A DNA stretch of 41,864 bases, from positions 1 to 41,864 of the forward strand of contig JAJPIT010000007.1 in assembly GCA_021324615.1 (NCBI GenBank), written 5' to 3'. Below are positions 1 through 41,864 of this stretch, in pieces (the stretch's first letter is position 1; each line of letters starts with the position of its first letter). The stretch comes from Terriglobia bacterium. GTDB taxonomy: Bacteria; Acidobacteriota; Terriglobia; Bryobacterales; Bryobacteraceae. The position numbers and the translations under genes were made by a program. Below the pieces are notes generated by a model, which ran no database searches, was not told where the DNA came from, and saw only the letters and a list, made by a program, of their open reading frames with translations.

Positions 1-618
1 CCCGACGCGATCGTCATGCGCCATTCCGCGTCCGGCGCGCCGCATTTTTTGCAGCGCTATCTGGATACGCCGATTATCAACGCCGGCGACGGAACGCACG
101 AGCATCCCACCCAGGCCCTGCTCGACGCGCGAACCATCCTGGATCGCGGCGCGTCGCTTGAAGGACTTCGGGTGGCCATCATCGGCGATATCGCGCACAG
201 CCGCGTGGCGCGCTCCAACGTTTATCTGTTGTCCAAGTATGGAGCCGAAATCGTGCTGTGCGGCCCGGCGTCGCTGCTGCCGGTGGAGTTGAAACAGATC
301 GCGCCCGGCGTGACTCTGACCACCGACATGCGCGAGGCGATCCGGCAGGCGGACGTCATCATGATGCTCCGCGTGCAGCTTGAGCGGCAGCATGAAGCCG
401 CCTTCCCCGCCGGCGAATATTTTTCCTTCTATGGCCTGCGGCTGGAGCATCTGGAATCGGCCAAGCCCCACGTGATCGTCATGCATCCGGGGCCGATCAA
501 CCGCGGGCGTGAGATCTCCTCGGAGGTGGCCGATTCGCAGCGCTCGGTGATTTTAAATCAGGTGGAAAACGGCATCGCGGTGCGGATGGCGGTGCTGGAG
601 CGGGTGCTGTTGCAATGA
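1..618 (+). CDS. pyrB: Aspartate carbamoyltransferase catalytic subunit (5' partial)
   Basis: Catalyses carbamoyl phosphate plus aspartate to N-carbamoylaspartate, the second step of de novo pyrimidine synthesis. The frame is open from base 1, so the start and the N-terminal carbamoyl-phosphate domain lie left of the window. About 205 residues remain. The visible part opens with an [11 protein letters not shown] segment, followed by the family signature [17 protein letters not shown] and the aspartate-binding half ([20 protein letters not shown]). The stop overlaps the pyrC start (ATGA), so the two are translationally coupled in a pyrBC operon. Confidence 0.95.
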
Positions 619-1883
619 GCCTGGTGATCCGGAATGGCCGCGTAATCGATCCGGCCTCGGGCCGCGACGGCGTGGCGGATGTGCTGATCGAGGAAGGCGC
701 GGTTCGCGAAATCGGCCGCGGGCTGTCCGGAACCGAAGTGTTCGACGCAACCGGGTTGATCGTCGCCCCGGGGTTCATCGACATGCACGTGCACCTGCGT
801 GAGCCGGGATTCGAGCATGCCGAGACGATCGAATCGGGATCGCGCGCGGCCGCGGCCGGCGGATTTACCTCCATCTGCCCGATGCCGAACACGTCGCCGG
901 TGAACGACAACGCGACGGTGACCAGTTACATGATCGAAAAGGCGCGGCGGCACGCGGTGGTGAACGTCTTCCCCATCGGCGCGATCACCAAGGGCAGCGC
1001 GGGCGAGGAGCTGGCGTCAATCGGATCGATGAAGCAGGCGGGCGCGGTCGCGATCTCCGACGATGGGCGCCCGGTGATGAATGCCCGGGTGATGCGCCGG
1101 GCCATGGAGTTCGCGCGCAGCTTCGGAATTCCGGTGATCAATCACTGCGAGGATCTCCATCTGAGCGCCGGCGGCGACATGCACGAAGGCCTCGAATCGG
1201 TGCGGCTGGGCTTGCGCGGGATTCCCGCCGCCGCCGAGGACGTGATGGTGGCGCGCGATATTCTGCTGGCCGAGCTGACCGGCGCGCGATATCACGTCGC
1301 ACATTTATCGTCGCGGCACGCGGTGGAGATGGTCGCGTTCGCCAAGGCGCGCGGGCTGGCGGTGACGGCGGAGGCGACGCCGCACCACCTGGCGCTGGCC
1401 GATTCGGCCATGGCTCCCTACGACTCCAATTACAAAATGAAGCCGCCGCTGCGCTCCCCCTGCCATGTCGCCGCGGTGGTGGAGGGAGTGGCCAGCGGCG
1501 CCATCGACGCGATCGCCACCGACCATGCGCCCCACCCCGGCTCGGAGAAGATGCAGGAGTTCGAGAAGTGCCCGTTCGGCATTATCGGATTGGAAACCGC
1601 GCTGGCCGTCGCGCTGGAGACGCTGGTGCATCCGGGCAAGATCGGATTGATGCGGCTGGTGGAACTGTTCACGGCGGGTCCGGGAAAGATTCTGGGGCTC
1701 GATCGCGGCGCCCTCCGGCCCGGCGCCCCGGCCGACGTGACCATCTTTTCAACCGACCGGCAATGGACCTACGATGTGAACAAGTCGTTTTCAAAGAGCC
1801 GCAATTCGCCCTTCCACGGCCGGACGTTTCGGGGCGGTCCCGTGGCGACGATTGTGGGCGGCCGGCTGGTGTGGCAAGCCTGA
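615..1883 (+). CDS. pyrC: Dihydroorotase, class I (PyrC)
   Basis: Zinc amidohydrolase that cyclises carbamoylaspartate to dihydroorotate. At 422 residues it has the length of class I bacterial dihydroorotases. Metal and catalytic residues are visible: the HVH pair at residues 58 and 60 (MHVHLREPG), the class-typical ISDDGRPV aspartate near 150, His177 in INHCED, His230 and Asp303 in [15 protein letters not shown] and the TPHHL segment also match the family. The ATG lies inside the pyrB stop, so both proteins are made from one message and may form the PyrB/PyrC complex known in other bacteria (inference). Confidence 0.96.
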
Positions 1884-1953
1884 AAGGGCGCGGGTGCTGG
1901 CCGGCGCCGCCCATGAACGGGAGCGAATTTTCGGGTTCCGGAAGGCGTGCAAA

Positions 1954-2637
1954 ATGACCCAGGAGAACCAGCTTCCTCAATCGGCCGAGGATCTGGAACA
2001 GATTTACCGGGAGCGGTTCGGCGGCGCGGTTTCCTACCGCCGGCAGGTGTGGCGGAACCTGATCGCCGGATTCTTTTCCCGCTACGTGCCGGAGAACGCC
2101 TCCGTGCTCGATCTCGGCTGCGGTTACTGCGAATTCATCAACCTGGTGCGGGCGGCCCGGAAATTCGGCATGGATTTAAATCCGGACGCGGCGCGGTACG
2201 CCGCTCCGGATGTGCAGATCCTGGCGCAGGACTGCTCGCAGCCCTGGAATCTCCCGCCGGCCAGTCTCGACATCGTCTTTACCAGCAACTTTTTCGAGCA
2301 CCTGCCCACAAAAACGCACCTGGAGCGGACGCTTGAACACGCCTTGGCCGCGCTGCGGTCCGGCGGGCGGCTGATTGCGCTCGGGCCGAATCTTCGCTAC
2401 GTTCCGGGTGCGTATTGGGACTTCTTCGATCACCATCTGGCGCTCACCGACCGGTCCCTTGCCGAGGTCATCCGCAAGTGCGGCTTCGCGCCGGAGCGGA
2501 TCATCCCGCGGTTTCTGCCGTACACCATGTCTGACGGCCGGCGCTATCCGCCCTCGATGGTCCGCCTCTATCTGGCGCTGCCCTGGTTCTGGAGATTTTT
2601 CGGCAAGCAGTTTCTGATCGTGGCCCGCAAGCCCTAG
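1954..2637 (+). CDS. Class I SAM-dependent methyltransferase
   Basis: A 227-residue Rossmann methyltransferase of unknown substrate. Motif I is VLDLGCGYCEF (about residues 50-60), the acidic ribose-binding loop is GMDLNPDA, and the motif IV region reads DIVFTSNFFEHL, typical of the Methyltransf_11/23 group. The C-terminus (PSMVRLYLALPWFWRFFGKQ) is hydrophobic and could contact membrane. An in-frame start at 1852 would overlap pyrC. ATG 1954 is preferred because GGAAGG sits eight bases upstream and the protein then begins directly with the fold. It follows pyrC by 70 bases and converges on tssK with a 10-base gap. Such enzymes often act on sugars or lipids, but nothing nearby fixes the role. 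Confidence 0.8.
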   Translation: MTQENQLPQSAEDLEQIYRERFGGAVSYRRQVWRNLIAGFFSRYVPENASVLDLGCGYCEFINLVRAARKFGMDLNPDAARYAAPDVQILAQDCSQPWNLPPASLDIVFTSNFFEHLPTKTHLERTLEHALAALRSGGRLIALGPNLRYVPGAYWDFFDHHLALTDRSLAEVIRKCGFAPERIIPRFLPYTMSDGRRYPPSMVRLYLALPWFWRFFGKQFLIVARKP

Positions 2638-2647
2638 TCTTTGCGGT

Positions 2648-4003
2648 TCACGCGCCCTCCGGCAGGAGCACGATCAACTCCGCCTGCGGCTCTACGAAAT
2701 CGCCCGGGATGTAGGCCGCGATGTTTCTCGCCCGGCCGATCGCCTCCCACGCCAGGCCCGCTTGATTGAGGCTGAAATACTGATAATTCAGCTTGATGGG
2801 GATGGTGGTGGGCGGCGACATCACGTGCGTCAACTGCAAGCCCGGCAGCGCCTGGCGGATCAGGTGCTCGATGTGGCTCGCCGAGCAAACCTTGATCAGT
2901 TGCGGCGCCTTCTGGATGAGTTCGGCCTCATTCATGTTGGCCTGGATCGCCAGGAACATGCGCGTATTTTCCAAAAACCGATCCTCGAAAATGGAAGCCG
3001 CGTAAATCGACGGGCGGATCAGCTTCAGAGGCAGCGAAACGAAGTTGCACGGGATCACCGTCTCCAGCAGATGTCGCAATTTTTCATCCAGATCGTTGAA
3101 ACATTCGCCTAAATGCTCGTGATCGTAAACCGGCAGATCCTTCGGCTGGAGTTGCAGGGAAAAGGTGGTCAGCGTCGAAGCCAGCCCGAGCATCATCGAA
3201 AACAGCTCCTCCGGATGGCCGTGCTTGGTCTCAAACAGGTGCCGCAGATGCGGAAAATGCAGATTGATGGTGTACAGCAGCCAGAAGTTGGCGATATCGG
3301 CGGTGGTGAACTCCGCCAGGCTCTGATTTTTCTGCCGCCGCATTCCCGACAAAATTCCGCTTTTCGCCGATAAGATCTCCACCAGCCGCCGCGCGATGGA
3401 GACCAGAAACTCGTTGGCCGCGAAATCGAGCAGCGGCGGCGCGAAGCGGGGATCGAGCTGGAACAGATCGCCCGAAAGCCGTTCCACGCGGGCGATCGGC
3501 ATCGAGACGCACCCGCCGGCCGGTTCGCCTTCCACCAGAATGCGGAAATTCTTGCGGGCGAGCTGCACCGGCTTTTCCGCCGCCCCGGTGTTTTCATCGC
3601 GGAACGCCGCGACTTCCGCCAAATAGCGCGTGTCCAGCGCGCGCTCGCGCGTCGACAGGTTCACGCCGGCCAGGCGGTGGCTGGGAATCGCCAGACGGAT
3701 CTCGGCGGTCTTCTGGCCGGCCTCGAAATATCCCGCCAGCGGCTTGACCGGCGGCGCCGGATCCGATTCGGGAATGTCAAACAGCAGCCCGTCCGGAAAG
3801 ATTCCCGAGGCCTCATGGATGGCGAACGAGCCTCCGCTCAGCGCTTCGTGATGGATTCGGAGCTTGCGAAAGCCCCACGGCCGGAACTGGAGCGCCTCGG
3901 TGCGAAATTGCAGGATGCTTTCGATGAAGCGGTCCTGAACCTGCAAGTGCTGAGGATTAAGAAAGGTCCCCTTCGACCAGATGACCGGCTGCAAGACTCG
4001 CAT
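2648..4003 (-). CDS. tssK: Type VI secretion baseplate subunit TssK
   Basis: TssK (ImpJ/VasE family) links the T6SS baseplate wedge to the membrane complex. The 451-residue product has the expected length and opening: VIWSKGTFLNPQHLQVQDR is the family's hallmark N-terminus (usual form W..G.FL.PQHFQ..D), and FRPWGFRKLRI follows. It starts 12 bases after the stop of the fused tssB/C gene, so the two form one transcription unit. TssL/TssM, which usually follow tssK, are absent. The next gene converges from the other strand. Confidence in the family is high. Whether a complete T6SS exists depends on genes outside the window. Confidence 0.9.
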   Translation of the reverse strand: MRVLQPVIWSKGTFLNPQHLQVQDRFIESILQFRTEALQFRPWGFRKLRIHHEALSGGSFAIHEASGIFPDGLLFDIPESDPAPPVKPLAGYFEAGQKTAEIRLAIPSHRLAGVNLSTRERALDTRYLAEVAAFRDENTGAAEKPVQLARKNFRILVEGEPAGGCVSMPIARVERLSGDLFQLDPRFAPPLLDFAANEFLVSIARRLVEILSAKSGILSGMRRQKNQSLAEFTTADIANFWLLYTINLHFPHLRHLFETKHGHPEELFSMMLGLASTLTTFSLQLQPKDLPVYDHEHLGECFNDLDEKLRHLLETVIPCNFVSLPLKLIRPSIYAASIFEDRFLENTRMFLAIQANMNEAELIQKAPQLIKVCSASHIEHLIRQALPGLQLTHVMSPPTTIPIKLNYQYFSLNQAGLAWEAIGRARNIAAYIPGDFVEPQAELIVLLPEGA

Positions 4004-4015
4004 GAACCACTCAAC

Positions 4016-5419
4016 TTACCATGGCCCGGCGAGAGGCTGCGCGGGATCGGCGATGGACTGGAACCGGATCAGCAGAATCGCGTCGCGGTGCTTCATGGAA
4101 GCGAGCGGCATCACGCCCGCCTCGGCGATCCGGCCCGCCAGCCGCTCCGTCATCCAGATCTCGGCCGGCGGCGTGGCGTCGCGCCCGGGCGGGGTGTGCA
4201 GCGGGATCCCGTCGATTTCCGCCATGGACCGCGCGCGCATCTGCCATCCCTGGCGATTGAACTCCTGGCCGAGCAGGGTGGCGCAGGCGATGGCCGGGTT
4301 GCCCCATAAGTAGCGGTCGTGGGCCGGCTCCGGCATCTCTTCGAACTCGAACGAATCGATCGCCGCGGTCGCCTTGCCGTAGGGCAAGCGCAGCAGGAAG
4401 CGGGGAAACGCCAGCCCGATCCAACTGGCGTCTTCCGACTGCCGCAGCCCCGTCCACGCTTTCCGGTGCTCCTCCTCCAGCGGAGCGGTCCAATCGTCCG
4501 GGTCGGGCGAGGCGGCGATGGATTCGCATCCGAACAGCCGCCCGTCGATGGAGGAAAGAAACGGCGCACCGCTCATGCGCGCCACTGTTCCCAGGCGCGC
4601 CAGCAGTTCGCAATCCGGCCCGCAAGGGGAAAAGGTGAACAATCCCACGATCGCCGACCACCTCGGCTCGCCGGGCGCCGGCTCGGCCAAGATGCGTTGC
4701 AGCGCCGGGAGCTGATCGTAGAGTTCGCCGCGTGAAACATCGATCAGCCAGGTGCGAAGTTCCACCCCGGTTTCGACGTAGCGGAAAAAGAAAAACAGCG
4801 AACGCCAGGCTGCCTCGACGGCCTGAAAATCGGGATGCGAAAGGATGGCCCGCATCTCGGCCGCCGCCGCCTGATCGAGCAGCGCCAGCGCCTCGTCGTG
4901 GCGCGGATCGCGTCCGGGAACCGCATGCCGGGCCGCGATTTTCCGGATCGCCTGCTCCCAGCCGCTTTCCGAGCGGGCCGCAGCGCGGGCCGGACCAGGC
5001 GAGGACTGCTCGACGATCTCATCCAGCAGGCTCGCTCCCGAGAGCGCGGGCGCCGCCGGCGGCGCCGCAGCGGCGGAAGCCGGCCGGAAAGCGCCGGGCT
5101 CGGAGGCCTGCTTCTTCGCCTGGCGAATCCTCTCAAACAGCGGAACGCGCTGGTAAAGCTGATCCGGATGAAAATCGTCCAGCTCCCGGAACTGCAAGGA
5201 TCCGGCGGGCAAATCGAGCGCGACGTCCAGCCGCTGCATGACATCTTCAAAGCTGGAGGGGTCGATCTCGACCGGGCGCAAAGGTCCAGTGATTTTGCGA
5301 TTGGCGCGGCCGCTGAAATCGCCCAGGATCGCGATGCGGAAAGGCGCGTCCGGGTCCCGTTCGGCCGGCTTGGCTTGCGGGCGCAGCCCGGGGTCGATTC
5401 TAACATTCATCATGGCCAT
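4016..5419 (-). CDS. tssC: T6SS contractile sheath protein, TssB-like and TssC-like parts fused
   Basis: Sheath subunit of the type VI secretion tail. Residues 1-100 look like the small subunit TssB/VipA (FRIAILGDFSGR at 28-39, then VEIDPSSFEDV and a LDDFHPDQLYQR-like stretch). An Ala/Pro-rich linker covers about 105-150. Residues 190-467 match the large subunit TssC/VipB: HPDFQAVEAAWRSL, LIDVSRGEL, GAPFLSSIDGRLFG, FPRFLLRLPYG, WGNPAIACA and the C-terminal LTER-like segment. An in-frame GTG at 5455 lies inside a likely promoter, so ATG 5419 (or 5413/5410) is taken as start, giving 467 residues. It is divergent from rpoD and followed by tssK. No hcp, vgrG, clpV or tssEFGJLM lies nearby. Confidence 0.85.
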   Translation of the reverse strand: MAMMNVRIDPGLRPQAKPAERDPDAPFRIAILGDFSGRANRKITGPLRPVEIDPSSFEDVMQRLDVALDLPAGSLQFRELDDFHPDQLYQRVPLFERIRQAKKQASEPGAFRPASAAAAPPAAPALSGASLLDEIVEQSSPGPARAAARSESGWEQAIRKIAARHAVPGRDPRHDEALALLDQAAAAEMRAILSHPDFQAVEAAWRSLFFFFRYVETGVELRTWLIDVSRGELYDQLPALQRILAEPAPGEPRWSAIVGLFTFSPCGPDCELLARLGTVARMSGAPFLSSIDGRLFGCESIAASPDPDDWTAPLEEEHRKAWTGLRQSEDASWIGLAFPRFLLRLPYGKATAAIDSFEFEEMPEPAHDRYLWGNPAIACATLLGQEFNRQGWQMRARSMAEIDGIPLHTPPGRDATPPAEIWMTERLAGRIAEAGVMPLASMKHRDAILLIRFQSIADPAQPLAGPW

Positions 5420-5432
5420 GAACCATCGCCCG

Positions 5433-5462
5433 ATTGTACTCGATTCGCCCGGCACCGGTCGA
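5433..5462 (-). promoter_or_regulatory. Putative sigma-70 promoter of the tssBC-tssK unit
   Basis: On the minus strand a TCGACC box (5462-5457) is followed after 18 bases by TACAAT (5438-5433). Transcription would start near 5426, just upstream of ATG 5419. That makes the GTG at 5455 unusable and the leader very short. This is a pattern match only. Confidence 0.4.
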
Positions 5463-5585
5463 TTGGCGGATCCGGAGGCCGGCCAGGATCGGCTGCACCA
5501 AAACGCTCCGTCGAACGTCAGTACGGGTAGGGATGTCTTCCTCCGTTCCCATCGGGCCCAAGGGCGTGAATTTGCAACGAATTCT

Positions 5586-5591
5586 TATAAT
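5586..5591 (+). promoter_or_regulatory. Candidate -10 box upstream of rpoD
   Basis: A perfect TATAAT lies 73 bases before the rpoD ATG. No good -35 is found at 16-18 bases. TTGCAA (5572-5577) is only 8 bases upstream, too close for a normal promoter. The roughly 65-base leader contains a GGCCTTAAGGGCC near-palindrome. An activator-dependent or weak promoter is possible. Confidence 0.4.
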
Positions 5592-5663
5592 GGCGCATCC
5601 AAGCTATTGGAGCCGCCCCTCCCGACGGCCTTAAGGGCCATCCCGATCAACCAAGGCTAAGTA

Positions 5664-7103
5664 ATGGAAATGGAACGATTTGAAGAGCAGATCCTGACCT
5701 CGAATCTGGACGAATCGCCGGAGTTTTTAGAGTTCGAGGAACCGGAAGAAACTTCGGAGCAAAACGCGCAAGAGGCCGTTTCCACCGATGATCCGGTGCG
5801 CGTGTATCTGCGGGAGATGGGCGCGGTTCGGCTGCTCAGCCGGGAGGGCGAGATCGAGCTGGCGCGGCGGATGGAACGCGGCAAGCTGCGGATGCACAAG
5901 GCACTATCGAGGTCCCCGCTGCTGTGGAGAGCGGTGCTGTCCCTCTATGAGGACGTCCGCAAGGGCGAGGCGAAACTGGAAGATTTCCTGGAGATCGGCG
6001 GGCAGGAGGAAGCGGCAAGGAACAAAGCGCGCGCGCGCGCAATGGAGCGGATCGCGAAGTTCCTGCGAGCGCACCAGCAGTGCTCCGCGCTCGAACAAAA
6101 AATCGCCCGGGCGCCGAAACGTTATGTGAACGTCCGGGCCCAGCTCGCCTCCCGGCGCGCCCGGGCGTGGGTGAAAGTTTCCCAGGCCGCACGGGCCATT
6201 CCCTTCACCGCCGAACAGTGGCGGCGCTTTGAAGCGGAGCTGGCCCGCACCATCTTCGAAATCGAGCGGGCCCCGGACCGCCGGAAAGCCCGTGAAATGG
6301 AAAAAACCGCCGGTGCGACGCTTGCGCAGATGCGGCTGTGGCTGCGCGCGGCCAGGCGCGGCGCCGCCGAAGCCGAAGCGGGCAAAGCGGCGCTGGTGGA
6401 GGCGAACCTCCGCCTGGTGGTTTCCATCGCCAAAAAATACGTCAACCGCGGGCTGCACCTGCTGGATCTCATCCAGGAGGGCAACATCGGGTTGATGCGC
6501 GCCACCGAAAAATTCGATTATCACCTCGGCTACAAATTTTCGACTTACGCGACGTGGTGGATCCGGCAGGCCATCACGCGCGCCATCGCGGATCAGTCGC
6601 GCACCATCCGCATTCCGGTGCACATGAACGAGACCCTCACCAAATATCTGCGGATCTCGCGCGAGCTTGAAAAGGAGCTGGGCCGCGCGCCGCGTAACGA
6701 GGAGATCGCCAAGCGGCTGGAGACCACCGCGGAAAAGGTGCAGGAACTGCGGGCGATTTCCCGCGACCCGGTTTCGCTCGATCTGCCCGTGGGCAGGGAC
6801 GGCGAGTCGGTGCTGGGGGATCTTCTCGAGGATCGGCGCTCCGCCTCGCTGCTGGCCCCGCTGATGAATCACGACGTCCGGGACGAAGCGGCCGACGTCC
6901 TCAAGACGCTTTCGCCCAGCGAAGAGAAGGTTCTGAGGATGCGCTTCGGCATCGGCTACGACCGCGAGCACACTTTGCAGGAGATCGCCCAGGATTTCGG
7001 CCTGACGCGGGAACGAATCCGGCAGATCGAGCTCAAGGGCTTGCAAAAACTGCGCAGCAGGCAAAACGAACAGCGTCTGCGCCCATTAATGACTCTGCAA
7101 TAA
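5664..7103 (+). CDS. rpoD: Primary RNA polymerase sigma factor (RpoD/SigA)
   Basis: Group 1 sigma-70 that directs RNA polymerase to housekeeping promoters. The 479-residue protein has an acidic N-terminus without a recognisable region 1.1. Region 1.2 follows ([19 protein letters not shown], about 42-60). Next is a roughly 150-residue Arg/Ala-rich non-conserved region containing a (GC)n run. Region 2 ([17 protein letters not shown], then [18 protein letters not shown], the -10 recognition helix) and region 3 come next. Region 4 ends the protein with an HTH ([18 protein letters not shown]) that binds the -35. AAGG stands seven bases before the ATG. It is transcribed away from the T6SS genes and has no operon partner. 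The class is certain. The group 1 assignment rests on the region 2/4 match to RpoD. Confidence 0.95.
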
Positions 7104-7116
7104 GCCCTTTCCGTGT

Positions 7117-7141
7117 TATCACCTATACCCCACAGGTGATA
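7117..7141 (+). terminator. Hairpin after rpoD, terminator-like
   Basis: TATCACCT (7117-7124) pairs exactly with AGGTGATA (7134-7141) around a 9-base loop, starting 13 bases after the rpoD stop. There is no T-run, so intrinsic termination is doubtful. It could instead protect the 3' end. Confidence 0.35.
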
Positions 7142-7299
7142 CAGGATTATCCGATGTAGCCGGACGGAGAGAATCCGCGGGCTCCCGCTACCAATTTGGA
7201 AAGGGCATTTTCCTGATTCGCCTCAGCGACTTAGGCCCATCCATGCCCCGCCGCGGGCGTGGTTTCCCCAACGGGGACAGAAAGGGTTTTGCCAACAAA

Positions 7300-7995
7300 A
7301 TGATCTTCCGCAGGTCCACGCTTTTCATCTTGGGACTGGCCGCCGCGGCTGTTCCCAGCCAGGCAAGTTTGTCTTTCAACAACGGCGATCAGAGCGCCGG
7401 CACTCTGAACGGCGCCATCGCCAACTGGAATAGCGCCAGCGGCCTTAACTATCTCGCGTCCGACATCACGTTTACCGGTTCGCTCGGCGGCACGCCGGCA
7501 ACTTACAAGGACGCCTCCACCAACCTGGTTTTTGAGGGATTCAATCCCAGCGGCTCGCAGGGCAACGTGGTCAACGGGACGCAAAACAGCCTCTCGATTT
7601 CGGGAACGTCGCTCAAGCAATCCGCCAGCGCGGGAATCATCGAAATCACCGGCTTTGGCGCCAGCGTGCAAGCCTTCGCATTCGAGTATCAGCCGGCCTT
7701 CACCGGTTCCGATGGATTCTGCATCGGCGTGAATCACGCTTCTTTCGATGAAAGCTCGTTTTGCGATGACTCCACCGGCGTGCAGTCGAGCGGGGATATC
7801 GGATTTGTGGGCATCACCAGCACTACACCGATCACCAGCGTCTGGATCGGACCCAGCTTCGATCAGTTGCAAACGTTCCAGATCAACAACTTCGACAGTC
7901 CCGTCGGCGAGCGGTCCACTCTGCTGCTGTTCGGCTCCGGGCTCATCCTGATCGGCCTTCTTGGGCGGATCCGGCCAGGCGCGGCGCGGTCCTGA
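7300..7995 (+). CDS. Exported protein with PEP-CTERM-like sorting tail
   Basis: A 231-residue secreted protein of unknown role. It begins with a signal peptide (MIFRRSTLFILGLAAAAVPS, likely cleaved after SQA). The mature part is Gly/Ser/Thr/Asn-rich, probably beta-sandwich. It ends with VGERSTLLLFGSGLILIGLL followed by Arg: a short polar motif, a membrane helix and a basic tail, the layout of PEP-CTERM exosortase substrates, although the motif reads VGE rather than PEP. The in-frame ATG at 7243 would place basic residues ahead of the signal peptide and has no ribosome site. ATG 7300 has AAAGGG 13 bases upstream. Its 3' end overlaps the convergent capA-like gene by 53 bases. No exosortase gene is in view. 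Confidence 0.7.
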   Translation: MIFRRSTLFILGLAAAAVPSQASLSFNNGDQSAGTLNGAIANWNSASGLNYLASDITFTGSLGGTPATYKDASTNLVFEGFNPSGSQGNVVNGTQNSLSISGTSLKQSASAGIIEITGFGASVQAFAFEYQPAFTGSDGFCIGVNHASFDESSFCDDSTGVQSSGDIGFVGITSTTPITSVWIGPSFDQLQTFQINNFDSPVGERSTLLLFGSGLILIGLLGRIRPGAARS

Positions 7996-8905
7996 CGATC
8001 TCCACCGGCAGCACCTCGACCTGCGCCAGCCTGGCGCCCTCGAACGTTACCTCCGCCAGCAGGCCGCGCTGCGTCTCAGGCCGCTGGAACTGATCGAAGA
8101 CCAGATTGCCGAGCGAATAGAAAATGACTCCGCCGCGGTATGCTTCCCACGGCTGGGCGACGTGCGGATGATGTCCCGCCACCACGCGCGCGCCCGCCTC
8201 GATGGCGGCGCGGGCAAACTCCACCTGCCGCGCGTCCGGTTTCTTTGAATATTCGACGCCCGCGTGCATCGAGACGATGGCCACGTCGGCTCTGGCGAGG
8301 ATCGCCGCCACGTCGCGCCGCATCTGCTCGACGTCCATCACGGCCACGCGATCATCGATATCCTTGAAATTCCCGTTGCACTGGTCATAGGTGTAGCCGA
8401 GGAAGCCGAAGCGCGTCCCGTTCCGCTCGATGACCGCGCCCGCGTGAGCCATCGCCGCGCTCTTCCCCGATCCGGCCGCGGCGATCCCATGGCGCTCCAG
8501 CCAGTCGATGGTGAACTCAACGCCGTGCGCGCCGCAGTCGCGCGCATGATTGTTGGCGGTGGAGGCCACGTCAATACCGGCCGCCTCCAGCGCCGCGATC
8601 ATCTCCGGCGCGGCGCGAAAGACCATGTTGCTCTTATTGATCGGATCGCGATCCGAAAACGGCGACTCCAGATTCACGAACGCGGCGTCGGCCGAGCGCA
8701 GAAAATCGGACAAATCGCGCAGCGGCCAGGACGGATCGCGCCGCTCGGCCGCCAGCCGGCCTACATAGCGCCCCAGCATCACGTCTCCGCCAAACACCAG
8801 CCGCGTGCGCCTGGGGCGGGGAACGCCTTCCTGCGCGCCCGGCAAGCAGAAGGGAATCGCCGCCGCAGCCGCCAGCGCCGCGCGGCGGCTGGGACGCCGG
8901 GTCAT
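7943..8905 (-). CDS. CapA-family metallophosphatase-like protein
   Basis: A 320-residue member of the CapA/PgsA family, whose founding members take part in poly-gamma-glutamate capsule formation. Most relatives are uncharacterised calcineurin-like proteins. The metal-site motifs are present in order: FGGDVMLGR (about 37-45), VNLESPFSD, STANNHARD, SMHAGVEY and VAGHHPHVAQP, then FYSLGNLVFDQ. The N-terminus RRPSRRAALAAAAAIPF resembles a Tat signal (SRRxAL plus an Ala-rich core), so export in folded form is likely. No capB/capC genes are nearby, so capsule synthesis is not supported. It overlaps the upstream pgl by four bases (ATGA) and converges on the PEP-CTERM-like gene. Confidence 0.85.
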   Translation of the reverse strand: MTRRPSRRAALAAAAAIPFCLPGAQEGVPRPRRTRLVFGGDVMLGRYVGRLAAERRDPSWPLRDLSDFLRSADAAFVNLESPFSDRDPINKSNMVFRAAPEMIAALEAAGIDVASTANNHARDCGAHGVEFTIDWLERHGIAAAGSGKSAAMAHAGAVIERNGTRFGFLGYTYDQCNGNFKDIDDRVAVMDVEQMRRDVAAILARADVAIVSMHAGVEYSKKPDARQVEFARAAIEAGARVVAGHHPHVAQPWEAYRGGVIFYSLGNLVFDQFQRPETQRGLLAEVTFEGARLAQVEVLPVEIVRTAPRLAGSAQEGRSG

Positions 8906-9624
8906 AGATCGACCTTCGCCGCGGCGGCCTCATCCACGAAAATATCCAGCGCACTGGCGTTTCGCACCACCACCTGCGCGGGAAATCTCTTGGGATCGTA
9001 GGGCCCTTCCAGCACCGCTTTCAACGCCTCCGCCTTGTCGGCTCCGGTGATGAGCATGACCACGTTGTGCGCCGCCAGCAAAACGGCCGGCAGCAGCGTG
9101 ATTCGCCACTGCTTTAACTTTTCGACGTAAGTCGCGCTGGCGATGCTGCGCCGGTTCTCGATCAGCGGCTCGCCCGGGAAAAGACTTGCGGTGTGCGCAT
9201 CCGGTCCCATGCCGAGATGAATCACGTCGAAGCGCGGCATATCGCCCGGCGTCAGATCGAAAACCGCGTGTATTTCGTCGGTATAGACGCGCGCGGCCTG
9301 ATGCGGCTCCAGTTCGGCCCGAATGCGATGGCGGTTGGCTTCCGGGAAACCGGCCGCATCGAGCCAGACGTCCTTGGCGAATTTGAAGTTGCTCTGGGAA
9401 TCGCCGGGCGGCACGCCGCGCTCATCAGCCCAGAACAACTGCACCCGGTCCCAGGCGAAGGGCTCGCGCGCGAACTTCTCAAACATCGGCCGCGGCGAGG
9501 ACCCGCCGGAGACGGCCATGCGCGCCACCCCGCGCGCCTGGATCGCGGAGCCGAGCAGATCCAGAATCCGGCGCCCGCAGGCGCACGCCGCCTGGCTGGC
9601 ATCGCGGTGCCGCGAAAAATTCAT
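8902..9624 (-). CDS. pgl: 6-phosphogluconolactonase
   Basis: Hydrolyses 6-phosphogluconolactone in the oxidative pentose phosphate pathway. At 240 residues it has the normal DevB/Pgl length. The NagB/RpiA-like fold shows in the phosphate loop VSGGSSPRPMFE (about 38-49), FWADERGVPPGDSQSN, and the family signature LGMGPDAHTASLFPG. ALLAAHNVVMLITGADKA follows near the end. The gene is complete and overlaps the capA-like gene (ATGA), an unusual partnership. Neither zwf nor gnd is in the window. Confidence 0.92.
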   Translation of the reverse strand: MNFSRHRDASQAACACGRRILDLLGSAIQARGVARMAVSGGSSPRPMFEKFAREPFAWDRVQLFWADERGVPPGDSQSNFKFAKDVWLDAAGFPEANRHRIRAELEPHQAARVYTDEIHAVFDLTPGDMPRFDVIHLGMGPDAHTASLFPGEPLIENRRSIASATYVEKLKQWRITLLPAVLLAAHNVVMLITGADKAEALKAVLEGPYDPKRFPAQVVVRNASALDIFVDEAAAAKVDL

Positions 9625-9666
9625 GCTCTTTTATTATCGTTCAGGCCGCCTTCCCGGCGATCCGCG

Positions 9667-10704
9667 CTAGCTTATCCACTTCAACAAGCGGATCACACCC
9701 AGGCTGCTCGCCTTGCGGTGTGCGGAAACGTTCTTCCGCGCCTGAATTTCGCGGCGGTTCTGGAAATAGTAGCGATAGGCGCGATACAGCATTTCGTGGT
9801 TGGCCAGAGTCGGCGACCAGCGCAGTTCCTGCTTGATCGCCGCCGTGTCGAAGGAAAAATCCTCGGCGATCATTTTATAGTGATAGGGACCGAGCGGCGA
9901 AATTTTCGCAAGATGCGCTGCGCGCATGGCCAGCAGCGCCGGCGATTTGGGCAGCGAGGCCACGCGGGAGCGGCTGCCCGCTTTCTCGATCACATACTGA
10001 TAGACTTCGCGCATGGAGCGGACATCGTCGGAACCGATTCCGAAGGTGGCCGAGCGGCCGTAGCCCTCGGCTTTGAGCATCGCGTCGATCAAATCCTGGG
10101 CGTAGATGAACTGATAATGATTGGCGCCGCTTCCGACCACCCACACCTTGCGATTTTCGGCGATGAAATCGAACAGAATCGTGAGCAGCCCCAGCCGGCC
10201 TTCGTCGATGATCGTGGGGCAGCGCAGCGTCACAATTTGCAGATCACCCTCATAGCGGCGCAGCACTTTTTCGCCTTCCCACTTGGAAAGTCCGTAGGTT
10301 TCGGCGGGCTTGGGCTCGTCGTCTTCCCGCACCGGCCGGCCGAAGTTTTGCGCCCAAAGACAGTTGGATGAGGTATAGATCAGACGCTCGGCTTTGGCCC
10401 GCCGCGCCTGTTCGGCCACTTCGCGGGTGCCGTCGACGTTCGAAGTCCACAGCGTGTGCTCATCCACGCCGCCATGGGCGAGCATCGCCGCGCAATGATA
10501 AACCGTGCCGATCTTATGCCGCGAGAAAATGCGCTGCAAGGCTGCCGAGTCGCGAATGTCGGCCTGGTGCGATTCGAGATTGGGATGCTCGGCCGGGCTT
10601 GGCTGCAAATCGACGTTGACGACCGCGAGTCCCAGATCGAGGAGGCGCGCCACCAGCAGCGATCCGAGGAATCCCGAACCGCCAGTGACCAGGACTGTTC
10701 TCAT
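9667..10704 (-). CDS. NAD-dependent epimerase/dehydratase (extended SDR)
   Basis: A 345-residue extended short-chain dehydrogenase, probably acting on a nucleotide sugar or a 3-beta-hydroxysteroid-like substrate. The dinucleotide loop is TGGSGFLG at residues 7-14, and NVDLQP marks the adenosine pocket. The mid-domain reads YHCAAMLAHGG, the catalytic serine lies in IYTSSN, and the catalytic YxxxK is YGLSK. The C-terminus (RAYRYYFQNRREIQARKNVS) is basic. It lies 42 bases before the pgl start on the same strand and 72 bases beyond the fkbM-like gene's stop. The substrate cannot be read from the sequence. Confidence 0.85.
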   Translation of the reverse strand: MRTVLVTGGSGFLGSLLVARLLDLGLAVVNVDLQPSPAEHPNLESHQADIRDSAALQRIFSRHKIGTVYHCAAMLAHGGVDEHTLWTSNVDGTREVAEQARRAKAERLIYTSSNCLWAQNFGRPVREDDEPKPAETYGLSKWEGEKVLRRYEGDLQIVTLRCPTIIDEGRLGLLTILFDFIAENRKVWVVGSGANHYQFIYAQDLIDAMLKAEGYGRSATFGIGSDDVRSMREVYQYVIEKAGSRSRVASLPKSPALLAMRAAHLAKISPLGPYHYKMIAEDFSFDTAAIKQELRWSPTLANHEMLYRAYRYYFQNRREIQARKNVSAHRKASSLGVIRLLKWIS

Positions 10705-10776
10705 GATCGCCAGATCGGGGGAAAGCGGGCGCGACTCTATAGGGTGGTCACCTGATTTGGTTCAGTTTGGGTCGAA

Positions 10777-11703
10777 TTAAGGCCGCAGCAAGGCCACTTC
10801 GGGATGGATAATCCTTCCGGTGATGGTGCACGGAGTGAATTCTACATGGTAGGCCGGCCAGATCCCGCGAGCGATTCGCGGAAGCTCATCGGCGTCCTCG
10901 GTGTGGTGTTCCAACTCCAGCGACATGCGCGGGTGAAACTTCCTCAGAGTTTGCGACGCGCCAAGGAGCGCGTGGCTTTCGGCGCCTTCGATGTCCATTT
11001 TGATGAAATCGACTTTTTCGAGGCGCAGCTCCGCAACGATTTCGTCGATGGTGACCAGCGGAACCAGGATCGTGCGCGCTCCGCGCCCGCCCAGCACCAG
11101 GCTGCTGCCGAGCGGATTGGGATCGATATGCAGTGGCAGCGTGGAATCGGCGTCCCAGGCGCCTTTGGGAACCACGATGACCCGGCCGGAGGAGATTTCC
11201 CGCTGCAAGTTTCTGCGCAGGCATTCAAGCGTCGTGGGTTCCGGCTCGACCGCGACGACCAGCTTGGCGCCAGCGCGCAAAGCATCGCGGGTCACGGTGC
11301 CGACGTTTGCTCCGATGTCCAGGACGACGTCGCCGGGCTGGACCATTCCCGCCCGAATGTGATAGACGTCCGCCTGGCTTTCAGCGACCAGCTCCGGCAA
11401 TGTGCCGCCATTGAGCTGAAACCAGGTCGGACCTAGGGGAGTTTCGAAGAGCGCGATGGGGCCGTCATTTTTCACGAGCTGGACCGTGGGTTTGGCGGCG
11501 TCCTCCCTCCGTTGCGCATCGAAAATGCCGCGAGAAAAAACAGAGCATCCCTGTGCGACCGTGACTATCCCGCCCAGCTTGCCCAGGACGACGATGGCCC
11601 GGTCCGGAGCGATTTCGGCAATGGTCAATCCGAGGACCGCGGCAAGAGCAAGACCGGAGGCTAAGATTGAAACGCCGGTCAGGAATCCCTTTTCGTTTCT
11701 CAT
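10777..11703 (-). CDS. FkbM-family methyltransferase with N-terminal membrane anchor
   Basis: A 308-residue protein. Residues 7-26 are hydrophobic (FLTGVSILASGLALAAVLGL), predicting a membrane anchor or uncleaved signal. The FkbM-type SAM-binding domain follows: GDVVLDIGANVGT, VVAVEPEPTTLECLRRNL, and the signature FIKMDIEGAESHAL. FkbM relatives O-methylate sugars and polyketides, and this one's acceptor is unknown. The ATG is preceded by a duplicated 13-base unit, each copy carrying GGGAG. It follows trpD by 167 bases on the same strand. Confidence 0.85.
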   Translation of the reverse strand: MRNEKGFLTGVSILASGLALAAVLGLTIAEIAPDRAIVVLGKLGGIVTVAQGCSVFSRGIFDAQRREDAAKPTVQLVKNDGPIALFETPLGPTWFQLNGGTLPELVAESQADVYHIRAGMVQPGDVVLDIGANVGTVTRDALRAGAKLVVAVEPEPTTLECLRRNLQREISSGRVIVVPKGAWDADSTLPLHIDPNPLGSSLVLGGRGARTILVPLVTIDEIVAELRLEKVDFIKMDIEGAESHALLGASQTLRKFHPRMSLELEHHTEDADELPRIARGIWPAYHVEFTPCTITGRIIHPEVALLRP

Positions 11704-11704
11704 A

Positions 11705-11730
11705 TTTTCTACTCCCGTTTTCTACTCCCG
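11705..11730 (-). repeat. Tandem 13-base duplication carrying the ribosome site of the FkbM-like gene
   Basis: Two exact tandem copies of CGGGAGTAGAAAA (minus-strand sense) end one base before the ATG. Each contains GGGAG. The proximal copy is at a normal distance (about eight bases), so the duplication creates a second, spare Shine-Dalgarno sequence 13 bases upstream. Confidence 0.75.
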
Positions 11731-11824
11731 TTCATCGGCCGATTCCAGGTGGGTCGTTAGGCTTCCGGTGGACGCTTAAAAGCGCCTGTCTGGCGGAGAG
11801 TTACGCTCGCGAGGTTCCCGTTTC

Positions 11825-11836
11825 CGGTCCGGACCG
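11825..11836. repeat. 12-base perfect palindrome between trpD and the FkbM-like gene
   Basis: CGGTCCGGACCG is a perfect palindrome, 35 bases after the trpD stop in the direction of transcription. It could be a protein-binding site, or chance in GC-rich DNA. It has no loop or T-run and is not a terminator. Confidence 0.3.
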
Positions 11837-11870
11837 TAAGGGATGTGAGCGCCGATCTCGAAGGAGTCGC

Positions 11871-12884
11871 TTAAGCCGGAAATTTCTCGCGCAATTGATC
11901 CAGGCGCGCGCGCGCCTGGCCGGAATCGATGGATCGCGCCGCGAGCGTCATGGCCGCGCCGAAATCCCGCGCCAGTCCCGCCGCGATGAGGCCGGCGGCG
12001 GCGTTGACCAGCACGATATCGCGCTCCGGACCGGAGGCTCCGTCGAGCACCTGGCGGGCAATCTCGGCGTTGCGCGAGGCGTCGCCGCCTTTCAAATCCT
12101 CCAGCCGCGCGCGCCGGACGCCGAACTGCTCCGGCGTCCAGAGATAGCGGGCGACGCGGGCTCCGCACACATCGTAGACGTCGGTGGGAGCGGTGGTGCT
12201 GATCTCGTCCAGGCCGTCATGGCCGTGAACGATAAAGGAGCGCCGGGTTCCCAGCCGGGCCAGCGCTTCGGCCATGATCTGCGCCGCGCCGGGCGAGGGC
12301 GCGCCGATCACCTGCACTTGAGCCCGCGCCGGATTGGCCAGGGGTCCCAGTAGGTTGAACACCGTGCGCATCTTCAGTTCCCGCCGCACCGGCTGGGCAT
12401 ATTTCATCGCGGGATGCAGATTGGGGGCGAACAGGAAGGCGAGGCCGATCTCGCGGACCGCGCGCGCGGCCTCGTCCGGCGTCATCGCGAAGCGAACGCC
12501 CAAGGCTTGCATCACCTCCGCGCTGCCCGCGCCGGTGTTGGAAATCGAACGGTTGCCGTGCTTGGCGACGCGCGCGCCGGCGCCCGCCATCACCAGCGCG
12601 GCAAGGGTGGAGATGTTGAACGTGCCGTGTCCGTCGCCGCCGGTGCCGCAGGTGTCGATCACCTCGTCGCCGGCATCAACCGGGATGACGCGTTCCCGCA
12701 TGGCGCGCGCGAATCCGGCGAGCTCGTCCGCGGTTTCGCCCTTCATCTTTAATGCGACCAGAAACGCGGCGACCAGCGGCTCACTGGCCTCGCCTTCGAG
12801 CAGAACGCTCATGGCCTGGCGCGCATCCTCCGGCGTGAGATGCTCGCCGGCGGCGACGCGATGGAGAAAGGGCAGCAGAGACAT
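11871..12884 (-). CDS. trpD: Anthranilate phosphoribosyltransferase
   Basis: Transfers phosphoribose from PRPP to anthranilate, the second step of tryptophan synthesis. The 337-residue product has the usual TrpD length. PRPP and metal motifs are DTCGTGGDGHGTFNIST (about 79-95) and KHGNRSISNTGAGSAEV. The anthranilate pocket and hinge segments include VFNLLGPLANPA and VHGHDGLDEI. ATG 12884 is chosen because the family opens exactly there (MSLLPFLHRVAAGEHLTPED). A TTG at 12908 adds eight unconserved residues. No other trp gene is adjacent, and it is divergent from the DUF4097-like gene. Confidence 0.94.
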   Translation of the reverse strand: MSLLPFLHRVAAGEHLTPEDARQAMSVLLEGEASEPLVAAFLVALKMKGETADELAGFARAMRERVIPVDAGDEVIDTCGTGGDGHGTFNISTLAALVMAGAGARVAKHGNRSISNTGAGSAEVMQALGVRFAMTPDEAARAVREIGLAFLFAPNLHPAMKYAQPVRRELKMRTVFNLLGPLANPARAQVQVIGAPSPGAAQIMAEALARLGTRRSFIVHGHDGLDEISTTAPTDVYDVCGARVARYLWTPEQFGVRRARLEDLKGGDASRNAEIARQVLDGASGPERDIVLVNAAAGLIAAGLARDFGAAMTLAARSIDSGQARARLDQLREKFPA

Positions 12885-12991
12885 CGTCAGCGGGCCGGAA
12901 GCCCGCAATCCTCAAGCTTAGCGTGCCGGGCGGCCGGCCGAGAAATTCGCGGCGTGTAACCGTAGGGGAACTTCCCGGTAATAGCACGCGT

Positions 12992-13735
12992 ATGAGGATC
13001 ATGCGGATTTTTGCGCTCGTTCTCGCCGGCGCGGTTCTACTCGCCGCAGCCGGGGTCAAGGATTTTTCGAAAACCGTCCCGCTCGATGGCAAGGGACGCT
13101 TTACGCTCGATACGTATAAAGGATCCATTCACATCACCGCCTGGGATCAGCCGCAGGCGCAGATCCAGGCCCGGATTGAGGAGGATCCAGGCTGGCGGGC
13201 GATGCCCGTCGAGGACGTCGAGATCCGCGTCGACGCCTCCGGCGGCGAAGTTCGCGTTACGACCGATTATCGCCGCCAGTTTTGGACCGACGGCAACCTG
13301 CCATTTGTCCACTACACGATCCGGGTGCCGCGCGGCGCCGCTTTGCGCATCAAAGATTACAAATCGGAATCGGATATCAGCGGCGTTCAAGGCGAATTGG
13401 AATTTGAGACGTATAAAGGCCGCGCGCGAATCGAGGACATCGCGGGAGCTTTCGCGCTCAAAACCTACAAAGGCGAGATTCAAGCGGCGGTGGCGAAGTT
13501 CGCCGGGCCCAGCCGCATCAACACCTATCGCGGCGCCGTGGATGTTTCGCTGCCGCGCGCCAGCGCCTTCGATCTTCGCACCAGTCTTGAGCGGCGCGCC
13601 GAATTTGAGTGCGATTTTCCACGGACTATTGCTTCCCGGGCAAGACAAACGCGAATCGACGGAGCGGTAAATGGGGGCGGCGCTGCGCTGCGCATCAGCT
13701 CTTATCGCGGAAATATCCGGCTGCGCGCGATCTAG
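12992..13735 (+). CDS. Exported DUF4097-like beta-repeat protein
   Basis: A 247-residue protein with a hydrophobic N-terminus (MRIMRIFALVLAGAVLLAAA) predicting export. The rest is a ladder of short beta-strand repeats with a recurring tyrosine-glycine turn: TYKG near 41, 140 and 158, and YRG near 179 and 238. This resembles the DUF4097/DUF2807 putative adhesin group, whose members form beta-solenoids. Molecular function is unknown. An upstream in-frame start at 12923 lacks a ribosome site and precedes the signal, so ATG 12992 is used (13001 is also possible). It lies between divergent trpD and the phosphorylase gene. Confidence 0.65.
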   Translation: MRIMRIFALVLAGAVLLAAAGVKDFSKTVPLDGKGRFTLDTYKGSIHITAWDQPQAQIQARIEEDPGWRAMPVEDVEIRVDASGGEVRVTTDYRRQFWTDGNLPFVHYTIRVPRGAALRIKDYKSESDISGVQGELEFETYKGRARIEDIAGAFALKTYKGEIQAAVAKFAGPSRINTYRGAVDVSLPRASAFDLRTSLERRAEFECDFPRTIASRARQTRIDGAVNGGGAALRISSYRGNIRLRAI

Positions 13736-13787
13736 CGAAGAAACGTCCTTTACTTACAATCACCTAAGATGCTACTCTCAGTTCTTA

Positions 13788-15091
13788 ATGCGAACTGTCG
13801 ACCTGATTCATCGCAAGCGGGACGGAGAAGAACTCTCTCCCGAAGAGATTGCCTTCCTGTTGACGGTTATACGAGCGGGTCCATTCCTGATTATCAAATG
13901 GCCGCCTTTCTGATGGCGGTTTTTTTCGCCAGCATGACCGATCGTGAGGTCAGCGCGTTGACCGAACGAATGGTCGCCTCGGGCGAAACCATCGATCTGT
14001 CTTCGGTTCCGGGCGTGAAGGTGGACAAGCACTCCACCGGCGGAGTGGGAGATAAAACCAGCCTGATCGCCGCGCCGCTGGCCGCCGCGGCGGGCGTCGT
14101 CGTGCCGATGATTTCCGGGCGCGCGCTGGGCCACACCGGCGGAACCCTGGATAAGCTCGAATCGATTCCGGGCTTTCGCACCAATCTCACGGTGGATGAG
14201 TTTCGCGCTCAGCTCGCGAAGTTGAAGCTGGCCTTCATGGGACAGACGCCGCAGGTTGCGCCGGCCGACGGCAAGCTCTACGCGCTGCGGGATTCGACGG
14301 CGACGGTGGAATCGATCCCGTTGATCGCGTCTTCGATCATGTCCAAGAAGCTGGCCGAGGGGATGGACGCGCTGGTGCTCGACGTAAAGGTGGGCTCGGG
14401 CGCGTTCATGAAACGGCAGGTCGACGCGCGGCGGCTGGCCCAGATGATGGTGGGCATCGGACGGCGGCTGGATAAGCGGGTGCAGGCGCTGATCACGGAT
14501 ATGAATCAGCCGCTCGGCTTCGCCATCGGCAATGCGCTCGAAGTAATGGAGGTTTCACAGACGCTGCAAAACGCCGGGCCCACCGATCTCACCCGGCTTT
14601 CGCTGGAGCTGGCGGCGCGGATGATTTACCTGGGCAAGGTGGCGCCGACCCTCGAAGAAGCGCGCGAGCTGGCGCAGAAGAAACTGCTGGACGGCTCCGG
14701 TTATCGGAAATTCAAGGAAGTGATCGCGGCGCAGGGCGGCAATCCGCAGGTGCTGGACCGCTTCGAGCTGCTGCCCAACGCCACCGGGGCGCGGGAGATC
14801 ACCTCGCCGCGCGCGGGCTATATCAGCGCCATCGACGCCGCCTATATCGGGCAGGCTTCGTCCATGATCGGCGCGGGCCGCGATATGAAGGAAGACGCCA
14901 TCGATCCGGCGGTCGGCGTGATTCTGGAAGTGAAAATCGGCCAGAAGGTCGACGCCGGCGGCGTGTTGTGCCGCCTTTACTACACCAACGACGCCAATGT
15001 CGAGGAGGCGGCCCAGCTCGTCGAGGACGCCTTCCGTATCTCGGGCTCGGCGCCGGAGGAGCGGGAGCTGATTCTCGAAGTGGTCGGCTAG
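13788..15091 (+). CDS. Pyrimidine-nucleoside (thymidine) phosphorylase, N-terminus frameshifted
   Basis: Cleaves thymidine/uridine with phosphate in nucleoside salvage. Family residues are intact from 13862 on: KVDKHSTGGVGDKTS, SGRALGHTGGTLDKLES, and a complete C-terminal domain to VILEVKIGQKV. The normal N-terminus is present but in another frame: ATG 13788 reads MRTVDLIHRKRDGEELSPEE then IAFL. At 13860-13861 the frame must move to continue as DGYTSGSIPDYQMAAFLM. One base is missing compared with the expected continuous gene. No slippery heptamer is present, so this is a real inactivating deletion or a sequence error, not recoding. A start at 13769 in the downstream frame would give a nonsense leader. 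The repaired length, about 435 residues, fits the family. Confidence 0.85.
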
Positions 15092-15146
15092 CGGATTGAC
15101 CGCCACAGCGCTGCCGGAACAGATCCTGGTATTCTTGTGAGTACCG

Positions 15147-16133
15147 GTGAATCTTTCTGTCGTCATTCCGATCCACAATGAAGAACCGTCGCTGCTGCCC
15201 TTGTATGACCGCCTCACGGCGGTAATGGAGCGGATCCACAAGCCCTATGAGATTATTTTTGTGGACGATGCCTCCACCGACCGCAGCTTTGATCTGCTCG
15301 CCAATCTGGTCGAAACCGATTCGCGGCTGAAGGTGATCCGCCTGCGGAGAAACTTCGGGCAGACCGCCGCGCTCGCTGCCGGATTCGACGAAGCGCAGGG
15401 CAACGTGATCATCTCGCTTGACGGCGATTTGCAGCACGCGCCCGAAGATATTCCCGCGCTGCTGGAAAAAATCGAGGAGGGCTACGATATCGCCAGCGGC
15501 TGGCGCAAGAATCGGCTGGATAACGCGGTGACGCGGAAAATTCCCTCGCGCATCGCCAATTGGCTGATGAAGAAGGCGTCCAATGTCGATCTGCGCGATT
15601 TCGGAACGACGTTTAAAGCCTATCGCGCCGAAGTGCTGAAGGACGTGAATCTCTACGGCGAGCTGCACCGCTTTATCCCCGCGCTGGCCGCGTTCTATGG
15701 CGCGCGCGTCGCCGAAGTGCCTATCCGCAATCTGCCGCGCTCCTCCGGCGGCTCGCATTATGGCCTTGGCCGCACCTTCCGGGTGATGTTCGATATCTTC
15801 ACCATCTGGTTTTTGCTGAAATATTTCACGCGTCCCATGCACTTTTTCGGGAAGTGGGGGCTGGCCTTCACCGGCTGCGGCGGAAGCATTCTGGCGTTTC
15901 TGGCGGGAGAAAAAGTCTGGACCGGCCGCGACATTATCCAGGATCATGGGCCGCTCATGGTGCTGGGCGCTCTCTCGCTGGTCACCGGAATTGTTTTATT
16001 CTGCACGGGACTGCTCGGCGAGGTGCTGACCCGGACCTATTTCGAAAGCCAGGGCCGCCGGATTTACGCCGTCCGCGAAATCCGCACGCGCCGCGAGCCG
16101 CAGGTGGCCGACGGCGCACACGGCGCGCGCTGA
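15147..16133 (+). CDS. GT2 glycosyltransferase, DPM1/ArnC-like, with two C-terminal membrane helices
   Basis: A 328-residue membrane glycosyltransferase that probably loads a sugar onto a polyprenyl phosphate. The GT-A domain shows VIPIHNEEPSL, the UDP-binding VDDASTDRS (about 40-48), RLRRNFGQTAALAAGFD and the metal motif SLDGDLQ. FGTTFKAYRAEV and the RSSGGSHYG segment are typical of this subgroup. Two hydrophobic helices near 235-300 follow (WGLAFTGCGGSILAFLAG, then GALSLVTGIVLFCTGLLGEV). The start is GTG with little ribosome site. The downstream HAD gene begins three bases after its stop. Confidence 0.88.
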   Translation: MNLSVVIPIHNEEPSLLPLYDRLTAVMERIHKPYEIIFVDDASTDRSFDLLANLVETDSRLKVIRLRRNFGQTAALAAGFDEAQGNVIISLDGDLQHAPEDIPALLEKIEEGYDIASGWRKNRLDNAVTRKIPSRIANWLMKKASNVDLRDFGTTFKAYRAEVLKDVNLYGELHRFIPALAAFYGARVAEVPIRNLPRSSGGSHYGLGRTFRVMFDIFTIWFLLKYFTRPMHFFGKWGLAFTGCGGSILAFLAGEKVWTGRDIIQDHGPLMVLGALSLVTGIVLFCTGLLGEVLTRTYFESQGRRIYAVREIRTRREPQVADGAHGAR

Positions 16134-16136
16134 GCG

Positions 16137-16745
16137 ATGGCTGTACGCGCGGTGATTTTCGATTACGGCGGCGTCGTCTGTTTTCATCCCTCCAAGGAAC
16201 AGATCGCCGAGGCCGCCGCCGTTTGCCGGGTTTCCCCGGAAGATTTCGTGCGCGCGCTCTGGACGAACCGCCTGCGCTATGACGCGGGCCAGCATCCTTA
16301 CGACTACTGGCGCGAAACCGCGGCGCTGATGAATCGCACCTTCAGCGACGCCGAAATCGAGGAGATGATCCGCCGGGAGATCGATTTCTGGAGCCGCTGG
16401 GACGATCGCGTGCTGGCCTGGACCGGCCGGCTTCGCGCTTCCGGCGTGCGCACCGGGCTTCTTTCCAATCTTCCCATCCCGCTCGGGGGGAGGCTGAAAA
16501 GCAACGGCCTGTTAAAACATTTCGATCAGATTACGTTTTCCTTCGAGCTGGGCTGCACCAAACCCGACCGGCGGATTTACGAACACGCCCTTCAGGGGCT
16601 CGGCCTCCCGGCCGAAGAAGCGTTGTTTATCGACGACCGGCCCGAAAACGTCGCCGGCGCACGGCGCGCGGGTCTGCACGCGGAGCTTTACACCGGCTGG
16701 GAAGATTTTCGCGGCGTGCCCGCGCGCTACGCTCTTCCGGATTGA
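16137..16745 (+). CDS. HAD-superfamily hydrolase (subfamily IA, YihX/epoxide-hydrolase-N type)
   Basis: A 202-residue HAD phosphatase-like enzyme of unknown substrate. Motif I is IFDYGGVV with the nucleophile Asp9. The usual second aspartate is glycine, as in the YihX and epoxide-hydrolase N-terminal branch. Motif II is GLLSN, motif III is the lysine in GCTKPDRRIYEHAL, and motif IV is LFIDDRPENVAGA. The helical cap lies at about 15-90. It starts three bases after the glycosyltransferase stop and is probably cotranscribed with it, suggesting (without proof) a sugar-phosphate or lipid-sugar substrate. Confidence 0.85.
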   Translation: MAVRAVIFDYGGVVCFHPSKEQIAEAAAVCRVSPEDFVRALWTNRLRYDAGQHPYDYWRETAALMNRTFSDAEIEEMIRREIDFWSRWDDRVLAWTGRLRASGVRTGLLSNLPIPLGGRLKSNGLLKHFDQITFSFELGCTKPDRRIYEHALQGLGLPAEEALFIDDRPENVAGARRAGLHAELYTGWEDFRGVPARYALPD

Positions 16746-16809
16746 GCGGGAAGCGAGGCTTATCGAACAGCCCGGTGCCCGCGATGCCTGCCGGCGCGGT
16801 AACCGCAGG

Positions 16810-18258
16810 TCATTGAACGCCGAGCGATCGCCGCAGCGCGAGGAACTCCGGCAACACCATCGATTCCCGCAGGGGATCGCCGGCTTCTTCGGGCAGCGGC
16901 CACCGCCGCAGTAATTCTCGGGCCTGGTCCTTGTCGCCGGATGCCGCCAGCGCCGCCGCGTAGAAGGTCCGGGCCTGGCCGTCGGCAGGCGGCAGCGTAG
17001 TCTCGTATGTCTTGCGGAGTGACGCCGCGTCCTCGCGGATTCCCGCGTTCCAAATCGCGAGCTGGCGCGCCGCCAGCACCTTATCGGGCGAGGATTCCAG
17101 CACGTCGATGGCCTGATCGCGACGGCCGGTGGTATAGAGCCAGCACGCTTGCCGCCAGGCGCGCAGCCGGTCGTCGCGCTGCGAATCGAGGTACCGCTTG
17201 AAGATGGAATCGGCGCCGGCCAGATCCCCGGCGAGCCAGTGCGCCGCCGCCGCCTTGTACAGATCCGCGCCGCCTAAAAACGCGGGATTTTGCTGATAAA
17301 CGCGCAAAAACAGTTTTTCCGCGTCGGCGAAGCGCCCATTCATGAAATACGCCTCGCCCAGCGAATCGAGCATGTTGAGCGCTTGCGCCGGCTGCTTCCC
17401 ATACGCCTCGAAGGCCTTGCGCGCGCCGTCGAGATCGCCGGCCATGGCGCGCGCATAGCCAAGCGAGTTCAGCGCCGCGGGATTGTTCGGATCGATCGCC
17501 GCGATCTTCTCATATGCCGACGCGGCGGCGCCGAAGTTCCGCGCGCTCAGCTCCGCTTCGGCGAGCGTATTGAGTAAAGCCGGATCGTTCGGTTCGAGCG
17601 CAGCCAGTCTGGTGAGAGCCTGCGCCCGCGCCGCTACGTCGCCTGAAAGCGCCGCCGACGCAACTTCGATTTTCATCCGGTCAATTTCGCTTCTGAGATC
17701 CGGCTGCGCCAGCGCGCGATGGGCGGCGTCAAGCGCTTCCGCAGTCGCGCCGCGCGCGGCAAGAGAATCAATCCAGGACAACCAGGCCGCGCCAAATTTG
17801 GGATCGAGCGTCACCGCGCGCTGGTACTCGCCGCGTCCCCAGGCGGCAATCGCCTCCTCGTTGGCGGTCGAAAAGCCGCGGGCCGAAGGATTGATCCGCC
17901 TGGCGACGGCATTCATGGCCTTCAGCACATCGCCGCGCTCCGCCATCGCCTCGACAATCTTGTGCCGCGACGCGTCTTCGGCTTCCACTTCGAAGCGCAC
18001 TTCGGCCGGGCCGCCGGTGAAGTATCCGTGCAGCAATCGCGTCGCGCCGCCCGCGTAGGCCGCGCTTACGTCCTGGGCGCGAAACGCCGCGATGGAGCCC
18101 GCCCCGGCGATCTCCGCTTCGACGATGGCCGGCGCCGCCGACGCAATCCAGTCAAGCGAATCATCGCCGGTCAAATTTTCAAACGGCAGGATGGCGATTC
18201 TTTGCGCGGCCCGCCGCGGCGAGCCGCAACACGCCGCCAGTGCGGCAACCAACACCAC
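16810..18258 (-). CDS. TPR-repeat protein with lipoprotein-like signal
   Basis: A 482-residue protein. The start (GTG 18258) leads into a short signal with a lipobox-like LAACCGSP. A small alpha/beta domain follows, IAILPFENLTGDDSLDWIAS (about 21-40), a segment seen at the head of many bacterial TPR proteins and related to TolB-N/FlgO-like domains. Residues 150-470 are tetratricopeptide repeats (for example NDPALLNTLAEAELSARNFG and NNPAALNSLGYARAMAGDLD). TPRs mediate protein contacts, and no catalytic motif is seen. It starts 14 bases after the stop of the next TPR gene, so both are one unit. Confidence 0.75.
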   Translation of the reverse strand: MVLVAALAACCGSPRRAAQRIAILPFENLTGDDSLDWIASAAPAIVEAEIAGAGSIAAFRAQDVSAAYAGGATRLLHGYFTGGPAEVRFEVEAEDASRHKIVEAMAERGDVLKAMNAVARRINPSARGFSTANEEAIAAWGRGEYQRAVTLDPKFGAAWLSWIDSLAARGATAEALDAAHRALAQPDLRSEIDRMKIEVASAALSGDVAARAQALTRLAALEPNDPALLNTLAEAELSARNFGAAASAYEKIAAIDPNNPAALNSLGYARAMAGDLDGARKAFEAYGKQPAQALNMLDSLGEAYFMNGRFADAEKLFLRVYQQNPAFLGGADLYKAAAAHWLAGDLAGADSIFKRYLDSQRDDRLRAWRQACWLYTTGRRDQAIDVLESSPDKVLAARQLAIWNAGIREDAASLRKTYETTLPPADGQARTFYAAALAASGDKDQARELLRRWPLPEEAGDPLRESMVLPEFLALRRSLGVQ

Positions 18259-18272
18259 GGCGCCGGAGCGGA

Positions 18273-19040
18273 TCAGAGGACTTTTTGCTCCGTAGCCAGG
18301 ATCTGCTTGAACTCGGCGTTATCTTGCAGCTTGGCGAACTCCGGATCGGTGCGGAATTTCTTGCGGTCCTTGAATCCTTCTTCGAGGCATTTCCGCATGT
18401 ACAGCAGCGCGTGCTCCACGTCGCCATCCTTGGCGTAGGTTTTGGCCATTAGGTAGTGCAGATTCGCCCGGTCCTCCACCGAACGCTCCTGAAGCGTCGT
18501 GCCCACCGCGTTGCGGCGCTCGAAGACCAGCGGATCCAGCTTCAGCGCTTCCTGAAACATCACCGCCGCCTTCTTGTAGTCCTTGCGGGCGAAATACGCG
18601 GTGCCGAGATTGCTAAGGAACGACGCGGTGTTCGGCATAATCCGGATGGCCTTCCGGTATTCGCCGATGGCGCGCCGGTAGGATTTGCGCGCGTAGTAGA
18701 TGGTCCCCAGATTGTTGATCGCCTCGGCGTACTTCGGATCCAGCTTGATCGCGCGCTCGTACTGGCGCTTGGCCGCGTCCAGATCGAGCATCTGATGATA
18801 GGCGATTCCGATCTTGTTGGCGAGCACCGCTGAGTTCTTCGGGCCCTCCTGATACGTCTCGATCGCCTCGCGGTACATCTTTCGCGCCATGAAAATGTCG
18901 CCGCGCGTTTCCGGGGAAAGCTCCTTCACCGGATTGGCCGGGGCGGTCCGTTCCGGCGCGCGAAATCCGTTGGCGGTCTGCGCCGGCGGATTCTGAAACC
19001 CTAACGTCGTTACGAACAGCAACGAGAGACCGAAAAGCAT
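18273..19040 (-). CDS. Secreted TPR-repeat protein
   Basis: A 255-residue protein with an N-terminal hydrophobic signal (MLFGLSLLFVTTLGF). A Pro-rich linker and about four to five canonical TPRs follow (AVLANKIGIAYHQMLDLDAA, YAEAINNLGTIYYARKSYRR, TASFLSNLGTAYFARKDYKK). A C-terminal block, LRKC-like and EEGF-containing, is common in acidobacterial TPR proteins. The ribosome site is strong: AGGAGG five bases before ATG 19040. It lies 60 bases after pgk, probably in the same transcript, and leads into the larger TPR gene. Function is unknown beyond scaffolding. Confidence 0.8.
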   Translation of the reverse strand: MLFGLSLLFVTTLGFQNPPAQTANGFRAPERTAPANPVKELSPETRGDIFMARKMYREAIETYQEGPKNSAVLANKIGIAYHQMLDLDAAKRQYERAIKLDPKYAEAINNLGTIYYARKSYRRAIGEYRKAIRIMPNTASFLSNLGTAYFARKDYKKAAVMFQEALKLDPLVFERRNAVGTTLQERSVEDRANLHYLMAKTYAKDGDVEHALLYMRKCLEEGFKDRKKFRTDPEFAKLQDNAEFKQILATEQKVL

Positions 19041-19100
19041 GGGGGCCTCCTATATGGAATACACTTTATCATTGCCTATCGGCAGATTGAAGCCGGGGGG

Positions 19101-20288
19101 TTAGCCTATTCCATGCGGCTTGGCGGCCTTTTCCAGAGCGGCCACTCCGGGCAGTTCGATTCCGCCCAGGAACTCCAGCGACGCTCCGCCGCCCGTCGAG
19201 ATGTGGGAGATTTTATCGGCCACGCCCGCGGTTCGGATCGCCTTTTCGGAATCCCCGCCGCCGACCACGCTGACCGCGCCGGATTCCGCCACCGCTTTCG
19301 CCAACGCGATGGTTCCTTTATCGAAGGGCGGCACTTCGAACACGCCCATAGGGCCGTTCCAGATGATCGTCTTGGCGCCGAGGATCACATTTTCATAAAG
19401 GCCGATCGTACTGGGCCCGATATCCAGACCCATGTAGCCGTCGGAGATCTGCTCCACCACTTCGGTCTCCACTCCCGGCTTCAGTTCGGCGGCCTGCACG
19501 TGATCCACCGGCAGCTCCAGCTTGGGACCTGCCTGCCGCATCAGCTCGCGCGCCAGATCCAGCATGTCTTCCTCGACCAGTGATTTTCCGGTCGATTCTC
19601 CGCGCGCCCGCAGGAAGGTATAGGCCATCGCACCGCCGATCAACAGACGGTCGACGAACTTCATCAGGTTCCGGATCACCGGAATCTTGTCGGAAACCTT
19701 CGCTCCGCCCAAAATGGCGATGCAGGGGTGCTGTGGATTTTGCGTCGCCTTGGTCAGATACTCCAGCTCTTTTTTCATCAACAGGCCCGCCGCCGCCTGT
19801 CTGACGTAGGCGATCATCCCGACCGTGGAAGCGTGAGCCCGGTGCGCGGATCCGAAGGCGTCGTTGACGTAGAGGTCGCACAGGGCGGCGAGCCGCCGCG
19901 CAAATTCCGGATCGTTTTTCTCTTCCTCCGGATGAAAGCGGAGATTTTCGAGCAAGAGAACCTCGCCGGGCTGGGGCAGCATCCTTTCGACCTCCGCCCC
20001 GACGCAATCCGGAGCCATGGCGACCGGTTTCCTCAACAGTTCGCTCAAGCGCGCGGCGACCGGCGCCAGGCTCATTTCCGGGTTTGGCTTGCCTTTGGGG
20101 CGGCCCAGATGACTCGCCAGGATCAGGGCCGCGCCGTGGTCGAGGGCGAAATTGATGCTTGGAAGCGAAGCTTTAATGCGTTCATCGCTGGTAATCACTT
20201 TGCCGCCGTTCGCCAGCGGCACATTAAAATCAACGCGCATGAACACGCGTTTTCCACGAAGATCTAAATCCTGAATGGAAAGGGCCAT
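19101..20288 (-). CDS. pgk: Phosphoglycerate kinase
   Basis: Transfers phosphate from 1,3-bisphosphoglycerate to ADP in glycolysis. At 395 residues it is a full-length bacterial Pgk. It opens with [13 protein letters not shown] and contains the substrate-site arginines ([25 protein letters not shown]), the hinge [11 protein letters not shown], the metal/nucleotide region NGPMGVFE and the C-terminal [16 protein letters not shown] lies five bases before the ATG. gap, usually adjacent, is not in the window. The upstream 163 bases separate it from the GH31-like gene and must hold its promoter, but no clear -35/-10 pair was recognised. Confidence 0.96.
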
Positions 20289-20421
20289 TTTCGTCCTTGT
20301 TCACGTTTCGTTGTTCTGGAGATTTTGTGGATCGCAAATCGGACGGGATCGAAGGACGCCGTCCGCTGGCGCTTTTCCGCTCGCCAGTACGTTTCGCACA
20401 ATCCTACCTTACTACGGCGCT

Positions 20422-20444
20422 TTCCGGCGGCGGCGAGGCCGGAA
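20422..20444 (-). terminator. Hairpin after the GH31-like gene
   Basis: TTCCGGC (20422-20428) pairs with GCCGGAA (20438-20444) around a 9-base loop, beginning 7 bases after the stop codon. No T-run follows. It may mark the end of the four-gene operon before pgk. Confidence 0.35.
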
Positions 20445-20451
20445 GCAACTT

Positions 20452-22023
20452 CTACTGCGGCAGGATATTCACGATGCGGTCGGATCCCGCTGCGGCGTGC
20501 AGCATCAAATGCAAGTTGTTCCGGGCGGCGTCGTGCCACCACGCGCCGGGGCGCAACTGATCGCGCCTCGACACTCGTTTGTACTCGCCGGACTCCTCCG
20601 ATACCGCGCGCGGCGCCGCGACGTGGTGCAGGATCCACTCGTAGGTGCGCTCCCGTTGGGTCTCGATTTCGACGCGCAGGAAATCGCCCGCCGGCGCCGC
20701 GTGGAACTGCGAATTTTCCTCCAGTTCCGGCTCCCAGAGAAAGAATTCCGCGCCAAGCGATGGGAAATAGTGCAGTTCCATTTTATTTTCCGCGGCGAAC
20801 GGCACAATCCAGCCGTTTCGGACAAACGCCGGAATCCGCCCCGGCGGCGCGTTCACCTCGATCGTTTGCCGGCCTGGATACTCGATATTCGTCCGCAAAT
20901 CGGTCCAGTTTCCGCGCGGCAGCTCGATCCTGCGCCGCGCGCTCGGCCCAAGCACGGGCGCGAGCAGCACCTCATCGCCGAGCATAAACACGCTGGTCTG
21001 CCGGTCCGAATCGGCATCGCGCGGAAACTGCATCGGCAGCGGGCGGATGAGCGGATAACCGCGGTCGTAGGCCTCGCGGAGATAGGTTACCAGGTATGGC
21101 GTCCAGGCCCGGCGCACGGCCGTGTCGATGCCTCCTTCGCCGGCGCTTCGAAAGACGATCGGCAGCAGTGTGCTGAGGTCGGCCGCGCGCCGCCGCACCG
21201 GCAGGGGCGCATCGTCGAACTTCGATAGATCCAGCGCCGGATACGTGACGCCGGAGAGGCTCCAATCGAGAATCGTTCGCACCAGGGCCGCCAGATCGCC
21301 CCAGGAGCGGACCGGGGCGGCGGGCAGCTTTTGCGCGGCCTTCGGCAGCCGGTCCGGCGAAAGAAGATCGAGCGACTCGGCCTTGACTTCGCTGTTCGGC
21401 AAAAGCGACGCGTATTGCTCGAGGATTTCCTTCGGCGTCGGGCCGTAATAAAAGATATAGTCCATCGAATCCGCGCCGCCCGCTTCAATGGCGCCACGGC
21501 GGAAGTCGAAGACGCAGCTTACAGGCCAGCGCACCAGCATTCCGTAACCGGCGCTGGTAAAGAAATAGCCGTGCTGCCGCTCGATGCGCTCGCCGCGGAT
21601 ATTCAACGACGGCCCGGCGCCCATCAATCCGTAAACGCGCTCGTTTTGCGCCAGCGCGATCCGCAACTCGACGCCGCCGCCGGATTGCGCCAGCGCCGCC
21701 TCGGTCACCGGAGTCTGGCCCGAATGAATGCGCAGCGCGAGATCGTTCCGGTCCAGATCGACGGTTAGGTATTTCGTCCGCATGGTGATGATCGGGCCGG
21801 CGTCTTCGAGCTCCGGCGCAATGTTTTCATGCGCCAGCGCCGCCAACCGGGGCACCGCGCCGGACCAGTTGCGGGAAAAATGAAAGGCCACCGGACTGAG
21901 CCATTCGAGCTCCGCCGCGCCGTCGTCGAGGCGCATGCTCAATTTGCCGGCGCTCCAATCGCGCGAGACAATGCCGGCCGAAGCAGCGGACGCCAACAGC
22001 AGCAAAACACACCAGCGCCGCAT
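20452..22023 (-). CDS. GH31-like protein lacking most of the catalytic barrel
   Basis: A 523-residue exported protein (signal MRRWCVLLLLASAASAG). The N-terminal beta-sandwich of GH31 glycosidases is present (NERVYGLMGAG near 127-137), ending with the signature YYGPTPKEILEQYASLL (192-208). About 45 residues later the sequence rejoins the late barrel (SLSGVTYPALDLSKF, then AWTPYLVTYLREAYDRGYPLIRPL). The C-terminal GH31 domains follow (VFMLGDEVLLAPVL, RIPAFVRNGWIVPF). The roughly 200 residues normally between, with the nucleophile motif, are gone, and the acid/base GDNxSTW segment is reduced to SWGDLAAL. Catalysis is therefore doubtful, and a sugar-binding role is possible. It starts one base after the M24 stop. 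Confidence 0.75.
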   Translation of the reverse strand: MRRWCVLLLLASAASAGIVSRDWSAGKLSMRLDDGAAELEWLSPVAFHFSRNWSGAVPRLAALAHENIAPELEDAGPIITMRTKYLTVDLDRNDLALRIHSGQTPVTEAALAQSGGGVELRIALAQNERVYGLMGAGPSLNIRGERIERQHGYFFTSAGYGMLVRWPVSCVFDFRRGAIEAGGADSMDYIFYYGPTPKEILEQYASLLPNSEVKAESLDLLSPDRLPKAAQKLPAAPVRSWGDLAALVRTILDWSLSGVTYPALDLSKFDDAPLPVRRRAADLSTLLPIVFRSAGEGGIDTAVRRAWTPYLVTYLREAYDRGYPLIRPLPMQFPRDADSDRQTSVFMLGDEVLLAPVLGPSARRRIELPRGNWTDLRTNIEYPGRQTIEVNAPPGRIPAFVRNGWIVPFAAENKMELHYFPSLGAEFFLWEPELEENSQFHAAPAGDFLRVEIETQRERTYEWILHHVAAPRAVSEESGEYKRVSRRDQLRPGAWWHDAARNNLHLMLHAAAGSDRIVNILPQ

Positions 22024-22024
22024 T

Positions 22025-23194
22025 TTAAATCAAGAGAAGCTTACGCTGAATTTCGCCGGTTACGCGCGCGCTCTTGTCATCCACGAACACGTCCACTTCC
22101 GAACGAATCCCGAAGTCCGGCAAATATATTCCGGGTTCGATCGAGAAACAGGTCCAGGGGATGATTTTTCGTTCATCGTGCGTTTCGTAGTTGTCGATGT
22201 TGGCTCCGGTGCCGTGAATATCCTCGCCGATGGAGTGTCCGGTTCGATGGAAGAAGTAATCGCCGAAGCCTTTGGCGCGGATATGCGCCCGCGCCGCGTC
22301 GTCCACTTCAAACCCGCGCAGCTCTTTTCCCGCAGCGACGGCGTCCTGAACGCGCAGGATTGCGCAGTCGCGCGCCTCGGTCACCGCGTGAAAAACATTT
22401 TGAATCCGCTCCGGCGGAACCTCGCCGCAGTATCCGGTCCAGGTGATGTCGTAATAGACACTGCCCGGCTGGTCGAGCTTTCCCCAAAGATCGATCAGCA
22501 CCAGATCTCCGCGCTTGATCTCGCAGCAGTTTTCCCGCGTCGGATCATAGTGCGGATTGGACGCGTTTCCGTTCACCGCCACGTCTGGACCGTGGTCGAT
22601 AAATAATCCTTCCTCTTTATATCTCGCCAGAATGAATTGCTTGATGTCCCCCTCCGTGATGGCCGAGCCGGCCCGCTGCGCGGCGCCGATTTTCTCGAAC
22701 GCCTCGCGCCGGACGCGGTCGATGCGGCGTCCCGCTTCCAGGTGCGATTCCAGTTGCTCCGCCGTCCATCTCGCCTCGAACCGCTGCACCAGATTGGCGG
22801 AGCTGACGATCTCGACGCCGAGCGACCGCACCAGCTCGACCGTGCCGGCATCCACCATCGCCACGTAGGGAATGGCGCAGCCCGGCGAATACTGCATCGC
22901 GACTCGCTTTGCAGGGCCGAGAATCGCGCCCAGGCGGCGCACCATTTCCCCCCATTCGGCGTACTCGGTTTGCTTGCCCGGCAATGCATCCAGCGTGTGG
23001 GCTTCGATTTTGTGAACCAGCCGCCGCGGCTCGCCTTGCGCGGGGATGAAGTAATACCAGCGCCGCGAAACCATCGAGCCCGGCGTGAACCGGAGCACGC
23101 GGTAGGCGAGCGGATCGCGGCGGTGATGATCGAAAAACAGCCAGCCGTCCAGATTTTCTTCCCGAATTGCCGCTTGAATATGCTCAAGATTCAT
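22025..23194 (-). CDS. M24-family metallopeptidase (Xaa-Pro dipeptidase-like)
   Basis: A 389-residue aminopeptidase-P/prolidase relative. The C-terminal pita-bread domain carries all five metal ligands: Asp in LVLIDLWG, Asp in YYDITWTG, His in FHRTGHSIG, Glu in FSIEPGIY and Glu in IRSEVDVFV. The N-terminal creatinase-like domain fills the first 150 residues. ATG 23194 overlaps the SSS symporter stop (ATGA). An in-frame extension to 23416 would lie inside that gene and is unlikely. It probably releases amino acids from X-Pro peptides in the cytoplasm, possibly feeding on material imported by the adjacent symporter (inference). Confidence 0.88.
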   Translation of the reverse strand: MNLEHIQAAIREENLDGWLFFDHHRRDPLAYRVLRFTPGSMVSRRWYYFIPAQGEPRRLVHKIEAHTLDALPGKQTEYAEWGEMVRRLGAILGPAKRVAMQYSPGCAIPYVAMVDAGTVELVRSLGVEIVSSANLVQRFEARWTAEQLESHLEAGRRIDRVRREAFEKIGAAQRAGSAITEGDIKQFILARYKEEGLFIDHGPDVAVNGNASNPHYDPTRENCCEIKRGDLVLIDLWGKLDQPGSVYYDITWTGYCGEVPPERIQNVFHAVTEARDCAILRVQDAVAAGKELRGFEVDDAARAHIRAKGFGDYFFHRTGHSIGEDIHGTGANIDNYETHDERKIIPWTCFSIEPGIYLPDFGIRSEVDVFVDDKSARVTGEIQRKLLLI

Positions 23195-24615
23195 CGAAGT
23201 TCCCCCGATTCGAAAAACGGCTTCCATTTCTTCTCCGGCGGACGCGGAGTAAGCAAGCTCACGATCACCAGACTTGCCACGGAAGCAATCAGCGCCGGAT
23301 AAACCGCGTCCACGTCGTTTTTCCAGCCGTGCTCCTGCGCGAGATTCCAGGCGACCGTTATGACGGTTCCGAGCAGAATCGACACCACCGCGCCGGCGGT
23401 CGTGGTGCGCTTCCAAAAGAAAACGGCAAGAACGGCGGGTGTAACCGCGGCTCCATACACCGTGTATGCATAGAGCGAGGCGTTCAGAATCGATTCAAAT
23501 TGCGTCGCCTGAAGCAGCGCGAAAATTCCCAGCGCCACCACCAGCAGGCGCGATACGATCAGCGTCTGTCTTTCTGTGGCGTTCGGATGGATGAAGCGGC
23601 CGTAGACGTCGTGAATCAGATTCGTGGCCGGCGAAAACAGATAATTATTCGCGGTCGAAATGACCTTCGCGAAAATCCCGCCTAACAAGATGGCGCCGAT
23701 CAGCGTCGGCAGGCCCTTCCGCGCGACCAGGGCGATAATTTCGCGGGGCTTATCGGTGGCAAACCTGGCGCTGCCGATGATCGCCAGCATCATCAACAGC
23801 GTTTCGAGCAGCACCGTGCCGGCGATCCACCCGAAAACGGCGTAGCGCGCGTCTTTTTCCGATCGTGCCGAAAAAAATTTCTGATACATGCCCTGATTGC
23901 CGACCAGCAGCAGCGTCGTCGGAAGCATGAAGCCGAGAGCCCGCCGCAGGCCGACGTCGCCCAATACGGTGAAGTGGCTTGCCGGCAGCGCGGCGCGAAC
24001 CTGCGGCCATCCGCCCTGGCGCAATAACAGCGGCACGGAGACGACGGCGATCAGCGTCACCAGCGCGCCGATCACCAGGTCCAGATACGCAACCGAGGCC
24101 ATCCCCGCAGCGGCGGTAAATAAAATGACGAACGCGGCAATAATGTACATCCCGGCGGCGCGGCCGAGCTGGGGAAAGATCAGATGCAGCACGTCGCCGC
24201 CGCCCTTGAACTGATAGCTGGTGATGACAGTGTAGGAAATGACGATGGCGATGGTCGCCATCACGCGCGCTGCCGTGTTATAGCGCGCTTCCAGCAGATC
24301 GGGAACCGTAAACTGCGCGAAGCGCCGGGCGCGCCCGGCGATGGCGGCGATGAGAATCAGACCCACCCATCCGCCCGCCGGCTGCCAGAGGGCGACGAAT
24401 CCGTGCTCGTATCCGTTTTCCGCGCCGGCAAACAGGCTGCCCGCGCCGATCCAGGAGCTGAGCAAGGTGAACACCAGCACCGTCCAGGGCAGTTTTCGGC
24501 CGGCGACCAGAAAATCGTCGCGGCTCCGAACCGTGCTCATCCGCGCCAGGGTCACGCCGATGAGCACGGCGAGCACCAGGCCCAGCACCAGCGCGTAAAT
24601 AAAATCGGGAGTCAT
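23191..24615 (-). CDS. Sodium:solute symporter (SSS family)
   Basis: A 474-residue integral membrane protein with about 13 hydrophobic helices. It begins with MTPDFIYALVLGLVLAVLIG. SSS features include the TM2 region LSSWIGAGSLFAGAENGYEH, GRARRFAQFTVPDLLEARYN (the conserved loop after TM3) and KVISTANNYLFSPATN in the sodium-site helix. Substrate is undetermined: proline, pantothenate, sugars and other solutes are known for the family. ATG 24615 overlaps the ABC ATPase stop by four bases. An extension to 24696 is rejected because it precedes the first helix and overlaps that gene. It sits between an ABC ATPase and a peptidase in a tightly coupled operon. Confidence 0.88.
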   Translation of the reverse strand: MTPDFIYALVLGLVLAVLIGVTLARMSTVRSRDDFLVAGRKLPWTVLVFTLLSSWIGAGSLFAGAENGYEHGFVALWQPAGGWVGLILIAAIAGRARRFAQFTVPDLLEARYNTAARVMATIAIVISYTVITSYQFKGGGDVLHLIFPQLGRAAGMYIIAAFVILFTAAAGMASVAYLDLVIGALVTLIAVVSVPLLLRQGGWPQVRAALPASHFTVLGDVGLRRALGFMLPTTLLLVGNQGMYQKFFSARSEKDARYAVFGWIAGTVLLETLLMMLAIIGSARFATDKPREIIALVARKGLPTLIGAILLGGIFAKVISTANNYLFSPATNLIHDVYGRFIHPNATERQTLIVSRLLVVALGIFALLQATQFESILNASLYAYTVYGAAVTPAVLAVFFWKRTTTAGAVVSILLGTVITVAWNLAQEHGWKNDVDAVYPALIASVASLVIVSLLTPRPPEKKWKPFFESGELR

Positions 24616-25808
24616 CCGGAAATGCGGCGCCACTCCACGGTTGTTCTGAAATTCGCCAGCCCCGCTACATCGCGCGCGTCCACCACGGAAAAACACAGGA
24701 TGTCATCGACCCAGTCCTGGCTGTATCCTTCGCGATACTGCGTGGCAACGGTCAGTGTATAGTCTTGCCGGGTCAGGAGGCAATCGAAGGTGAAGTCGAT
24801 CTCAAAAAGCTCGCCGGCGGCGACGCGGCCGAGATCGATGCCTTCGATGCGCGTGTTGGTTCCGAACACGTCGATTCCCAGGCGATTTCGGATCAGCAGG
24901 CCGACAACGGGATCTTCCAGATCGCGCTCGGCCTGGGCGCGGATGCGAACCGTCACGGGCTCGCCCGGGCGCAGCGCCGCGGTTGGCGCGCCATTCGCGT
25001 CGATCAGTTCCGCGCTCAGAATGCGGCTCGCTCCGTCGCCGTGGCGAAATGTTCCGCTGGCCGTTTCCTGGCGCGGCGCCTGCTCGCGCTCAAGCACCAT
25101 GCCGACATAGCGATTCACCACATCGCTAGGCGGTCCGCAGGCGGCGACGCGGCCACCGATCATCAGCGCCGCGCGGTCCGAGAGCCGCTTGACCAGGCCA
25201 AGGTCGTGGGAAACAAACAGAATTGTGACGTTTTGCTGCTTGAGTTCCTCGAATTTCTTGATGCACCGGTTGGCGAAAATCGCGTCGCCGACGGCCAGCG
25301 CTTCATCCACGATCAGGATCTCCGGCTCCACGTGAATCGCCGTGGAAAACGCCAGCCGCACATACATCCCGGTGGAGTATTCCTTCACCGGGCGATCGAG
25401 AAACGCGCCGATTTCCGCGAATTTTTCGATCGCCGGGAAGATGCGCTCCATTTCGCGGCGCTCCATCCCCAGAATTTCGCCGTTTAAAAAAACGTTTTCG
25501 CGGCCGGTGAACTCGGGATTGAAGCCGGCGCCCAACTCCAGCAGAGCGGCGATGCGCCCGTGCCGGATCACCCGCCCGCGCGTCGGCTCCAGGATCCCGC
25601 TGACGATTTGCAGCAGCGTGCTTTTGCCGCTTCCGTTCGGTCCGATGAGGCCGAAGACCTCGCCGCGCTCAACCCGCAGATTGACATCGCGCAGCGCCCA
25701 AAATTCCGCAGGCGGGGAATTTTTTGAAAACGGCAGAATTTCCAGCAGACGGTCCACAGGCCGCCGGTACAAACGATAAAGCTTGGAGACGTTCTGGACC
25801 TGAAGCAA
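24612..25808 (-). CDS. ABC transporter ATPase, Wzt-like (surface polysaccharide export)
   Basis: A 398-residue protein. Residues 1-240 form an ABC ATPase: Walker A GPNGSGKST (about 56-64), GAGFNPEFTGRENV, the signature KEYSTGMYVRL, Walker B ILIVDEALAVGD and the switch LFVSHDL. Residues 260-398 form a Wzt C-terminal-like beta-sandwich that in O-antigen exporters binds the polysaccharide. The partner permease (Wzm) is absent here. The only usable start is TTG 25808, with GAAGG almost touching it, because an in-frame stop lies just upstream. It begins 12 bases after the last gene of the phage module on the same strand, so read-through from phage transcription is likely. Confidence 0.88.
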   Translation of the reverse strand: MLQVQNVSKLYRLYRRPVDRLLEILPFSKNSPPAEFWALRDVNLRVERGEVFGLIGPNGSGKSTLLQIVSGILEPTRGRVIRHGRIAALLELGAGFNPEFTGRENVFLNGEILGMERREMERIFPAIEKFAEIGAFLDRPVKEYSTGMYVRLAFSTAIHVEPEILIVDEALAVGDAIFANRCIKKFEELKQQNVTILFVSHDLGLVKRLSDRAALMIGGRVAACGPPSDVVNRYVGMVLEREQAPRQETASGTFRHGDGASRILSAELIDANGAPTAALRPGEPVTVRIRAQAERDLEDPVVGLLIRNRLGIDVFGTNTRIEGIDLGRVAAGELFEIDFTFDCLLTRQDYTLTVATQYREGYSQDWVDDILCFSVVDARDVAGLANFRTTVEWRRISG

Positions 25809-25820
25809 GCCTTCAGTTTA

Positions 25821-28601
25821 TCAAGGGCCCATCCGCAGGCTGCGCCGGAAGGGAGCCGGCAGCGGCGTCGCGTAGCCAACCAGGCAGTACTGATCGAGGG
25901 CGAAGAGCACCACGCTTTCAAATCCTTTGCCCAACGCGCTCCGCGCTTCCTTGAGCCATGGCGTAGTCGGATCGTTGACGCCGACCAGATGGGAGCTCTG
26001 CGCCGGAGGGAAACTCATGCTGGAGGGAAACGCGATCGAGGATTCCGCCAGATCCAAATTCCGCTGGAAGGTAAAGTCGAAATTCTCTGTCTTCAGAACC
26101 GCCAGAGCGGATGGCGTCCAGGCGGTCTGAGGGAAATTGATGGCCTGGTTGAAGGGCGTTTGATTTGTGTCCGCCGGATAGAGCACCTCGAACCGGCAGT
26201 CGGGCTGCGTAGTCCGCACCGATGCCGCGATTGCGCTGGTAAAGTTGCCGACCAGTGAGGCCAGGAACGCGGTCACCTCCGGATAGCTCGCCGGATCGGC
26301 CGTATTCGTCGTGATCACCGGCATCGAAAAGCCGTATTGCGCCAGGAACTGCGCTTGCGTCCAGGCGTCATAGAAAGGCATTCCTGAAAAGCTTGTTCCG
26401 GCTCCATCGTTCGGGAAATACCACCATTGGACTTCGCCGAATTGCAAGAACGGCTGCAATCCGGCCGAGGCTTGAAGGTTCGCCATCAGCCCATACGCCT
26501 GCTGCCAAAACGCCAGGCTGGCGGGCGAAAAATTGGTTTGCAGCGAAGGGGTCGGCAAGAGAATCGGATCGCCCGCCGGACCGCGCTGGGCGATTCCCGC
26601 CGCCGCGGACGGATCGCCGTTGCCCAGCTCCATGCTGAACGCCGCCGTCGCTTCAATTCCGTAACTTTGAAGCGCCGCGAAAAAACTGGCGTGCCAGTCC
26701 CGCGCCGCCCGGTTCACTACCGGCGATGCATTCAGATCGGTATACCAGTTCCCGTCAACTCCGCCGGCGAAGGACGCTCCGGATGTCGTGACACTGAAAC
26801 CGCTGCTGGTGGTGGACGCCGAAATTCCGATCCCGTTTCCCGCGGCGCCCATGGCACGCGCTTGAATCGTCAAAACGTTTCCCGCGGCGCTGGCCCACAC
26901 CGCCGTATAACCGCGGTTCAGCTCAAGGGCGAAAGCTGTGGCCATCATTTCCGCGGTCATGCCCATGTGGACCAGCTTGGTCAGCGTCAGTGTCGAACCC
27001 GGCTGCGCCAGATCCAGTGTGACCGTCGAACTGAACTGCGGCGTTCCGGAAAACGTCACCGTCGCCGTGGCATAAGCCGTCCCCTGGCGGACGATTTCGT
27101 AAAACCACAACGCTCCGCAATAGTGATTCTGACGGCCTGTGAAGCCGAGCGAAGCGATCATCCATGCCGTGCGCTCCGGCGCCAGCGCGAGCGAATGTTC
27201 CGTGTCCCAATCCGTGGCCAGGGTGATTGCAGACTGCGCCGGAAACACCGGCAGCTCGGTCGTGGGCACGGCCAGTTCGATGAAGTCGAAATAGAAATCG
27301 GCCGCCGCCGGTCCATTGTGCGTGAGCGTCACTTGATGCGGTCCGGCGCCATAGGTTCCCACCGGGTATCGGAACAGGACATCCTCCCCGGCGATCAGCA
27401 GATTTACCACGCCGGCTGCGGAGCCGTCCACTTGAATCGCCACCTGCGCGCCATTTCCCGTATAGCGCAGCCCCAGATATAACGTGTGACTCTGAACGGC
27501 GTCATAGGTGCAGGAAACCGAATTGCCCGGCGTCGAAGTATAGCTGATGGTTCCACCCGAATAGTTTCCCGTCGATCTCGTCCAGCCCTCGCCGGGAGAG
27601 TAGCTGACGGAGGGATCGTTATCTTCAATCCGCCGGCTCCCCGGACCCGCCACTGAGTAGCTCCGATTCGATCCGGTAACCGTCCAGTTGGAAACCACCA
27701 CGGCAAACTCGCTCCGCTGGTAAGCGCCGGGTTGCAAAGCGGCGGCGTACGTCCAGCGCAGTTTGCGCACACTTTGGGTCGGAACCGGCACCGGACTCCC
27801 GCTCCAATCCGAAGAAGTGTAGCCCTGCAGCGAGCTGAAATCGAGCGTGATCCGCCACTGCGTCGGTGACGCTCCGTTGGCAAACGCCTTCCACGGGGCG
27901 TCCCAGGTCTCCGCTCCGGTCGAAAACGTATACATGCCGAAAAAGTTTCCGTTCGCGCCCGCCGTGCTCGACGCGATCGGCTGCCCCGAGGTGTAGTAAA
28001 CGCGAATCGTGTTGCCGTTCGCCGACGCCTTCAGAAGCGCCGAGAACGAATTGATGCTCGCCGCCAGATTGCTGATGATCGTGGCCAGGGTGTCGCCGCC
28101 GAAAACCTGGTAAGTGTACTGCTCCTGGAAAAACGCGAGCCCCACGTAATCCCCCGCCGCGGTGCTGCCGGATAACGTGAAATCGGCGTAGGCGCACTGA
28201 TAACTGCCCGCCACCGGAGCCGCATGGGACAGCAACGGCACCCAGTAAATCGTCTCCGTTCCCCCCTCCGGTGTCGCCCATACCCGCAGCGACGGCCAGT
28301 CCACCGTCGGAAACAATGTCGAATCTATCGGGATGCAGTTGCTGCGCGTCTCGTCGTAAGTCAGAACCAACTGGCTCAAATCGCCGTCGGGGAGATTTCG
28401 AAACGCCGGATGTTCGTGCGTGTTGTCGCGGTTCCATTCAATCACCGCCCAGTCGGCTTGCTGGCGCCAGCAGCCCGACAGGGTGAATCCGCTGCTCGAC
28501 GTACTGCTCAGCGCCGCCGCCGCTGATCCGCCGCCGGACGGTTCGAAAAAATAGCATTGCAGATCCCGGTTCGGCGTCAATTTTTGAAGGATGTCCGCCA
28601 T
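25821..28601 (-). CDS. Large phage tail protein with binding-like and barrel-like domains
   Basis: A 926-residue protein, the last gene of the phage module, so probably a tail fibre or tip component that meets the host surface. Residues 140-255 and 510-615 contain two similar beta segments (DTLATIISNLAASIN/ANGNTIRV and AEMMATAFALELN/AGNVLTIQ). Residues 360-447 look like a galactose-binding/CBM-type sandwich (HTLYLGLRYTGNGAQVAIQV, ending DFYFDFIELAV). Residues 615-920 alternate strand and helix like a glycosidase TIM barrel, with glutamates in AAFSMELGN and QFGEVQWWYF as candidate active-site residues (inference). I do not recognise a named family with certainty. It starts eight bases after the hub gene. 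Confidence 0.65.
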   Translation of the reverse strand: MADILQKLTPNRDLQCYFFEPSGGGSAAAALSSTSSSGFTLSGCWRQQADWAVIEWNRDNTHEHPAFRNLPDGDLSQLVLTYDETRSNCIPIDSTLFPTVDWPSLRVWATPEGGTETIYWVPLLSHAAPVAGSYQCAYADFTLSGSTAAGDYVGLAFFQEQYTYQVFGGDTLATIISNLAASINSFSALLKASANGNTIRVYYTSGQPIASSTAGANGNFFGMYTFSTGAETWDAPWKAFANGASPTQWRITLDFSSLQGYTSSDWSGSPVPVPTQSVRKLRWTYAAALQPGAYQRSEFAVVVSNWTVTGSNRSYSVAGPGSRRIEDNDPSVSYSPGEGWTRSTGNYSGGTISYTSTPGNSVSCTYDAVQSHTLYLGLRYTGNGAQVAIQVDGSAAGVVNLLIAGEDVLFRYPVGTYGAGPHQVTLTHNGPAAADFYFDFIELAVPTTELPVFPAQSAITLATDWDTEHSLALAPERTAWMIASLGFTGRQNHYCGALWFYEIVRQGTAYATATVTFSGTPQFSSTVTLDLAQPGSTLTLTKLVHMGMTAEMMATAFALELNRGYTAVWASAAGNVLTIQARAMGAAGNGIGISASTTSSGFSVTTSGASFAGGVDGNWYTDLNASPVVNRAARDWHASFFAALQSYGIEATAAFSMELGNGDPSAAAGIAQRGPAGDPILLPTPSLQTNFSPASLAFWQQAYGLMANLQASAGLQPFLQFGEVQWWYFPNDGAGTSFSGMPFYDAWTQAQFLAQYGFSMPVITTNTADPASYPEVTAFLASLVGNFTSAIAASVRTTQPDCRFEVLYPADTNQTPFNQAINFPQTAWTPSALAVLKTENFDFTFQRNLDLAESSIAFPSSMSFPPAQSSHLVGVNDPTTPWLKEARSALGKGFESVVLFALDQYCLVGYATPLPAPFRRSLRMGP

Positions 28602-28608
28602 GGGCTGC

Positions 28609-31600
28609 TTACAAACGGATAATTACCGTCAGGTCGCGCCCTGGCGTGCCGGAAGCTGTCGGGACCGATAGGATGTCGAGCAAAACCTGGTTGCCTCCGC
28701 TCAGCGGCGGTAGCCCGAATCCATCCACGGAGTTCGAGATCGTGGCGCCATCCGGGATCGTCAGGGTGCAATATATCGTGCTGCCTTGACGGAGCTGGAG
28801 CTGCACAGGCCCCCCGCTCGGCGCCTCGCCGACCACCGCGAAGATGTCGCGTGCGGCAAGCGAGCTCTCGACGATGAGCGGCGGCGCTGCTGCGGTCTGG
28901 ATCGCAAGATACCCCTCCACCTGGATCGACAGTTGCCCGCCGGCCAGCGTACGTAATCCTTGATCGGCCGTCCCGCCAAACGACACGCCCGTCGACGGGC
29001 TGTTCCCATGAACATTGGTCACATAGAATTCAGCCGCGCCAATCCGTACATCCGGTAAGAAAATCGATTCGCTATAGCTTCCGCTCGCGGGACTTCCAAA
29101 GAAATCTTCTACGAAAGGAACGATCGTGACGTCCCGTTGCAGCGGATATACCAGCGCGCCGGCCGAATGCGCCGTGGCCGTGCTGCCGTGTGATCCCCGG
29201 CTCACCTGAAATTGCGAGCCCCCGTTTTGAACCGCGATTACCTCAACGATCTCGCCCTCGATCTGAATCAAATCATCGATCCCCGACGGACCGGCGGCGT
29301 TCAGTGTGATCGTCGTGTCCGTCGCTGAGATCCCCGCCGCAAGGCTGAAACTGGTCGGACTGCTCAGCTCGTTCCAATAAAACAGGGTCAGCGTTCCCGC
29401 CGAAATGGTGTGCGTATTCGTCAGATCCGTAAAGCCGATTCCGGTCAGATCCACGGTTCCCTGTGCCCCCAAACTCAGCCCAAAGGCGGGAGCCGGCGGA
29501 ACATCGGCGTCCACCCCGCCGCCCGCCGCGCCGCCGATCTGCCACCGCGTCACCGGATTCAGATCAGGAGCGCTCTCCTGATTTAGCGCGTTCGCCGATC
29601 GTCCCGTGATCTGCACCGTCACTCCGTGCTGATTCGGCACCTGAATCACCGCCGGACTCGTCGCGCTCAGCCCGCCGAAATTCCAGGTCGAATTGGCGAC
29701 CACGAAATAGCTCGTCGCGTCGGGTTCAATCGTCCAGGCGGGAGAAACCGTAATCGTCGTCGCCGTGTTCGCGATCACGGCCCGCTCCTGTGCCGCGCCG
29801 GTTCCGCGCGTGATTCTTACCAGCGCCCCGGCGAATTCGTTCGCCAGCATCCCCAGACCGTTGTTGCCGATCGTTGTCGGCGAATAGATCTGCGCCGGCG
29901 CTTCCGGTTGAAGCTCCAGCCTCCAGTAAAAATTCGCATGATCGTAATTCCCATCCGGCGGTCCTTGCAGTTGCGGCGCCGCGCCGGTGTCGGTGTACGT
30001 AGCGCCGGCGGCGACATTCGAAGCAATCAGCAGCAACTCCTGCGGATTCCAGCCGCGATAAACATTGAATCCCGCCGTTGTCGAAGAAAAGCTGAGAGAG
30101 GAAAGCGTAACCGTGTTCGTATCGGACCCGGCTGGAATCGTCGCCGGCACCACAAAGGACAGCGCGCTCTCACCGCCGCTTCCGTCCAGCGCGCTGATGG
30201 CGTAATACAGCGTCTGTCCTCCCGCGAGCGTGCCTCCCGTCGGACTCACTGCCGCGTTCAAACTCAGCAGCGGGATCGAGACTCCCGTCGCCGCGGGTTT
30301 CGCCGGCGGATGAAACGCGGCGCTCAGCGAAATCGTAAAACTCCCATCGCTCGCCTCTGTCGATGTCTCGGTGATTCCGAACTGATCGATTCCATCGCTA
30401 TCGATCACGCTTCCCACCAGCGGACGCGGCAGCCCGACCCCTCCGGCCGGCTGTCGCCCCACCCCCGTCGTGCTCGCGTTGCCCGTCGTGTACCACTCGT
30501 CATCATGCCACTGGGCCGTCACCTTCAGCGTTTGAAAGTTCTGTCCCGGCATCAAACGCACCACCCGGAACGGCTGCCGCTCCAATCCTTCTTTGACATA
30601 GGTGACCGTAATAATGTCCCCCGGCGCCAACCCGATCCCTTTCACCGTCGTCTCAAAATCGATGAATTGATAGCCGTTGATACTCTTATTGAGCTGAAGC
30701 GAGAGAACCCGAGTCGCCTGATCAAAATTCGGCAGGCCTAGCGCCAGGTAGGTCGCCGTCACTTGCCGGTTCGTCAGCAGCGCGTCGTCGGCGTCCACCA
30801 CTGACAAGCTGTCCTGCTGGTATTGATTGAACTGATCTTGAAATTCGACGCTCAGCCGGTTCGCCGTCGCCGCCGTGCTCTGCGACCACAGCCGGATCGA
30901 AGGCTCTCCGCTCGCCTTCCGCGCCAGGCCCGAAAACGCCGCAGACCCATCGCTGAATTCGTACGCCGGCCACCCGCCGTTTAGCGGCTCCGTGCTGTTG
31001 CTTCCCCCGGGCAGCACGGGCTGTTGCAGCGCCAGGCTGTTTTCGACCCTCAGCGTCAGCAGGCCGCCGTTGTCATATGTCAGAATCAGCGACGAAGCGT
31101 TTCGAATCCCCAGCGCTACCTCCGCCGCGCTTCTGGGCTGCGTCAGCACCAGGTTGCACTGAAACCGCGGAGCCGTCACTGGGTTGCCGTTCAGATCCGT
31201 CATCTGGATCGGCTGCGCGCAATAGGCCGCCGCTGCGGCGAAACTCTCCAGATCGACTTCGCTCGTCAGCCACCCGCTCCGCCGCAGCACGTCCAGCAAC
31301 ACCCACGCCGGATTGTTCGTGAACGACGTTCCAAGCGAATTTCCCGACGCGTCGAACTGCTCCAGATGCAGACCATTCAACAGCACTCGAATTTGCGGCA
31401 GTGACGTTCCATCGCTGATTGAGTTCGGCACCACCACGCTCATCATCGCCATGCTCCCGTAGGGATCCCCCAGCGGATTGCCGGCCGCGTCCGTAAAATT
31501 CGGATCGAACGCGCCATTGCGCGTGCCGGTCGTGATGAGATTGAACCATCCCGTCGCCGTCATATTGACGCCGCTTTGTCCCTGCGGGACGTTGATCCCG

Positions 31601-32535
31601 TTCACCAGCACCGCGACCACGCTGTCGATCGGTCCCATCCCCAGCAGCACTTCCATGCGCGTCAGATTCCCGTCATTCCGCGCGAACACGATCGGCGGCT
31701 CATACCATGCCGTCCCGTATACCAGAGGAACGTAGTTGTTATAAATCGCCAGGTTGTCCTGCAACGCGGAAAGCTGCCGGCCGCTCTCCCCGAAGCTGCG
31801 AACCAGAATCTGCGGCGGAACAAATTCGATTCCCCCGAACCGGGACGTAACATTTCCATTCGCGTCGCTTGAAAACATCCCGCGCGCCATGCACGAGGCT
31901 CGCGAATAATCGCAGGACGTGTAGGGAACCCCGCCTTTCATATTTCCCACCCCGCCGCTCAAATCCGGAGAGTATCCGCACTTGTAAAGCGTGGAATAGG
32001 ACCCTTTCTCGCCGCCATCCAATGCTTCCTGCCGTTGCGCCGCGTTCGCCGGAAACATCCACGGGCATAACCGCAGAATCTGCGTCTCCGGCAGGACGAT
32101 GCGTTGCAGGCTCAGCCGGTTGTTGAAGGAAACCCGGAAGCTGGTCTCCGTGATTTCGTCCGGCGGATTCGCGACGCCTTGAAACATCACCCGGGACTCC
32201 GAAGCCGCCGCCCCTCCGGCCAGATCGTAAAACAGAAACGTAATCGTAACCTGCGCGCCCTTGAACCCCACCTCGCGCTCGATCTGCGAAAAGTGCGAAT
32301 CCGCGTTGGCCAGCGTCACCCGGATCAGCGCGGTCCCGTCCAGCCCGTCATTGGACGACGCGCGCAAATCGTACAGATTGTGCTGGATCAATCGCGCGCT
32401 GTACGCGTTCCCGTTGACCGTCACCGCGTGCGTGGCCCATCGCTCCACCGCGCCCGAGCTCAGCGTGCAGTCGAATAAAAACAGCGGCGTCGGCGGAGCT
32501 TCCGTTTCTTTTAAAACGTCGATCGTGAGCGGCAT
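28609..32535 (-). CDS. Giant tail-tip hub protein (lambda gpL-like plus gpJ-like) with Ig-like domains
   Basis: A 1308-residue protein. Residues 15-235 resemble the lambda gpL/phage BR0599-type tip protein: beta-rich, with Cys157, Cys186 (YKCGYSP), Cys208 and Cys215 (SCDYSRASCMARG), a pattern like the iron-sulfur site of gpL. Residues 240-690 resemble the gpJ/GTA megatron hub (NNPAWVLLDVLRRSGW near 407-422, GDIITVTYVKEGLERQPFRV near 639-658). The remainder carries fibronectin/Ig-like modules (LYYAISALDGSGGESALSF, then AGFNVYRG) and beta-rich tail domains. GGAGGG lies seven bases before ATG 32535. The gene sits between distal-tail genes and the 926-residue tail protein, the expected hub position. 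The separate NlpC/P60 peptidase usual between L and J is missing. Confidence 0.75.
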   Translation of the reverse strand: MPLTIDVLKETEAPPTPLFLFDCTLSSGAVERWATHAVTVNGNAYSARLIQHNLYDLRASSNDGLDGTALIRVTLANADSHFSQIEREVGFKGAQVTITFLFYDLAGGAAASESRVMFQGVANPPDEITETSFRVSFNNRLSLQRIVLPETQILRLCPWMFPANAAQRQEALDGGEKGSYSTLYKCGYSPDLSGGVGNMKGGVPYTSCDYSRASCMARGMFSSDANGNVTSRFGGIEFVPPQILVRSFGESGRQLSALQDNLAIYNNYVPLVYGTAWYEPPIVFARNDGNLTRMEVLLGMGPIDSVVAVLVNGINVPQGQSGVNMTATGWFNLITTGTRNGAFDPNFTDAAGNPLGDPYGSMAMMSVVVPNSISDGTSLPQIRVLLNGLHLEQFDASGNSLGTSFTNNPAWVLLDVLRRSGWLTSEVDLESFAAAAAYCAQPIQMTDLNGNPVTAPRFQCNLVLTQPRSAAEVALGIRNASSLILTYDNGGLLTLRVENSLALQQPVLPGGSNSTEPLNGGWPAYEFSDGSAAFSGLARKASGEPSIRLWSQSTAATANRLSVEFQDQFNQYQQDSLSVVDADDALLTNRQVTATYLALGLPNFDQATRVLSLQLNKSINGYQFIDFETTVKGIGLAPGDIITVTYVKEGLERQPFRVVRLMPGQNFQTLKVTAQWHDDEWYTTGNASTTGVGRQPAGGVGLPRPLVGSVIDSDGIDQFGITETSTEASDGSFTISLSAAFHPPAKPAATGVSIPLLSLNAAVSPTGGTLAGGQTLYYAISALDGSGGESALSFVVPATIPAGSDTNTVTLSSLSFSSTTAGFNVYRGWNPQELLLIASNVAAGATYTDTGAAPQLQGPPDGNYDHANFYWRLELQPEAPAQIYSPTTIGNNGLGMLANEFAGALVRITRGTGAAQERAVIANTATTITVSPAWTIEPDATSYFVVANSTWNFGGLSATSPAVIQVPNQHGVTVQITGRSANALNQESAPDLNPVTRWQIGGAAGGGVDADVPPAPAFGLSLGAQGTVDLTGIGFTDLTNTHTISAGTLTLFYWNELSSPTSFSLAAGISATDTTITLNAAGPSGIDDLIQIEGEIVEVIAVQNGGSQFQVSRGSHGSTATAHSAGALVYPLQRDVTIVPFVEDFFGSPASGSYSESIFLPDVRIGAAEFYVTNVHGNSPSTGVSFGGTADQGLRTLAGGQLSIQVEGYLAIQTAAAPPLIVESSLAARDIFAVVGEAPSGGPVQLQLRQGSTIYCTLTIPDGATISNSVDGFGLPPLSGGNQVLLDILSVPTASGTPGRDLTVIIRL

Positions 32536-32538
32536 CCG

Positions 32539-33333
32539 TCAACCCTCCGTATCCACGATCGGGATCACCGCATCGTAAACGTCGATCCCTCGCGCCGTCA
32601 CCGTGAAGTCGTCGCTGCCAAACCGCGCCCGCGCGTAAACCCCGCCCCTGGAGCTGGTGGCCTTGTAATCCGACGGCGCCCGTTGCGCCTCCACCTGCAC
32701 GCCGAACAGGTCCACCGTCGCCCCCGCATCGAGCTGCGCTCCGAAAGTCACCTGCGATGTGCTCTGCCCCAGGTTGCCCGCCAGTACAATCCGCGACCAC
32801 GCTCCGCTCAGCGGGAAGGTTTTCGCCAGATTCGCCCCCGTGGTAGAAGCGGTCAGCGTCACATTCGATGTGCCCGCCGTCCGCGCCCAGGCGCTGAAGC
32901 AGTACTCGAAATTTCCCGGAACATTCAACACCTGCGCGACCGAAGCCGCCGCCGCTCCCGCATTCGTGATGCGCGTCGCGCGCGTCGTCCCCAGCGGATC
33001 CGCAACCCCGGCCGTCAACTGCATCAGAGGCCCGTTGGTCCACACGCCCGCGCCTAAATTCTCGCTCTGCGCCAGCAGATTCCCCGTGGGATCCAGAAAC
33101 GTAAACGTCTGCCACATTCCCGAAGTCGCCTGATAAAGCGCTTCGATCGCGCTCCACTCCGCCGCCGTCATACCCGTCGCGTGCAGTTCCCATGCTTTCG
33201 CTGCACCATCCGGATCGCCAAAAACCCACACGCTTCCATCCGCCATGACATTCACCGCCGTCCGCTGAGCCGATGTCTTCTTCACCGGATACAACGCCGG
33301 CGCGCCCGTCACGAATTGTGGAAAAACAAGCAT
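32539..33333 (-). CDS. Distal-tail-like protein with inserted beta-sandwich domain
   Basis: A 264-residue protein. The N-terminal third resembles its neighbour at 33333-33692 and GTA/phage distal-tail (DUF2460-like) proteins: GMTAAEWSAIEALYQATSGM then TFTFLDPTGNLL. Residues 90-225 are a carbohydrate-binding-like sandwich (SENLGAGVWTN, ATRITNAGAAAA, FSAWARTAGTSNVTLTAS). The C-terminus returns to a distal-tail type ending. Start choice: TTG 33336 and ATG 33333 are adjacent. The ATG overlaps the upstream stop as TGATG and is preferred. It probably joins tail tube to hub and could help host binding (inference). Confidence 0.6.
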   Translation of the reverse strand: MLVFPQFVTGAPALYPVKKTSAQRTAVNVMADGSVWVFGDPDGAAKAWELHATGMTAAEWSAIEALYQATSGMWQTFTFLDPTGNLLAQSENLGAGVWTNGPLMQLTAGVADPLGTTRATRITNAGAAAASVAQVLNVPGNFEYCFSAWARTAGTSNVTLTASTTGANLAKTFPLSGAWSRIVLAGNLGQSTSQVTFGAQLDAGATVDLFGVQVEAQRAPSDYKATSSRGGVYARARFGSDDFTVTARGIDVYDAVIPIVDTEG

Positions 33334-33692
33334 CAACTTCGGTTCTCCCGGATCACCAACTTCACCCTCCCGTCCTGCGGACCCGCAAACTCCACTTCCA
33401 GCCGGTCATCCGCGAAACTGCAGCTCGGATATACCGTCCCATCGAACGGATCGGTGAAAGAAAATGTCCCCGCGCGGCCGCCCTGTTCCTCAAAAAACGC
33501 CTCGATCGCCGCCAGCTCCGATTCATCGAGCCGTTCGTAATGGATCGTCCAACTCCGAAGTGGCGTACCATACCCTGCAAACCGCTGCTCGCTCCCATCG
33601 AGAAAACGAATCACCTGCGTCGGGAAATTTCGCCGCCGGTCCGTCGGATACTGCGCAACCACCCCGGTTTTTAATAGTGGAAACGACGCCAT
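33333..33692 (-). CDS. Distal tail protein (DUF2460-like)
   Basis: A 119-residue protein whose sequence pattern fits the small distal-tail/tail-completion proteins that cap the tube before the hub: FPLLKTGVVAQYPT at the start, WTIHYERLDESELAAIEAFF, then GTFSFTDPFDGTVYPSCSF and a strand-rich end. It begins two bases after the stop of the tape-measure candidate and overlaps the next gene by one base (TGATG). Its position matches gp12 of Rhodobacter GTA and gpM of lambda. Assignment is by pattern and position. Confidence 0.6.
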   Translation of the reverse strand: MASFPLLKTGVVAQYPTDRRRNFPTQVIRFLDGSEQRFAGYGTPLRSWTIHYERLDESELAAIEAFFEEQGGRAGTFSFTDPFDGTVYPSCSFADDRLEVEFAGPQDGRVKLVIRENRS

Positions 33693-33693
33693 G

Positions 33694-34275
33694 CTACACC
33701 GCCCGGATGACGTCGTTCAAAGTCGTCGACGTCAGCATCGCCTGCCTCACCGCCTGCGCAATATCGTCGCTGTGATCCAAAAACGATTGGCTGTCCAGCG
33801 CCTGAACCTGAACCGTAATCTGCGCCGCCGCCGGCACCGGATTCGGCAGCCCTCCCGATCCTTCATTCACCGCAAACGCGCCGGTTTGGCTCGAACTAAT
33901 CCCCAACGTCGCGCTCACCGGCGCCGGCGCGATATAGGGAACCAGCGGCGCACTCTCACTCGAACCCCCGCCGCCCCCGAACAGGCTCATCAGGCCGGAA
34001 ATCAGCGGGCTCAACCCCAGTCCGAATCCCAATACGCTCTCGATCGTGCTTCCAACCGACTTCGCGCTCGGCCCGTTCTGCCCTTTTTCGCTCGTATTCT
34101 GCGCGATCGCCTGCGTGTTCTGCTGCATCGTCTCGATCTGCGTCTGGTTGATCGTCTCCAACTGCTGCAACTGCTGGGTGATCGTCGTCAACTGATCCGT
34201 CAGCACATTGCTTTGCGGGGAAGCCGCCCCGCCCAACACCGCCGTCACCGCGCTAACTGGATTTGTGCTCGTCAT
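33694..34275 (-). CDS. Short tape-measure candidate
   Basis: A 193-residue protein located where tape-measure proteins lie, directly after the two tail chaperones and before the distal tail. Residues 22-62 form a Gln/Thr-rich coiled coil (LTDQLTTITQQLQQLETINQ). Residues 81-100 are hydrophobic (VLGFGLGLSPLISGLMSLFG) as in tape measures that insert into membrane. A Gly-rich linker and a compact C-terminal part follow. No longer candidate exists in the module. ATG 34275 has GAAGGGAG just upstream and overlaps the chaperone gene's end by 23 bases. The role is inferred from order and composition, not homology. Confidence 0.5.
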   Translation of the reverse strand: MTSTNPVSAVTAVLGGAASPQSNVLTDQLTTITQQLQQLETINQTQIETMQQNTQAIAQNTSEKGQNGPSAKSVGSTIESVLGFGLGLSPLISGLMSLFGGGGGSSESAPLVPYIAPAPVSATLGISSSQTGAFAVNEGSGGLPNPVPAAAQITVQVQALDSQSFLDHSDDIAQAVRQAMLTSTTLNDVIRAV

Positions 34276-34588
34276 TCGCTCCCTTCCGCCACTCTGCTTC
34301 GAGCAGCAAAAACGCATCCGCCAGCCGCGCGTCCAACTCCTCCAGCCGCCGGTCGCCGGCGAACTTCCAGGCGAAAAATCGCTCCATCCACTCCAGACTC
34401 TGCGGCGTGATCAGCGATTTCGGACACTCTTCCGTCGACGCCCGCCCGCGCGCCCAAACCAGCCTCCGCGGGCCGCGCAGCTCCGCCGGCAGCCACCCGC
34501 AGCGCCTTCGAACTTCCAGACCCTGTCTCCGGCATTCGTCGCATCTCCACCCGGCCTGGCTCGAGCTTTGAAAGTGGAATGCGACCAT
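34253..34588 (-). CDS. Tail-assembly chaperone, downstream frame (G-T type extension)
   Basis: A 111-residue frame overlapping the end of the first chaperone by one base (TGATG). It carries four cysteines in a zinc-finger-like spacing (C16, C19, C30, C55: WRCDECR, RRCGW, EECPKS) and a helical C-terminus (ECPKSLITPQSLEWMERFFA). By position it is the T part of the lambda-type G/T pair. It can be reached by -1 slippage at the A-AAA-AAC site just upstream, giving a fusion of about 238 residues, or by reinitiation at ATG 34588. An ATG further upstream in this frame (34741) would run wholly inside the other gene and is rejected. Confidence 0.65.
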   Translation of the reverse strand: MVAFHFQSSSQAGWRCDECRRQGLEVRRRCGWLPAELRGPRRLVWARGRASTEECPKSLITPQSLEWMERFFAWKFAGDRRLEELDARLADAFLLLEAEWRKGANDEHKSS

Positions 34589-34968
34589 CAGTTTTTTCTT
34601 TCTTCTTCCGTCAACCCGCACTCGGATTTGATGCGGGCCAGAATCTCCATCGCCAAATCTACCGGCCCGGCTTCGATCAACGCCCGCGGCGTCGCGGGGC
34701 TCCCGTCGATCTCCAGCCCCTCCACCCCGATCAGGCCCCATTCCAGATACGCCCGCTCGATCTCCGCCGCCATCACCGCGCCTTCCAGCTTCTCCCGCAC
34801 GTCGTCGCCCGCTCCGAGATACTCCGCTTTCCGCCCGATCTCGCGAATCCGCCGCGCCAGCTCGATCCGCCGGCCGAACGATACCCGCGCAATCTCAAAC
34901 CGCACCCCCGGCGCCACTTCCGATTCGCACCAGATCGAGCTCGCGTACGGATTAACCGAAGGCGACAT
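34588..34968 (-). CDS. Tail-assembly chaperone (G-like)
   Basis: A 126-residue, mostly helical acidic protein (FEIARVSFGRRIELARRIRE, then VREKLEGAVMAAEIERAYLE) lying between tail tube and tape-measure candidate, the place of lambda G / GTA gp10. Its last codons read AGA AAA AAC TGA, containing a slippery heptamer. ATG 34968 is chosen because AGGAG stands nine bases upstream. ATG 34977 touches that AGGAG, and a longer frame to 35040 lies inside the tail-tube gene. It overlaps the tail-tube stop by 17 bases. Confidence 0.65.
   Translation of the reverse strand: MSPSVNPYASSIWCESEVAPGVRFEIARVSFGRRIELARRIREIGRKAEYLGAGDDVREKLEGAVMAAEIERAYLEWGLIGVEGLEIDGSPATPRALIEAGPVDLAMEILARIKSECGLTEEERKN
34591..34597 (-). 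promoter_or_regulatory. Programmed -1 frameshift slippery heptamer (A AAA AAC)
   Basis: Minus-strand sequence AAAAAAC with zero-frame codons AGA AAA AAC followed at once by TGA. The phase is exactly X XXY YYZ. After a -1 slip, reading continues CTG ATG GTC into the downstream chaperone frame. A purine-rich, Shine-Dalgarno-like stretch (GGAAGAAGAAAG) lies directly upstream and could stimulate slipping. Confidence 0.75.
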
Positions 34969-36124
34969 AAAGTTCATCTCCTGACGTCCCCTGTGCCCTG
35001 CTGTTCTGAAATTTCCATTGCAGCCGCGTCTCGCTGTCATCGAACTGCGGAACCGACGGCACCATCGCTGGCATGTACGCCCCGAATAGCTGATTCGTCC
35101 GCTGCCCTAGCTGCAACATCACCCCAATCGGTGACCGCTGCCGCGCCGCCTGATACAGCGCCGCCGTCTGTGCGTCCGCCATCTCGAAAAGTTCGAAATT
35201 GAACGTGACCTTTCTGATGCCCGCCGAGATGCATTGCGCGTAATTGCTGCCGAACTCCTTCACCCGCAAATCCACATCGTTGTCGAGCGTCAACTCTCCC
35301 GCCGTCAGCGTGAAAAATTGATTCGGCGACGTGCCCATCCACACCTCGCCCAGGTGCCCCGGAACAATCGTGTAGTCGAATCCCCCCACCGCCGGCTCGG
35401 CCGGAAACGACGTCAACCCGCCCTGTCCGCTCGCGAAACTGGCGCTGTCCAGCAGATCCCGCGACGGTCCCGTAAACACGAACTCCTGATAATCTCCGTT
35501 GATCGTGATCTCCATCCGGTCCATGGCCGCGCCTTCCAAAATCCTCTGGACCGCGTCCGCCGGATCCCAGTAATCGAAAATGCTCACGCCGCTCAGCGAT
35601 TCGCCCAACGGAAACGTGATCGTCGTCCCAAACGTCGATCCCGCCACCGGCGGATTCGTAAACGGCGCGTTCAGAAATATCGTCTGCGCGTCCTGAATCG
35701 CCGCGACAAATCTGATCTCTCCGGAAAACGTCACCCCTTGCCCGGCCGCCAGCCCGTGCGGCGCCGTAAATTGAATCTCCGTCTGATTCGCCACCGATGC
35801 GACCGTCCCGCCGTTATAAAAAATAGGCGTCCCGCCCATCGCACCCTGAAACAGCGGACCTTGCGGCGGCAGCGCCGTCTGGTCCGGCCACTCCGTCATC
35901 AACGTGCTCAGTTGAAATGTCGTGATCTCGCGAATCGTGTTCGGCAGACCCACAAACGTGCGGCTCCCCGTCTTGTCCTTCCGCCCGGTCGTCTCCGGAA
36001 CCTGTTTCGCCGCCAGCTTCACCAGCGGAATCCGGTTCTGGCTGGTGATTGCCGGCACCACCCCGTAGTTCGCCTCCAGCGCCACATAAACCCGTTCATT
36101 ATTCGAAGAAATATAACAAGACAT
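34952..36124 (-). CDS. Major tail tube protein
   Basis: A 390-residue protein, strand-rich throughout, in the tail-tube position after the terminator-like gene. It starts RVYVALEANYGVVPAI, a common opening of phage tail tube proteins, and has an inserted beta domain at about 105-175 (FTAPHGLAAGQGVTFSGEIR). The tube core resumes with LTLDNDVDLRVKEFGSNYAQ and the conserved-looking C-terminal FNFELFEMADAQTAALYQAA. It is longer than a simple tube subunit of about 150-250 residues, so the insertion may decorate the tail surface. The gap to the upstream gene is 26 bases, the largest among the tail genes. Confidence 0.65.
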   Translation of the reverse strand: MSCYISSNNERVYVALEANYGVVPAITSQNRIPLVKLAAKQVPETTGRKDKTGSRTFVGLPNTIREITTFQLSTLMTEWPDQTALPPQGPLFQGAMGGTPIFYNGGTVASVANQTEIQFTAPHGLAAGQGVTFSGEIRFVAAIQDAQTIFLNAPFTNPPVAGSTFGTTITFPLGESLSGVSIFDYWDPADAVQRILEGAAMDRMEITINGDYQEFVFTGPSRDLLDSASFASGQGGLTSFPAEPAVGGFDYTIVPGHLGEVWMGTSPNQFFTLTAGELTLDNDVDLRVKEFGSNYAQCISAGIRKVTFNFELFEMADAQTAALYQAARQRSPIGVMLQLGQRTNQLFGAYMPAMVPSVPQFDDSETRLQWKFQNSRAQGTSGDELYVAFG

Positions 36125-36150
36125 CGATTCCAGTCCCTTGCTTTCCGCCC

Positions 36151-36648
36151 CTAGCTCGACAAATCCACTTCAAACGTCACCCGCGCCACCTGCATCAGAT
36201 TCCTGCCGCCCCGCCCCACCGGCTCAAACGCTACCTCGTACCCGCCGGCGTAAAACATCCCTTGGCCCCAGCTCCCGCGGTTCGCATCGAGCACCTGCGT
36301 CACCGCGTCCACGTATAGCCGAGTCTGATCCTCCAGCCCTTCGATCCGGTCCTGCGAAACCCGCACCTCCGCCACCGTCTGTATCTTCCCGGAAAATGTT
36401 CGGAACTTCTCTGTCAACAAATTCCGCACCCGGTTCGAATACACATAAACCACCGGATATTTCACCGCCGCCGCCCGTTCCGCGATCGCCGCCGGTACGT
36501 TTTGGCCGATGATCCCCTCCGACGGAATCGGCGCAAGCGCAATCCCCGAATCCGCCGCCAGCCGGGATACCGCCGGCGCCATCCCCTTCTCGGAATCCAA
36601 CAAAAATGCGGCGAATTGTTTCGCCGCGATGCTCGCCGTCTGCGCCAT
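36151..36648 (-). CDS. Phage neck/tail terminator-like protein
   Basis: A 165-residue alpha/beta protein (QFAAFLLDSEKGMAPAVSRL, YPVVYVYSNRVRNLLTEKFR, SQDRIEGLEDQTRLYVDAVT, ending RNLMQVARVTFEVDLSS). It sits between adaptor and tail tube, where stopper and terminator proteins (GTA gp7-gp8, lambda U) are encoded. The size and final beta-strand fit a tail terminator, but no decisive motif was seen. It begins one base after the adaptor stop. Confidence 0.5.
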   Translation of the reverse strand: MAQTASIAAKQFAAFLLDSEKGMAPAVSRLAADSGIALAPIPSEGIIGQNVPAAIAERAAAVKYPVVYVYSNRVRNLLTEKFRTFSGKIQTVAEVRVSQDRIEGLEDQTRLYVDAVTQVLDANRGSWGQGMFYAGGYEVAFEPVGRGGRNLMQVARVTFEVDLSS

Positions 36649-36649
36649 C

Positions 36650-37423
36650 CTATCCCCGCCTCAGTGTCGGACCGCCGGTCACATACACGTCCGGCGTCTG
36701 CCCGTCCCCCGGCGCTCGCCCCGCGGAAAGCCCCGTCGCCGGCATCACGAAACTCTGCCCGGCCGGTACCGGCGAGGCGTTTTGCAGCGCCAGACTCGTC
36801 GCACTCAACCCCGCGTAAACATTGAACCCCGTCGCCACCGCTGGCGGATTCACCCCCGCGGCCACCAGTGTCATCCCCGCGCCCGTCTCATACGCCGTCA
36901 CCGGACTCGGCGCGCCTTCTTCCCCGTTGGCCGCAACCCACGTAATCGCGACGTAGTAGATCGCCGTCGCCGTCCCCGCCGCCGCTGTGGCGCTCAGCGC
37001 CGGCGCCGCCGCCTCCGGAATCGGCGTGTTCACCAGTCCAATCCCGAACATCGCCGTGTGCGACCGCGCGTTCGCCGATAATCTCCTGTACTCCTGCCAC
37101 TTCGGCAGATATCGGTCGTTCAGTTGATTGTTAAACGCATCCCGGTAGACGATCTCCAGCGTGTGCAGGGCGTGCCACCGCTTCATTTGCGGCGTAACCA
37201 CCACGTCCGAAACCCCGATCTGCCGCCGCACCGTCGACTGCGGATCGTAGCTGCGCGTGTGATCCAGCAAAATCTCCAGCACGTCCTCGGAAATTTCCTC
37301 CGTCGCCAGCGCGAGCTTCACTCCAAGATCGATCGCCTCCGCCGCCGCCACGTTCAGAATCGCCGATTCGTACACCGTCAAATCCGCCGGCGTATTCGGA
37401 CTCCCATCCGTTAACAGCGCCAT
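36650..37423 (-). CDS. Head-tail adaptor-like protein with C-terminal Ig-like domain
   Basis: A 257-residue protein. Residues 10-125 are helical (LTVYESAILNVAAAEAIDLG, LEILLDHTRSYD, MKRWHALHTLEIVYRDAFNN) and match the layout of head-tail adaptors that dock on the portal. Residues 140-235 form an Ig/fibronectin-like domain (IYYVAITWVAANGEEGAPSP, then ATGFNVYAGLS), very similar to one in the hub protein. The ATG abuts the stop of the 87-residue gene upstream. An external Ig-like domain may help the particle cling to cells or glycans (known for other phages; inference here). Confidence 0.6.
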   Translation of the reverse strand: MALLTDGSPNTPADLTVYESAILNVAAAEAIDLGVKLALATEEISEDVLEILLDHTRSYDPQSTVRRQIGVSDVVVTPQMKRWHALHTLEIVYRDAFNNQLNDRYLPKWQEYRRLSANARSHTAMFGIGLVNTPIPEAAAPALSATAAAGTATAIYYVAITWVAANGEEGAPSPVTAYETGAGMTLVAAGVNPPAVATGFNVYAGLSATSLALQNASPVPAGQSFVMPATGLSAGRAPGDGQTPDVYVTGGPTLRRG

Positions 37424-37687
37424 CTATCGCCCCTTCGTGCGCCATCCCGCGTCATGAGCCGCCTTCCACTTCCGCTCCGCCTCGGCGCGGAACTCCGCGG
37501 CCGCTTCTTCGCTCGCCAGCTCCGCCTTCTCCTCAAGGATCATCCGCGCCGCCACCGCTCGCGGAACTTCCGTCCGCACCCCCGCCCGCCCGCCATCCGG
37601 CGTCGCCAGGCTCGTGATCACCACCGATTCCTCGCGAATCTCCGCCTCAATTTGTCGAAGTTTTTGATAGTAAGCCCGCAAATCCAT
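37424..37687 (-). CDS. Small helical phage protein, function unknown
   Basis: An 87-residue, charged, helical protein (MDLRAYYQKLRQIEAEIREE at the start, ARMILEEKAELASEEAAAEF later, basic end). It lies between coat and adaptor, where head completion or small accessory proteins occur. ATG 37687 is used because it has GGAGAG upstream. A longer frame to 37750 has no ribosome site. It abuts the adaptor gene (TAG then ATG). Confidence 0.55.
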   Translation of the reverse strand: MDLRAYYQKLRQIEAEIREESVVITSLATPDGGRAGVRTEVPRAVAARMILEEKAELASEEAAAEFRAEAERKWKAAHDAGWRTKGR

Positions 37688-37778
37688 CCCGACTCTCTCC
37701 GCTTCCCCCGGCAATAAAATGGGGCAGGCCTCGCCGCAGCGGAGCTCCACCGCCTGCCGCGCCCGCCCCGCTCGGAAT

Positions 37779-38690
37779 CTAGCTCAGCACCTGCACCGCG
37801 AAGTTGTTCCGCAGCGCGCCCACTCCGTACAGCACGTCCACCGTGAACTGCTGCGCCAGCGTGTTCGGCTGATAGCTCATCGTCACCCGCATGCCAAAAT
37901 TCCCCAGTTCCGCGTACTCCGCGATCGCCCCCGTTCCCGGCAGCGGTTGCGGCAGCTTGCGCACCACCAGCCCGATCGCGTCCCGCGCAAACGCCAGATT
38001 GTGCGTCGTCACCGGTGAGCTCCCCGTCGTCGGCACAAACTGCGACCGGAAGATGTAAAAATCCTTCATCTTCCCCACCGACCCGTCGATCATCGCCCGC
38101 AGCCCCGCCTCGCCCACCGTGTTAAACTCGCTGAACCGCGGAATCTGCCGCAGCTCCGAGTACGTGCTCGGACTCACCACCAGATACTTCGCCGAACTCG
38201 ACGGAACCTTCGCCGAAAACAACGCCGTCTCCGCCGCGTCCACCACCGCTTCCGTGATCGCCGTGCCCCCCGTGCCCACCGCCGGATTCGCCGTGAACGT
38301 CGGATACAGGCTCAGAATGTCGCTCTCGATGCTCTCGGCGATCGCCACCACCGCCGGCTGCATGTACAGCTTCAGCAGATCCGGAACCGCCAGCACTTTC
38401 GCCACGTCCGGAATCTGGAACGACGCCTCCACGTGGTTCGTCAGCACAATCTGCGCGTTCCCCGGAGGCGGATTCTGCAACTGCACCGCCGCCCCGTCCA
38501 CAATGTTGTTCGCCACCAGCGTCGGCGGAATCGGTACATTCACCGTATCCCCGGCCCGCGCCAGCGTCGCCTCGTAGTCGCGATTCACCAGGTTCCCCAT
38601 CACCAGGATCCCCATCAGCGCCGGCAGCGCATCCGCCGCCACCAGCTTCACGATCGCCGTCGCGACATTTGTCGAAGTAATTGCTCCCAT
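37779..38690 (-). CDS. Major capsid protein (P22-like coat)
   Basis: A 303-residue HK97-fold coat of the P22 type. Marker segments are GNLVNRDYEATLARAGDTVN then VPIPP near 32-56, LTNHVEASFQIPDVAKVLAV, AESIESDILSLYP, and LVVSPSTYSELRQIPRF in the middle. FAFARDAIGL-like and QFTVDVLYGVGAL segments end it. AAGGAG stands five bases before the ATG. It follows the scaffold gene and no maturation protease is present, consistent with scaffold-driven assembly without cleavage. Confidence 0.85.
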   Translation of the reverse strand: MGAITSTNVATAIVKLVAADALPALMGILVMGNLVNRDYEATLARAGDTVNVPIPPTLVANNIVDGAAVQLQNPPPGNAQIVLTNHVEASFQIPDVAKVLAVPDLLKLYMQPAVVAIAESIESDILSLYPTFTANPAVGTGGTAITEAVVDAAETALFSAKVPSSSAKYLVVSPSTYSELRQIPRFSEFNTVGEAGLRAMIDGSVGKMKDFYIFRSQFVPTTGSSPVTTHNLAFARDAIGLVVRKLPQPLPGTGAIAEYAELGNFGMRVTMSYQPNTLAQQFTVDVLYGVGALRNNFAVQVLS

Positions 38691-38729
38691 ATCTTCTCCT
38701 TTTTCTCCTCCTCCCTCATCCAGACCGCG

Positions 38730-39245
38730 TTACACGCCGCGCAGCGTCTGCGCCGCCACGCGCGCCACTTCCTGCCTCACCCTCTCCAGCTCCTCCGCGC
38801 TCATTCCCGGGCGGATCCTCGATAAATCCACACCACCCCCCTCCGGACCTCTCTGAGCCGCACTCGCCCCAGACCCTCCCGCCAGACGCGCCGGCAAAAG
38901 CTCCGGATTCTCGTCCACGAACTGCGCCAGATACTCCCGCAGCTCGCTTCCCCCTTGCCCCATCAATCGCCCGTCTTCCCCGCGGTAAATGTCATCCTTT
39001 ACCGCCCGGTACGCCAGCTCGATCTTCGTTACCCCGAGCCTCTGTAATTCCGCACGGATCGCCGCGCTCCGCTCCGCCGCCTCCGCCGCCTCTCGAGCCC
39101 GCTGATTCTCCGCGATCAGCTCGTTCACCTTTCTTTCGAGCGTCTCCCGCTCCGCAAATCCCATCTCCTGCATCACCGCGCGAACCACCTCCCGCAGGTC
39201 CGCCGCGCCGCCCGCCGCCAGCGGGCCTCCGTTTTCTTCACCCAT
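38730..39245 (-). CDS. Phage scaffolding protein
   Basis: A 171-residue acidic, coiled-coil protein (ERKVNELIAENQRAREAAEA, then AERSAAIRAELQRLGVTKIE). A Pro/Gly-rich linker and a short helical C-terminus follow (SAEELERVRQEVARVAAQTL) that would contact the coat. Composition and position between portal and coat are typical of internal scaffolds. ATG 39245 has GGAGGAG seven bases upstream and overlaps the portal stop by eight bases. A TTG at 39251 is less likely. Confidence 0.75.
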   Translation of the reverse strand: MGEENGGPLAAGGAADLREVVRAVMQEMGFAERETLERKVNELIAENQRAREAAEAAERSAAIRAELQRLGVTKIELAYRAVKDDIYRGEDGRLMGQGGSELREYLAQFVDENPELLPARLAGGSGASAAQRGPEGGGVDLSRIRPGMSAEELERVRQEVARVAAQTLRGV

Positions 39246-40605
39246 GCTCAATCTCCTCCACGATCCGATCCTTCACCTCCTGCCGCGCATCGCTGACAAA
39301 CTTCATCGCCAGCTTCTTGAAAATCTCCTTCTTCAACGTCGGCGACTCCACACCCAGCGCCAACAGCTCCTGGGCCTGCGATAACTCCGTCGAAAAATCC
39401 GCAATGTCGAAGTTGTCCAGCCCCCCCACGCTGATCTCGATCCCGTCCTCCCGCGCCGCCTCGATCGCCTTCAGCACCCGCCGCATCTGCTCCTTCACCG
39501 CGTCCCCATACGCCCGCAGCACCTCCTGCGTCATCGAAAAATCAAGCTGCTTGCTGATCCCCGATTGCACCGCCGCCTTCTCCAGCGGCCCTCCCGCCTG
39601 CGGCAGATAGCAAACCCGGTAGATCTCCTCCTGCAAGCTCGTCAGATTGTCCGCCGCGATCTGATAAACCTTGCCCTCCGGCTCCGTCCAGCCAAACTTG
39701 TCCCCCGGCGCAAGCTGAATGTAGTAACTCTCGCCCACCATCTGGCTCCACTCCCGCTCCGAGTACACCACCGGCATCGCGAAAAGCCCCATCGTCAGCG
39801 CCCAGCCCAGCGCGTTCGATTTATTGAAATGCTCCAGTTGCAGCAGCCCCGCACGGTTCAGCAGCCACAAGCCCTCGGAAATCCGCAGCGGAAACAGCGG
39901 CACCCGCTCCAGCTTCGCCAGCCCGTGCGCCCCCGAATCGATCAGCCGGATCGCCGCCTCCCCGTCGCTCCTTTGATAGATCCGGAAACTTCGCTTGTCG
40001 TAGTACGCCCATCGCGTCTCCGTCCGCCAGTCCGCATCCTCCACCCGGTCTTTCTTCACCGCCCTGGTCCGGATCACCACCCACTCGAAGTTCCCGCGCT
40101 CGTCCAGGCTCCAATTGATTACGTCTTCGGCCGTGTAATCCACCAGATACGCCCGCGACGCCCCGCTCGCGTCCTCTTCCGCCCGGCTCCCCGCCCGCAC
40201 CTGAGTCCGCGGAAAATCCACCAGTACAAAACTCACCCCCGAAATCAGCGCTTCAATGAACTGCCGCCGCCAAAAATCGGTCAGCGAGCTCCCCTTGCGG
40301 TCCACGTCGCTCATCAGCTCCGAATAAAACAGCTTCGCCGCCTCGTCCCGGCCCTCAAACACCACCGCCGGCTGCTCGCGGAACAAAGTCGCCGCGTACC
40401 AGTCCACAATCGAGCCGATGTAGTTCTCGTAGAACACCCGGTTCAGCCGCTCCGCGTAAACATCGGCCGGCTCCCTCTGCCTCCGCGCCAGATAGTTCTG
40501 CGCCCTAAGCCTTAATTGCTCCCCGCCCGCATACAAGTCCCGGTAGAGCCGCCAAACCGCTTTCCGCGCCGAATAATGTGGATGTTCCCGGTCAATATCA
40601 AACAA
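39238..40605 (-). CDS. Portal protein
   Basis: A 455-residue DNA-entry vertex protein. It begins YSARKAVWRLYRDLYAGGEQ, followed by YLARRQREPADVYAERLNRV and NYIGSIVDWYAATLF, and contains LEHFNKSNALGWALTMGLFA and VYQIAADNLTSLQEEIYRVC in the stem/wing region. A helical C-terminus ends it (LRAYGDAVKEQMRRVLKAIE). This fits portal families of the DUF4055 type. The start is decided by the ribosome site: no ATG fits, but TTG 40605 lies six bases after GGAGG and begins right at the conserved region. A much longer upstream frame overlaps the terminase and reads as low-complexity Gly/Arg shadow. Confidence 0.82.
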   Translation of the reverse strand: MFDIDREHPHYSARKAVWRLYRDLYAGGEQLRLRAQNYLARRQREPADVYAERLNRVFYENYIGSIVDWYAATLFREQPAVVFEGRDEAAKLFYSELMSDVDRKGSSLTDFWRRQFIEALISGVSFVLVDFPRTQVRAGSRAEEDASGASRAYLVDYTAEDVINWSLDERGNFEWVVIRTRAVKKDRVEDADWRTETRWAYYDKRSFRIYQRSDGEAAIRLIDSGAHGLAKLERVPLFPLRISEGLWLLNRAGLLQLEHFNKSNALGWALTMGLFAMPVVYSEREWSQMVGESYYIQLAPGDKFGWTEPEGKVYQIAADNLTSLQEEIYRVCYLPQAGGPLEKAAVQSGISKQLDFSMTQEVLRAYGDAVKEQMRRVLKAIEAAREDGIEISVGGLDNFDIADFSTELSQAQELLALGVESPTLKKEIFKKLAMKFVSDARQEVKDRIVEEIEHG

Positions 40606-40646
40606 GAATGTCCTCCCCAGGCCGCTCTCCAGCGGCCCGCCGCCCG

Positions 40647-41864
40647 CTACAACAGCCTCTCCCCACGCTCCCCCACCCGGTCCGCCGGTCCCCTGCCTTC
40701 CTGCCAGATCAAGTAGCCCAGCGCGTCCGATAGATGCGTCCTCCGCGGATCCCGGTCCTTGTCGATCACCATGCTGTTCTCCTTGTACGTCACCTGCTCC
40801 AGATCCTTGATCAACTCCGTGCACCGGGCGTCCACCCGCAGCATCCGCCGCCCTTCCGCCGATTCCAGCTTCGCGTTCATCAACGCCACGCGCTCCCTCA
40901 CCGGCGGATTCGATTTCGGTACCTTGAACTGCACCTGCCCGTATTCGCCCCTCCCGAAAAACTCCTTCAGGATCCTCAAATCCGTCGTCCCCGACGTTTG
41001 CAGCCGGGTTCCTGTCGCATCCGCGTAAACCACCACCCCACGCCCATGCGACGGAAACCGCCTGGCAAACTCCTGGCAAGCCTCTAGCGTCGTCGCACGC
41101 GGCAGCACGATCTCATCCAAGACCACCACTTCTTCCCCGCTCGCCTGCGCCACCACCGAGAACATCGGATTTACATTGAAATCCAAAGCCCACAACAACG
41201 GCAGCGCTTCGTTCAGCGAAGCCTCAATCACGTTCTCTTTCCGGCTGAAGGCGTGATATACCCGCCCGGCGTGCATGTCCAGATACTCGCCAAGCGCCTC
41301 CTGCTGATAAAATCTTGCGTCATAACTGCTCTTCAGCCGCTCGTAATAATCTGGAATTCGTTCTAATAAAAAGCGATTTTCAAACGGTTTCGCCTGAACC
41401 GTCTCGTAGCCCGCAACCGGATTCGCGATAAATCGCTCGTACACCCAGTCGTATCCCTTGGGCGTCCATACCGCGAACCCGCACAGCCGCTCCGCCTTCG
41501 GATCCCGCAGCCGGCCCTCCAGCCGCAGCCAGGCCTCTTCCTGCGTATACGTCAGCTCATCCAGCCCAAACCACGCCAGATTGCTTCCCCGCAGCCGCTC
41601 AAACTCCTCCACCGCCCGCAACAAAATCCGCGACCGCGTCTCGCGCAGCAGCAGATAGTTGTCCGCCCGGTTCAACTCATGCGGAATCTTGTTCTTTTCG
41701 AGAATCTCCATCAGCGCCGCCAGCGTCGCATCGCGCAGCATCGGATACGTCGGCGCGCCAATCAACCCCGTACGCCCCGCGTTCAAATACGCCAGCTTGA
41801 TCGCCTCGTGGCACAGCGCCTGGCTCTTTCCCGACCCGATCGGCCCCGAAAATCCCTTAAATCG
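40647..41864 (-). CDS. Terminase large subunit (5' partial)
   Basis: DNA-packaging motor. 405 residues are visible, and the frame is open to the window edge. The first residues, RFKGFSGPIGSGKSQALCHE, contain the Walker A GPIGSGKS. Walker B follows in LAWFGLDELTYTQEEAW. The C-terminal nuclease has acidic residues in LLWALDFNVNP, VVVYADATGTR and THLSDALGYLIWQ. The gene ends 41 bases before the portal start. The true start and any small terminase lie to the right of the window. Confidence 0.9.
   Translation of the reverse strand, partial: RFKGFSGPIGSGKSQALCHEAIKLAYLNAGRTGLIGAPTYPMLRDATLAALMEILEKNKIPHELNRADNYLLLRETRSRILLRAVEEFERLRGSNLAWFGLDELTYTQEEAWLRLEGRLRDPKAERLCGFAVWTPKGYDWVYERFIANPVAGYETVQAKPFENRFLLERIPDYYERLKSSYDARFYQQEALGEYLDMHAGRVYHAFSRKENVIEASLNEALPLLWALDFNVNPMFSVVAQASGEEVVVLDEIVLPRATTLEACQEFARRFPSHGRGVVVYADATGTRLQTSGTTDLRILKEFFGRGEYGQVQFKVPKSNPPVRERVALMNAKLESAEGRRMLRVDARCTELIKDLEQVTYKENSMVIDKDRDPRRTHLSDALGYLIWQEGRGPADRVGERGERLL

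Follow-up and report, generated by a model that had tools for sequence, protein, structure and literature searches.

The closest described counterparts of the locus analysed here are the tail genes G and GT of bacteriophage lambda, which are joined at the heptamer G GGA AAG. Retroviral gag-pro uses A AAA AAC together with a pseudoknot, and stems that stimulate frameshifting begin about 5–9 nt after the heptamer. To our knowledge, few prokaryotic frameshift sites have a comparatively supported stimulator. In E. coli dnaX, A AAA AAG is combined with an upstream Shine-Dalgarno (SD) sequence and a stem-loop, as described in passages of PMC7618472 and PMC5009743. The frameshifting passages of PMC5009743 further place A AAA AAC among the shiftiest heptamers on mammalian ribosomes, describe it as slipping far less readily than A AAA AAG in E. 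coli, and count certain tailed phages among the frameshift cases seemingly without stimulatory signals.

The window, which is the whole 41,864-nucleotide stretch analysed, corresponds to contig 118 in an assembly of 3.94 Mb. The first of two overlapping frames on its minus strand (ORF1) ends in GAA GAA AGA AAA AAC TGA, and an earlier note on this DNA had pointed out the in-phase AAAAAAC at this end, together with a −1 frame free of stops for 112 codons and a product of about 238 residues. Both readings hold: the heptamer stands in zero-frame phase, and reading in −1 from its last C gives 112 codons without a stop and a 238-aa fusion with the junction ..ERKN-LMVAF.. (Table 1). The bare heptamer is common in the window, where it occurs 7 times against 4.15 expected and where 12 of 100 shuffles reach 7, so that conservation alone can decide on its significance.

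Table 1. Features of the window discussed in the text, in window coordinates.
Feature	Position	Strand	Basis or remark
ORF1, first tail assembly chaperone (gpG-like position), 126 aa, zero frame	34588..34968	-	TGA abuts heptamer
Slippery heptamer A AAA AAC	34591..34597	-	Kept in AAC or AAT form in 159/164 ORF1-bearing family genomes
−1 frame domain (domain 2), 112 codons including the re-read C, four invariant Cys	34253..34591	-	Entered from ORF1 by predicted slip
5-nt spacer, heptamer to stem	34586..34590	-	Alignment columns 8-12
Stem S1, 5' arm	34574..34585	-	RNAalifold without given structure; pair counts; window's own MFE fold
Stem S1, 3' arm, one bulged base	34538..34550	-	RNAalifold; pair counts; window MFE fold
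Candidate pseudoknot stem S2, 5' arm, inside S1 loop	34553..34559	-	Pairing/covariation
Candidate pseudoknot stem S2, 3' arm	34516..34522	-	Pairing/covariation
Terminase large subunit (TerL), truncated by contig end	40662..41864	-	75% identical to L332 TerL (PF03237, E 7.8e-6)
Portal, by position	39247..40605	-	74% identical to L332 gene after TerL, itself without Pfam match
P22-type major capsid protein	37779..38690	-	PF11651 E 9.7e-17; phrog_283 E 2.4e-45
Tail tube (major tail) candidate, by position	34952..36124	-	phrog_290 (named minor tail protein) E 7.9e-9
Candidate short tape measure (by position), 196 aa	33694..34284	-	Weak PHROGs: Rz-like spanin 2.6e-4, tape measure 0.003
DUF2460 tail protein	33333..33692	-	PF09343 E 2.5e-13
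Tail tip / J-like protein	28609..32535	-	phrog_31 E 3.2e-23; PF13550 E 7.3e-7
Large distal protein past tip gene	25821..28601	-	Present in 26/40 loci

ORF1 relatives were found in 164 of 200 Bryobacteraceae genomes, one per species, with a single match in each apart from five genomes with two; 150 of the 164 genomes were examined first and the remaining 14 later. An in-phase heptamer stands at the ORF1 end in 159 of the 164, as A AAA AAC in 153 and as A AAA AAT in six, and the zero-frame stop follows immediately in 132 of these, one codon on in 25 and at no nearby position in two. Among the first 150 loci, A AAA AAC is present in 146 (119 with an immediate stop, 25 with one codon between, and two, L202 and L203, with the zero frame open), L134 is the sole locus with A AAA AAT and has an immediate stop, and the exceptions are L014, with another sequence, L130, which ends near a contig edge, and L215, which lacks domain 2. 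The later 14 genomes comprise seven with A AAA AAC and five with A AAA AAT, every stop being immediate, and two that are unreadable. In IMG/VR, 83 of 91 loci were readable: 78 have heptamer and stop, L101 has one codon between, L048, L049 and L051 have the heptamer and a zero frame that continues, and L122 has G GGA AAC. Subsequent counts rest on 146 of the 150, those dropped for incomplete domain 2 being L010 (contig end), L130, L215 and L216. In these 146 loci the slip codon encodes Lys in 145, each time as AAA, and Arg in L014; Lys elsewhere in ORF1 of the 145 genomes is encoded by 122 AAA and 369 AAG. Compared across homologues, heptamer and −1 overlap are thus conserved while the adjacent codons vary.

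Some loci depart from this pattern in their own ways. L216 has the heptamer and stop followed by a −1 frame of only 60 codons, and is a broken or misassembled copy. Genome G015 carries, on contig 26 (L546), a divergent second chaperone pair beside the standard one, in which the zero frame stays open for 23 codons past A AAA AAC, a layout like that of L122. The stop lying exactly one codon past the heptamer in 25 of 150 loci belongs to a character with nine state changes on the tree; one idea for stops staying close is that a stop codon near the heptamer could stimulate the slip.

This distribution bears on two explanations that dispense with a ribosomal slip. The frame break could be a disabling mutation in a decaying prophage, and L130, L215 and L216 do appear broken or reduced; however, the identical break recurs at the identical base in those 159 genomes, each of a different species, and both frames are conserved at the protein level. 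Conservation refutes the decaying-prophage reading, whose probability we regard as negligible. Transcriptional slippage, by contrast, would insert a base at the run of A, and the six-A run, longer in a few genomes, could indeed slip. It is nevertheless very improbable as the explanation: the phase to the zero frame is kept, A AAA AAT takes the place of A AAA AAC in six genomes, the G GGA AAC of a distant phage contains no more than three A in a row, and the conserved RNA stem described below lies 5 nt downstream.

The earlier note had also named reinitiation at TGATG as an alternative route to the downstream domain, which would then be a separate protein made by termination and reinitiation. 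TGATG is present in the window itself, but only 5/119 family genomes and 4/78 IMG/VR loci have ATG as their second −1 codon; ACN, AGR and GTY are also found at this position, and the non-standard start codons ATC and ATT are common there. Any ATG, GTG or TTG falls within the first seven −1 codons in 6/145 genomes, the first being at index 7 or later in 139/145 and past index 19 in 118/145, that is, beyond the VAFHF stretch and the usual first two Cys; in 57/145 the open −1 stretch upstream also has no start codon. The rarity of start codons in the −1 frame refutes reinitiation as a general route, leaves it to a few genomes only, and makes it highly improbable as the source of domain 2. Domain 2 is conserved from residue 3 onward, and its four Cys are invariant in 73/73 chosen representatives. 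The lack of a conserved standard start, together with conservation from the third residue, implies that domain 2, if made in any quantity, is made as part of the fusion. As in lambda-type frameshifting, a conserved X XXY YYZ site in zero-frame phase precedes a second frame without a start of its own. The proposal in the earlier note that the tail chaperones use a programmed −1 frameshift of the lambda G/GT type is therefore supported, and such a frameshift at the ORF1 end is, on comparative grounds, close to certain for the family.

Our results suggest the following mechanism. Ribosomes on ORF1 would reach A AAA AAC and, 5 nt further on, an RNA stem that may form part of an H-type pseudoknot. 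Most would terminate right after the heptamer to release the 126-aa chaperone, and a fraction would slip one base back and read 112 more codons to give the 238-aa fusion with its four-cysteine domain. With lambda-like roles, the 126-aa chaperone would form a coat on the tape measure, the 238-aa product would bring in the tail tube protein, and the slip would set the ratio of the two, the last by analogy with lambda. We hold it to be very probable that a slip at A AAA AAC yields both proteins, is stimulated by the stem and serves lambda-like ratio setting. Comparison of the genomes establishes, at the level of sequence, the conserved site, the second frame without a start and the conserved, covarying stem; from these we infer the slippage itself, a slip rate, the second stem of the pseudoknot and the role in tail assembly.

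With regard to the stimulator, the earlier note had seen an SD-like tract just upstream of the heptamer, as at dnaX. The tract is indeed purine-rich, but its pairing with the anti-SD, for which a generic 16S tail was used in place of this genome's own, averages −5.3 kcal/mol against −6.4 kcal/mol for synonymous random sequences, the real tract being the stronger in 52/146. At the ORF1 codons three and two before the slip Lys, GAA is preferred over GAG (59:2 and 116:26), the reverse of the SD expectation. An SD stimulator, tested twice, is unsupported. The evidence instead supports, through comparison of homologues, a 3' stem, perhaps a pseudoknot, as the stimulator rather than a dnaX-like SD.

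Codon usage pointed past the heptamer toward this stem, the third −1 codon being GTC in 103/104 genomes with Val at that position. The top four of 168 codon-bias columns are domain 2 Val3 (in S1), ORF1 Arg117 (heptamer), domain 2 Ala13 (in S2) and ORF1 Lys118 (heptamer). RNAalifold, given 141 of the 146 loci and no structure, returned a 10-pair stem beginning 5 nt past the heptamer, a start that fits the spacing of pseudoknot signals. In an 11-pair version of S1, 95.5% of cells are paired, compared with 37.7–50.5% when the partner is slid, and double-change cells number 59 against 17.7 in shuffles (0/500 reach this). Pairs changed on both sides (4 versus 3.4 in shuffles, 236/500) and further pair types (16 versus 15.2, 198/500) show no excess; three of the five pair measures thus exceed shuffles, and relatedness can inflate these three. 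On the tree, a strict test of independent pairs, which is underpowered, gives two to three well-supported independent changes per pair and no p < 0.05; the partner follows in 1.5–2.7 changes on average, is otherwise unchanged, and never changes in the opposite sense.

Sequences from outside the discovery of the stem were compared as well. In the later 14 genomes, which lie outside the stem alignment, the five lower S1 bases are all paired in 10 of the 12 that are readable. In genus g55, not used in stem discovery, C-G replaces U-A in 8/8 genomes and the encoded amino acids differ at both positions; a single ancestral change may account for this. Among 178 distinct IMG/VR sequences, the lower S1 is fully paired in 141; this set was filtered by motif and fetched in part by a pattern containing the S1 5' arm, and it accordingly tests the 3' arm and S2. 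As support for the stem, folding energy was uninformative or contrary: the window is unremarkable (z −0.06), the mean z of 73 of the 146 sequences against synonymous random recoding is −0.32, and the first 40 nt past the heptamer fold more weakly than two control stretches. Taken together, the alignments suggest that a conserved stem S1 follows the heptamer and is possibly closed into an H-type pseudoknot.

The closing stem S2 would use a 7-base arm in the S1 loop, in H-type geometry. Its cells are paired in 82.5% of cases against 79.2% in shuffles, a small margin that 0/1000 shuffles reach. The synonymous Gln and Leu codons that face each other in S2 covary (CAG-CTG 55, CAA-TTG 15, CAG-TTG 4, CAA-CTG 1; Fisher p 2.5e-11, relatedness ignored), and the Ala codon in the S2 arm is GCC in 122/125. 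It could be that S1 alone stimulates and that S2 arises as a side effect of protein conservation. This would agree with full S2 pairing in no more than about half of the sequences (81/146, and 77/177 out of sample) and with the weaker out-of-sample association of the Gln/Leu codons (81, 11, 9 and 10 in the same order, p 5e-5), which includes 10 CAA-CTG breaks. The synonymous covariation, the GCC bias and the shuffles speak against it, and we consider stimulation by S1 alone rather unlikely, though a serious alternative to the pseudoknot.

The name chaperone is derived from position and weak fold similarity. An AlphaFold model of ORF1 (mean pLDDT 87.8) weakly resembled proteins annotated as phage tail assembly chaperones (E 0.05–1.1), the best match (E 2.6e-9) being uncharacterised, and ORF1 has no match at E 0.01 among 50,697 phage records. 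No Pfam family matched ORF1 or domain 2, and single members reach E ~0.008 to three PHROGs without description. For domain 2 (mean pLDDT 94.1), a fold search of the PDB and a viral library gave no match at E < 1; its invariant Cys pattern is Cx2C-x10-C-x24-C, and the model is perhaps that of a new metal-binding fold. Of 111 confirmed domain 2 relatives, the 80 kept are all acidobacterial by record, with 35 from Bryobacterales/Bryobacteraceae, 11 of Solibacter type and the rest mostly placed at phylum or class level; L299 and L305 are from Acidobacteriaceae and Acidobacteriales.

The chaperone frames overlap between the tail tube and tape-measure candidates, neighbours that are themselves named by position and weak profiles. 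They belong to a 16-kb TerL-to-tail cluster (25821-41864), which is retained in 164/200 family genomes as judged by ORF1 and is catalogued as virus in IMG/VR. The cluster was compared in the 40 titled loci above 20 kb among the 80 kept, all of which had been selected by domain 2. It lies on one strand with an identical gene order in 40/40 loci; 13 of the 15 genes tested are present in 39 or 40 of them and the tape-measure candidate in 37, and the gap between domain 2 and the DUF2460 gene has a median of 627 nt (range 96–933). A host ABC transporter gene follows the cluster in 17/40 loci, within the available stretch. In five of five genomes the nearest Phage_integrase (PF00589), the tyrosine type being the one sought, is ~76 kb or more away, and signal-bearing IMG/VR contigs reach 23.2 kb at most among 80 listed (of at least 120 stretches in all). 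The earlier note had spoken of related prophages and of frameshifting upstream of a tape-measure gene; a candidate for that gene is there, although small, and the cluster looks more like a vertically kept remnant than like an ordinary prophage with an integrase.

A draw of 297 genomes across the phylum, scored at 15 candidates per genome and with a family make-up only partly listed, gave two matches, both in the window's genus. ORF1 similarity follows RpoB similarity with rho 0.59 (45 of 60 chosen genomes, those with a full or nearly full RpoB-piece match) and 0.46 after removal of the window's genus; at least five genomes of the same genus are without an ORF1 match. Flanks in 10 distant genomes and the window mostly differ, with shared upstream genes in G047, G099 and G144, so that no single ancestral site is demonstrated for the family as a whole. 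L122:401-12424 belongs to a 47-kb viral contig whose tail genes have the same order at 24–39% identity, with G GGA AAC in the position of A AAA AAC. It is a possible free relative, and a search for further phage relatives of L122 returned L122 alone.

The cluster is probably a vertically kept remnant, possibly a gene transfer agent (GTA). A more specific proposal is that Bryobacteraceae possess a GTA of their own lineage, vertically inherited and short-tailed, whose chaperone pair is controlled by a retrovirus-style A AAA AAC with pseudoknot under codon-level selection across the family. We advance this only tentatively and give it somewhat less than even odds; the two non-significant pair measures and the flank differences count against it and in favour of S1 acting alone. 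If the proposal is correct, the short tape measure would demand a higher ratio of fusion than lambda's. At 0.15 nm per residue, a tape measure of 196 aa would correspond to a tail of roughly 30 nm. RcGTA carries DUF2460 and PF13550, which are present in the window cluster too, and has an HK97-type capsid, whereas the capsid here is P22-type. The predicted proviruses of Bryobacterales-specific 'group (i)', with Caudoviricetes-like regions, described in the parts of PMC11924767 considered here, are probably the same element. They are treated there as proviruses, in a main text with no word beginning frameshift, and the named Solibacter record of that paper was not encountered in a search through the L208 domain.

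In titles and opening abstracts, with subscription papers mostly outside the search, nothing was found on this signal or on a GTA in Bryobacteraceae. The 159 genomes, one per species, supply comparative evidence for a stimulator at a heptamer reported to be poor in E. coli, and the structure may have been kept because A AAA AAC shifts poorly there. Constraint on the signal speaks for continued use of the tail genes in this family-wide phage remnant, and makes a GTA role testable in a phylum that is common in soil. Two protein families that match nothing in Pfam also come to light, and a phage-derived tail gene would give two proteins from one message through a type of folded-RNA signal better known from animal viruses.

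Among known systems, lambda G/GT resembles this locus in its place between tail tube and tape-measure genes, in the −1 direction and in the fusion of a second domain without a start. It differs in that the heptamer here is A AAA AAC, the stop abuts it and a 3' stem, perhaps a pseudoknot, follows; Pfam and PHROG profile searches gave no sequence-family link to lambda G/GT. Bacterial dnaX likewise combines a −1 slip with a structure after it, but is a cellular gene, whereas here AAC occupies the A site and an SD is unsupported. A tail chaperone pair of phages with archaeal hosts shares A_AAA_AAC, and its relatives switch between G_GGA_AAC and A_AAA_AAC, as here; apart from the archaeal hosts, it differs in that the relevant passage of PMC5009743 mentions no stimulator. 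Retroviral and coronaviral signals are alike in heptamer, short spacer and pseudoknot-like geometry, and unlike in that the signal here would act on a bacterial ribosome in tail genes, so that the likeness would be convergent.
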